Shown here one piece after another: positions 1-64,000 of a stretch of DNA of 64,000 nt (position 1 is the first letter of the stretch; each line of letters opens with the position of its first letter). The notes under the pieces were generated by a model, which was not told the origin of the DNA, made no database searches, and saw only the letters and a program-made list of their open reading frames with translations. The DNA comes from Sphagnum magellanicum (lineage: Eukaryota; Streptophyta; Sphagnopsida; Sphagnales; Sphagnaceae), in NCBI GenBank assembly GCA_021904315.1, contig CM038907.1, positions 28,155,223 to 28,219,222 on the forward strand, in the 5' to 3' direction. A program made the translations under genes and the position numbers.

Positions 1-334
1 GTAAGCTTTTTGTAAATCAACATACATGACTAGATTGTCACTAAATAGGAAGTAAGTTTTTTCTATGCCCATAGAGGAGACAAAATTGTCAGTAAACATG
101 ACCTAGGTTTGTTGGCTCTACACATAGGGTAGAGATTATGCATTTGTGCAAGATTTGGACTTGGGGATAAAATTTTGGCTCACTCATTGACCAATGTGGA
201 GATGACAAGTGTTCATAGAATGAAAACTTTCACATGGATGTAATTTTCCATGTTTGGGTGGATATAACCCTAATTACATTAGGTTTTTAGGTAATTGAAC
301 ATTGTAAGTTTTGATAATCATTGTAGAAGTTGAA
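1..334. other. AT-rich DNA, no feature recognised
   Basis: I see no gene, RNA or repeat here. It may include decayed upstream sequence of the WAT1-like fossil that follows. Confidence 0.4.
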
Positions 335-2462
335 AGGATTATCTTTTCAACCAAGCTCTCTGTTATTGGAATTACAGCTCTAGCTTTCTGCTTTTTTTGG
401 GTAAGGGTTTTTTATATTAGTTTTAGATACTACCACCCTCTAAATCTGTTTTTGTTTACATCTCTAACCAACCCCCAAAAAAATCACTTAAGAGAGTATT
501 TCTTTTCTTTGTTGCTTACATAGATCAAATCCCCAAGAGATTTGATCAAGGGTACTATGTTGGTGATCTTCTATTCTCTATTGAATTCATAATGATGTGT
601 TTAGTTGAATGCCACGTTGCACATGACCTAGCTGAAATAATAATAGACAATTAGGGGTTGTGATTTTGAAAAGTTGAGGAAATGGCATTCTTGTATTTTT
701 GGTGGTTTTTGTGTTCATCCCATGTATGAATTGTTATATTGACGACAATGGAGCTAAAAGAGGTTTCCATCTCATTTTCATTCAAGTTGTTCTAGCAATG
801 GTTTTAGAGTATCTCTATGGAATTTTGGAATGTCCAATTTCAAATTCTTAAACAAAATTTTGAAGTTCATGGTATAATTAAAAATATTGATGATTCTTGG
901 GGTAGATTTTGTTATCACAGTTTAGAAGATATTCACATTTGAAGGCGGGATGGGATAGCTAAGGTGATTAGAATAGTAATTTGCGTAGGAAGAGCAGTCT
1001 TGATGTCATTATACAAAGGTGAGGTGTTCCTTGTATGGAGTTCTAGTAATATGCAGCTTGAAGTTGATTATGTTGTCCTTGTCCAACCTTTCAAATCACT
1101 AACTGTGTGTTTTGGCACTAGTGTTGCAAGCATGTCTATCAACAAATTTCAGCTGGGATGTATCTTCTTGGTGTTGAATTCAATGTTGTGGGTTGTTTAT
1201 CTCAACTTGCAAGTGGAAGACCTACTTTGCTTTTCCATCATCTCTTTCTCTCAAGTCCCCATTCATGTATTCTTTCCCCCTCCCCTTCCCCTTCCCCCTC
1301 TTTCCCTCCTTTATAGACTTGCAATTATGTAATAAATCTTTAAAACTTCATCATTGATGGGGGTTCTAAGTTTGAAAGCTAATTGGGATTTTTTTGCAGT
1401 TGACAATGCACCACTATTTATCACAAGTTTCAATTGTGAAAATATTCCCAACACCACTAACTGTCACAGTCTACACAAACTTGTTTGGGGTGATTCAAGT
1501 GGGTATCTTGGGTGCTATATTTGAAGGCATGCCAAACTTTGTTTTAACCTCATTCAATGAACTTATCAACGTTGCATATGCGGTGTGTATGTATGTGTGT
1601 ATGTAGGTATTATTGGGGATTTTGGCAAAATGGTTCTTATCTATATGGCCTATGGTTTTATCACAAAGACCAAAATGGCTCCTATGTATATGGTCTATGG
1701 TTCTGTCATGGAGACCAAAGACTTTGGCAATTGACATTTGTCTTGAGTGTGAAATGCATGATTAAAAGTATATTCTTTTTGTTTAGTAGAGAAACAACTC
1801 GATTGGAACTTGGTAAATTCACAAGTATTTCCAAAGAAAATGATCCAAACCTCTTCCCAAAAATGCAATGTTGAAGATTGCTAAAAACTAACTATTGTTT
1901 CTTCTTTCTTACATTGCAAACACTAGTAGCTTCAAGTATCAATTTCCTATTACAATTATGGTGCGTAAAGAAGGGAGGACCATTCATTATCTTCTTATAC
2001 GTCCCTATCCAGATGATAGTATTGGCAATGTTGTCAATCCTTATTCTTGGTGACTCTCTTTGCATGGGAATGTATGTTCACTCACTCTTTCAACTTACAA
2101 TGCAAATAGGTAGTAAACACTAATGTGTGAAATCATGTGTGTGTGTGAAAGAAAACAAAAGGTCACATTTGAATTTGGAATTGTTAACTCATGCTTCATG
2201 AGAATTATTTGTTAACAGTTGTAGGTGGAGGATGTCTTGTTGCATGCAATTATTGATCATGAGTGGGGATTCTTGATTTCTGTATAGGGTGTTGGGGGGG
2301 TTTTTCAAATTGGATGGATTCTATCTTGTAGTTTTTGGCCAAGCACATGAGAGATGGCTTAAACAATTATAAGCAAAGGGCTTCGATTCAATGCCAGACC
2401 TCGAGAGATTTGGGGTTGTGAAGGAAGCCACTAACCTTCATAAACCTTTATTATCATCTTGA
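335..2462 (+). pseudogene. WAT1-related (nodulin MtN21/EamA) transporter pseudogene
   Basis: Several exon-like blocks follow the order of a WAT1-type ten-helix drug/metabolite transporter. A possible first block ends at a GTAAGG donor at 401 (TKLSVIGITALAF). Block 2 is about 921-1212, after a TCACAG acceptor, with GIAKVI, LMSLYKG and LGCIFLVLNSMLW. Block 3 is about 1430-1582, with FPTPLTV and FGVIQVGILGAIFE. Block 4 is about 1905-2071, with LQLWCVKKGGP and VLAMLSILILGDSL, ending at a GTATGT donor. Block 5 is about 2290-2462, with FYLVVFGQAHERWLKQL. In-frame stops at 940-942 (TGA) and 2370-2372 (TAA) and imperfect splice junctions show that it is dead. Family members work in plasma or vacuolar membranes on auxin, amino acids or other small molecules; the substrate here cannot be told. 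The introns remain, so this is not a retrocopy. The family call is strong and the exact block edges are approximate. Confidence 0.72.
1629..1718 (+). repeat. Two-copy 45-bp tandem repeat
   Basis: Two adjacent 45-bp units, both with 'atatgg' and 'ctatggtt', lie in what would be an intron of the WAT1-like pseudogene. They read as repeated NGSY.YGLWF in one frame, but no known gene contains this and I treat it as non-coding. Confidence 0.55.
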
Positions 2463-2843
2463 TAGAAATTCCTGACATGGATATGGAACTTTGGTTTGTT
2501 GTCTATTTCAACCAGGAAACAACAAAACATCTTCTTCACCTTGATGTCATTCTTTTGTAAAGGTCTTCAGGTTTCCTCACACTCTTAACAAACCTTTTTC
2601 TTCCATACTACACCCACCCATCTTGAAGAAGTTGAAAAATTTGTCTTGTGTTGATTGTGTTGTCAACTAGACATTAGTATTAATTTCATTTCTCACTTTC
2701 TTTTTTCAACCTATCTACACCCATTGATGCTTGTTTACAAAATCAATCAACGATTCCAAATTCAAATGTGTGTTGGGTGCACTAGGAAAGGAAAAAATTG
2801 GAAGGCATTGATGGGATGGTATGTAGGGAGTGTGTGTATGTAG

Positions 2844-3002
2844 GCATATGAGCCCAACACATTGCTCCTTGACAATTCTTCAACAACTATGGGAACATGA
2901 CTACCATTGGCAACGACAACCTATCTTTTTCATCTAGAGAAAAAGGTTGTGGTTGTTTGTGGTGATGGAGGCTTCATGTTAAATTCTCAAGCAAGATTTT
3001 AA
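2844..3002 (+). pseudogene. Acetolactate-synthase-like TPP enzyme, single exon fossil
   Basis: After a TATGTAG acceptor the frame reads AYEPNTLLLDN, a degraded TMGTGLP segment, then EKKVVVVCGDGGFMLNSQ. GDGG followed by FM.NSQ is the Mg/thiamine-diphosphate binding motif of acetolactate-synthase-like enzymes (GDGx24-30N family). The preceding NTLLLDN..TMG part resembles the catabolic or bacterial-type ALS-like branch rather than the plastid AHAS, though this is judged from memory of the family. A TGA at 2898-2900 replaces an expected glycine codon, and the frame closes at 3000-3002 before the helix that should follow. I found no neighbouring exons. It is a fragment of a dead gene, with no product expected. 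Confidence 0.6.
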
Positions 3003-3289
3003 TCTTTCTTCCCATTGGGTCCTAAAATTAAAGAAATGGGCATTGGAAATATTTATAATTTAGATAATATTCTACTTTCCTCTTTGTCCCATTGTTAAAC
3101 TTTTGGTATGAGAATGAGCTGTAGACTTGTTGCAAAAGTTTGAAAGATTAGGCAAAAAAAAAGAATTTTGTTAAAAGCTAGTAAGGGCATTATAATGTGT
3201 AATAGAAAACTTTATTGAACATTTTGATGATTTTTATAGGAGATGGAGACAACAATGTGTTTAGATATCAATTTGACCATTGTTGTTAT

Positions 3290-3770
3290 AAATGACAATG
3301 GCTTTTCAATTTTCATTTTAATTTTTAGTTTTTAGTATTTAGACATTTCAGTTTCTAATTTTCAGTATTCAAACATTTTAGTTTTCAGTTTTCAATATTT
3401 AGACATCTCACTTTTTAGTTTTCAATATTTAAACATTTCAGTTTTCAAGTTTTCAAATTCCTTTTAGATATTTCACAGAAAGATTTCAAATTTTAGTTTT
3501 CAGTTTTCAACTTTCAATATTCACACATCCAAGTTCAGACATTTCAGTTTTCAAATTTTCATATTCCAAATGCTTCATATAGAGATTTCAAATTTCAAGT
3601 TTTAGTTTTCAGCTTTGAGTATTCACACATCACAATTTAGACATTTTAGTTCTCAAAATTTCAGATTCCAAGCATTTCACATACAAATTTCAAATTTCAG
3701 CTTTCAATATTCACACATCAGAATTCAAACATTTCAGTTTCAAAATTTTAGATTCCAAACATTCCATATA
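3290..3770. repeat. Degenerate 'tttcagttttcaa' tandem repeat tract
   Basis: About 480 bp consists of variants of 'cagttttcaatatt.acacattt', with units of roughly 25-60 bp and irregular spacing. It is low complexity and AT-rich with no coding frame. Confidence 0.6.
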
Positions 3771-3774
3771 CTAT

Positions 3775-3880
3775 AATACCTTGGCAGGTTTGGCACATGC
3801 CTCCCAAACAATTAATTAATTTTGAATATTCAATTTCGGAAAATAAAATATTCCTAAAGATTCTTTATTTTCCTTCCTAA
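3775..3880. mobile_element. MITE-like end, 'taccttggca' family
   Basis: 'taccttggcaggtttggcac' followed by 'attaattaatt' matches the terminal type seen at 20235-20398 and 63081-63131. Only one end is apparent here, so the element boundary is uncertain. Confidence 0.3.
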
Positions 3881-4259
3881 GGAGTTGGTCTTTGATGGTC
3901 ATATAACATTGGCAAAGCCATTAAGCTATGAGTTGCTTGTTTTTTTTGAACCAATAGAGATGACCAAATTGACAGTCGATTCCATTTCTCCAAGCTGCTT
4001 TGGAAGTCTCCAACTTTTAGGAAACAATAGTATATGTAGAAAAACTGCAATTTTTTTTCATCTTTATGTGCAAGAAACAATCATGTAAGAGAAATAGCAA
4101 ACGCATACCAGGCTTGAATATCTATGCAGAATAGTTATAGTTGAATGAGGCAAAGGTTTCAAATACATTTTGCTGTTAACTTCTTCACAACATCAACACA
4201 GCACAACAAAGTGAAGTGCATCCATGGATGGATAGATTATAGCTAGCAATGATGGATTT

Positions 4260-4600
4260 TTGCACATAGGTGCATCCCCCTTACTTTATGTCGTGAGGGC
4301 ACGCGTGTCCTCTCTCTCTCTCTCTTCCCTTCGTGTCCTTTTCATCTATCACGTCATTGAAGGATCTGCCGTCGCAACAGACGCGTTCGCGAGAAGGCCT
4401 TCAAAAATTCTATTCCAGGAAGCTGCGGCTTCGGCAGTGATCAAAACGAATGTCTGTTTTTTTTCGCAAGGTAATGCGATCAAACAGATTTTCAAGTCCT
4501 TTTGCTATTTTCTTTTTCCTTTTTGTTACGAATGGGGAGGTGGCATTGAAGCGTTTCTTGTTGTTTCAGTTATCTCTGTTCCACGTGAGTAAGGTAATTT
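4260..4600 (+). promoter_or_regulatory. CpG-rich leader-like island
   Basis: This stretch is sharply richer in GC and CpG than its surroundings (acgcgt, gacgcgttcgcg), has a TC tract at about 4310-4324 and a donor-like 'gcaaggtaatg' near 4470. It looks like a promoter or 5' leader. It could have belonged to the nuclease-like or the bZIP fossil downstream. I do not accept the 110-aa open frame across it as a gene. Confidence 0.3.
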
Positions 4601-5105
4601 TAGTTTAAGGGAAGTGATTACGGTTGCTTTTTCTTCTCTCGCATTTTGAGATTGATTTGATGCAGTTTTTTTCTGGATTGGATGTTTGTTTCCAAGATGA
4701 TCAAAGAGTTGAAATTTATTGTATGCTAGTTTAAGGGCAACATCTCTAAGATGGCGTTATACCATGGAGGAGAGAATGATGTCGATTTGTGTCATATCGT
4801 CCAACTTTGAGGGATCGAGTCCAACTCTAGAGGATGTGGATTTGGAAGAAATGCTCGTGGGACATTATAATATTTCTTAAGCCCCTTTCATAGACTTGGT
4901 TGTTTTCAAGAGGATTTGCATGACGCGCTTCAAGAGTTTGGTTGAGGGAACATAGATATTTCAATTCTTGGCTTTTACAGGTGTGAGTGAAAAGTCTTGA
5001 TGAGATTGATAGGATTCGCGAGAAAAGACGAGGTTGTGTGGTATTCACGAGTAAAGACAAGGTTGACTACCACACATGATTCTGTACAATGGGAGAACAT
5101 AAATT

Positions 5106-5660
5106 TTGATTGTGAAATTTATGGTTGGTGTGGTGCATGAATGTGTAGCACGAGAGTTTGCTTGTATGTTTGAAGAGAAGTTGTTGTTTCGAGGTGTTTT
5201 TAAATCAATTAGAATGGTTGGATCAACTAGATTTGGAGGCCCTTCACTCAAATCAAAGGAAGTGGATGTGAGTTATAAACCTTGTTTTTGTGACTTGACA
5301 AACCATTGCCCAAGTTTTGTGATTGAAGTTGGTGCGTCAGAGTATGTGCTATGTTGCATGCAAATGTCGTTTATTGGCTCACCAACTGTGATGGGAAAAC
5401 TCGCATAGTGATCCTATTGAACTTCAACTAGATAGATAGGCAAATTTTGGTAGAGTGGTGGGAGGAAGTTCCTAGGACATGATCAAGTTGGTCCACTGTG
5501 AACTATAGTTGCTGACCAGGAATGATGCAATTTATGACATTGGATGCAAATGTTCAATATGATGGTTCTTTGTTTGAGATTTTGGGAAAGAAGCTTTTTG
5601 ACGTTCTACCTGCAACATTTTTGGAGGGCAATTTCTATTCACTCCTCATGACTTAAATGT
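5106..5660 (+). pseudogene. Fossil of a nuclease-like (PDDEXK-type?) plant/fungal hypothetical family
   Basis: The first frame contains MGVGSTRF-like and GGPS..SKE.DVSYKP followed by PSFVIEVGASE. Near 5342 the frame shifts, after which WLTNCDGKTRIVILL is readable, and further on FEILGKKLFDVLPATFLEGN. The order 'acidic SYKP, .vVIEVG.SE, W..n.dgkt.ivi' is that of a family of hypothetical proteins, common in fungi and present in some plants, whose core resembles a restriction-endonuclease fold. I am assigning it from memory of the pattern. The frameshift and stop codons after 5405 make it a pseudogene. Its neighbour is the bZIP fossil 340 bp downstream, but nothing links the two. Confidence 0.4.
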
Positions 5661-5997
5661 GTTCATCAAAACCTATTGGTCATTAACTAGATAATGTTTG
5701 CAATGAGCGTGTCCCTACTTTGTTGGTGAGTAGCTAGATCCCTTTTTGGATTGTGTTTTCTAACATTTGTTGAATAGTGCATGACATTTTCAAACAGACG
5801 ACCATTCTTCACTACAAAACTAGCTAGTTTGTCTGTTGCCTTCTTCACCTCTTGATCAGAAGGTACAGGAGGAACTGCAATAACACATTGGGATTAGACC
5901 ACGATATGTGAGGAAACCTTTTGTGCACAAAATCTTTTATAGTTACATGTTGTTCTGAAACTTGGCTATGGTTTGGTTGTGTTTGGTTGAGTTGCAG

Positions 5998-6568
5998 AAA
6001 GATTCATCAGGCCTGACTGCAGGAAATAGTGAGCTGAAGTTGCAACTGCAATCTATGGAGCAGCAAGCCCAGTTGCGGGATGGTATACCTGTTTGATTGT
6101 TATCTCTTGTAGATTTGGGCACTAGCAGCACTTGCTAGAAAAATCATATGTTGATGAGTCCATTCAGATGTGAGCAGGTGATTAACTGTGGGTTTGATAA
6201 GATTAGTGTCCTTGGTGATATCTGCCCGACTAGGGGTTTTGTAATATAGTGTGCTGAAGTTGATGAGTGGAATGCAGATTTAAATGATGCACTACGAGAA
6301 GAGGTGCAGCGTTTGAATGAGGTAACAGGACAGTCAACTAACAGCAGTGGCCAGAATTTGTGTGGACAGGACTTCTAACATCTGCCAAACCAACCTCTTA
6401 AATTCACAGTAGCTTGAGCAACTGCAACAGGCACAGACAGGGCTTGATAACCAGCAGCAAATTCACTCAGAGTTTTTGCAACAAGACACTCTCCATCTCT
6501 CTAGCAGCTTTATTAAGCCAGAACGACCACATAATGGAGTGAACCATACAAGCAGCACTTCATTTTAA
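5998..6568 (+). pseudogene. bZIP group I (VIP1/RF2a/RSG-like) transcription factor, 3' gene fragment
   Basis: Exon a (5998-6082) follows GTTGCAG and reads KDSSGLT.GNSELKLQLQ then MEQQAQLRD, the end of the leucine zipper. Exon b starts at 6278 after AATGCAG and reads LNDALREEVQRLNE then VTGQ. This is the signature that follows the zipper in VIP1/RF2a-type bZIPs, and the splice junction falls where this family has it. The frame then hits TAA at 6376-6378, shifts, and passes a TAG at 6410-6412. It then resumes as a Gln-rich tail (LEQLQQAQTGLDNQQQ ... SFIKPERP) ending at a natural stop, 6566-6568. I could not find the exon with the basic DNA-binding region upstream. This is therefore a truncated, intron-containing remnant, lying tail-to-tail with the minus-strand MAP65 gene. 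Confidence 0.75.
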
Positions 6569-7130
6569 ATAGCAGGCCTTGATGAGGATGAAAACTTTGG
6601 ATAAGGTTTGGATTAAATGGGGTTAAATGTTCCATCAATATGCAACTGCCCATATTACATGTTCAAGTTGTGCAACTTTTCCAGAGGAGAATTCTTTTGT
6701 GCATAGCAAGTGTTCACCTCATGTCACAATTTTTTGAAGTATATGCACATAAATCTTCAGAGCAGAGGCAACAGATGTTGGCTTGGTTTGATGCAGCTCT
6801 TTCACAAACATGATGCCTGACTAAATAGTTTCCATTCAGAGTTCAAAGAAACTGGCAGTATCAACTTGTCTACTTTGGTTAGATAACTTAGATTAGTCTA
6901 AGAAGGTACAAAGGTGACATCCTAGTGACCCCATCAGCAGAAACCCAGAGTGTAAATCTGGTTATGAAAAACTCCACCCTTTAGGTAGAGTAGTAATCTA
7001 ATTGCTGCCTTGTAGTTTCCAGATCTTGAGCTAAAAGTTCACTGGGTGATATCCCAGAAATTGAGTTGTTAGGAGTAGCTTTGCTGACCAGGGTGGATGG
7101 CAACCTGTTTCCATAATCACAATTCTATGT
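6569..7130. other. Intergenic DNA between two convergent gene tails
   Basis: This holds probable 3' flanks of the bZIP fossil (plus) and MAP65 copy (minus). I see no additional gene or repeat. Confidence 0.4.
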
Positions 7131-7468
7131 CTACTGTGCTGCAGCTGACAATGAAACTGGTGACAGAGGTGGCTGAGGTGCTATCTTCTGCACCGCCTGG
7201 GATTGTCCATGCCCACCAACAGTATTCCTCCTACCTACAGAGGTAGATACACTGGTTCCTTAACCAGAAGAAAAAGTTGGGAGTACCCTAATGGAGAAGG
7301 TGGGGAATGAGGTTGATGGCCAAAATGCGTTTAGCAGTTCCCAGGAGGAGGCCTACCGATCCTGAGGGGAAGTGGGACCTGACCCACCTGCAGAGGCAAG
7401 CCTAGACATCTCATCGTTGTTGGCATTCACATAGTTGAGAGGGGCTGCAGATCATGTGCAATCCTGCT
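7131..7468 (-). pseudogene. Abandoned C-terminal tail of the minus-strand MAP65 gene
   Basis: Sequence past the stop at 7469 still aligns with the tail of the intact paralogue. The old exon 11 continues to about 7388, where CTGCAG meets GTGGGT, with the conserved APLNYV now in another frame. An old exon 12 (7234-7131) follows a CTCTGTAG acceptor and reads GQSQAVQ..APQPPLSPV, matching GQPAVQPLALRQPLSPV of the plus-strand copy, and ends in TAG. One frameshift plus a TGA (position equivalent to an Arg codon, consistent with CGA to TGA) separate it from the upstream frame. Confidence 0.65.
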
Positions 7469-10400
7469 TCATTTCCTTTGCTGGGAAACATTTAACCCAT
7501 TTGTTCCTGAGGGCTCGGTAGTTCCTGGCTGTGGTATGGCACTGCCAGGCGAAAGACGACGATTGGGTTGAGGTCCATTTCCGCTAACAATGGTGCGAGA
7601 TACACCATTCACCTTCTTGGAGCTGAGAGGGGCCTTTGGTGGACTGGGCTTCAACGCAAAAAGTGTCTGTTTTTCATTCATCATTTGATCTTGGATTTTC
7701 TTATGATCCTGTTGTCAAACCAAATTTTTTCCAAATGTTCAATAAGGCATATTGCTGCCACATATCATCTCATACTGCAGGCAGGTACTGCCTTACCTCA
7801 CAGACGTAAATGGATCTACACTATTCTGGGTACATGACATGCTGAGAAGAGAATTAGCAATGATCTTAGATTTGGAAGTGGTGAGGTGTTTCCCACATAC
7901 TCTGAGTCGACGCTTCTCCTCATCCTTTTCTTGGCGCAAGAAGTTGTATTCATCCAGCATGGCAAGCAGTCTCACCTACATTGAGTATTCAATGTGAGAT
8001 TAGCAGATATCCAGTTTTTTTGAAGGCATTGTTGTCAACACCATCCAGAAAACGAAGTGAAATTTCTGCGGCTCTTAGAAAACATGGCCAGAAACACACA
8101 GGAATGTACCCCATCAAACAGGAAGGGAATGCCATTTTCCTCCTCCCAAGCTCTGGTCCTCAAAGTTAATGACTCCACAAGAGCTGTAGAACACAATGAA
8201 CATTACACCATACAATCAGGAATAACATGATTTGTTAAGATTCAACAAAACAAACTAGGATCTACATACAAACTATAATCACTAGCTTTTCTGAATAGGT
8301 GAGGCTCTCTGCTCAATACTGCTGAAAACCTACAACTTGAAAGCATTGTTGTGATAGACATACTTTGTATGTCAGCCCATACCAGGAAGTTTATTAATTG
8401 CTGCCCGGGCTCGTTCTGCACGTTTCAGATTCAGATGAGCTCCTTTGCTGGAAAACCTATTTTCATCCTGCATCCAATTCAATGTCACAACTTGGAACCA
8501 TATAGACAAAGCTTCATCAGCAAGAAACTGCCCAGTATTCACCATGACAAAATATCTATGAGAATGTAAAATAATGCAGCAGCTAGTTTCAAGATAACAA
8601 TGTCCTTCTGAGCTGGTGCTTCACAAGTTTCTAAACAATGTGACCAGGTATCAAACCTTGTTATAATCCTCAAGCCATCCCTCCTCTTCACATGCGGACA
8701 TCCACTTTTCCATCTTGTCAAGAATCTCCTTCCTCCTGGATGCTTCTTGCTTGACTTGAGTTATCTGCTCTTCCAACTTGCTCAGAAGGTCTGATGGGTC
8801 TTCCTCTCCTGTGGTCAATAAAATTTGATAAGTTCGAATGCCAATTTCAACAGATGCAAATGAGCAGAGGAATTTGGAATATTACCAACTTTTTTTTTTC
8901 CTGATAATCACAGTATCTCATAGTCACCTGAATCAATCAAGGCAATGAGTTTGCCTTCCATGGTATTGGCATCGGGTTCTATGTGTGCAAATCTGCAGAT
9001 TTCCTCCAACTCCATTCGCCTTTTCAACACAATTTCTTTCATTTTGCTGGCCTTCAATGAGTCAAGTCTTGCAACTTCTACTTCCACCTATGTCAACCAA
9101 GTGTGCAACACCAATTGTCAAAGCTAGCACATTCTATCCTGAAGTGGAGCTCCATGGAAGAAAGTAGAGAAACCTGCAAGTGGAAGAGGAAGAGAGAATG
9201 AACACGTACCTGATCAATGATATCTAAGGTAAGGGAACTGGGTGCAGTTACATCCTCTTCAGTTGCTGCAATGTTGCAAGTTATATGTTGAAACAACTCC
9301 TGTTCTTCAGATGGGGTGTCCATCAGGTTCCATAGTTCAATGAGAGATGTCCCAAGGTCTTGCAGCTGTGGACAAGAGCCAGTGTCAGAAAATCATCTAA
9401 CAATAGCCAGAGATGGCCAAACAATGGATCTCAGAGTTTAGGATAGATCTGCACCTTCTGCAGGCGAAGCTTTTTTTCCTCACGCAAGGAATGGATGGTC
9501 TTGGCTAGACGAGCAATTGTGTCATTGCTAATACTCTTGGGATGTCCTCCATCTGAGTCAACCAAGCTAGGATGAACACCAGCAATAATCTGGACATAAT
9601 CCATTCCCAAAATCGCACACAATTGATGTGCCACATTCATGTACTCAAACACTCTGTGCAAGCGGTCGCCCTGCCAAAACCCAAGCTCAGATTTCAACAA
9701 CAGTAAAACAAATGAAACTGTTGCACTTGCTGCCATTGATTGTTTCCTTAAACATATCTATAAGATTGCATAGAAGATCTTCACAACAACACTTTGAAAG
9801 GTAACACATCAATGATTGTGGTCATAACCTTATGAGAGTCACTCACAAAGTGTCAGACCATCACCTTCATCATGAATGAATTGTTGCCATGACTACCCAC
9901 TGACTTCATCAACTCCCAATGGTAGGTGTGTACATAAGTACATAATAATCAGCCCAAAACTTGGGGCAAAAACCATCATACAAACATCCGCATCCTGAAT
10001 TTCTGTCACATTTCTGGAAGCAAGGGGAAGACTCAGTTGCGATGTTGGCTGGCATCCAAGAGACATAGCTAATGAAAAACGGTCATTTAAGCTGCAACAA
10101 GGTTTAAACATACAGAAAAATGTGGCTCACCCTTTCCTTTTGGAGTGCTTGAAGCTGAACATTATAGTCCTCAAGTCTTTTTAAAGACAGATCCTGATCA
10201 CCCTGATAAAAATCTGCAGCTGGAGGTGTTGCAATTTCTCGACAGATGCTTGCAATCTGTGTCTTTGCCTCCAAAAACTGCTTAGCCCGATCCTCCTTCC
10301 TTTGTCTCAACGCTTCCAATTGGGGCCTAATAGTAGCCAACTGCTCTCTCAAAGCTCCTGTGCGCTTCTTCTGCTGCGATTTCAATTTGCCTCACACTGA

Positions 10401-11029
10401 GTTTCCAATTGAAGCAAGAAAGAGGTCTATGGTCTACCCAACATGGAGAATGAAATCAACAACACTGCAAGTTGTAGCAGAACCTAGATGGGCAAAAGAA
10501 GCTCTGTGTTTTTTTAATCCAAAGCTGTGTGGTTTGTTTATTCTGTGAGTTTTTCCTGGTATGGACATTATTGCATAGGTGTGAAGCTGTGGGTGCAGCA
10601 GGCAAGTCCGTGAGACTAACTCGTGAAACTGCAGGATCTCCAAGGGCGGAGAAAAGTGCTGCCAATTCAGCTTCGGAATTAGCAAGATCTTGATGCAGCT
10701 GTGCACGGGCATGGCTGGCACGCTCCACCTTTCGCCTGTAGACCTCCAGACACTCCTGCTCCAGCTGCAACAGCATCTTGTCTCTCTCTGAATCAGTCTC
10801 CCCCACCTCGTCCCATATTTGCTGCATTTGCAAAACCCACAAAACACCATGTGCTTTGCATAAGCCCATGTGCTTTGCATAGCTCCAGAGCGTTCCAAGT
10901 CGATCCTTGGTCAGAGAAGAAAGTACCCAAATGGGCACAAAGAAGTTCTGATACACGAATAGAGAGACAAACCTGCAACTCACGAAGTAGGGACCCGCAT
11001 GTGTTTTCCACATGCTGCTGCTGTCCCAT
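7469..11029 (-). CDS. MAP65: MAP65/ASE1/PRC1-family microtubule-associated protein, tail-truncated paralogue
   Basis: Exons on the minus strand are 11029-10973, 10821-10621, 10373-10131, 9670-9455, 9365-9210, 9087-8928, 8808-8657, 8467-8383, 8183-8110, 7975-7901 and 7708-7469. All have GT-AG borders and consistent phase, giving about 552 aa. MAP65 proteins are antiparallel homodimers that cross-link microtubules in cortical arrays and the phragmoplast. The family marks are present: CGSLLRELQ, QIWDEVGE, the FEYMN..HQLCAILGMD segment, NLMDTP.EE, WMSACEEEGWLEDYN and AMLDEYNFLRQEKDEEKRR. Exons 4-10 have exactly the same lengths as in the plus-strand paralogue; in exon 4, 50 of 72 residues are identical. 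The protein stops soon after NRRLSP, so it lacks about 140 residues of basic, phosphorylatable tail. It could be a working short isoform (AtMAP65-1 is 587 aa) or an early pseudogene. An intact core and splice sites favour recent function. Confidence 0.85.
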
Positions 11030-11420
11030 AGACTTGGTGTCCCAACTCTCGTCCACCTGCATTCTCACAACCTTAGACAAAACTCCCAATGTCAACAATG
11101 GCAACGAGGTGAAGTGAAGAAGAAGAGAAGTGCACAAGTGAGATGCTCTAACAAGAACAAGCTCTAACAAGCGCAGTTACCCCTCCTCCTAAAAAAAAAC
11201 AGCCAAAGCTCCTCGAATCTCTCTACACGAAAAAACCGCGCTTCTCCTTGTCTGATGAGACTTGTCTTCTGAGGCACAAGACGCTGCCCCCTCTGCCAAA
11301 GCGCAGATGGAGAAAAAAACCCCCAAATCTGAAGAGGGAACACAAGGAAGGAAACGCGAGAAGAGAGAGAGAGAGAGAGAGAGACGATGTGAGAGGACAA
11401 AACGATAGGCCACTTTTACA
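11030..11420 (-). promoter_or_regulatory. 5' leader and promoter-proximal region of the minus-strand MAP65
   Basis: The leader appears to contain an intron. There is an acceptor GAATGCAG before 11056 and a likely donor GG|GTAACT at about 11181, leaving a 27-nt leader exon next to the ATG. The plus-strand paralogue has the same arrangement. A GA microsatellite at 11362-11382 is a common feature of plant 5' leaders. The transcription start itself is not visible. Confidence 0.45.
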
Positions 11421-12156
11421 TGTCTCAGTTTCCTCCACTACAGGTCTGCCACATCATCAACCTCTGGCCAGTGACCTCTGGGTTTTAGATGTCGTCCGAC
11501 AGGCGACTTTTTTTTCTGTCATCTCAGTTTGCACCACGGAAGCCGTACCACGTCAGCTTCATGTCCAGCCTCATGTCCAAAGGTTTCGGTTTCACACCAG
11601 GTTGGTGTTGAAAACTCGTGTTTTTTGGGTTAATTAATTCTAGCGGTGGTCACTCACTGCTCAGTGTGTTTTTTTTAATTTTTTTACTTTGAAAAAAAAA
11701 ATTAGTATTTTTTTACCAAAAAAAAAGTGGGAAAATCACACCTAATGCTAACTCAATGTTAGGAGGTGCAAATTTAGTAAGGTTCACACCAAGAAAGATC
11801 ACTAACATCAAATCCTAGGTGGAATCCTAAGTGGCACACAAATATTTTTAAAAATGTTAAAAAGCATTGTTAAGTTGGTGTTAGCTGTAGCCAAATCTCT
11901 AAATAATATAAATAAATAAATAATTTTAACATAAAAGTCCAATTGTAAATAACAACACCAAAAAGAGCTCATAAGTCCATGGTAAGATACCACCATCTTT
12001 TTTTCAACATGCCCTACGGTTCCCTCTAGTTCCCCTCCTATTCTTCCTCCATGTTCCCTTCCATTATCTACCTTGTCTTTCTTTGCCTTCTACCCTCTCT
12101 TCCTCTTTTCTCTCTCTCTCTCTCTTGCACACCTCTCCTTGCTCAAACCCTAAAAT
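11421..12156. other. Intergenic DNA, nothing recognised
   Basis: This is moderately GC-rich near 11450-11600 (promoter flank), then poly-A/T-rich, then pyrimidine-rich near 12000-12130 with a TC microsatellite. I recognise no gene or TE motif. Confidence 0.4.
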
Positions 12157-12470
12157 AATTCTACTATTCAAAATTATTGTGGAGGGAATACTACTTTCAA
12201 CTACCCAAAGACAAAAAAATGCTCAAATTCTAAAAGAATTCTACTATTCAAGATTCTTGTGAAAGGAATACTACTTTCAACTACCCAAAGACAAAAATTG
12301 CTCAAATTCTCAAAAGAATTCTACTATTCAAGATTCTTCTTGTGGAGGGAATGCTACTACTTTCAACTACCCAAAGACAAAAAATGCTCAAATTCTCAAA
12401 GAATTCTACTATTCAAGATTATTGGGGAGGGAATACTACTACTTTCAACTACCCAAGACAAAATGAAGAC
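12157..12470. repeat. Minisatellite, four copies of an 80-85-bp unit
   Basis: Units beginning 'aattctactattcaa' start at 12157, 12237, 12317 and 12402. Each contains 'ggaatactactttcaac' and 'tacccaaagaca'. The last unit is truncated. Confidence 0.85.
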
Positions 12471-12702
12471 AAAGGAAAGAGGAATACTTGATTGGCGATG
12501 GTGGGTGCAGCTCTCGATGATAACACACATAATGAAATAGTGAAACATGCGTAACAAAGAAAACACCATTTTCAACAATGGGTACAAAAAGAAACATACA
12601 AAATGACGAGATTTTTGGTACCATTGTGATGATGGTGTTAGTCCATCATCACAATGTTAAACTTGTGTTTACTTAACACTAACCTAAACAATGTGAATCA
12701 AA

Positions 12703-12906
12703 ATTAAAATGTTAGTTAAAATTAGGATTAATATTGACTAATGACTAACATTATGATTTTAAAATTAATTTATTGTTAGCTTAATGTTAGTGTTAGGTGC
12801 TACCATTAAAATGTTAGTTAACATTAGGATTAATATTGACTAATGACTAACATTATACTTTTAAAATTAATTTATTGTTAGCTTAATGTTAGTGTTAGGC
12901 GTTAAC
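12703..12906. repeat. Two-copy 102-bp tandem repeat
   Basis: Near-identical units start at 12703 and 12805, each with 'attaaaatgttagtta' and 'aatgttagtgttagg'. They are AT-rich and non-coding. Confidence 0.85.
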
Positions 12907-14479
12907 ATTAAGTGTGATTGTAGCTTTAAGTAGGGAGGTTGTCATTTAATTTATGGGTATAATTATGTCTCTCTACATGTTCAATTCTTCTTTGCTTTTT
13001 TAAAAAAATTATTAGGGAAATTTTCACTTCATCTATTCCATAATGATGTTGGAAATCAAAGATTGAACCTATCACACACACACACACACAATTTTTTTAA
13101 AAAGTGAATAAATATAAGGGTGAAGTAACCCTTTTGTGTGCGTGTGTATAATGCATCCTTGCTCAGTGGGTGCATTTGGACTTTCGTTTTGGGTCAACTT
13201 TGATTTTAGTGGGCAATAAAATTTTACAATATGTATATAGGGAAAAATAAATAAAAATAAGCATGATTTAAAATCAAGAAAAATGTTGGATATGAAATTT
13301 GAATTTTTTTTGGCACAAGTAATTGCTTTATATAACAAGGAAATTAATAACAATAATAATAAATCCAATGCAAAATTTTAAACGAATTTTTGTGCTGATC
13401 ATTGAATAAGTAAAGTAATACGTGATTGGATTTGATAATGGTGTGCCAAATAATTTACCCATTTATTTAGTAAAGTACATATTGGTTTAAAATATAATTT
13501 TTGCAATTTTTTGCTTGCATTATAATTTTTTTTGATATTTCAGCATGAATGAAGATATCAATCATTTTTCATTCAATTTGATACCTAACATTAATCCATT
13601 TAATGTTTATTGATTTACATTTGCATTTGTTTTGAAGGTTTTTTTAATCATTGACCTATCATCCTTTGAAGCGAATTGACATAAATAACATGCATTTTAT
13701 GAATGTCAATAAACTCTAATTTTTCTATTTCAAGATTATCTTTTAGTTCATAAATAATGATTTTTAATTGTAATTGCTTATAAGAAGTTTCAATGCAATC
13801 TACAAACAAGACAACACAAGGATGACAAAATTGTAAATGACATTTCAAACAATGATTGACATGAATGTCCTTTTTTTGATGCATTGCATAATTGGTGGCA
13901 TCATAGTGGAAATGTGATGAAACACATGAATAGCTTTGCAAATGAAATTGATGAAGTTACAAGTAGTCCAATTTTTCAAACAAAAATAATAATGGTTCAA
14001 AGGACAATGGTAATAAAATGCTAATAGACAAATCTCTTATTCCAAATGAAGTTAGAAAACAAAACACAAATTACAAGATCGATTGTATGAACACTTTTTT
14101 GCCATGGTTAAAAAAATAAATTCATTGTTACAATAGTTTACATAAACCAATGTTTTAGTTGATAATATGGATGCTTAAAATGGATGTTTTATAGATAAAT
14201 CATAGGTTATATGACATTTTAATTTTGAATCAATCATCTAAATTTGACATAGAATCACATGTATTTAAGAAATAACATTGTCATTTTTTTTCAAATTGGT
14301 TTTAAAGAATTTTTTTTTGCTAAAAACCTCATTAGTTATCACAACTTTTAACAACATTTTTTCTTTCTTGTTAAGATTGGTTTTAATGGATCTCAAGAAA
14401 TCTTCACCTTGTCCTCCATGTTAAATTCTATTATTATCTACAATCCTTGAATTTTGTAGCCTTTTAGTTTTTTTGAGTG
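12907..14479. other. AT-rich intergenic DNA
   Basis: I see no gene. There is a CA microsatellite at about 13074-13089. Part of this may be non-coding flank of the Harbinger-like fossil, but I could not define terminal inverted repeats. Confidence 0.35.
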
Positions 14480-15470
14480 CATCTTTTTATTCACATCTAA
14501 AGCATAGTTCATATTGAAGCCATCAAACTTAACATTCCATATGTTGTGCAAGTATATGCAAATAATTACCAATTCTAGCACAAGGTAGAATGAAAATATC
14601 AACTCTCTCTAATAATTTCGAACCTACTTTTAAAAATTCTTAAAGTTTTTTCCACTAGCATCATTGTTCTAGATTATATGAAAGTCCATTGTGCTTTGTA
14701 TCTTGACAACTCTTTTTTCATCTTTGAAAAGAAAGTATAACCATGGCCACATTGGACATGTGGCACCCCCTAATAATTTGTAAGGTTAAAGGTTTGTCCT
14801 TCATCACATGATTTCCTAAATCTTTTTTTTTTTTCCTGGGAAGAAAACCCTATCATGAATACATTTGCATCCATAGTCATAGTCCCGTAAACTACAAATT
14901 GCACTTACATTTCCTTGAATTGATGTGAAGTAAACCCTTTGTGATAATAAAATGATGTTGGGTCTATCTTAGGTGCAAGTAATTGGAATACAATTACCAT
15001 TTATGGCATTTACAATGTAAGGAATTTCATGCAAAATTTCAAATCCAGAGGTGTTTTCTTTAATATTGTTCTTAATCAATTTAGGTATTGCCAATGGCTT
15101 TAAGTGTGTTTTAACTACTACATAAAATTCTCTCATTATAATGGATGCCATATTTTCTACAATGCCATAGACCTTTCTGCATATTTGTAATGAATTTTCA
15201 CTACCTAATATTGTAAGAATCATTATTACTCTAACTTCTACAAGGATTTTTTTTTTGCTTGTTTGCATTTTCCACTCAAAATTTGAATCTACAACCTTAT
15301 GGAGCATGAACAAAATGCATCATAACTTAACCTTATACATTGTTGAAACATTTTCTTGTAAAAAAAATGGATTCTTCATGTATCCCACTCCCCTTTCATA
15401 TTTCCATATGTTTCAAACTCTTGATGACATTTCAACAACATTTGGAAAAAAAAACTAATACACACACCAT
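14480..15470 (-). mobile_element. PIF/Harbinger (HARBI1-like) transposase fossil
   Basis: On the minus strand a decayed nuclease domain can be followed in order: LGSENSLQIC; then ENMASIIMREFYVVVKTHLKPL; then FEILHEIPYIVNAING followed by CIPI (family: .IPYVIGAIDGTHIPI); then PKIDPTSFYYHKGFTS; then LRDYDYGCKCIHDRVFFPG; then P.WPWLYF; then FHIIQNN and ICIYLHN. This is the DDE nuclease of PIF/Harbinger transposases. The first catalytic Asp is Asn here (AING for AIDG), and at least two frameshifts and several stops interrupt the frame. No target-site duplication or terminal repeat was found, so only the coding remnant is claimed. Confidence 0.72.
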
Positions 15471-16974
15471 ATTTTAATGTATATCAATGTACACATCATA
15501 TTCCATGGTTTTCAAGTCGATCTTCACTTTGAAAATGATGATACCTTAAGTGAAAATCAACCATTAATTCTCACTAGGCTAAAAATTGCTTAGGGTATTT
15601 AAATGTTAAAATATGAAAACATTCATAAATATTAGAACATACCCAATTCCAATTCTCAATAAAAGGGATTTAAGGTCTAGGATCTAACGATTTATGTTAA
15701 CATTTACAGTCTAAGGTGCTTGATAAGGTTCATTAAATTAAGTTTTAGGTCAAAAATACAAAAAAATGAGATTAAGGTTAGGATTAACATTCCGTAACCA
15801 TTGTGTGCATAGAGGTATTGTTACCACACTTCACCAATATAAAAAGCAACAAGCAAATGTTTGGGCCCCATTCTTTTTGGTCTTTTTTGTTTGGGGTTGG
15901 TTTTGTCTTTGTGTTTTTGTTTTTATGTGTTTTAAAATTTTTGTTGCTTGTTGTTTTGAGCTTGGCATTTCGTGTTGATTCTTTGCTTTGCTACTTCATC
16001 TTGTTACCATGTTTTGTTGTTTCACCTTGTTTCATTTTATTCTTGCATCAATTTGTTGATAAGAATTGATTTAATGATTCAAGAGTTGGTTACAAAATAT
16101 TTTTTAATCTAGTAAAAATTATTGAGATGGATGTAAATTTTTTTTAAAGAGTTCAAAATTGTTGGGAAAGAAAAAATTATGAACATGTCAAATTTTTTAA
16201 AAAAAGCTTGATTTTCCCCCATTTTCATATTGGGGACTAAGTAAAACCATATTAAAATATACCTCTAAAGTTAGAAGAGAGAACCATTGTCAATATTGAT
16301 GAATCAAGTAATTGAATCCCATGTGGATCTCCTTACGACCATGGATGATCAAATTCATTACCTTCTATTTTAAAAAAATATTTACTTAAAACAAGACTAG
16401 AAGAACCACCAATTCATTCACCCACACACCAAAAAAATGTGTTTTACACCATTGTTAAAAATGCTTGAAGAAAGGGCTTATAATCTAGATGGTTTCTCCA
16501 CTACCCTAATTTTGTAAGAAGACACTAGGTACTTACTTACATACCTCTCTTTCTCTCTCTAGCACCTCACCATTGGCCATCAATCTTGGGTCACAAAGTT
16601 CATGTAACACTTGGACTTGCTTCAACACACATACAATAGGACTAGAACCACCCACGCAATCACCCCACCAAGTAATGCTTTAAAGAAAATCTAATCCTTG
16701 GAGTACTACACACTTTGTTTGGATTCCCCCACACTATAATACACTTAGAACACACAACATAACACAACAATACACCATGGTGCAAGGGTAAAGCTCGAAG
16801 GTGGGTGGCATTCCAATAAGGAGCCTATGGTCATTGAGTTAGGGCCCACATTTGGGGGAATTGTCCTCTACACACATGTGCTTTTACCCTTCAACAACAA
16901 GCACAAGGCCAACAACATTATCATGAAACTAACCATAGTAAAATCAACAAAGGCACAAGAAGAAGAGGATCAAG
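15471..16974. other. AT-rich intergenic DNA
   Basis: There are no convincing coding or RNA signals. A TC microsatellite sits near 16546-16560. The short open frames at 15766-16069 are T-rich chance frames. Confidence 0.35.
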
Positions 16975-17080
16975 AGGAGGGATCTTACAACTACTCCTAA
17001 GGAGTGCAAGAGATTTTACACCCATTATCCCTTCCATAATACTCCTCTTACTCTTATTGAGTAGGTGTAAGATCCTTCCT
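16975..17080. repeat. Small hairpin element related to the 18.7-kb array
   Basis: The left arm at 16975-16996 (aggagggatcttacaactac) and the right arm at 17059-17080 (gtaggtgtaagatccttcct) are inverted copies with about two mismatches around a 62-bp loop. The core 'gtgtaagatcc' is shared with the array downstream of the DUF538 gene. Confidence 0.6.
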
Positions 17081-17220
17081 TCCTCTTTTTTTTTAGTAGC
17101 ATCAAAAAGTGGATGCACTACTTGTAGAAAGAATTTGGTGTACCTTTTTTTTTTTTTTTTTTTGGGGGTGGTTTGGGGATGAAGGATTTTTGCATTGGAA
17201 TGGGTGTTTTTGTGTGCAGG

Positions 17221-17820
17221 ATGTTGAAGATGATGAGAGAAAGGTTTTTGGGAGTTTTTGTTGTTTTGGTCTTACCCTGTGTAGCGATGGTGGTTCTCGT
17301 CTCTGCTCATGAAGAAGTTGTGATGATCAGCCACCAGCAGCAGCAAGACTCATCATCATCATCATCGTCGTCTTCATCATTGACAACAACTGATGCATAC
17401 GAGAAGATCGAATCCTACGGATTTCCTCAAGGGATTTTGCCACACACAATCAAGAGTTACATCCTGGAACCCAGTGGCAGGTTCACTCTTTATCTGGAAG
17501 GCGAATGCAAAGTGCTGATTCAAAGCAAGTACCCTCTGGAGTATGATAAGACCATCACTGGATTCTTGTCTTACGGACAACTGCAACAGCTTCAGGGTAT
17601 CAGAGTCAAGGCTTTCTATGTCTGGTGGAGCATCAGTACCATCTCGCGCAGTAGCGACCACGACCTTTTATTCTCTTTCGGAATTCTCAGCGCCAAATTC
17701 CCTCTGGAGAATTTTGACGACCCTCCTATTTGTGAGAGAAAGCTGTCTGAGGGAGGAGGAGGAGGAGGAGGAGATCTGTCTGCATGGAGCTTCTTCTTCA
17801 ATCAAGGGTTTTATTCCTGA
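17221..17820 (+). CDS. DUF538 family secreted protein
   Basis: This is a single-exon frame of 199 aa. The first 29 residues form a hydrophobic signal peptide (GVFVVLVLPC then VAMVVLVSA). A run of ten Ser (residues 44-53) leads into the DUF538 domain, about residues 58-171: YGFPQGILP, GRFTLYLEGEC, YDKTITGFLSYGQLQQLQGI, then FYVWW and FSFGILSAKFP...PPIC. The domain's usual order and two conserved Cys are present. DUF538 proteins are plant-specific and small, with no settled biochemical role, although chlorophyll or lipid binding has been proposed. Start chosen: the ATG at 17221 just after 'gtgcagg', because it gives a clean signal peptide; an in-frame ATG at 17173 would add 16 residues. Eight Gly near the C-terminus come from a GGA microsatellite. 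Hairpin repeats flank the gene on both sides. Confidence 0.85.
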   Translation: MLKMMRERFLGVFVVLVLPCVAMVVLVSAHEEVVMISHQQQQDSSSSSSSSSSLTTTDAYEKIESYGFPQGILPHTIKSYILEPSGRFTLYLEGECKVLIQSKYPLEYDKTITGFLSYGQLQQLQGIRVKAFYVWWSISTISRSSDHDLLFSFGILSAKFPLENFDDPPICERKLSEGGGGGGGDLSAWSFFFNQGFYS

Positions 17821-18168
17821 GATTGCATTTTAGGGTATGACTCCAGTATTATTTATTCTTTTGGATCCGTTTCTTTTTTTCCCTACAAAATCTTGTCCCA
17901 CATTTTGCAGCTGAATCTCTCGACTATTGTTTCTTGGGTTTCCTGTCTCCCGATTTTGTTGTCTTCTTCTTCTGCTGCTCGGCCAAATTGCGGTCTTACT
18001 AGGGTTTTGCAACCAAAAGTATGCAAACAGAAAGCAAAGTTTGTATTTGTAGCAAACCAAATGGAGAAAATTCAGCACTGAAGCAAATATAAGAATACAA
18101 ATTCTTTGTTTCCCAGACTGAAGTTGCAATTTTCAGGTTTGGGTTACTGAGATGTAGTAAGATTGAAT

Positions 18169-18226
<58 letters not shown>

Positions 18227-18410
18227 TTCTTAACTAACAGATTATGCATATTGATGTGGTTACTGGCAACACAATTTTTTTCTGCAAAAGTCTGGCAGCA
18301 CACAGTTGGAGTTTTTTTGGCAGTTTGGAGCTTTAGTTGCAATGTTTTGCTGTTCAAGGACACATTTTTGATGGCTTGATGTTTTTTTTTATGTGGATTG
18401 ATATTGTGAT
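17821..18410 (+). other. 3' flank of the DUF538 gene with GA microsatellite
   Basis: This is a probable 3' UTR and downstream DNA. A GA microsatellite of about 57 bp occupies 18168-18224. The open frames across it (RE/SL repeats) are produced by the microsatellite. Confidence 0.5.
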
Positions 18411-18414
18411 CAAT

Positions 18415-18550
18415 TGATGTCTCATGGAAGAAGTACTCGATCCTTAGTGGATTTTCATTTGGAGATTAAGGAGAAAGATGAGACCAAGTACTTGATGTCT
18501 CATGGAAGTTTTCATTTGCAGATAAGGAGAAAAAGATGAGGCCAAGTACT
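18415..18550. repeat. Imperfect two-copy tandem duplication
   Basis: Units starting 'tgatgtctcatggaag' at 18415 and 18493 both end in 'ccaagtact'. The second copy lacks about 20 bp. Confidence 0.75.
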
Positions 18551-18659
18551 TGGTTCACCTTTTCTGATTTTTTTGTATAGGCATTACCCTTGCAGCAGGC
18601 ACCTTTGTCTAGTGTGTGGGTATTTCGCAAAATGGTACACTTGTGGTCGAGTGCCTACT

Positions 18660-19009
18660 TATAGGTGTAAGATCCCTCTCACTCTTGACTAGTAGGGTTA
18701 GGCATACCATGAAGAAACACCAGCTATAGGTGTAAGATCCCTCTCACTCTTGACCAGTCGAGTTTTTATAGGTGTAAGATCCCTCTCACTCTTGACCAGT
18801 CGAGTTTTTATAGGTGTAAGATCCCTCTCACTCTTGACCAGTCGAGTTTTTATAGGTGTTAAGATCCCTCTCACTCTTGACCATTCGAGTTTTTATAGGT
18901 GTAAGATCCCTCTCACTCTTGACCAGGAATCTTACACCTATAAAAACCCTACTGGTCAAGAGTGAGAGGGATCTTACACCTATAGTGGGTGTTTCTTCAT
19001 GGTATGCCT
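18660..19009. repeat. Tandem array enclosed in a large inverted repeat
   Basis: The unit 'tataggtgtaagatccctct' plus 'cactcttgacc' begins at 18660, 18725, 18767, 18809, 18851 and 18894, with a 42-43-bp period from the second copy on. It is then followed by inverted copies up to 18984. The outer arms are also inverted: 'ggcataccatgaagaaacac' at 18700-18719 is matched by its complement at 18990-19009. The RNA or single strand could fold into a hairpin of about 310 nt. It looks like a fold-back or MITE-type element that expanded internally. Confidence 0.8.
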
Positions 19010-19208
19010 CATCTTTTATCTCATAACGGAACTTTAGTTTGAGGTTGCTTGTTTTTGGACTATTGTTCAATGAAGACTTGGAGGAAAGGATTTGGATTGA
19101 AATCCGACATTATTCTTCTGTTTGGCAAAAAAATTCCCTATTATGTGGATATAAATGAATGAACTTCAAATATTAGAACTAATCCTTCATATTATGGACT
19201 CTCTAAGT

Positions 19209-19470
19209 TCATGAAATAATTGCAAGATTTAACATCTTTCTTAATTTTTCAAATTAGAAATGATTCAAAGGTTTAGTGAACATGTCCACTAAAATTACTC
19301 TAAAAAAAGGAACATGGCCAACTTGTATCTTACCTTCTTGAACTTTTTCTTTATAACCATTAAAGACTATTAAAGTGATTATAAAGGTGGTTTTTAAATT
19401 CATAATTGCAATTCTCAAAAAATAAAACAAAATCCAATTCTAATATATAACCATGGTTTTCAATTTCGTT
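19209..19470 (-). mobile_element. Ty1/copia retrotransposon fossil, RNase H C-terminus
   Basis: The minus strand reads VQEGKIQVGHVP, a short degraded stretch, VDMFTKPLN, a stop, then FEKLRKML. This is the standard end of copia polyproteins (EGKI...IPT.dq.ADI.TKPL....FEKLR.ML). Stops interrupt it. No LTR or target duplication could be defined. Confidence 0.55.
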
Positions 19471-20234
19471 TAAAAAAACCAATCATAACGTTGTTAGGTT
19501 TTGATTTTTCTTTTTTCCTAAAAATCATAAGTTCTTTAAGTTTTTTTGAAATAGATAATATCAATAGTTATTTAATTTTGAAATATTCAAAAACTAAAAC
19601 TAAGGACTCTTTAATTTTTTTTGATTAAAAGAAAGGTGGAATTGACATTTTTAAAAATTTCAAATAATTGCAAAAGATAAGGCTTATAAAAGCATAAGGC
19701 CATTGCACTTCATCAAAGTTCATCAAAGATTCAATGAAAATTATAGTTTTGCATAAAAATGAGAGTACTACACTATAAATTACACTTACACAACCCAAAA
19801 AAAAATTAATCAAAAACATATCCACACATGCCATGCAAGTGTAAGTTTAAAGCCCAAAATATGCCCAAAGGAAAATGTAAGTGTTAAAAACTTGGGCATA
19901 TAAGGCTTTTTAGACAATACATTACACGATCACTCACACTTATGCATACAACATTGGATAGAACTTATTCCATTCGGTTATTATAATCTATTTTTGACAA
20001 AAGCACATGCCTCACAATGGAAAACAACTTAGTGAACCTAACTATTACATACCAAATGGAAGAGGAAAATGTAACTTATAGTGTTATTAGATGTTCAATG
20101 TTCTTTTAGGGTATGACATTGTCTCTTGGTGCTTTTGAAATCAAAGAAGGAATTCAATTATTATTACAATTATATGCAAAGGTGTGTGGGAAAAACTTTT
20201 GGTCATGTCATGTTTTGAGCAAAACCAAATCACC
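19471..20234. other. AT-rich intergenic DNA
   Basis: Some of this may be upstream copia sequence too decayed to read. Nothing else was recognised. Confidence 0.35.
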
Positions 20235-20398
20235 GTAGTACCTTGGCACCTTTGCTACTAATTATATTATTTTCAAAAATGTTTAAAAAATTTAAATGAA
20301 GGAAAATGTTGAATCTTTAGGAATATGTTATTTGTTGAAATGAAAACTTCCAAATTAATTAATTATTCAACATACATGTGTTGAAGTTGCCAAGTACT
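20235..20398. mobile_element. Short MITE with 'agtaccttggcacctt' ends
   Basis: The left end is 'gtagtaccttggcaccttt'. The right end, read on the other strand, is 'agtacttggcaacttcaac'. The two form imperfect terminal inverted repeats around about 125 bp of AT-rich DNA. Similar ends occur at 3775 and 63131. The superfamily is not assigned. Confidence 0.4.
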
Positions 20399-20600
20399 TA
20401 TGCGTTTCTATGATACATTTAACTTGTTTTGCAACCCTTTAATTGTTATAAATGATTACAAAACAATGCCTGAAGCACAATAGGAATAAATTTCAAGGAA
20501 ATATAGTGAGAATTACGGGGAATGTAGATGTAAGAAATGTTCTATTAAATTATTTGCTTCCTTTTAAAAAATGAATGCATTTAAGAAAAAATTAAATTGA

Positions 20601-20996
20601 TTGCCCAATTTTAAAGAGGTGTTGAACATGGGAAAATATTTATTATTGTGGGAATCGTTATATTGTGCAATTTTATCAAACTTTTTCACAAATTTTATTT
20701 ATATGTTGTATTATTTCTTGAAACAATGCTACATTAATGTAAATCTTAGATACCATGGTGTGATATTTAAGAAAATATCTAACCTAGTTTTGGAAACAAT
20801 TACACCATACATCATCAAACCATTTATGACTCCACAAAGCTATGAAGTGTTTAACACCTTTTCTATCGAAACTTGGTCATTTGTGTATTCAATAAACCAT
20901 TATTTCTGGGATTATAACACCCCATCCTTTGGTGGTATTGAAATTTACTATATGGACTTCACAAGATTTTCACAAATTTTGCCATATTCATACTAA
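20601..20996 (+). other. Unassigned 131-aa open frame in AT-rich DNA
   Basis: This is the longest open frame in the 19-22 kb AT-rich block. It is rich in Ile, Phe, Tyr and Asn, as expected of AT-rich sequence. A faint resemblance to the helix before the nuclease core of Harbinger transposases (KISNLVLETITPYIIKP) is not enough to assign it. It is most likely non-coding. Confidence 0.15.
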
Positions 20997-21889
20997 AGTG
21001 ATATTTTAATCTGGGGAAAAAGTCCATCATGAAACCTAATTATAATTGCAAATTGCTCAAATCCCAAAAGGGTTTCAAAATAAAATTTTCCTATCATGCA
21101 CAATTTTTAAAAAATTCCCCAACTATTTTTTTAAAAATTTTTTATACATATTTAATATTTGATAGAAGAAATCTAGCATTGATTGATAACCCTATTTGGT
21201 TTGCCTTCCTTTGTAAATGTACCAACAAATGAAAGTCCCTTCTCTATTTGTTGGTACCTCCAAAAACTCAAGAAGTCCATAGTTATATATAAGAAAAATA
21301 GTTTTGGCTTGATTTTGGAAATATAAAGGGAAATATTTCTTTAAAAATTCTAGTGACAAGAAGAAGAGGAATTGGTATTTATATGAGTGATTTTTTGAAA
21401 TTTATCATATAATCGTCAATAAGTAGATTTCAAAGACAATTCATATCTACTTCATTTTCAAGCTAAACTATCTCACTTTTCTAGAAAATAATTATGTTTT
21501 TTATTTTATTAATTGTTATAATAAAAACTTCTTATCCTAATAACTATCTCACTCTTTTTTCCTACCCATCGACATTTAAAAATAAATAAAATTAACATGT
21601 GCTTTTACATGTTCATAAAATTTATATTAATTCAAATTTCATTTAATTTGAAATTGACATAAATAAATGATGAACATTTGAAAACCATAGGAAAATATAA
21701 GAAGAGAGAAAAAAAAAATTGGTTATGAGTGATTGTCCAAAGCAGCACAGAGCCCAAGTTAAAAAATATAATATATGTTATGCCAAAAATGAAGTTTAGC
21801 TTGAATGTTTTTGGCACATACCTACCGGAAAATGAAAAAATAGGGGAAAACAAACCTCGCCAGTGAAAAGCCAGTCAGAAAAACAGATT
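20997..21889. other. AT-rich intergenic DNA
   Basis: Nothing is recognised before the GC shift that marks the MAP65 promoter region. Confidence 0.4.
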
Positions 21890-22906
21890 TGTTTTGAATC
21901 GGTCGCAACTACAGAAAACCGAAGAAACGGTCGGTAAGATACGGCGGTCAGAGTCCAGACCCGGCCACCGCCCCCCCCCCCTTCTCCTCTTCCTTTTCCT
22001 TCGCTCTCTTGTATACCCGCTGTATCACCGGGCTAGTGTTTCCTTTTTGGCGTTTCCGTTTTCGCCGGCAACGGTCACTGCGCCACCCCCTGCGCAATTC
22101 AAATCGTGGCCGGGTGGCCCCACTTTCGACACACGTGGCGAATAATTATTCGTCGTTTGGGTATAAACTGTGTTGTCCCGCCCGGCACAACTCCCGGCTC
22201 AACTGAGCGCCGGAGCGTTGCTCTCCATGACATAGCAAGCAATTCTCAGGCTTCCACTCTTTGTCTGGCGCAATCTCTTCCCTGTCTGCCTCTCCTCGAT
22301 CCATCGCTCGCTTGCTCGCCTCTTTTCCGTCTATGCCTTTGGTTTCTTTATTATCGGAGCAGGAGTTCCTACGGAGTCGAAGTTCTAACAAGGAAAATTG
22401 GAAAACGATCAAGACATCATTATATTGTTTTCTCTTTCGTGTTTTCTGCATTTTGCATTCCAAGCAGGTGTGACAAGGTAAAGTTTGCACGCTCTTGTTA
22501 CTACTTTCCTCGTTCGCTTTTCATCTTTCTGTTTCTTTTCGGGACTGTCAGTGTGTGTCCGTCGTCATCATCATCCTAGGTATGCCCCAAAAGAAAACAG
22601 GAAAGAAAATTGTGTTTTTCTTCGTTGTTAACATTGTCGTCGTCGTCCTCGCCGTCGTCGGATCATTTTGACCTATCCATCTAAGGATGTTTGTCTTTGA
22701 AGCTCTCTCGTTTATTCACGTTTTTGGCCCTCATTATGCGGAGGAGGATGATGAGCGTGAAAAGAAGCAGAGCGTATGATTGCTGCTGGCTGGTTGTAGG
22801 AATTAATTCTCTAGTGATTTGCGGTCGCCTTCGCTATTGTTTTGTTACGTTACTTTCAGGTTGCTGAGGTCGTGAAATTTGCAGGTGAATGAAATAGATC
22901 ACAATA
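21890..22906 (+). promoter_or_regulatory. Promoter and intron-containing 5' leader of MAP65 (plus strand)
   Basis: GC and CpG content rise abruptly here. A C11 run lies near 21970. A likely leader intron runs from the donor TCCTAG|GTATGC (22580) to the acceptor AATTTGCAG (ending 22884), leaving a 22-nt leader exon before the ATG. The minus-strand paralogue has the same layout. Open frames across this region (up to 157 aa) have no family features and are not accepted as genes. Confidence 0.45.
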
Positions 22907-25900
22907 ATGATGCAGCAGCCCGGGCAGCAGATTATGGTGGATACGACATGCGGCTCTTTACTCCGGGAGTTGCAGGTTTTTTTTTTTTTTTTTTTTCCCT
23001 GAAATAAGTGTCTTTGTAGCACCTGCTGTTTCTTTCATACAATGGTATACCGCAATGTTCAATAACGCTCGTGACTATTCTTCTGTTTTTTTCTCTAGAA
23101 AATAGTCACATGCTTCTACGATCTAAGGCCATGCGGACATTACAGTGTGTCCTTGTTACGAATGCAGCACATATGGGACGAGGTGGGCGAGAGCGATTCA
23201 GATAGAGATAAAATGTTGTTGCAGTTGGAGCAGGAATGTCTTGAGGTCTACAGACGCAAGGTGGACCACGCTAGCCATGCTCGTGCACAGCTGCATCAAG
23301 AACTTGCTAATGCAGAGGCTGAGTTTGCAGCACTTTTCTCTGCTCTTGGTGAAACTCCAATTTCTCTAAGAGTGAGTTCTTGCATCCATTCTTGCTTCTT
23401 GCTAACTTTTTCACCAGCCATGTCCATGAAAACTGCAGAATGAGCTAGATATCTTCTCCTGTTTTCAGTTGATATTTCTTATTGTGAGTCTGTCTGAGGG
23501 ATTCTGGATCAATGTTGAGATTGCAGGATAAGCGCACAGGGACTCTGAAAGAACAATTGGCTACTCTAAGACCTCAGTTGGAAGCATTGCGACACAAGAA
23601 AGAGGATCGGATGAAGCAGTTTTTGGAGGTGAAAAGGCAGATAGCAAACATTTCTGGGGAAATTGCAGCAACACAAGCTACAGACTTCTACCCAAGTGGA
23701 GGAGAGCAGGATCTGACATTAAGGAGGCTGGAAGAGTATAATGCTCAGCTTCAAAAGCTTCAAAGGGAGAGGGTAGGTAAACCTTCATTTTGGGAAATAA
23801 ACATTCAATGCAACTTGCAAGTGAGCAGATTGCTCTGACTCTTGTGGTGAATAATCATTTGTCATGTTGGGATGGATTCCTTGCAGAATGAACGCTTGCA
23901 CAGAGTCTTGGAATATGTGAATGTGGTGCATGAACTCTGTGCAGTTCTTGGAATGGATCTCCTCCAGATTCTTGCTGATGTTCATCCCAGTTTAGTGGAC
24001 TCTACACCAGGGCACACCAAAAGCATCAGCAATGTCACACTTGACCGTCTAGCACAGACCATCCGTTCTCTGCGAGAGGAAAAAGGGATTCGCCTCACTA
24101 AGGTAAAGTGTTTCTTGTCTTTACCAAACTGAACTTGGAGACAAATCAGTACCGGGTTACTGGCACAATTCCTCTTGATATGTGATGACTGACTAGCTCA
24201 CTTGCACTCACAGCTGCAAGACTTTGGTGCTTCTCTGTTAGAGTTCTGGAATTTGATGGATACTCCAGTTGAAGAACAGCAATTGTTTCAGCATGTCACT
24301 TGCCATATTGCATCAACTGAAGATGAGGTTTCTACGCCCGGTATCCTTTCAATGGAGACCATTGCACAGGTACTAATGCCTGATTCCTGCTTTGATTTGA
24401 ATGTTTAGGGCTTGTTCTGATCAGCAGCATCTTGTGAACTAAAAAGAATGCTGTTAACTCATGCCGTATGTGCTTGATGAATTTCAGGTTGAATTAGAGG
24501 TGGAGAGACTTGATACTCTTAAAGCCAGTAGAATGAAAGAGCTTGTGGTGAAAAGGAGAATGGAACTGGAGGAGATCTGCAGATGTGCACACATTGAGCC
24601 AGATGCCAGTACAATGGAAGAGAAGCTCATTGCCATGATGGATTCAGGTCAGTAGGAGGCTTGCATCAGCATGTATGGTTGCAATGATAATTTCCTTGAT
24701 TGAGTGTTAATAATTTACTTTGCTGCAGGCATGGTAGATCCTGCAGAACTTCTGGGCCGTATGGAGGAGCAGGTAGTGCAAGCCAAACAGGAAGCATCCA
24801 CAAGGAAGGAAATACTTGAGAAGATGGAGAAGTGGATGTCAGCGTGTGAAGAGGAGGGATGGCTTGAAGACTATAACAAGGTTTGGCTGTCTCAAGGGAA
24901 AATGTAGACTATTTGCTTCATGACTCTGGTATCTTGTAATTGAGGAAAAATTGTGTATGGGAAGCAGAGGAATCCCTAGCAGGATGTTGGGAGCTCATTG
25001 GTGCTCAACCAGCCTTTCACATTGTATGCAGGATGAAAACAGGTTTGCCAGCAAAGGTGCTCATATAAATTTAAAACGTGCAGAACGAGCCCGGGCAGCC
25101 ATTAATAAACTTCCTGGTATGCTTAATTGAAAGGGGGGAATGCTCCTTGGATTCTTGGATTTTATAGTATTAACTTTGTGGGTGTTTTATCTGAGATGTG
25201 GGTACTTCAACTTACTATTTCAATGATGACTTTGTTACAGGTCAACTGAATAAAGAATATTGCACAAATATTGCACTGACTTGGGTTGCGTGGTATGGTT
25301 GTGATTGAACACAGCTATGGTGGAGACATTAATACTGAAGACAAAGACTTGGGAGGAGGAAAGGGGTGTTCCATTCATGTTTGATGGGGTGCATCTCTTC
25401 TCTGTGACTTGCTTATCTTTCTACTTCTTATTTCTGAGGCAGGTTGTTGCTTGAACAGACTAGCATTTGATTGCTCTTTCATGCCTTGTGGGATTGCCTG
25501 TTTCTTACAATTGGGACTTGTATGCAGGTGAGGTTGCTCTCTATGCTAGATGAATACAACTTCCTCCGGCAAGAGAAAGATGAGGAGAAGCGCAGATTGA
25601 GGGTGAGAACTAGAAACCAAACATTTCAGTATTTGAGCTAGAGTCCACTCTAGTGTTCAGACTTCTTTCCAGCCATTTTCTTTGAAATAGTTAGTGTGAT
25701 CATGCTGAGCAATGTGACTAAGCCCTGTGTGATCATGCTGCATGTTTTTATCTTGCTACAGGACCAGAAGAAGATCCAGGAGCAACTAATAACTGAGCAG
25801 GAGACACTGTTTGGGTCAAAGCCCAGTCCTATCAAGGCCAATCTTAGCTCCAAAAAGGGCAATGGTGGATCTCGCCCAAGTGTTGGGGGAGCAGGATCAC

Positions 25901-26578
25901 AACCTAATCGGCGTCTCTCCTTGGGCAATGCCCTAATGCAGCCAGCAACTCCTGAGCTGTCACGAACAAATGGAGTAACAACAACACCTTCACGATTGGG
26001 TGCATCAGTGGGCAAGGACACCAAGCGGGAACGTGCACGACCTGTGGCTCCTCTCAACTATGTGGCCCTCAACAAGGATGATAATGCTGGACTTAATTCT
26101 GCAGGTGATATTGCTTCCATTTTCTTTGGACAGTCTGATTGTGCAAAACTCAAAATGTTCATGCCATTGAAGTGTTGAGGGCCCTGAGTGCAATTGCTGA
26201 GAACAAATACCTTATTCCTGGGCTATTGTTATTGACTTGTCTGTGGAATGACTGGTGTTTTCCAATGTTTTAGGTGGGAAAACTACAGCTGCTGTGCGTG
26301 GGCAACCAGCAGTGCAGCCATTAGCTCTTCGACAACCTCTGTCCCCTGTTGTATTGGCAACGACACCACTACAAGCATATATGGATGATTCAGTAAATCG
26401 ATTGCCATCAGCACAATTGGCACAGCAGGCAAGTAAGGCTGCTGCCTATTCTACAAAAAACTCCATGTCTGGTACTTCACTTACTGACCCTGACATGCAT
26501 GATTTGGAGAATTCAACCCCAAGACAAGTAGTAGAATACTCCTTCGAGGAGCGTAGAGTTATTAGTCTTCTTGGTTAG
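22907..26578 (+). CDS. MAP65: MAP65/ASE1/PRC1-family microtubule-associated protein, complete
   Basis: There are twelve coding exons: 22907-22975, 23168-23371, 23527-23772, 23887-24102, 24214-24369, 24488-24647, 24729-24880, 25032-25116, 25315-25388, 25528-25602, 25762-26104 and 26274-26578. The sum is 2085 nt, 694 aa. The start is the first of two adjacent ATGs. Conserved marks are CGSLLRELQ (15-23), HIWDEVGESD, EYVNVVHELCAVLGMD, NLMDTPVEEQQLFQHVTC, KASRMKE, WMSACEEEGWLEDYN (about 386-400) and MLDEYNFLRQEKDEEKRR. The protein is expected to dimerise and bundle antiparallel microtubules in interphase arrays and at the phragmoplast midzone. The basic tail after residue 480 carries SPIK (501-504, a CDK consensus) and RRLS (529-532). 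MAP65 activity is normally switched off by mitotic phosphorylation in this tail. The tail is longer than in AtMAP65-1 (587 aa). Confidence 0.95.
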
Positions 26579-27100
26579 CTATATAGATGGTGGCAACTAG
26601 AATGAACCTCTGGCATTTTTACCCTAGCTTCATCTCCCCCTACAGAAGAGACATTCTAGGAAGACTAACCTATCTGATTACAGTTGCATGGTATTTGGTA
26701 CCATGCATCTTTGAGGGGGATGGTAGTTTCTCTACCTGTTAGGCTTTAGCACCTTCTGCAACAAATTGCTAGATCACATTGAGCCAATGTCTATTGCCTC
26801 TATAAATCTAACTTTGTATACATAGAAGTGACTGAACACTGGGGGTGGGAATCTTTCTCTCATTGCCAGTTTGAAAGCACATTTTCATGTAACACTCAAC
26901 AGACACTGTTGTTTCTTTCTGTGCTGCACATGAAATGGTTTTGGCTAGTTGTGCTTTTTGAGTGGTAAAATGCAGGGCCCTGCCGGGTTCAGGAGTCTGT
27001 CAATATTTGAGACTGAAGGACTTATTTATTTTGCAATATGTAATATATATCTTGCAGCAAGGTTTTTTAAGCATCTTGTGCTATGCGCGGTTATGATTTA
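26579..27100 (+). other. 3' UTR and downstream flank of MAP65 (plus)
   Basis: This is T-rich, moderately complex sequence after the stop, of the kind expected of a 3' UTR. The polyadenylation site cannot be fixed. No other feature was seen. Confidence 0.45.
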
Positions 27101-28962
27101 TGATCACTATTCTATTGGATGATCAGTGTTCTATTAGAATGCTGGTTCCAGAGAGAGTTCTAATAGACTATTTAATATCCTCTTACTGGGTGAAAAAATT
27201 TAGCTGATATGATTTCTGTGCTTACACAAAGAATGATCCTTTGCAAAAAGAGTTAGGAAAAAGCAATTTCATAATATTTTCTGCGCATTAGTAGTGTTCG
27301 CAATGTGGTAATACAGTTGTTAAATTTGGGAGCGAAGGCATACGCATACGCGTAAGTAACTTACTAGTATCTTAAAATAATCATAGAACAGAGCGACCGA
27401 GTAGGAGCAGGAGTCTGTTTCTAAAGGAAAATTCGTTTGTAGCCAAAGTGGCAAATCGTCCATATGAACATGAAGAAAAAGTGGCGATCATTCTGAGGAT
27501 GATTTAGCCAAATAAGACTGTAATAGCCAAACCCTTAAAATAGTGTACAAATCTTTAATCATCCTTCTATAATTTCCGTGTGCACAATGAAAACCAAGTA
27601 GAAGAAGACTCTGGCGATTGTAACAGTTTCTTCTCTCAATTCCGGCGACTGAAAAGCTGTAAAATCATTTCTTTTGTGTATTTTGAATTTTTTTATCACA
27701 AATTCTGGCGAAATGAGTGAGACAGATTAGAATCTATCCACAACGCCCTGTGTTATTTTTGTCATCACATCCACGCGGGTTCGACTCTGGGTTCCCGCTG
27801 ATTCTATTTTATGCTGGCCAAGACGACGACGGAAAGAAGAAGAAGACGACGACGACGAAGAACGCACAACAATCGAGGAGATTCGGTTGCGCACGCCGCA
27901 GCAGCTTCGCAGGCGTTGTTGTTATCCGCTGCTAGGCGGAGCAGTTGCAGCAAACCAAGGACGGAAAGGACGTGACTATGTTAATCAAACTCTTTCCTGA
28001 AACCTACGCTTTTTTCCACCGTCCCCTCCCTCCGTCGCTCTTTGCACGCACTCATGCACGTACTTTGTGGTACATCTTTAGCAAATACTATTATTATCTT
28101 CGCATCTGTTTCATCGCATTGTTTTGTTTTGTTTCGTTTTGCTTTGGATTCTGGTTTCCGTCTGAGTACGGTGAGATCCACGTCTTTCTATGTCTTGGCT
28201 TCTGTTTGCTGCTGCATTCCAGAATTTCCAGAAAGGTTATATAGAGTGCGATCCGATTTGAGCGGAGGGCTAGTCGAGGCCCCGGAATGTGAGAAAAGTT
28301 TTGCATCGTGAACAAGAACGTTGTTGTCGTCACGACTGCGGAGCATCCATCAGGGAGGAGGTGGGCAGCTGCGATTCGCTTTTTTTTTTTCTTTCCAATG
28401 AGTAAGAGATCTAGTCCCGTGTTGTAGAGAATTTCTTTCTGTTTTGCTAGTCTTGGAAAATTTCTGGCATTTGTTGGAGAACCTTTTTTTTGGACACAAG
28501 AAAGAACGAAATCTTCTCAGAGATACTAGCTACTACTATTGTAGATTTCATTGCTAGAGGTACCGCAGGTGTGAGCATACCTAGAGCGGTTGAGTTCATG
28601 GAAGCTCTTTTGATACAAGCAGCGGATTTGATACCAGTTCATGTGTATCAAGGGGATGATCATGTGCTTCCTGTTTCTTTGGCTTTGTAATTTATCCTGC
28701 TGAAGGTTTTTTTGGTCCCTTAGTCTTGGCTGATGTTGTTGAAGAAGCCACTGTGGAATTACCGGACTTGCAATGGAATTGTTTTGACGAAAAATGAAAG
28801 CTGTTTGTACTATGTCAGCCATGACATCACTGTTTGCAAGGGTTCATGTTAGTCATGTGAACATCTCTTGTAGTACAGATCTGTTGGTATAATGGCATTC
28901 ATTAGCAGAACATTTGCAGAGTTGGCCCATGTGAGCTAATCTACAAGGAATTTCATGCTGCA
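27101..28962 (+). promoter_or_regulatory. Upstream region of the Lys/Glu-rich gene
   Basis: From about 27600 the sequence becomes CpG-rich (acgacgacgacgaagaacgc near 27847-27866). It looks like a promoter and 5' leader, with one or more leader introns likely. A 66-codon frame near 28490-28690 has no ATG at its head and no family features. The first exon of the gene downstream is not identified. Confidence 0.35.
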
Positions 28963-29021
28963 GTCTAAGTCTAAGTCTGCAGTCTAAGTCTGAGTCTGCA
29001 GTCTAAGTCTTAGTCTAAGTT
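28962..29021. repeat. Imperfect hexamer/18-mer repeat (tctaag / gcagtctaagtctgagtc)
   Basis: About 60 bp of 'gcagtctaagtct' variants lies just upstream of the first recognisable coding exon of the Lys/Glu-rich gene. Confidence 0.7.
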
Positions 29022-29181
29022 AATACTTGCTGGGTTGCCTGTCTATGCATTTCTGTATTTTGCATTCTTCTGTGGCAATATCGTACTTTGTAGATGGGTT
29101 TAGGTGAAGATTCATAGTAAAGAGGTGTCTGTGCAACAACCATGCAAAGTGTTCGGAGTTAATTTAGTCTTTTGGACATGT

Positions 29182-31164
29182 ATGCCAGTTATTGGAAGTG
29201 AAGAAGTTCGAGTGATGAAGCCACCTAAAGGGGGTGAAGCTGGGGAGCTGCCAGACCATGATGTCCAAATTGCAGCATCAAATGAAGATGAGGTATTTGC
29301 TCTAACCCTCTTCTGTTCAGAACTCAGCTGAGAATTCAAATCCATGAATCTGTGCAATCTGTGCAATTGAAGCTGGGCATTAGGTCCAAGCCAGAAAGGC
29401 TAAAAGAATATATGGAAAAATGAGAAAGGTAAAAAGTTGGACCAACTGCTCATACTGTTGGAGACCTGACAGACATTCATTTATAGTTTCCTTCACAATG
29501 TGCTCATTACCAGCAGCGTTTGTAAGTTTTCTCTTTTGCTATATACTCTCCCAAGTTGATTTTAGGAGCTACTGTTTTGACATTGCCATGAGTAGTTTTC
29601 AACCTGTGGAAGTATGGCTGCAAGTTCAAGTATGGTATTTCAGTAAAGAATGCACCAATTTGCAGCTGCATGTGTACTTGTGCAGGAGAGTGGGAAGACA
29701 CATAAGGAGAAGGTCAAGGATTCGCATGTGGAAGAGAAGGAAAGAAAAGTAGAGAAGAAGCAGAAGGTAAAGGAGAAAGATGTTGACGGAGACAACACGG
29801 ACAGGAAGAAAGAGAAGAAACATAAGGACAAGAAGGACAAAGAGGGTGGTGAAGAGAGAGAGAAGAAGAAAGAGAGGAAGCTAAAAGAGAGAAATGGAAA
29901 CAATGTGCATGGAGAAGGTGAAGAAGGTAATGAAGAGAAGAGACAGAAGGTAAAGAAGGAAAAGGATGACAGTCGAGAGGAAGGAGAAGTCAAGAAGAGT
30001 AAGAAGGAAAAGGATGAGAGTGGAGAGTTAGAGAAACTCAAGAAGGAGAAAAGACATAAGGAGAGAAAGGAAACTGATGGGAGCAGAGTGGAGGAACAAC
30101 CAGAGAAGCAGAAGAAACATCTAGAGAAGAAAAAGGAGGCAGGTGAAGTGCAGGGAGAGACAGAAAAGGAGAAAAAACATAGGGAGAAGAAGGAAAAGGA
30201 TGCTGGTGGAAACAAAGGTGAAGGGAAGAAAGAGAAAAAACATAAGGACAGAAAGGAGAAATCTGAAGAGGTAGTCGGTGATCAAATAGATGGTGAGAGG
30301 GAGTTGAAATCGGTGGAAACAAGAGAGCAGAGGGAACACATGGATGAGGAGCAACAGGTGGACACCAAGAAAGAGAAGATGCTTACTGATGTCAACAAAA
30401 TTTTGTCGATTGTAGCTGGTGAAGAGGAGGTAAGTAGAAAGGAGAAAAAACACAAGGAAAAGAAGCTAAGCGAAGTTTTGATGAAAGGTGATGATGTGAA
30501 GGAAAAGAAGCACAAGGAGGACAAAGCTATAGAAGGCAAGGATGGGGAGAAGAAGGCAAAAAAAGATAGAAAGGAAAAGAAAGAGAAGACTAGGGATGAT
30601 GGGGAGGATGGAGAGAAGAAGGAGAAAAAAGAGAAAAAGGAAAAGAAAGAGAAGACTGAGGATGATGGGGAATTGATGAAGGAGAAGAAAGAGAAGAAGG
30701 AAAGAAAAGACAAGAATGGTGAAGGTGAAGAAGTGAAGAAAGAGAAGAAGGAAAGAAAAGACAAGAATGGTGAAGGTGAAGAGGTGAAGAAGGAGAAGAA
30801 GCGAAGTAAGAAGGATGGTGACAACAATGACAGCAAGGAGAAGGGAGAGAAGAAGGAAAGCAAAGAGAAGAATGGTGAGGGCAAGGACAAAGAGGAGGAG
30901 AAGAAGAACAAAAAGAAAGTGAAGAACAGTGAGGACAAGGACACCCAACAGAAAGTGGAGAAGAAAGATTCTAAAAAAGTTGAGGACAGAGTTGGTGAGG
31001 AGAGGCAGAAGAAAGACAAAAGGGAAAAGAGAGAGAAGAAAAGTGAAACTGACAATAGGGTAGAGAAGAAGGATAAGAAAGAAAAGATTGCAGATGGTGA
31101 GAAAGGTGAGGTGAAAAGGGTTGTCAAGAAAGAAAACGAGCAAGCTGTGGAACTTGAGAATTAG
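29182..31164 (+). CDS. Lysine/glutamate-rich, probably nuclear disordered protein
   Basis: Two exons are supported. One ends at 29292 (...ASNEDE|GTATTT). The other runs from 29686, after TTGTGCAG, to the stop at 31162-31164, and the phases agree. Exon 2 alone encodes 492 residues that are overwhelmingly K and E with D, R, G and N, in runs such as KKEKKHKDKKDKE. A 17-residue unit KKEKKERKDKNGEGEEV is repeated around 30680-30790, and KKEKTEDDGE-like units lie nearby. The sequence predicts highly charged coiled or disordered structure with many nuclear-localisation-like clusters. I recognise no domain and give no function. The start is uncertain: the ATG at 29182 gives about 529 aa, and exon 1 could instead begin at the acceptor before 29104 with a start further upstream. 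Long antisense frames here are by-products of AAG/GAG codons. Confidence 0.65.
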
Positions 31165-32460
31165 GAGGGGGAGGCCGAGTACCAGAGAATGGTTCTGGAG
31201 GCTTATCAAAGAGAGATTGGGGAAGAGAGAGAAGAGACTTGCAGAGGAATGACTCTTTCTCTCACCTGTCAAGCAGCTGGGACAAACACTTTTTCTTTTC
31301 TCCTGACCTGCTGAGAGATGAGAAGGGATGCAAATTCAACTCACAATTGTGAAAATCAGTGTATAGAAAAATAAGGTGTAGAAGTGTGAACTGCTTTGAC
31401 AAATTGACCTGATGAGACAAATGAAATGCTGCATGATTTTTGTCTGCTTGCTGTGCTCAACATGATTGTGAACTGAAAGTGTTGTAGTGAGAAAAGCTCG
31501 TGAAGGCAGGCACTAGTCTCCAGCGAGAAGGAGAAACTTCCAAAGCTGTATGAAGAACTGTCTAAGAATGCAGGTGGCTGTGTGTAGATGCAATCTGTGT
31601 GTGTTTTCCTGTCAGAACAGGCAGATATAAGGTCAGGTACCTTCCTGGATTTGAAGACTTGCCTGGCCTTTTGTAACCATATCAATGCCAGAAATTAAGC
31701 AGCAGGTATGAAGCTTGTATCTGAATGTGTCAATTTTGTACCTTGTGTGTAATGCATTGTACAGTACTTCTGTAGGGACTGGCTGGATTTGTTCTGTGCC
31801 GATACAATATGTTATGCAACAAGCTGGTGATGAATTATGCAGCCTTGCTCTTTTCTAGCAATCAGATTGGCCAAGATTTATGGAGCCTTCAGTCCTGTTC
31901 ATTTTCTCTCATGGAGAAGGCCAGCAATTTTGGGTGTGCGCCTTTTATGAGCCATGCATATAGCAACCATAGTACAAAGTGATTGTAGAAATACAGAGCC
32001 AAGTGTGACTGTACACAATGACAGACAACAACAATAACCCTGGGCAAAAATGGAGGGGCTGCTCTACAGACCGGGAGCACAGCTCATAGATAGCTGTGTT
32101 TTACCTGCTAGGGTCAATGACATTATGTCACCAGATGAGATATGTCCCAGATCAACAATCCCTGAGATGGTAGAACACTTGGAATCCCCAACTTGGGATG
32201 AGTATTTAGGTTTCTTAGCCTTTGGGCTTACACAAACACCCTACCACCAAGTAGCAGCTTGGGATCTCCACAAGGTTGTATTGGTTGATTAGTAGTTGTA
32301 TGTTTTCCAACAGTAGGCTTGCATTCAGGTTCAACAATGTTTGCCTGCAGTAAGTCTAGCAAGGGATGTCTGGTCCTATTCAAATTCTGAAGATGGTGAA
32401 TAGAAGCTACATGCTATGTGTGTGGTGCTGTCCCCTACGTTTGGTAATGCTGTCATTACA
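31165..32460. other. 3' flank of the Lys/Glu-rich gene and intergenic DNA
   Basis: The sequence is of moderate complexity and GC, not TE-like. An 80-aa frame from an ATG at 32050 has no recognised family. It could hold 3' UTR or exons of a gene I cannot identify. Confidence 0.3.
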
Positions 32461-32592
32461 GTCAGATCCAATGGTACATTGCACAAGACAGCTGCACCAA
32501 CTGGATGTCCTCCCACCAGTCCTGTCAAGTCCAGTGTATTGTTTCCACTCTCAACCAAAGAGAAAGCAATAACTGTTGATACTCTTGTTGCA
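32461..32592 (+). other. Orphan exon-like block with SPVK motif
   Basis: Between a good acceptor (TGTCATTACAG) and a good donor (GCAA|GTAAGAG) one frame reads SNGTLHKTAAPTGCPPTSP then VKSSVLFPLSTKEKAITVD. SPVK is a CDK-type phosphorylation consensus. Downstream, at about 32612-32791, a frame with GGREKYTHETLQEM and an acidic Glu/Gly stretch could be another exon. I could not join these into a gene or match a family. Confidence 0.25.
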
Positions 32593-33659
32593 AGTAAGAG
32601 AATTGAAAGAGAGCAATGGTTCACATTCTATGGCTGCTGCTTATGGGGGAAGAGAGAAGTATACTCATGAGACACTTCAGGAGATGTGTTTGGAGGAGGA
32701 GAAAGGAGCTGGAGATGGCACTGAAACATCCTCTGCAGCAGAAGGTGAAGGGGAAGATGGAAAGTTCCTGTGCAGAGGGCGGCAGATCTAGCAAATGGGT
32801 GTTCTTGCTACTCTTTGGTGCCATCCTCACCTTCTGCCATGTGTCACCATTTCCCCTCTTCATTGTGCAGTGTTTTAGTGAATTGTGGCTTGCTGTTATT
32901 GCATCAATTTCTGGAAAAGATTCTATCATTTTTCTCCCCTTGGGTGCTCCACTTCACCCATGCAAAGCTGTCTTCTGCTGCTTCCTGCATCTGCATGATC
33001 TCTTTTTGTTTATATGTAGGCTTGCAGTGAGAGGGAAGGAGTGCTGAAATGGGTTCCCTTTTTTCTATGACTGCTTGACATTGCAATGATGAACTTCCCC
33101 AGGACATTTTCCTGTTGGTTCATGATGGCTTACATGTTTTGTAGCTTCTCCACAAAGTGGATACATGACCGCAGATGTCCTAGATATTACTGTTTCTGAG
33201 CATGATAATTTGGAATTCAAAGGTTTGCATATCTGAGATGACTACTCACCCAGAGAAAATGAGTTATGATCAAAGCATGACAACTGAGTGTAACAATAAT
33301 AGAACATGATAAAGTGGCCATGACCTTCAGCTTGATGCCTACACAAATGTTGATATATATTTACTGATATTTAGTTAAAATACCGCATGACAGTCTGCAT
33401 CTATTTCAACCAATTCCCCCCACAGTGCATTGAGTCATCCTTTATGCTTTGTATTTTTCTCAAATCAATTCGTCAGGTTCAATCCACCAATCCCCCTGAC
33501 ATAATTTGCTCATTGCTATCAGACTATAGTATACAATCATGGGGATTTACCATTTTGCCACACCCAATCTGAGAACACATGTTTCGTCATTTTTAACATG
33601 TTAACTGACAGCCATTTGTTTCTAGGAAGTATAAATAGTGGCATGTTAAGCTGAAGCTC

Positions 33660-33867
33660 TGGAGCAGGAGAAGAGAAAAATGGGCTGGAATTACAGCATC
33701 AATTAGCAATTGGGTATCTGTGCAAGACAATGTTGCAAAAGGATGCGAATCCTTTCCAGAAAGATGGGTTTACAGTGTCATGGTGGCAGCAGCTTACCAG
33801 AGGTGTTGATTTTACTCTTGATAAGCTCAGCTGGAAGTACACAGAGCTGAGTGAGGAGCTGTCGGAT
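33660..33867 (+). other. Orphan exon-like block ending at a GTAAGC donor
   Basis: A frame open after a TGA at about 33652 reads GLELQHQLAIGYLCKTMLQK, then DGFTVSWWQQLTRG and LDKLSWKYTELSEELSD, ending exactly at GGAT|GTAAGC. Codon use and residue mix look protein-like and alpha-helical. I do not recognise the family and found no partner exon downstream. It may be a gene fragment. Confidence 0.3.
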
Positions 33868-35377
33868 GTAAGCAATCCTTGCATACATCTCAATTCATGT
33901 TGTGGCCCAGAAGCTCTTGCATGTTGCATAATTTCTTTCACTCCTCCATCCAAAGTAGGTGTCAGATGCCTCGTAAAGAGGATGTTGTATTCTTGGATTC
34001 AGACTGTTTTCCATTTACACTAAAAGAAATAGCTTCACAGATCAAATACAGGTGTACATCGTGTTAGACGTTAAACCCCCTGGAGTGAATGCTACCTGGC
34101 TATCAACAATTACATTTTCATGTTAAGGACATGTCAAATATTTTTCATCAGCAACCAACTTAGAGAGTTAAATTCCAAGAAGTTAAGAGGGGCTTATAAG
34201 GTAGGTCCATTTTGGGTTACTTATTGGTAGATCTTGTCATATATTTGTTGCCTTCTTTACATGGGTCCTGCAAATGAGAGGATGTGAGCATCCTCATGCA
34301 TGTGGAGAAGCTATGGAAAAGAGCTTGAGCTGGTTGATGGTAGCTGTTGTCTAATGTGGTCTCATGTCGGGGCAGGGGTTTTCTTATGACTTTTGAATTA
34401 CTGGAGGAAAGTCTGGCAGCAGGCAATGAGGCTATTACTACCTATTGCATTTGGGACTCCATCACAAACCTCTGCAACTACAAACCCTTTCTGGCAATGA
34501 AGCTACTATTACCATTTTTATATTTGGTTTTGAGTGTGCAATCATCAACATAGAAGGCTGATTAAAGATATTAATTTCATATCTGGTTGATAATAGCCAA
34601 ATTTGGCTAAATCTTCCTAGGTATGATCACCATTTTTGTCTCTCTTCTTATGTATGGATGATCATCACTTAAGGTGAATAAAAAAAATTCCCAAAAGAAT
34701 CATTGCATGGTGGGGTCTTCAAAAAATGAAAAGTTATTACCTCTATCAACCATAATAATAGTAGGGAAATTAGTAGCTTCAACTTCTTACAATGTTTCCA
34801 ATTTCAAATGTTGAATGAAATTTCACATTTACACAATTTATTACGATAAATGCAATACGATTACTTTTACCTATGTTCTAGTGCGTATAAGGTTTTAGGA
34901 TTTAGGGTTTAAAGCTTTCATGTTTAGTAATGCATGTGTTATGGGGGAGGTTTGAAGAATTGTCATCAATGTTTTGCTCATAGCTCATGATACAATTCCA
35001 CTTATCAAAGTAAGTAATTTTTATCATCAATTCCTCTATTTCTTATTTGTTGTTGCATGTTAATTTGTATGTTGTCTTTTAACTACCTATTGGTCTATCT
35101 TCCTTGGCCAAGACTCTTAGAATTGTTATCTTATGTTGTAGTAATAAGAAGTATATGGCTTTTAAGGTCTTGAGCCTAGCTAAGGTGCATATCTTAGACT
35201 AGCTCCTATCTAATTCTTGAACATCAATGCTCGTACCAAACATCCCTACAAACATTTAAGTTATTTTTTGAGATCAACATGGTGTATAGAAGCGAAATCA
35301 ATACCAATACCTATACAATATGTATAGATTGGAAAAATCCCAATACATGAACTAGATTGATATGTTGAAATGGGCAT
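33868..35377. other. Intergenic DNA
   Basis: Complexity is moderate to about 34600, then AT-rich. Nothing specific was recognised. Confidence 0.35.
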
Positions 35378-35510
35378 ACATGTCCAACATTGTTCCCAAT
35401 CTTTCTTATCCTATCAGTCATGTATATGTTAAACCTCCATAGATCCCATCTCAAAGCAATTAAAGGACCACTTGCATAATTATCCAAGGACAACCATGTC
35501 ATGTACTTGG
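35378..35510 (+). mobile_element. Ty1/copia fossil, reverse transcriptase/RNase H junction
   Basis: One frame reads TCPTLF...LSVM.MLNLHRSHLKAIKG, then a stop and LSKDNHVMYLEL. This resembles the copia segment tRPDi.y.lsvvSRyM.NP...HwkAiKwiLRYLKgT. The match is weak, short and broken by a stop. Confidence 0.35.
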
Positions 35511-36484
35511 AATTGTGTATATGTATGTGTATACATGTTTCAAGTTAATTGACCATCACATAGCTCAATTTAAGTAGCTAATTCAACATGCCATGAATTC
35601 TTTACAACTTGGGAAAAGCAAACCATTCAAGTTGGCATAGTCATATCAACCATAATGTCCACAAATGTCTTGTGGAATTGGGTAATATTGTAGTACTTTT
35701 TCAAGTTCGGCAATAATTATATTGGAAGTGTCAAAAAAATTCAGAAATATCCATGTGAAATGTTGAAAATTTAAAAAATTACAAATGAGGGATTTAAAAA
35801 AAAATTGGTCTCATTATTTTAGAGGTTTAGAATATAGGGAACCTACCAAAGAAGCTGCCAATATTTATTGTCAAAGTTTTGTAATTATTTTGTTTATTGC
35901 CAAAGTGAATCCTTACAACCCTCCCCTCAAGGGAAAAAAAAGGAACCACCCCGATTGCATTTTCAACCATCTTTGTTGGTTGCACGCAATTTCTTTTCCT
36001 TGTCACCATTTTTGGCATGAACTATTGTAGCCTAAGGTCAGTTTCCACATTGCCAAAATGAAAAATGAAAATTGAAAAAAAAAAAAAAATCATTTTTAAT
36101 TTTGAAATTATTATTTTTTCTATGATCTATTATGATATTGTCATATGAGTAATGAAATTATTTATAATGTAGCCTGCGATGATTATGATGATTATAAACA
36201 TGTCAACTTCATATTTTTCAAATAAATTCATTTCACTATTTTGAGGATTATTTAATAACAAAATTGACCTAAGGATAAGGCAATACCCCTTGCTAAGAGT
36301 AACTAGTTTTCTTAGGGATGTCTTGAGCCCCCTAGGTAGTCTCTATGTACTTCCTTAATTTGTTCTTAAGTATTTCATAATCTAGGTAAGCCTTTAGGTG
36401 TTTCTTTGCATAGTCCTTAGGTAGCCTCCTAGTATATATATATAAATTAATTAAAGTTTTAGAGAGATTTCATCCAATTTTTAA
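35511..36484. other. AT-rich intergenic DNA
   Basis: This is probably further decayed retrotransposon sequence. No motif is clear. Confidence 0.35.
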
Positions 36485-36970
36485 TGTCAAGTAAGGCCCT
36501 TTGTACTCTTCAAGTAATTTTATCAAATTCTCGATGCTCATGTAAGGCCCTTTTTTTATAAAAAAAACAAGGATTTTTATTGAATTAATCCTTAATGCCT
36601 AAATAAGACACCATTTTTGGTTGGAGGAATTTCATCCATCCAATTCATCCAATCCGAATCCAAAATTACCTAATGCCTGCATAAGGCCCCTTTTCTGGTG
36701 AAAGGAAATTTTATAAAACAAAAAGTTCTTGATGCCAGGGTAAGGCCTGGTTTTTGGTCAAATGAAAATTCATCCAAAAAGTAATTTATGAGAGGGTAAG
36801 GTCCCTTTTCAGGCAAAGGAAATTTCATCCAAAAAATTCTTCACGCCCAGGTAAGGCCCTTTTTTGTGTCAAAGGAAAATGCATCCAAAAACTTCTTGAT
36901 GCCCGGGTAAGAAAGGCCCTTTTTGGGTCAAATGAAAATGCATCCAAAAACTCCTTGATGCCTGGGAAGT
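36485..36970. repeat. Diverged minisatellite, about eight copies of a 51-80-bp unit
   Basis: Copies are marked by 'taaggcccttttt' and 'catccaaaaa.ttcttgatgc'. The 'taaggcc' marks fall near 36491, 36542, 36602, 36682, 36740, 36796, 36851 and 36907. The last three or four copies are the least diverged. Confidence 0.75.
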
Positions 36971-36979
36971 GCAAAAATG

Positions 36980-37533
36980 CTGGGCCAAAATCATTTTGCT
37001 GAGCCAAACTGACATGTTTTGACTTTTCTTCATTGGATTGAATTCCATTTGCAGGGTCACATCCTGAGCAGCAGAGGCCCTCTAACTTGGCCCCCTAATT
37101 TTTTTTCTTAATCAGAGTTTTTGTTTGCCTTCCTCAAGCATTTTAGAGCAGCTGCTCCAACGGTGCTCAGTATGGGACCCTGCAAAAGTATTTATCACAT
37201 CCAAGTTTAATTCTCTACTTTTTTCCAACCCCACCCATGAAACTCAAACTGGGATTCCGAACAGGTGGGAGACTACTAATAGCAAACCACTTAGACCAAA
37301 CATACTGGTTGCGCAATCTGAAACAGGGAGTGGTGGTCAGATCCTACTTATTACTCTCCTCATAGCAGTCAGATCATATTTATTACGCTCTACTGTGCAT
37401 TTTATCAAGATCATCATCATTTGGGGAAAAATTCTGGGCCAAAGCCACTTCGCTGAGCCAGAACGGCATGTTTTGACTTTTCTTCATCCAATTTTATTTT
37501 GCTGGCCCACATACTGAGCACCGTTGGAGCTGC
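36980..37533. repeat. Nested direct and inverted repeats upstream of the ARIA-like gene
   Basis: A segment of about 90 bp is present at 36980-37070 and again, in the same orientation, at 37434-37520 (both contain catgttttgacttttcttca). The right copy runs into 'actgagcaccgttggagctg', whose inverted copy lies at 37148-37177 (cagctgctccaacggtgctc). The whole may be one non-autonomous element or a rearranged insertion. Confidence 0.6.
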
Positions 37534-37540
37534 ACTTAGG

Positions 37541-38346
37541 GTTTGCTCTTCGAAGAGCTCTTGCTTTCAGCAGCACTACTGCGGCTCTGCAAAGGCCTTC
37601 ACTCTCTACCGCTGTGTCTTTCTTTCTTCGCAAATTGTTTTCTGCAAGTCTCCTCCTGAATTGCATGTATCTTCCTCATCCTCCCGTGATGCACATCAAG
37701 TCTGAAATGTAAACATACCTTGTTGTTCTGTACACAAGTTTGTTTTGAGGATTTGAGGTGGTTAAGATGTTGCAATCTGGTTCTGCAATTTCGGTTTTGT
37801 CTCTTCTCCTTTTCAGCTTTTTGATTTGTGGGTCTATGTCTGCAAATGTCTTCTTTAGCAAGTGCAGACTTTAGACTTGAAAAGGCACCAGGAGGTGCAG
37901 CATATTCCATCATTCGCAAGCTTGTGTGCAAGGAGACTGTAACAACAATCTGCCTGTGGTGGCAGCAGGTTCCAAGCCCTAAAGCAACAGTTTGAAGTCC
38001 AGGTTTGCCCTTCACTGAAATCAAGCGTATCTTGTTCCCTGGAGAGAATCATTATCTGCAAAGAAGGTGCAATAGATGTGGGTACATTCGTGAAAATTGA
38101 TTTCGGCATCAACTAGCGCAGCAACAGTTTGGTGACCTCGTCTCCCTACTTCAAGTTTCTCGCGTCATTTTGGCAGTAGAAGCGGCTGTAGAGGAGCAGA
38201 GAACGTGCTTGAATGCATGCGTCCTGCCGTCTTATGACCAATCCTTTCAGGTGCAAATGGTCTGTTAAGGGAGCGATTCTTTAGGCAAGAGCATACAACA
38301 AATCAACCACTGCTGCAGACTCTTTTTTTCTGCCGGAAATTTTTCT
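37541..38346 (+). promoter_or_regulatory. Promoter and 5' leader of the ARIA/ABAP1-like gene, with candidate uORF
   Basis: This is mixed-complexity sequence leading to the ATG at 38347. An upstream open frame at 37846-37995 (49 codons, MSSLASADFRLEKAPGGAAY...) looks protein-like. It could be a uORF or a leftover exon. Whether it is in the mRNA depends on the transcription start, which is not visible. Confidence 0.35.
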
Positions 38347-41300
38347 ATGGAGACGAGGTCGTTAGTAGGAAACGATCGCATGGACACAAAATCGTTTTCT
38401 CTCTCAGGAGCAAGTGAGAGAAAGGGTCACAAAAGAAAGCTGGCTGACACTTCTTTAGGGCTATCAGCAGCTGAGGGTTCAAACAATTCTCTTACCCTGG
38501 ATGTTAGAGCACAGGTTGATATCTTGAAGAGCTGCATATCTTGGAAAGAAACTGATCGTGTTGCTGCACGTAGTGCTGCACATGCTCTAGCAGAGCTTGC
38601 CAAACATGGTGAGATTCTGTCTTTTTGGATTCTTTGTATTTTCTGTTCCCAGTTTGTGCTGTCTGTTTATCAAATTGTTGATCCTTTTTGGTCCATTGCT
38701 GTTGGGTTTTCTTCAATGATGGTGATGAGGCCTTCCCGAACTTTGATTGGTTTGTGTACCATCTAGGTATACCAATAATTTAGGGTTTTCTCCTCTGTGG
38801 TTGAACTTCTTGCGAGTGGGGACTTAAATTGGAACATCCTGATTGCTGTGCAGAAGAGCATGTTCAAACCATAGTTGATGAAGGAGCAGTGGATGCACTC
38901 GTACCTCACCTTCGTGCACCTGTTGTAGAGGAGGGTGAAGGCCCTATTGCTTGTGAACATGAGGTTGAAAAAGATGCAGCTTTTGCACTGGGACTGCTGG
39001 CAGTCAAGGTCAGCAATGTCTTTCATAGAATCTGGCCTGGCAGCAGTAGAGAGCTCAGTTTCATTAAGGATTTCTTGGAATAAAATTAAAGCTTGTGTTT
39101 TCACCTTTGTTGCAGTCTTTGACACTTTTCTGTGTGGTCAGAGTTGTAGTTCTTGGACTAACTGATTGTGAAGGTTATCACCTTTATTCATTCTTTCCTT
39201 TTGTTAGTAGAGACCGTATCTAATCTTCTTCCACAAGGAGAAGGTGCCTTGCAATGTTAGGCTGAACAGGTATTAACAGTTCATATGTTTGTCTGCTACA
39301 GCCAGAACATCAGCGAATGATTGCAGATGCTGGAGCCCTTCCATTTCTTGTGGGACTGTTATGGAGACAGGGCAGTAGCTCTAACCATCGGATTGCAAAT
39401 GGCGTGGTGCGTCGAGCAGCAGATGCTATAACAAATCTTGCACATGAGAATGCACATATCAAAACTCGTGTGAGGTACAAAACGTTTTTAGATTTCCTTT
39501 TCAGACACATGAACCTGCATATATACTTTTGTAGGCATGTTTATCATTGGAAAAGCCATGCGGATGCATTGATTGCAGGATTGAAGGAGGTATCCCACCA
39601 TTGGTGGCACTTTTGGAATCAACTGACTGCAAGGTCCAACGGGCAGCAGCTGGTGCATTGCGGACATTGGCTTTCAAGAATGAGGCTAACAAAAATCAGG
39701 TTTGGTTACAACTTTGGTTTGGTTGGTCATGGGGTCTGGTTATGCAATTCACCTTAGGAGTCTGACCAAGCACGTCAGATTAGAGGATAACCTCTCCAAT
39801 GATGTAGATTTGACGGTATTTGTTTGCTTCCTTTATCATGGGAGCTTTGGTTGTAAAAGCATGTTACACTTTGGTTCTATGTGTTTGAAGCATGCCTTGT
39901 TCTTCAGAGTTGTACTAAGATAAGAGGAGGGGGTATGGATTGCAACTAAATAATTGAAAGTGATGACATTCATCACTTGTGTCTGTAGATTGTGGAGGAG
40001 AATGCTCTGCCTACTTTAATTTTCATGCTACGATCAGAAGATTCTGGAATCCACTATGAAGCGGTATGTGAGTGATGCTTTGCTATGTGATGTGGTTGCA
40101 TGTAGATGTTGCATTTCTTTTGCCTGTTGTGTTGTGTATTCTGGGTATGACAGGAGTGCATTGTCTTCATTGTTCTATTTGCAATGATGGTAGTGTGTAC
40201 ATTTATATTCTATACAATGAGAGTACTATTTGAGAGCCTGTTAAGATGATATTCTCTGGTCTCTCTGACTGTCTTCCTGATTCTGCTGAGCATTTGGGTT
40301 CTTATCTGGCAGGTTGGGGTGATTGGCAATCTGGTTCATTCTTCAGTCAACATTAAGAAAGAAGTTCTTTCAGCAGGAGCACTTCAGCCTGTCATTGGCC
40401 TTCTAAGGTGCTTAATGATACGCCTTTTTGTGTTCTGCATCAATCTAATTAGACATATTACAACTGATGTCTACTTCCTTTTATAAGTGTTAGAGGCTTG
40501 TTTCCAATGCACATACCATTATGCTCACAGTAATTAAGCTTATTGCAGCTTGAATGAGGATACTGTTGGATTTCTTTTAATTAGCTATGTCTCTATGAGT
40601 GCCAGCCAACATAATGACTGAGTCTTCCCATTGCTTCTGGAAATGCAGAAGAAATTCAGGATACAGATTGTGTACAATATTTGCCCCAGAATTAGGCAGA
40701 TTAGTATGCTTCCCATCATAAGGGGCTGATGAAGTCAATAGCAAGTCATAGCAGTTAGTGACACCTAGTCATGGTGAAGGTAATGGTCTGATACTTCATG
40801 ATGACATTCATAAGGTTATGACTGCACTCATTCTTGTCTTGTTATTTTGGGTTTTCCGCTGCAATCTCATAGAATATGTCTTCCAGTGGACACAAGGAAT
40901 AACTATGTGCAGCTAGTAAATGGTCTATATCCGTACTCTAGTGTTGGTATAGGATTTGTTCTTTTGTTGATCTCTGAGTCCATCATAGGTGATATGGTTA
41001 CTTGGGAGAAGCTTCACAAAGGTAGGCTTGGTTGAGTTGTTGCATTATATTTTCCCCTTGTTTATGTGTTTTTCTGTTGTCAGCTCAAGGTGCCCAGAAA
41101 GTCAAAGGGAGGCTGCTCTCTTGTTGGGCCAGTTTGCCACAACAGATCCTGAATGCAAGGTGTGAATCATGTGACTCTTGCACCATGTTACATATTCTGA
41201 GTCCCAGTTCAAATAGAAGTCTACATAGAAAACAGGTGATGCTTATAGGGTACACAAGAGAGATGCTGGATAGCAGTGAAGAGCCAATCAAGAGTTAAAA

Positions 41301-44300
41301 CCTCAACCAGAGTTCCAAAAGCTAGTTTTGGTTTCTTGCATTTAAGGATATGGTGTGTACTTTCAGGTTCACATTGTCCAACGTGGGGCAGTTCGACCTC
41401 TGATAAGGATGCTCGAAGCTTCAGATCCTCAACTTCGTGAAATGGCAGCATTTGCTTTGGGTCGTCTAGCTCAGGTTCTGATAGCTGTAGCCCTGGTTTC
41501 TGCACTGACTGAGAATCTAGTGTTTCTGAATCTGCGAAGTGCTGAAATTGTAACACTTGTTCTTATAGTCCTCACAGAACACACATAATCAAGCTGGAAT
41601 TGTCCATGATGGTGGGCTGAGGCCCTTGCTTGAACTTCTGGATTCGAAGAATGGATCTTTGCAGCATAATGCAGCTTTTGCTCTGTATGGCTTGGCTGAT
41701 AATGAGGTGAGAACTGGACTTACATGTGTTAGGACTACCTAGGTATTTTTAGTCACAGGATGTACTTGCTTCGCTAAAAAAATTCATTCTAGTAGCTGTA
41801 TATGAGCAGTTTGGACATGTACATGAAGAGGGGTGATATATTTACACATGATTGCTTGGAAATGCTCATGCTTACAGTCATTTATGGTTGAACTAGTGGT
41901 GGTGTTCTTTCACTGAGTCTTTGATACTTGTGTTTTGTAGGACAATGTGTCCGATATAGTCAAGGAAGGTGGTGTTCAAAGGCTCTTTGATGGTGAACTT
42001 ATTGTGCAGGTCGTTTTGTGGTGCTTACCTGCCTGTGTCTACAAGAACCATGTTTAGAACCTTCTAGCTTTTGTTTTGGGTTTTTAGGAAGTGGGGCTGT
42101 ATGTATATATTTTCTTAGGGCTGTGGTGTTCCTAGGACTATGATGTATGTGTATAACCAAGAAGATTGGTTTATTCCTGAGAGTTATTCAGTTGGTGGAT
42201 TGCTTAGCCTTGTTGTGATATATTCTAGAATGGCAGAAAAAATTGGTAAATATTCAGTATCAAGATTGAATTTACCCAGTTGTGATTTAATTTTGTCATC
42301 TGGTGCAGGCATCTAAGGACTGTGTACAGAAAACCTTGAAGAGATTGGAAGAAAAGATTCATGGAAGGGTAAGCAAATGTTTTGAGTTTTTTGGGTGTTC
42401 AGATTAAGATACCTGTAGCAAGCTTTGTAGAGAGGGGAGTGCAGACATTGATTCTCCCTGAGTTGCACTGGTTCTGTTTCAGGTACTAAAGCATCTGCTT
42501 TACCTCATGCGTTCAGCAGACAAAATTGTCCAGAGAAGGGTTGCTGTAACACTTGCACACCTAGGTGCTGCTGATGACCAGCGCATCATTTTCATTGAGA
42601 ACAATGGCAAGTGCTCAATTTTGTATGAGTGAATTCCATTGCTACTGCTTTAAATACAGTAGAGAAAAGCATCATCTATTGCATGTTTATACAGTGCTGT
42701 CTCTGACAATGACTTGTGTTGTCATTACAGGAATGGAGGTGCTGTTGGAAATGCTAACTTCATTCACAAACGCCAAACAGCAATGTGATGGTGCCCTTGC
42801 ATTATGCACATTGGCTAAGAAAGCCACAGCACTCTCACCTATTGATGTGGCCCCTCTACCACCAACACCACAGGTTTGTGACTTGGTTTCTTTCCATATC
42901 TCGTTTTCCAGTTTCCCATTTTGATTTTCTAGTTAACTCTAGTAATGACTGGCATCTAGTTCTAATGTAGCAATGAGATGGCAACCCAAGCCACAATGTT
43001 TCTTCTCTGTCTGGGAACCAAAATGTGCTCACATTTCATAGCTGTACATTGGAAAAGTTACTGGTTCTTGGACTTGGCTTCTAGGCCTTTCTGTAGAGTG
43101 TTCCTCAAACAGTCTTTCAGAGTTGGGTACAAGACTGTTTTAGCAATTTCTGATGCATGACATGGCATGGCATGTCTGTGTGGTAGTCTGGTCCCCATGG
43201 TTGTGTGCTTGTCTTTATCCTCTGTCAAGTCCGTTGTGATAATTCATGTGTGGCAATGGATGTTTTCACATTGATGGACGTGGAACAGGTCTATTTGGGT
43301 GAGCAGTATGTCAACAGCAGTACCCTCTCAGATGTTACGTTTCTTGTAGAAGGTGTGATTCTGTGCACTGCATTGCTTCTCAGCAGTTACCAATACTCTT
43401 TAATGGTGGCAAAAGTGGCATGAAGGAACAAACTGTCAAAACAGTGATTCATTAGAGCCTTCTTCTGGTATGTATAGAAGTACAGTAGTGGTTGCTTGCA
43501 TTTTCACATTCCAATTCAGTCCAGGATAGAAAGTGTTGTGTAAAGATGATGATGTGGTTGCAGGAAGGCGATTCTTTGCACACAGGATTGCATTGTTGGC
43601 TTCATCTGATGCATTCCGTGCCATGTTTGATGGTGGCTACAGGGTAGACTTCATCAATTGTTGCTACATTTGCAAATCATCTTGTTTTGCATAGTATAAT
43701 ACATGTTTGGCTGATGGTCTACAAATCTCCAGAGTTTGCACATCATGTTAAAATTTTGGACATGGATGCAGTTGGCTGTGATGTCACTGTGATGGATGTA
43801 ACTCCTAGCTTTTATCACAAAAGCAGAATTGAATCATAATATCACAGAGGTTGGTGAACCAGAATTGAAGGTTTCTAGGAGAGGCAGTTGTCCAGGGCGG
43901 AGACTGACCACTGGTTGATGCTAATTGCAGGAGAAGGAAGCCAAGGATATTGAGATTCCCAACATAAGCTGGAAAGTCTTTGAATTGATGATGAGGTACA
44001 TGACTCTTTGTTTTTGTATCATCATTTCCTCTTTTCTCATTCTAGTGCAGGTGGTTGTATCAGGATTTTTTATCTACATAAAATTGTACTAGCCTGGCCT
44101 CTAGGCTATTAGGTCTTATGCATATTTTCTTAGTATTGCAGGGTTTAGTTGCATGCACTTACTGTTGTGATACCTTGGAGGTTTTGTTGTGGAGAGTTCG
44201 CTTTAATCTCATAGATGGGTTTCAGTGGCTTTAGTGGATGTTCTAGATCCAAGTAGCCATGAGGGGGGTGCTTAAAGGATATGTTCAGGGTGGAGGCCCC

Positions 44301-45469
44301 AACCCCTAACCACTGCCCTCTATGTAGGCCTCTCCAAGCCTTCGGCTTGATGCTCGCTTGTACAAGGACAAGCTGAAATGAAATGAAGCCCTCCCAATCA
44401 TGTTGGAGTTTGAATGAGGATACTAATCACCTTTTTTATTTAGCCATGTCTCTGGAACGGTAGCCAGCATCATGATTAAGTCTTCCTGTAGGTTCTGGAA
44501 ATGTGATAGAAACTCAGGACCAGATTGCAGGCAGATTATTTTATACTTTTCTACAACTACCAGCAGGAGCTGATGAAGTCAGTAGGTGGTCATGGCAGCT
44601 CATGACTGCTATTCATGATGAGGGTGATGGTCTGACACTTAGTGACTCCCAGGTTATGACAACACTCATTGTCTTGTTACCTTCAAAGTGTTGTCATGGA
44701 GTTTTTTCTGCAATCTCATAGATATATGGTATTGCACGGTTAATCTACTCATGCTTGCCTTTACACATTGTGGTTGTACCCAGGTGTATCTACACAGGTA
44801 CAGTTGAGGTAACACCAGACATTGCACAAGACCTACTGCGGGCTGCAGATCAGTATCTTCTAGAAGGACTGAAGCGCTTATGCGAGTATGCCATAGCCCA
44901 GGTAAGTTTTATGGAAGCCATTACCTACCTCATGTGAAATTTGGATGTAATCAAGGACAAGAGTTTCCTTTTTAGGTGAGTTGGATATCCATCTGCAATT
45001 TTCTGACTGGTGGGTGGACCTTGCACCTTATTTTCTTCCTGTCTCTACACTGCTTGTGGTCATGAAAATTAGGGTTTTCTGTTTACTTTAAATTGATTTC
45101 CTGTGTCTTGATTTGTGGTTGCAGGATTTGACAGTGGAGAATGTTGCAAATGTCTATGAATTAGCAGAAGCATACCATGCTCTGTCCCTGCGACACACTT
45201 GTGTTCTATTCATTTTGAAACAACATGAGCAGATGAGCAACATAACAGGGTAAGTAGTGACAACTCTAGTGGATATGGTGTTGCAAGGCATGTTTGTTAC
45301 AGCTCTCTAATCCACTTTTATAGCTCAAATGCATTCTAATATGGATTCTGAAAAGAGTTTGTTACTCTGCAACAGGTATCCAGCATTGACTCAACGGATA
45401 GTACCCGAAATACGGGACTATCTGCACAGAATTTTGCGACCTCAACCTCCTGTCTCTCCAGAACTTTGA
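38347..45469 (+). CDS. ARIA: Armadillo-repeat BTB/POZ protein (ARIA/ABAP1 type)
   Basis: Nineteen exons: 38347-38608, 38854-39008, 39302-39474, 39579-39699, 39989-40063, 40313-40407, 41084-41159, 41367-41474, 41578-41706, 41941-42009, 42309-42368, 42483-42606, 42731-42873, 43289-43352, 43564-43643, 43931-43995, 44784-44901, 45125-45249 and 45376-45469. The sum is 2136 nt, 711 aa; Arabidopsis ARIA is about the same length. After a basic N-terminus (GHKRKLA), ARM repeats run from about residue 50 to 525 (RRAADAITNLAHEN, VQRAAAGALRTLAFKN, HYEAVGVIGNLVHSS, QREAALLLGQF). A BTB domain spans about 531-640 (YVNSSTLSDVTFLVEG, FFAHRIALLASSDAFRAMFDGGY, LLRAADQYLLEGLKRLCEYAIAQ), followed by a BACK-like end. 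Family members act in the nucleus. ABAP1 restrains DNA replication licensing and ARIA partners ABF2 in ABA signalling. The branch cannot be fixed here. Intron 12 uses a GC donor. Confidence 0.95.
40550..40876 (+). repeat. Intronic repeat, copy A (intron 6 of the ARIA-like gene)
   Basis: About 327 bp inside the 676-bp intron 6 aligns along its length with 44410-44727 in intron 16. Shared blocks include ttgaatgaggatact, ttctggaaatg, gctgatgaagtca, atggtctga.act and ctgcaatctcatag. It contains TGATGA (40727-40732) and CTGA (40788-40791). No terminal inverted repeats are seen. Confidence 0.75.
42607..42730 (+). other. GC-AG intron 12 of the ARIA-like gene
   Basis: The donor is AATG|GCAAGT and the acceptor CATTACAG. 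This junction restores FIENNG-MEVLLEML, matching FIDDNG-LELLLGLL of Arabidopsis ARIA. No GT donor at this point keeps the frame. Confidence 0.8.
44410..44727 (+). repeat. Intronic repeat, copy B (intron 16 of the ARIA-like gene)
   Basis: This is the second copy of the repeat in intron 6, in the same orientation. TGATGA (44571-44576) and CTGA (44632-44635) are 61 bp apart, start to start, exactly as in copy A. Just upstream (about 44230-44390) lies a GC-richer stretch ending in 'gctgaaatgaaatgaa', which could be the tail of a LINE- or SINE-like insertion. Confidence 0.75.
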
Positions 45470-46780
45470 CTTATTGTAGAGCATCCTTGACATGGGGACA
45501 CATTTCGAGTTTCTTGCTTTTTGGGTCCCCACTTGTTTTATGCAGGGCCCAAGATTGCTGTGAAGGTAGTGTTGTGGTAACCATTCTTTTGGTACTTCAC
45601 CTCCCTTGTCTCACTCAGTGATGAGAAAATATGATGTCTCCAAAGAGAAGTGTCAATTTGATTGATTGTTAATCCCAAGGGGTGTAGAGTGGCTGAACCC
45701 TTCATTGGGCAAGTTGGGAATCCCCAGCCTGTATACATTGTACCATTTATTGAGCAACAATGCCCATGAGCAATGCCTGCAGTCTCATTGTCATGAGTTA
45801 CAGAAATCTCCTAAAGCATAACAGGTTCACAAGATTTCTCTGCCAACCTTTGGTTAGACTGGGTAATGAGAAAATAATTGGGTATTAATGAGGGTTAGGG
45901 TATGTTATTGGTAACTTTGCTGAAAACTTGTCATGCATTATAAGATTGATACCCAACACTAATGAAACTAACACAGTCATACACATGAAAACATGCACAA
46001 ATCTCGAGAAAGCTCACATGTAAGAATCAATTCAACCCAAGTTTAAAAAACACGCAAATCACAATAAAATAACATCATGGGTATAAATCTCCCAAACACA
46101 AAAGCTTTGTCCACATTAAACTAGGTTTCAATCACAAATAACAAATTATAAGAAACTAGTGTCTTACAACAAATACTTGACAACTATTGTGCACTACTAA
46201 ATTGACGCCTCACTGTAAAAATGAACATAGTCATACACATGAAATCATAATTCTTTTGAATAAGGCTACACATTGTTCACAAGCTTGAACCCACATAGTC
46301 GTATCATCTAAATTCACCACATCAGTTACATCCCTATCTATGGATGTTGATAATTGGGGTTGACATTCAATTGTCTTTTGAAGTCATTTTTTCCAAGCTA
46401 ATTGTTGGTAACAACTTTGATATCATATTTGCTAACACCCTTCCACTCTCACATAAAATGGTTGCAAGTTGAAAAATGGTCACATTCTAGGAGTTGACAT
46501 GACATGATGAATGGCAAAAAATAATGGAGCATGAAAAATGGATGTGATTCTTCACAACATCACCCCATTCACATCCATCCCAAAAAATGAAGATCCTCCT
46601 TTTGTTAGGCCTCATGGGAACATGCCCCATGCTTGTGGATGTATTGATTGGCACAATCTTGGCCAATGTAAATGATTAGGGAAAACGCACTTAACGAAAA
46701 TCCTTTCCTTCGAAATTTGGCGATTCTTTCACCAAAAAAGAAATATTTTTAACAAAATATTCCCTTTTATTTTTATTTCT
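45470..46780. other. 3' UTR of the ARIA-like gene, then AT-rich intergenic DNA
   Basis: Roughly 45470-45850 looks like 3' UTR. Beyond it the sequence is AT-rich. 'catacacatgaaa.cat' occurs near 45980 and again near 46230, which could be traces of a retroelement. No gene was seen. Confidence 0.4.
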
Positions 46781-47300
46781 CACATTTTGGCGAAATTTTG
46801 CACTCAAATAAAAAGCCACATACATTGACAGAATATTTTCTTTTTATTTTATTTTTCACATTTTTGGCGAAGTTTCACACCACAAAAAAAAAAACAAACA
46901 AACAAATTTACTGTGAAATATTCCTTTATATATTTAATTTTCACATTTTGGCAAATTTTTGCACCAAACAAAACACCAAATATACATTGACAGATTATTA
47001 TTCATTTTTATATTTATTTTTCACATTTTGGTGAAGTTTCGCACCAAACAAAATGCCAAATATATCGACAGATTATTATTCCTTTTTATAATTGATTTGT
47101 CACATTCTGGCGAAATTTCTCACTAAAAAACGCCAAATATATTGACAGAATATTCTATTTTATATTTATTTTTCACATTTTGGCGAAGAGAAGTTTTGCA
47201 CGAAACAAAACGCCAAATATATACCGACAGATTATTCCTTTTTATTTTTATTTTTCACATTTTGGCGAAAGTTCGCACCAAAAAAAACAAACGCCACTGG
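46781..47300. repeat. Minisatellite, seven copies of an about 80-bp unit containing TTTGGCGAA
   Basis: 'tttttcacattttggcgaa' marks units at 46781, 46857, 46942, 47022, 47101, 47174 and 47256 (spacing 73-85 bp). Each continues with 'ttcgcaccaaa.aaaacgcc' and 'tat.gacagattattcc'. It ends about 430 bp upstream of the LUC7-like start codon. Confidence 0.9.
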
Positions 47301-47731
47301 GATTAGGGGGCTGTCTAGTCACTAGTTTGCTTCATTAGTGGGTTCCGAAATCATGGCACTAATGTGGCCACTAATCAAACCCTAATCCTGGAATCAGGGC
47401 TTTGGTCCCTCGGGCTCGTTAGCTCTGCGCTTTGTCATATGCGAGTGCGCAGTTTTTGGTGTTTGTTTCGAAGGCAGAAAGAGGAGGGGGAAGTTAGGGA
47501 CGCGAGGAAGTGAGGGAGAATGGATGCATCCATAATCGCGTACGCGGGCTGCGATTGTTCTTCCATTTTGGTTCTTTTTTGGTTTTGTTTCTAGAGTTTT
47601 CTAGCGGTTGGTTGAATCTCTAGGGTTTCCGGTGAGGGTTTTGTTTGAATGCAAAGTTTAGTGGGCAGTTGAGAGTTTGCACGAAGAGGGAATACGGGAC
47701 CGAGTGGAGAGCGGAAAAAAGGGAGGAGGAA
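47301..47731 (+). promoter_or_regulatory. Promoter and 5' leader of the LUC7-like gene
   Basis: GC and CpG rise from about 47400 and AG-rich leader sequence precedes the ATG. An in-frame ATG at 47645 would add 29 residues, but the conserved family N-terminus (MD..ALLDELMG) starts at 47732. Confidence 0.45.
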
Positions 47732-50166
47732 ATGGATCCCAAGGCGTTGCTGGATGAGCTTATGGGAAAGGACAGGGACCTTCCTTTTGATCAGAAGAAG
47801 AAGAACAAATTACGGTTTGACGATCCTGAGGTTTGTTTTGTTTTGGTTTGCTGCCTCCTTTTGTGTTTTGAACCAGATGATTCCTGTTGCTTGCAGGCAG
47901 TTATTGCTTAACTCGTGTCCAGGAACGTGTTAGTGAAAATAGGTTTATTGACTTCGAGGGAGATATGCAAATTTCCATGGAGCAATTTCTTCTAGATCAC
48001 TGGGTTTAGGTTTAGTGTAAGGGAGGTGTTTTACGAGGGTTTGATTGTTGTAATCTTGTGGCATGTTTTGTAGGTTTGTCATTATCATCTAGTAGCTTTT
48101 TGTCCGCATGACTTGTTTCCAAATACGAAGAGCGACCTTGGCCCTTGTGAGAAGATCCATGATGATTCCTTGCGAGCGGATTTCCTCAACTCTAACAAAG
48201 TGCAACAATATGAGGCTGAGTTCCTTGGCTATTTGGAGCGCCTCATAGCTGACTTGGAAAGGTAAGGATGAATTGTGTGGCTCAGGGTATTGCTGGTTGT
48301 GAAAGAGGGGGGGGGCCTTAGATTAGGGAGCCCTCCCTTGCTTATGAATTGAACTAGAGTCATGTGTTTGGTTCCAATTCTCAAGATGCTTATTATGAAG
48401 CTGTGCTTGGTGGGGTCGGAATTGACAGGAAGATAAAGAGGTCACATGAGCGGTTGGAGAAGGAAATGCCGTTGACTGACCATGCACGAACCAATAGTGA
48501 TCGCATCTCTGCCATTGCAATGGAGGTTCAGTCATTGCTCAAACAAGCTGAAAGAGAGGGGGAGGATGGATTGGTGGACCAGGCCCAAGCCACTATGGCC
48601 AAGGTACAGAGGAAATTGGTTTTCAGTGCAATGGGTCTTATCATTAATATACCTCCACTTCCCCTGTTTCCAAATGCTTGTAACGCACAATCACTTCGTT
48701 TTGGCTGCAGCGGGCTATTGGGAATGTTTCCGTCTCTTGGACAAGCACATGCAACAAGACACATAGGTAGCCAGCTTGTAACACACTTCTGTCATATTCT
48801 CACTTTCATGCGGTATTCATCATAGTTCTGGGCTGTGATACATGCTGGCGTTGTGGCAGGTTGAGATCATGAACAAAGAAAAAGACCAGTTGGTGCGTGC
48901 TGTGATGCCTGAATTTGGTAACATATTGGAGAAGGAGAAGCGCATGCAAGTTTGTGAAGTTTGCGGAGCAATGCAGGCTTCTACAGATACTGAAAAACGG
49001 CTGGCCAGTCATCTGGAGGGCAAACAGCATCTGGTGTGTCATATTTGTTGCTGTGTCAATCTAGTTGTTCATGACCTTTCAATCCAACACCTTTGCTGAA
49101 GTGTTCCATTGGTATTTGTGGAAGTGACTGTTACATCTGCATATATGTGGTTCTTGCAGGGTTATTACAGAGTAAGACAAACTGCTGAGCAGCTCCGAAA
49201 GAAAAAGGAAGATGAAAGAGAGGCAAGACAGCGGGAACGTGATGCTGCTGAGAAAGCTGTTGAAGCTGAAACCAAGTCCAAAACTGAGGAAATCACTACT
49301 GAGAAGATAAAAGAGACTGAAAAGGTTTGTTTGTGTACCAGATTTCAGATATTGTTCACATGGGTTAAATTGATTTGAGTGCATGATTGTTTCATTTCTA
49401 GACATCTTATGTGAAGAGAGTAATGATCTTCAATCCTTGAAAGCAATGTAAACCTCATGGTTGTGGGTGCCAAGTGTCCACTCATTTGTTTGCAGTCTCC
49501 AGTAAGAACACTGTTACAGCTACCAGCTGAGTGATGGCCATCTTTGGTCAACCTTTGTATTTAAACATTTCTTTGTGATGATTGGGTCACAGAATGGTGA
49601 TCGTCCTGTTGAGAGAGATTTGGAGCAGGATGGACAAAAAGAACGCAGGTGTGTTTCTTGGTGTCAGTTCTGTTTCTGTTCTTGTCTTGTAATGACTTTC
49701 TCTTGGGAGGCCAAGGATTGTACACATTATGAAGTTTTCTTTTTGTAATGTTTTACCCTTAGCAAGTTTGGAGGCACTGGTATCCAGACTCTGTCTCTTA
49801 TCTGTAGTTGCAATGTTATGCATTGCCTGCTGTGGCAGCCGAAGCAAGGAGAGAAATTGGCGAAGAAGCCGCAGTCCAGATCACATCCGTGATCGGGAGG
49901 CAGAGCGAGAGAGGGAAAGGGACCGAGAAAAGAACAAGGATTGGGCTTCAAATGATAGAGAGAAAGACAGGTATCGTGATCGTGACAGGAGCCGAGATCG
50001 ATACAGGGAAAGGGAGAGAGATAAAGAAAGAGATAGTGATAGAGATGGTCGCAAGGATAGGGATCGGTACAGAGATCGGGCAAGAGATCAGGAGAGAGAG
50101 AGAGATTGGGACAGAATGTCTGGAAGGTCAGCCAGGAGCAGAGATAGAGAACGGGACAGGAGGTAA
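47732..50166 (+). CDS. LUC7: LUC7-like U1 snRNP splicing factor (LUC7RL/LUC7L3 type)
   Basis: Seven exons: 47732-47830, 48074-48261, 48429-48603, 48860-49033, 49160-49324, 49593-49648 and 49839-50166, giving 394 aa. LUC7 proteins sit in the U1 snRNP and stabilise its pairing with the 5' splice site. The N-terminus MDPKALLDELMG is typical. Zinc finger 1 is CCCH (C35, C43, C58, H62; CPHDLFPNTKSDLGPC). Zinc finger 2 is C2H2 (C186, C189, H205, H211; QVCEVCGAMQAS ... SHLEGKQH). Between them lies a helical, coiled region (about 90-170). The C-terminus from about residue 272 is a long RE/RD/RS-rich tail. The start at 47732 matches the family. The last exon is entirely low-complexity Arg/Asp/Glu/Ser, so its long antisense frame is an artefact. 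Confidence 0.95.
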
Positions 50167-50940
50167 AAAGATACTGAAGTAGCAAATTTTTCATTGCTCG
50201 CTTGACATGAGTGCCTGCAGGTTTTGAATTGTGTCAATTCTCAGGATGCTAGGACTTCATGATTTCAAGCATAGTTTCATGACTACAGCTCAGTCTTAAG
50301 CACCTCTTGTGCAAAAAAACAGCCTTGCTGTTAGAATTGGAGGTGGATGCCATAATATCATTTGGAAAGAACGCATTTCTCATGAGTGGGTGGGTTTCTT
50401 GATGTAAACAAATTGGACAGCTTTTCTCTGGAGCTTCTTGGTGGGTTATGTTGAGTTTCAGTCATTTTGTGATGCACTCTTACATTTGTGAACAGGTTAC
50501 ACTGAACCAAATCCTTTTCAGCTGCTATTTTATTCTATTAGGGTTTCCTTATTGCCTTTTATCAACTGGAGAATGCTGACCACAGACAAACTGAACATTG
50601 TAAAGGAGTATCACCTTCCTGCTGTGAATAGTAGCTTTTGATGGTGGTTGTGTCTGTGTGGATCTGTCTGGGTAATCCTATTTGATAGGTAAGTCTAGTT
50701 CCTCACTTCTAGATGTTTCTTAAGAGTCTTTTGCTTGTTACACATGGCTTTCAAGTGAAGCAAAAAATCAAGCTGATCTGCTCTGGTGATATCAATTAAG
50801 CAAAATCTAACAATCTTTGGAAGTGGAAACACCTTGGGAGATATCATGCTTAGCTTGTCTGGGAGATTTTGAATGTGCAGAATGTAGCAGATGCATCAGA
50901 TAGTGTCATTCAAGCTGTGTAATTAGATGTGTTTAAAAAA
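50167..50940 (+). other. 3' UTR and flank of the LUC7-like gene
   Basis: T-rich, moderately complex sequence follows the stop, consistent with a 3' UTR and downstream DNA. No further gene was recognised. Confidence 0.4.
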
Positions 50941-53900
50941 GGTAGGAGATTTCATGTCACATGGACTGCAAGGCCATTTTGTAGAGTCTCTTACGGAGTC
51001 CAATATAAAACAATCAAAGTTCATACAATCATGATAAGAATGTCAAAAATTATTGTAAATGTTGAAAAATAATGTTTTCACAATGTCAATTGAGATGTAT
51101 TATATTTTTTTGGCATTAATGTCAAACATTGTTGGCTAATTTATGCAATATTGGATCAATTTCTAATGAGAGGAAATAATGATTGTGATATCCAACATTT
51201 AAAACCCATTCTATTGCAAGAACCAAGGAAAAATCATTTATGAGAACAGAACCTATTCACCTATGTAAATAAATAAATAATAGAATTGTTGATAAATTTA
51301 GAGTTCACACTAATAATTACCACAACATTAAAAATTCATTTCTATATGGATCATGCAATAATCAAGGATGTTGCCATTTTTCAGCATTTAGTCATTAACA
51401 TCATCAATGCCCAATAATAGGTCTTCCCATCTATTGTAGAACTTTGGAGTTTATGAATTTCCTCCTTGCATGAACCTTGGAAACATTCTACTTGCATTTC
51501 CAAGGCCTTTGCACTAAAATAATATCATAAGTCAAAATTTCAATAGATGAAATAACATCATTTTGACCTTCTCTGGGGAAAATGAAAAGGTTTTATTGAG
51601 CAATTCAAGGTGCAAATAGGAAGATAAGAATATCTTCATGTGTATTTGTTGAGGTGGTGGTTTTGAAATATGATGTTTGAAACATGGATAAGGATGGTGA
51701 GAATGAGCACATAATTAACTAGTCCATATTGAGCTTTGACTTTGTTACAATGTTCAACAAGTCTATGCGCCATGTACATTCTTCACCTTATTGTTGCCTT
51801 TACCTTTCTTTTTTTCCCATGTTGCATGTCTCTTGATTCCTTTTTCTTGATTCATGCTTACATTTATTCATTTGTGGTAGGAGGAAATATGTTTAAATTG
51901 CAAGCAAAATTGTTGATCAAAGGAAAACCTATAAGAATGGTGATGTAATGGGGTTGCGTCTTTTGTGAGCAAGGCAAGCTAGGGCAAAAGGAAGCAAGAG
52001 AAGTTGTCACAAGTTGCAAAGTGTGAAGAAGTAAAATAGGTGTTTTTAAAAAATGATACATTGACCATCTTTGTAAATTAACAAAGTACACAACAACATA
52101 TTATGGATGTATGTGGTGGATCATGATAACAATTAATAATGTAGCATACAACACATGCAACTTAATAATTAAAGGTGAGTCTTAACTTTGTTACAAAGAT
52201 TGAATAACATTTTCATGTAGGTGAAAAAGGCTAGTGGAAACAAGAGACACATGCTCACATGGAGATGATGTTTGTCAAATTGTGATCAATTAAAAGTGTA
52301 GCTTTGGATTCATCTCTCCTTTCTTTAAAAAGTGACCTAATTTTAATCCTTGTATATTAAATTTATTGACACATTACCTAACTTCAAATTGTATTTCTAC
52401 ATGTGAATATGTACATGGTGTTACAACCTCAGGTTTGGGCTTGAAACCAAGATTAAAACATGAGAAAAAATGTCAACTGGGAAAGTGTCTTAAGATTCAA
52501 ACACATTTTTGCAAGTGTGGGAGAGTGCAAAGGAGTCCCAACATTTCCAAGTGGATTTTCACTTTGGGAGTTGAAATCTCATAAATGTCCCAAATATTTG
52601 GAACAAAAGAAAAAATAACAAACCTTGTCCAAATTTTAAACCATGGAATTTTTTTGAAACATAGATATTGAAAGTGGGCTTGCATTTTCCATTTGGAGAT
52701 TTGAAGTTCAAATTATGGCCAAAATAATGGTTGAGAATCAAATTGACAATTTCATGCTTAACCACTAAATTTAGGGAAACATGGGTGAAATGACATTGAA
52801 TTGAAATGTGCAATGCAACATTGGAAAATTTTCTTCTTGAATGATATAATTTCTCACTTTGAAGCTCCACGTTTGGAGCTTGTATATGTGAATTATGAGC
52901 CTAGAAAATAACAAGACCCCATTTATAACTTGGTTTTGGGAGTTTTTGAAACTTCCACTTGTAAATCCAATTTTTAAAAACTATTTGAATGTATTATTTG
53001 CCACCAATCACAAAATATAATATAAACATGAGTGTGATCCTTCCTCTCAAAGGTCTAAGTAATGTGAATCAAGTGTTTTTGGGTTCCCCATGGTTAAACC
53101 ATAACACCAATTGGCTCCAATTTGTGTTAACCAATTTCCTTGGTTTGTGTAAGTTAATTTGTTTTTGAATTTGCACTAGCACCTTCATCCTAGTCCCATC
53201 TCATAACTCCTACACATCATTTTAACCCCCAAGTGCATGGAGCTACAGAATGTGCCCTAAGTTGCATTCCATTGTAACACCAAAAATTAATAAGGTACTT
53301 ACCCCCAATAGTCTAGGGGTGCACAACACAACTTGTTCATTACATTGTGTTATTATGTAGATGAATATTCAACAAACAAGTATAGTTCTTTTACCTTGAT
53401 GCGATTCATTGCTTGATGTTGATTCAATTATGATCTGCAATGAATTATTAGCCAATAGTTTTCATGGATTGGAAACATTATTTGGACTACGACAATGTGC
53501 TTTAAAATGTTGTAGAAATCCTTTGGAAACACCCCAAAATACTTGCCACTTTGTCTACTACAAACTACCTATGCAAATCAACAAAATGGTTGGGGAATTG
53601 ATTGTATTAATTGCATTGCTCCCATATTCAATCTCTAAACCTTTTTTTTTTCTCTCAAATACTTCTCCTACTATTATATGACCTAATGATACTTGTTTTA
53701 TACTTTGCATGATGGAGGAAAATCATTAACTAGTGTAAGGATGATGGGGAAAACCTTTGCAAAATTGTCACATTATTGGTTTTGAATTTCAAGCAAATTG
53801 GGACCTTCATTTGTGGCTAGAAATTTGGAAATTTTAAGAAGGTAAAATTTCACTCAAAGTATGGGTAAATACATTGGAGACATTTTTAAAAATTAGAGAT

Positions 53901-55639
53901 AAGGTACAAACTTTCCAACCTCTTTTACCATGTTTTTTTGTGCTTGGATTGTGTTCAAGAAAAAAGTCCTTTCTTTTTGCAAAGTTTTGGTCAAGGGTTG
54001 TAAAAGCTAGCACGTCTCTTTGTTGTTGTTGACAATTTTAGGGCTTTGTAAGCAAACACAATAACCCTTTGCCATCCTTAAGAGAAATGTTAAATAAATT
54101 GCTCATTAATTATTGGTGTTTAAAGCTAGTTGAATCTTGACAACAAACCTTACATGTGAAATCAATTTTCTTATTGACTTTTGAACAAACATGATTTACC
54201 CATATTTTCTATACATGTATTTGCAATGAAAGGTCAAGAAACAAAATGTCACCACAAGCATGCATGTATAAATCAAAGATTTATATTGAGATGTTTGTTT
54301 ATGGAGTGAAATTTATCTATTTTTGTTAGTTATAGGTTGAAAAAAATTCAACTTGATTAAACAATTGTAATATAATAAAAAAGGTTTTTTTCTTTTTTCT
54401 TTTTGAAGGTTTATTGTAAAGCCTTGTATTTGCCCTTAGTTGGAAATTTTAAGTTAGTTCACCCAACTTCATGTCAATTGTTGGAGACTTTAACAAGGGA
54501 AAACATGCATGAATTTCCATAGATTCAACAAGTATTGTTACACATTGGGCTACTTATTGAGAGACAAATTTTCAATTGTAACATGGCTATCCAATGCTAA
54601 CTTTCTCATCATCATTTTCATCACAATCCTTGAATTTTTTTTTTAAGTTCATGAACTTTGAAGGTTTAGGAGAGTTCAAAATAAACTTCCTCTTTGACCT
54701 TTAATGAACTCCTATCTTAGAACCCAAGGTATCACAATGCCATGTGCTCAATGGTGTGCCTAGCAAGACCCAAAAAACTTCTACATTGAATCCAAACAAC
54801 ACCTAACATTGTACTAAAAGTTAATTTGTTTAAACTTTCTTGAAATTCCATATTGACAAGTAGTTTAAATACAAAAGGACACATTTGCATTTGGATTTCA
54901 TACAAATTTCTAAAGGAAAAATGTTAAATTAGCCATTTTCATTTACTTTTCCTATCATACAACAACATTTATTACCCTGTAATGCATAGGGGTGACCAAA
55001 ACAAAGAGTTCATTACTTGCATGTACACATTTGAATGCACAATTGCTATTACTACCTTGCTACTAGAACAAGAAGCATTTGTCATCCTTCCCATCATGCC
55101 TACAATGCTACTTGGACATATAATCACTACCTGATTGGTCAAAATCACTCCTCTAACCACATATTTCAAGTTTAAATCCATCCCTTGAAAATTTGTTTCC
55201 ATCACCAAATTAAAACCTTCCATGTTTAAAATCATCAATCGATGTTCAACTTGTTACCAAAAAAAATTTGAGTAGAACCATGGCTTTTGAGTGCCCTTGT
55301 AGGAACAAGTCAATTTATGTTGTTGTTGCCTAGAAATAATTGGTTACATCTATCAACAACCTCTTCACTTTGGCTTCCAAATTTACTTGGTAGTAAAAGC
55401 ATAGGTCCCATTAGCTACTATAGGAAACAAGTGTACCATTGTCCTCCACATAGGCAAGCACTAATGTGGTGAAAAAAGAGATCAAAATATTGCTTAAAAT
55501 GAACTTTTCACTATATGTTGATTGCAACCCAAATTTGTTTTTCATAAACTAGTTGATTTCAAGTTTTAGGTCTATTTTGACATGTGCAACATTTTGCCAA
55601 GCAAAGCTTTCCAAAATTGACACTTTGACTAATGGAAGG
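50941..55639. other. AT-rich intergenic DNA
   Basis: I recognise no gene, RNA or defined TE over about 4.7 kb. Open frames of 60-103 codons here have no family features. Given the fossils around it, more decayed genes may be hidden here. Confidence 0.35.
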
Positions 55640-58087
55640 ACATGGAATGCATTTTGATGAAAACATTTGTGAATCATAGGGTGTTCTTGGTGTGCCAAGA
55701 AGTTAAATACAAATGGATAGTCAACCATTGGAAGGTAGGAGTAGGTTGAAGATAACCAATCTTTTAGTTGATCACAAGCACCTTGCAAAGATTTGGCAAA
55801 CATCCCAACAAAATGTTTGTAAGTTTTCCTTGGCAACAAACTACTACTTGAACACAATCTATATCAACATACAAAGAAATAGTAGCTTGTGGGTGCAAAA
55901 TACCATGCCAACACATGCAAAACTTTGTATTCAAGTTGTGGAGACCACTATTTTGTCTAACAAAGTTATCAATGACATCCCATGAGTCCCAAATGTAGTT
56001 GAAAGAACTTGTGCTTTCATGTTGCATTCACCAAATATATTTGAAATCACAACAACAATCATGAATCATGTTACTACAACTTGTCAAATCCAATGTAACC
56101 AACACATTTCTCCAAACATGCACACTGTATTTACATTGTTTTACATGCACTTGTGCAAGAAAGGTTTAATTTACATTTAATAGTGGTGAATTCCTACAAA
56201 CCTTAAAATTCAAGTTGATAATCTTGTAAAATGTATTTGTGGGAATAATTTCTTCAAATTGTAATATAGGTGTTGAAGCAATCACAACCCTTATTGTGAT
56301 GTGTGAATACTTTATTCGGAACCAAACAAGCACTAGAAAAAATTTGCATATTTTCAACTATAGTTTACAATTAGATTTTAGTTGCAAACGACATTTGCAA
56401 CTAAAATGACTTATAGTTGTGTTGCACAAGTTACATAAGACATTAGTCGCAAATGTTAATGTCATGATGATGTCATCACATAGACAGTGGATGAAGCATG
56501 GGTTTGAGTTGATTCTATTTTTCATTTGTAAATTGTATAACACATGCAACTATCATGCAACTAGTAATAATCATAATATCTATTTATTATGTCATTTGAG
56601 TGATATATAGTTTTAGTTTATTAATTAGAATTATTTGAATACTAAATTTCAACTAGTTATTATTTAATTTCTATTAAATGGATAACTAGTTAATAATAAT
56701 AATTTTACATTTTAATAATACTTAATTCTGAATTAGTTAATAAACTAGTTAATTAATAAATATCTTATCAATGAATAATTATTAATAAATTTAATTTATT
56801 TAATATGTAATATCAATTGATTAATAATTAGTTCTAGTTTACTAAATAATATTTAATCTTATTGACTAAAAAAATAATTAATAATTTTAATTTATTTAAT
56901 ATGTAACATCAATCAATTAATAACTAATTTTAATTTATTAAGAAATATTTAATTTTAATGACTAAATAAATAATAAATAATAATATATTTAATATGTAAT
57001 ATCAATCAATCAATAACTATTTTAATTTATTAAGTAGTATTTACTCTTAATGATTGAATTAATAATAATAATAATAATATTTAATATCGATGAGTTAATA
57101 GTTATTTTTAGTTTATTAAGTAGTATTTAATTTTAATGAATAAATAATTATAAATATTAATTATAATTAATTGAATACTAAATTTCAACTAATTATTAAT
57201 TGATTGATATTAGATAATTATTCAATATTAATGAGTTGCATCACAATTATTGATAAGAAAAATAATAATGAATATAAATTTGAATTATAATATGCCTTTA
57301 ATATACCCTGAATGTACTTTTCACAAAAAAATTACATTATACCCTACAAATATGTTGATAATATTCACAATAAACATTTATTATAGTATAAATAGATTTT
57401 TGAATTGTTGAACCCCCAAATATGTAGGTTTATCATGCCCATAATACACATTGTACATAATTTGTGATTAAGTTTTCATTACATATGCAATTAATGGGCC
57501 ATGAAGGCTTATTCATAGATGAATATAATTTAAAAAACATTCACATAGGAAGATGAAGAAGATAGTAGTTGCACATTAGTCATAGTATAGTCACAAATCC
57601 TCCTCAAATTTGATGAAGTTGGCAAATAGTTGCAAAAGTAGTCACAAACGACACATAGTTGTATGTAGTCACAAATAAGATGGTTGCATATCGCCAAATT
57701 TCTTCTAGTTAAGTCACATTGTACATCTCCAACTTCATTTGCATCCAATGCCACACAAAGATTAAAAGAATTTTGAAACATCATTACTTCAAAAGTCAAG
57801 TATTTCAAGTTTTAGATTGATATGCATATCAAACATGCCACATTGATTTGAATCATGGAAAATAAATGAGGTTTAGTAGGTGTAGTGACAAGTTAACTAC
57901 CATCATAGGATCCACCAAATAGGACTATTGGGGAATTAAAAGTGTTTTTTAGATCAATTATTGGAGTTGAAAAATCCACTAATGCTTGCTATGAGGTTAA
58001 TGAAGTCCAGGAGTTAACATCCTATAATGTTATTTTATTGTTCCCATGTGGCATCAATTCTCCATAGTAATGGTGTCGTTTCCAAAA
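55640..58087 (-). pseudogene. S28 serine carboxypeptidase (prolyl/Pro-X carboxypeptidase) fossil, split by a transposon
   Basis: Exon remnants on the minus strand follow family order. 58087-57893 reads HHYYGELMPHGNN, then SLTS.QALVDF, then SPIVLFGGSYDG, where the family has the nucleophile motif GGSYGG. 56330-56202 reads VWFRIKYSHITIRV, then ASTPILQFEEI and TFYKI. About 56012-55917 reads YIWDSWDVIDNF, then GLHNLNTKF. About 55783-55640 reads CDQLKDWLSSTYSYLPMVDYPF. These match EHRYYG.s.PfG, lts.QaLaDfa, fGGSYGGmLaaWfR.KYPh.., ssAPilqF and L..WLs.aY..lAMvDYPyP. Stops, a Gly-to-Asp change after the catalytic Ser and a 1.38-kb insertion at 56331-57710 show that it is dead. Living homologues are vacuolar or secreted peptidases cleaving after proline. 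Confidence 0.75.
56331..57710. mobile_element. CACTA-like (En/Spm type) non-autonomous DNA transposon with AAG target duplication
   Basis: The left end reads CACTAGAAAAAATTTGC and the right end, read on the other strand, AACTAGAAGAAATTTGGC. These are imperfect terminal inverted repeats of the CACTA(C/G)AAGAAA type. The 3-bp AAG precedes the left end (56328-56330) and follows the right end (57711-57713), the 3-bp duplication size of this superfamily. Subterminal zones at both ends carry repeated 'agtcgcaaa / gttgcaaacgac' motifs, also typical. The interior (about 56580-57260) is nearly pure A/T (taataatta) with no transposase. It sits inside the S28 peptidase fossil. Confidence 0.75.
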
Positions 58088-59920
58088 TACAACACATTTT
58101 GTATTGTTTGTTTAAACTTTATTTGTGTTATATGAAAGAATACCTGATTGGCCAAATAGTTAGAGGGTTAAGTATTTGTCTCTAAAACAATAACAATGCA
58201 AAAGCTACAAGTAAAAAACACACACACACAACAATCAAAATCTATAACAAGAAAAAAATAAAAATGAACAAAATCCACTTCTAGAAAGAAAATAAAGGTT
58301 CCAAAAACTAGGGCAATATCCTAAGGAAATCCACTATTGATAGCAAACCATTCAACATTGCCTTTATTCCTATAGTAGAGGAAGATGAAATTTCGCTTGT
58401 TATCTCCAATCTAGTGATGGGCAATTAGGTCATGTTGTTGGAATGTGGTTCGTTCTTGAATTCAAAATGTTTAAAAACTTTCCAAATCTCCAACCACAAA
58501 TGAGGATCCCAATTTATAGCAATCGTAACATATGGCCTTGAAAGTTCATTGCTACTACAACTGATACTAAGGTTCCATAATTACAACAACTCCTATATCC
58601 TTGGTCATCCCACATGTTAACTTCTGTCATAGCTTGGATTGGAAATCAAATATTCTTCAAGCTTCTTCTTGCGCTTCTTTTTCCTTGAAGCCAAAAAAAA
58701 AACATATTAAAAGAAAAAAACAAAGAAAAAACATAATTCTTGAAAGAACCTAAATAAATGAAGAAATGAAGAGAAGAAAATGAAAACCCACTTCAAAAAC
58801 TTTCAAAGCTTAGATTCCTCATGCTTCTTGGAGAAGCATACTACATGTACTACACACATTGCAACACAAAAACTTCTCCCAATAATGTCCCAACAATGTC
58901 ATATGTGTTTTCTTATTTTCAATTGAATTTTGAAACACTTAACCTCAAGTTCCACACTTTACACAAATAAACCGATATTGACTTCAATGGCAAACATTGG
59001 AATGATGGGCAATAATGTTTCAAATGTTCTATGGATGGCGATGCAAAGTGGGCTTGCCTATGTGACATTGGAGAACTAGCTAGGTTGACAAGTGCCATAG
59101 TAAAGGGTCAAACATTGCTCAATGGGGGTTGTTTAGCAATCTCACCTTGGTATACATTTTACACATCAATTGCCACGATCTATTCTCTTGTACGACTAAA
59201 AGAGGTCAAAACTAAGAACAAGAGCATGACACCTTACAATGGAAAGATTGCTCCTTCTTATGGCAATGTGCCATCCTCAAATTGAATGGGAATAATTGTG
59301 TTCTAATGAACCCACCCTAGGGCCACATTCTACTTCCTAGAATGTGTGCCTTTGCGTAATGACCTATTAATAACCTACCAATTGGTTTTTGATTTTTTTC
59401 ATAACCTAGTTGAAAATCAATTGTTTGTGGAAATTGATAGCATGTGTGGTCCCCAAAACAATTTCCCAAAAAAAAAAACCTACTTGATGATTATTTTAAA
59501 AAGCAATAATTGGCCAACAATTGTAATAACTTAAGGGAAAGTTATTTTTAGTCATGAGAAGTTCCCATGCAAGGTGGGCCCCTATAACGAGGCATCCCAT
59601 TGTATAAGCTTGCCTACCTTGCTCATTCCATTGGGTTAATGCCCTAGTAGTCGAAGAGCATTACGCATTAAACCCTAAACCTTGAGCTTCGCCTTTGATT
59701 CACAAGTTGTAACACCCCTACATGCAAAGGGTAAAATTTGGACTCAAAAACCCCGATTTAGTCTTAGCATGGGACATTTACCATGGTTACATGCAACCTC
59801 AAAAACTTCAGGCCTTTACCATGGTAACCAATGTAGGTGCTCGTTCACCCAAGGCTTTGCAAAAGTAACATAGTTAGGTTGTAAAGTAGAATAGGTAAAT
59901 AAGCAAACAATGGAATTGGT
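58088..59920. other. AT-rich intergenic DNA
   Basis: Upstream exons of the S28 fossil would be expected here on the minus strand, but I could not find them. A CA microsatellite sits at about 58218-58229. The 84-aa frame at 59031-59285 has no recognised family. Confidence 0.35.
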
Positions 59921-60236
59921 AGGAACGAACCTTTGTTTTCATTTAAAAGTGCCTGAAAACTTGCGGAATCCGTAGGAACAAAACCTTTATGTCATTTAAA
60001 AGTGCCAAAAAACTTGTGGAATCCATAGGAACAAACCTTTAAGTCATTTAAAAGTGCCCGAAAACTTGCGGAATCCGTAGGAACAAACTTTTTGTGTCAT
60101 TTAAAAGTGCCTAAAAACTTGGGGAATCTGTAGGAACGAACCTTTATGTCATTAAAAAGTGCCCAAAAACTTGCGGAATCTGTAGGAATGAACCTTTATG
60201 TCATTTAAAAGTGCCCGAAAACTTGCGGAATCTGTA
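59921..60236. repeat. Minisatellite, six copies of a 52-53-bp unit
   Basis: Units start 'aggaacgaacctttatgtca' (or close variants) at 59921, 59974, 60027, 60079, 60132 and 60184. Each continues 'tttaaaagtgccc.aaaac' and 'ttgcggaatc.gt'. Confidence 0.9.
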
Positions 60237-60695
60237 GGCACATTTCCCTTTGGAAAGAGCTCTCTACTCTCCTTCCCTAGCATCATAGTGTGGTATATTT
60301 GGGAAATGCCTCCCAATACTAAACTCTTCAGAATTTCATTCTTTTTGTTTTGTATCAAGGGTTGCTATTTTTTGTAAGCATGGATGATGGGCATCATCCT
60401 ATTTTCAAAGTCTTGTCAAAGATGACCACATTCATTCATTAAAAAAGGTAATTTTTTTGTTCCATTTGTGCCCAATTTTTGTATTTAAAAAAGAGAAAAA
60501 AAATCCCCTTAAAACCTCTAGTTACTCGTGATTATGTGTTTGAAACTAATATTCATTTCAAAAAAAGAGAAAGTTTTTTTTCCCTTAAAACCCCTAGTTA
60601 CTTATGTGATTATTTGTTTGAAACTAATATTAATTCCAAAAACTACATTAGTTTTTCAATTTCCATTCTAAAAGGAGCACACCTTGAAAACTTCA

Positions 60696-60732
<37 letters not shown>

Positions 60733-62863
60733 GTTTTTTCCATATTGAAAACATAGCCTTGATTATTGTTTGAAAGGAGAAAATTTGTTAAGATTTTAGA
60801 TAATGTTTATCACATCTCTAGTCACCATTCATAATGCATTCCATGCATTGCAAATCGTTTAATCCATCCCTTAAATTGCATTTCATCAATGTAGGTCAAT
60901 TGTTTTTTGTTTTTGGTTCCTAATGTTTTCCCATCAAGTTCCCAAGGTGCACATCAGGTTCTCAAAATGTTCCTCAAGTTCACAATGTGTTCCCAAAGAG
61001 GTTCCAAATAGCAACTCATTTTTTTTGTCCCATATACAAGTTTGGCCATGGTTGAACTTCCATCTATTTTACTTGTTCCATGAGAAGCATGACAAAGCAT
61101 GACAAAACATGCTTCTATTTTGGGGAGGGAAGCATAATTGGGCTTCTATGTTTGGGGGATTGCCCCCATGTTCCAAAAATATTGGTGGTAGGCCAATCAA
61201 ATGGCTCTTTCTGGAAAAAAATTTTAAAAAATGTGGGTGCAACCCCCTTACTAACTTAATTAATAGAAGCACGAAAGAGCCAATGATAAATTGAAAACAA
61301 AATGCACAAATAATAGGCAAATAGCTACTTTTCTCAAGATACCTAAGAAAACAAATTAAACCCCTCAAATCCAGCAATCCCATTGGCCTCAAAAAAAAAA
61401 AAAAAAAAAAAACTTCACACCTACACAACCCTAATCCACTAAACAATGAAAATATTTGGTACCTTTCTACCATTTTCCATTGGTCCTTTAAAAATTCTCA
61501 AAAACTTATCAAACTCTACTACACACTTAAATTAGTGCACTCAATTAATTCACTCAATTTAATTATTAGTTCACTCAATATAATTTTTTTAAAAATTCAA
61601 ACCACCAAATCCAGCAGTTTCATTGGCCATAACATTTTTTCTTCACATCAACACGCAAGCCTATTCAACACCATCTGTATACCTATATTAGTTTTCTAAT
61701 GCTATAACCCTTGTCCGTATACATTCTTCAGGGTTAAAAAATCATTTGGGTTGCTCAATGAAACAGAGAAACCTTTGGTTTTCAGACAAAGGCAACGAAA
61801 AGTTTCAAAAAGGGATAGACACTATTTCCTTACTTTGCGGATACCACTGAAAGAGAGGGAACAAGGGGTGAAAGGAGGCCCAAAAACAGGGTGAAGACAG
61901 GGTGACTTTACGAATAACTCTTTATGTGTTAAAAAAAGTTCAATCACCTGAATGCAATGCAGTAGGTGTTAGCACCTTGAAATTCCACCACATTGCGTCC
62001 TCTCTTGGTGTTCTCCGACCACAAGACATGTTGTCACGAAAAGCACATACGGCAGAATCTTATTTCAGCGTATGTGGGAGGGCACGTTATCAACGAACCA
62101 AATCTGTTGTGTGGAAACGATGGTGCATCTTGAAAAACAAAACGAAACGAAACGAAACACTCACTCGCTCTAGTGGGGTGGGGGGGGACATTTGAGCTTG
62201 TTGAAACTCCTCTCGCCTCTTTTCTTTTCATTTTGGTTCTTGTGATACTTGCTGAGTATCATGGGAAAAAAATTATTAATTTTTTTTTTTTTTGGGTGAG
62301 AACCGGTTCAATTCTTTTTTTAACCTGCTGAGAATGTGTTTGGGTATGAATTTAAAAAAAAAAAAAAAGTCAGTCGGTTCTTAGACATTTCAATTTTCAC
62401 AAATGTAAATAATAGTTGGTTTTCACATTTGGTTCTCACAAATCGATTTTTTATTTCATTTTTCATTTTTTTTGGTATACCAAGTTAGGAGATTTTTTTT
62501 AAAACCTAAAATTCAAATTTTTTTTTGATGAAAATGGGAAAAGAAAGCTCTATCATTTGCATGAAGGATTTTTTTTGAAAAAATTCAAAACAAATCATCA
62601 TTTTTGAGAGAAAACAAATGAAATTTGACATATTTGAATTTTAACATAGGTGTTGCTTAGGTGATCGGTTATAAGCAAGAAGCTATTAACTAGGGTAGGT
62701 AAACTAGTGTTCAAACGATTAAAGTAGGGTTTGCGTGTTGTTTTTGGAAGATGGCCCCATTGTTAATGGTGTCCAATGAGTAGATGGAGCCTTGTCTTAA
62801 CACATCTATCACATTAAAAATCAACAAAAATGGATTAGAGGCGAGAAAATTATGACCCCTCGA
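60237..62863. other. AT-rich intergenic DNA
   Basis: A TA microsatellite occupies about 60699-60729 and a poly-A run 61387-61411. A CpG-richer patch at about 61880-62200 with (aaacg)n near 62139 looks promoter-like, but no gene follows. The 97-aa frame there is unassigned. Confidence 0.4.
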
Positions 62864-62979
62864 AATAAGGGGGTCGTTTTTACAAAAAAAATTCTTGATC
62901 AAACAATTCATAGCCTATCTCAATAAGGGGGTCGTTTTTATGAAAAAATTCTTGATCAAACAACTCATAGCCTATTTCC
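62864..62979. repeat. Two-copy 58-bp tandem repeat
   Basis: 'aataagggggtcgtttt' starts units at 62864 and 62922. Both continue 'attcttgatcaaacaa' and 'catagcctat'. Confidence 0.85.
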
Positions 62980-63080
62980 AAGCCTCACAAAAAAATCGTT
63001 AAATATTATTTTGTTGCCTTTAGAGTTACAAGATGATTTGTAAAGCTTAAAATTACGATTTCATTACGACCCTTAAAAAT

Positions 63081-63131
63081 TATTTATTTATTTATTTATT
63101 CGACAGACATGTGTTGAAGCTGCCTGGTACC
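63081..63131. mobile_element. MITE-like end, 'taccttggca' family
   Basis: 'acatgtgttgaagctgcctg' plus 'gtacca' matches the right end of the 20235-20398 element (acatgtgttgaagttgccaa plus gtact), preceded in both by an attattta-type AT stretch. Confidence 0.35.
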
Positions 63132-64000
63132 ACAATGGCGTATACAAGACCACCTCACTTTGGTGACTGCAAAGGGCAGGTGCCGCAACAAAGAGTTGAG
63201 GGGAGTTGAGTGTTGTTGTGACCCACTTCTCCCAGTTGACAATCTCAACAATATTTTGCAAAAGAAAAGTGATGGATGAGCTTCCCCTCTTCCCTCCTCC
63301 TTTCTTCTGCCTTATGGGTGCTCTGCTGCCAAGGAAGCTTCACAAAAAGTAATATGAGCTACAAAAGTAAATGCAAAACAGCCCACTAAGTGAGTGAATT
63401 CTTTGAGGGGAAGGGGGGAAGCCAGGATTTTTTTAAAAAACTTTTGGGAAGTCAGCATTAAGGAGCACCAACCTCACGACAACAAATGCAGAAAAAAAAG
63501 GCTAAAATAATTATAATTATATATATATACTAGTGGGTACTCGTGACCTTTGGGCACTGTGAAGTCCCTGGTTTCTTTAAACTTGGTTCATGTTTTAATT
63601 TCTTTTAGAATTTTTTTTTTAATGTGTTTTTTGTTTTCATTATTATTTTGTATAATAAAAATAAAAAGTTTTTTTTTTCATTTTTATATTTTTGTTTATT
63701 TGGATGCAAGTTTGAAGTTTGAAGAAAGAAGATACACCTCATTCTTTTTCAAGTAGGGTTCTTCTTTATTATTATAAGTTTTATTTTTTAAATTTTTTTA
63801 TTTATTTGGTTTTTTTATTTTTGTAAATTTAAAAAAATTTTTTTTTTACTATATATTTTTTTACTTGTTTCATTCTTTTTTTTATTATAGTTTTTACGTT
63901 TTTATTTTTTATTTTTGTTTATGTTTGTTTCATGTTTTTATTTTGTCTATTTTTATTTTTACTTATTTTTATTTATTTATTTTGTTTCTAATGGATACTC
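63132..64000. other. AT-rich DNA to the end of the window
   Basis: This is T-rich low-complexity sequence, especially after 63590. No gene was recognised. Confidence 0.45.

Follow-up and report, generated by a model that had tools for sequence, protein, structure and literature searches.

A MAP65 gene with a clipped tail and relaxed purifying selection in the peat moss Sphagnum magellanicum

The minus-strand member of a head-to-head pair of MAP65 genes in Sphagnum magellanicum, here called M, combines an intact core with a clipped end, and the purifying selection acting on its branch is relaxed yet real. We favor the view that M is a short-tail MAP65 the core of which is still constrained, with weakened constraint; the chances of this explanation are put at slightly better than even, and its main rival is that M has started to decay. 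The evidence comes from the structure of the two genes, from the other MAP65 genes of the same genome and from the rates of substitution in the core.

The gene pair and its relatives

The window analyzed (the whole 64-kb stretch, C1:28155223-28219222, the contig numbers being treated here as chromosome numbers) carries the plus-strand gene P and the minus-strand gene M, the 5' ends of which face each other on opposite strands. The features of this pair are as follows.

7469..11029, minus strand: M, MAP65 gene with 11 coding exons and 551 aa (gene model, PF03999 match, PRC1 4l3i match)
11029-10973, 10821-10621, 10370-10131, 9670-9455, 9365-9210, 9087-8928, 8808-8657, 8467-8383, 8183-8110, 7975-7901, 7708-7469, minus strand: coding exons of M
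17378..17767, plus strand: DUF538 coding stretch, between M and P
22907..26578, plus strand: P, full-length MAP65 gene with 12 coding exons and 694 aa, the long tail of which has the end EYSFEERRVISLLG

The original prediction, made from the letters of the window, had proposed two MAP65 genes about 12 kb apart in opposite orientation, with common splice positions and with exons 4-10 of equal length, and all these points were confirmed. The start codons are 11,878 bases (about 11.9 kb) apart, and the PF03999 profile (MAP65_ASE1, cut-off 26.9) gave 295.9 bits for M, over profile positions 2-475 of 477, and 289.5 bits for the first 550 residues of P, which were those scanned. The ten introns between coding exons 1 and 11 have the same position and phase in M and P, and exons 4-10 measure 216, 156, 160, 152, 85, 74, and 75 nt in both genes; exons 1, 2, and 3 are of unequal length, by 12, 3, and 6 nt, respectively, and the two proteins are 73% identical. 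The exons of P were recovered identically by spliced alignment of the P protein to the window. The leader intron which had also been claimed for both copies is plausible, with candidate acceptors before 11056 (M) and 22885 (P).

In the comparison with human PRC1, the best stretch scored 62.3 bits in M vs. 48.1 bits in P (first 550 residues), so that M fits both the MAP65 profile and PRC1 at least as well as P does. In phmmer searches, residues 14-490 of M align to PRC1 4l3i and residues 368-482 to 3nrx; judging from these alignments, M has the rod and the spectrin-like microtubule-binding domain present in PRC1. Rfam yielded no matches at gathering thresholds across the 64-kb window, and of the 153 stretches in viral contigs which fitted a search pattern, none was a relative.

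When the source genome (438,994,042 bases, 31 contigs) was searched with PF03999, the 20 matches obtained fell into seven places: P, M, L009 (C5), L010 (C2), L011 and L012 (both on C1), and L013 (C12). The core frames of L009, L010, L011, and L012 are open and their introns are GT-AG; the start codon of L010 lies five codons upstream of the aligned start. A codon tree was built from 542 core codons of six genes (P, M, L009, L010, L011, and L012), L013 being omitted as a pseudogene. This tree, which has no outside root and covers part of the family (more distant MAP65 matches on C6, C11, C18, C3, C7, and C17, at C5:5.33 Mb and at C1:21.9 Mb lie outside it), separates two clades with 100% bootstrap support: clade I, consisting of P, L010, and L012, and clade II, consisting of M, L009, and L011. 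Within the clades, support amounts to 59% for the grouping of M with L009 and 79% for that of L010 with L012.

P and M had been taken to be duplicate sisters, a view which we abandoned since both have nearer relatives and their split is old. The dS between P and M is 0.905 (NG86) or 0.79 (YN00), vs. 0.39-0.60 (NG86) within the clades (M-L009, 0.393; M-L011, 0.468; P-L010, 0.601; P-L012, 0.441). For Sphagnum, PMC9946827 reports two duplications of the genome, the Ks peaks of which lie at 0.406 and 0.643; the P-M value exceeds both of these peaks, with the proviso that the dS method used there differs. A recent local or tandem duplication of P and M was also considered, and it is ruled out by their dS together with the two fully supported clades.

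Chromosomes 1, 2, 5, and 8 are traced to one ancestral chromosome in the same report (PMC9946827). On C5, a homologue of the DUF538 stretch is located 20 kb from L009, in the same order and orientation as at M, and no second MAP65 match was found within approximately 30 kb to either side of L009, nor in the surroundings of L010 and L011. A simple reading is that an old head-to-head pair was present on the ancestral chromosome, that it is intact in the window, and that a single member is left on C5 (M-like) and on C2 (P-like); in the case of C2, this would be based on the tree and on the way in which the chromosomes group, and not on shared neighbors. L011 and L012 are both located on C1, 1.1 Mb apart; whole-genome duplication alone is insufficient to account for this, and the old-pair reading leaves both places unexplained.

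Tail types and the end of M

The genes of the two clades differ in their tails. In the long-tail genes P, L010, and L012, exon 11 is spliced to exon 12, and F[EN]ERR occurs close to the end. Both L009 and L011 have lost the GT donor of intron 11 (GC and GG, respectively), and the frame continues for 11 codons past the old exon border, ending in GGSAPTSPRDV in L009 (594 aa) and GGSAPTSPRDR in L011 (601 aa). Among M, L009, and L011, 27, 29, and 30 of the final 33 nt before the clade II stop are identical, and behind this stop the identity falls to 51/107, 44/109, and 76/101 aligned positions. Downstream, clade II still has a recognizable exon 12 with its acceptor, but in-frame stops interrupt it in all three genes (in L011 after 61 codons). 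The decayed copy L033 has a GGSTPTSPWD stretch at the corresponding place. The exon-12 tail thus appears, from these sequences, to be out of use across clade II, and since this clade retains exon 12 in a decayed form, the long tail is likely to be the older state.

The exon-12 tail thus also appears to be missing from the intact L009 and L011, and the picture of a tail removed in M alone, which the original prediction had drawn, was dropped once the other MAP65 genes of the genome had been examined. The end of M nevertheless has features of its own.

7469..7483, minus strand: 7-nt deletion (between 7483 and 7482) and stop TGA (7471-7469) four codons on
7389..7468, minus strand: remainder of exon 11 behind the M stop, which reads SAAPLNYVNANNDEMSRLASA in another frame after a second TGA
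7353..7388, minus strand: start of the former intron 11, giving GGSGPTSPQDR and a stop in M, behind the premature stop; apparently coding in L009 and L011
6981..7234, minus strand: relic of exon 12 (the old long tail) in M; when read in the frame of clade I, it has stops at 7133, 7127, and 6983; acceptor AG kept

M had been thought to stop right after NRRLSP; it carries this motif at residues 521-526, followed by 25 more residues up to residue 551. When exon 11 of M is aligned with that of L011, one gap of 7 nt is found, the other gap in the aligned stretch being a single nucleotide located behind the clade stop. Owing to the change of frame, M has about four new residues (QQRK) before its stop, at a point from which 45 residues still follow in L011 and 42 in L009. 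Unlike L009 and L011, M retains the GT donor of intron 11 (at 7387), while it resembles them in its exon plan, decayed exon 12, N-terminus, and core. That the old tail is legible past the stop in another frame was upheld: the residual tail of M aligned to that of P with a score of 143.5, the best of 500 shuffles reaching 44. An attempt at dating the truncation of M from the exon-12 lesions relative to the P tail was superseded, exon 12 seeming to be already unused in clade II.

The 7-nt gap might have arisen by error in sequencing or assembly, or might belong to a rare allele carried by the plant that was sequenced, the typical M protein then being longer. The segment behind the gap is well preserved and the clade end peptide is kept, as would be expected in such a case, but a second TGA occurs in the old frame between the gap and the clade end, where L009 has CGA and L011 has CAA. 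Since this second stop follows the gap, the gap alone does not explain the broken end, and we regard an error or a rare allele as improbable. A lone sequencing error, which had been put forward as able to remove the truncation, fails as the whole explanation on this account and also because the clade-wide loss of exon 12 is independent of the gap.

Alternative splicing could in principle skip the stop and still make part of the old tail, for instance from a donor at 7605 to exon 12. A GT of matching phase is present there, scoring 5.8 bits (real donors, 5.1-10.2), and its use would give exon 12 in the old frame for 34 codons. Most of the exon 11 tail would be lost in this way, however, and exon 12 has in-frame stops not only in M but also in L009 and, after 61 codons, in L011, which makes this possibility very remote.

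Selection on M and the signs of decay

The core of M was found to be fully open, as predicted, with no stops, no frameshifts, and GT-AG borders in each of the ten introns that separate exons 1-11. In the branch model, omega amounts to 0.349 for M (about 0.24-0.52) and 0.186 for the background; the comparison of M with 1 gave a 2dlnL of 25.1 and that with the background a 2dlnL of 8.7, and when clade II was arranged in the two alternative ways, the values were 22.9 and 28.5 vs. 1, and 8.3 and 7.5 vs. the background. In the free-branch model, M (0.355) has the highest value of the six tips, followed by the intact L012 (0.292), and one short internal branch reaches 0.51. The dN/dS test which had been asked for thus gives, at 0.35 on the M branch, a value that indicates neither strong constraint nor neutrality. 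The fact that omega in M is significantly above the background of its relatives counts against a short working form.

The main rival is that M has just begun to die, its function having been lost with the 7-nt deletion or the nearby TGA, the lesions in the core having yet to accumulate. The raised omega (0.349 vs. 0.186) would then reflect a neutral last part of the M branch, and the terminal segment already shows two disabling changes. We consider this a serious possibility which nonetheless falls short of even chances. A yardstick for decay is available in the same genome. L013 is a pseudogene copy of L011 with a divergence of 2.2% (95/4399) and 17 exonic substitutions in 1806 positions; it is a clade II MAP65 like M, and already carries four lesions in the 551-codon span, where M has none: a frameshift in exon 9, a broken donor at exon 5, and two stops where CGA has become TGA, distributed over exons 4, 5, 9, and 11. 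Lesions of these kinds do not occur in M before the terminal segment. Broken MAP65 copies do occur in this genome, which is in line with a dying gene: L032, a long-tail type on C16, and L033, a short-tail type on C13, are broken too, which with L013 makes three of the nine MAP65 loci read closely, although L032 and L033 were called dead from their lesions and thus illustrate decay without providing an independent test.

If the whole of M is modeled as neutral since its first terminal lesion, the probability that the core stays clean while the 41-codon end takes a second lesion is at most about 0.02 at the rates tried, which argues against a dying gene; this test was devised after the pattern was known, and its end segment was borrowed from L011. 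In the 40 codons behind the deletion, M and L011 show 7, 4, and 12 differences at codon positions 1, 2, and 3, a third-position bias which would fit a recent deletion. The same end segment shows no third-position bias between M and L009 (13, 7, and 9) or between L009 and L011 (9, 8, and 4), and the clade II end therefore evolves loosely anyway. The deletion in M may be recent, and most of the constraint on the core may be older than the deletion. Since the M branch also spans the time before the deletion, omega does not settle whether M has functioned after it.

The fate of the mRNA would depend on intron 11. The donor at 7387 scores 9.5 bits, vs. 5.1-10.2 at the other introns, and the acceptor lies before 7234; if this intron is spliced, the junction follows the stop of M by 81 nt. 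For Physcomitrella, decay is reported to be predicted by splice junctions located in the 3' UTR, and not by a long 3' UTR (PMC6009662). The spliced M mRNA would therefore be a candidate for nonsense-mediated decay, which would fit a dying gene, whereas an mRNA retaining intron 11 should escape decay. Retention in M is suggested by the fact that its relatives L009 and L011 have lost the donor.

The original prediction had left the choice between a short working form and the first step of dying; both alternatives remain live, with the framing of M as a duplicate deprived of its regulatory tail set aside.

Phosphorylation sites, mechanism, and meaning

The tail had been said to carry mitotic phosphorylation sites in this family, a point which holds in part for M. 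Beyond RRLRD, six S/T-P sites are present in each of P, L010, and L012, three in each of L009 and L011, and two in M. M keeps the RRxS serine and KPSP; the other S/T-P sites of P are absent, and one has been gained (RRLSP). The RRxS (Aurora-type) serine is Ser-525 in M, in the context RRLSP, and Ser-532 in P. The L-to-P change at Ser-525 of M also creates a proline-directed context. In Arabidopsis MAP65-1, Ser-532 presumably sits in an RRLS motif. This residue is reported to be an Aurora site, and the Aurora sites of MAP65-3 are reported to lie in the C-terminal region, its Ser-528 matching Ser-532 of MAP65-1 (PMC11074315). Phosphorylation of the C-terminus is described as generally lowering the microtubule binding of plant MAP65s (PMC6421500, PMC7290007). 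PRC1 deprived of its tail is reported to bind less tightly and still to organize microtubules, with the formation of droplets and tactoids (PMC13205108).

The favored explanation, that of a short-tail MAP65 with a core under weakened constraint, would proceed as follows. An old inverted duplication would have given rise to a long-tail gene (clade I, with P) and its sister (clade II, with M). In clade II, the last exon would have fallen out of use, exon 11 extending into the former intron and ending in a short conserved peptide while exon 12 decayed, and later genome and segmental duplications would have multiplied both clades. In M alone, the 7-nt deletion would then have removed the last 42-45 residues, with about four others and a stop taking their place. 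If translated, the product of M would consist of the dimerization rod, the spectrin-like microtubule-binding domain, and a short basic stub with the Aurora-type serine. As predicted from its sequence, it should dimerize and bundle microtubules, probably with a lower affinity and fewer proline-directed switches, and may remain open to Aurora at Ser-525; M would in that case have been working since the deletion.

Compared with the plant MAP65 family (PF03999; PRC1 in animals, Ase1 in yeast), M likewise has the rod, the spectrin-like domain, the basic start of the C-terminal region, and RRxS, but differs in having neither the exon-12 tail nor the end of exon 11. With 551 aa, it is also shorter than L009 and L011, the end peptide of which is legible in M behind the stop. 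Among the open-licence matches listed, no paper described a tail-less or truncated MAP65 in a moss. The sole paper among them naming both MAP65 and Sphagnum is, by its title, a Eucalyptus transcriptome.

A bolder view would be that MAP65 exists in peat mosses in a second class, with a short peptide from a former intron in place of the tail for mitotic control, M being a nearly tail-less, constitutively active bundler freed of most proline-directed control and keeping its Aurora site; we think this unlikely. M is a variant of a known family and not a new system, and the case shows how a paralogue can drop its last exon by reading on into an intron. To our knowledge, it is still debated in the field of plant cytokinesis on which region of the MAP65 tail mitotic control depends. 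The value of these genes lies in the natural deletion series which they form on a similar core, with a long tail (three intact genes read), a short tail (two genes), and a clipped tail (one gene).

Other MAP65 loci in the genome

The opposed arrangement of the short minus-strand gene (M) and the long-tail plus-strand gene (P) recurs in a second short-tail/long-tail couple, both members of which are intact and lie on the window's own contig, C1, with the same relative orientation and a spacing of 1.1 Mb. This couple could conceivably be an expanded duplicate of the M-P pair. Decayed MAP65 copies were identified on three other contigs:

C1:6.46 Mb, minus strand, L011, short-tail gene
C1:7.60 Mb, plus strand, L012, long-tail gene
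C12, L013, decayed copy
C16, L032, decayed copy
C13, L033, decayed copy

Since L013 diverges from the intact L011 by only 2.2%, the copying of a segment was recent.

Repeats and other coding stretches in the window

Tandem arrays are present near or between M and P, and intron 3 of M contains a roughly 300-base dispersed repeat that occurs twice more in the window, at 70-73% similarity:

9754-10087, dispersed repeat in M intron 3
40575-40840 and 44425-44725, its other copies
12140-12463, tandem array, 80 bp x 4
12703-12911, tandem array, 102 bp x 2
18725-18926, tandem array, 42 bp x 4.8, with inverted copies as far as about 19009
29647-31164, stop-to-stop frame of 505 aa, very rich in Lys and Glu
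39266-39757, Arm-repeat stretch of a neighbouring gene (21.3 bits)
48358-48825, LUC7-like exon of a neighbouring gene (43 bits)

A Pfam search with a 480-aa piece of the 505-aa frame, the first few residues of which are inexact, gave no match.

A possible paralogous block

A DUF538 gene is located between M and P, and its homologue on contig C5 lies 20 kb from L009, an intact short-tail MAP65 gene:

17378-17767, DUF538 gene
L018:8283-8651 (a stretch of C5), DUF538 homologue

The proximity of this homologue, which is 79% identical, to L009 suggests that the M-P region and the surroundings of L009 form a paralogous block.
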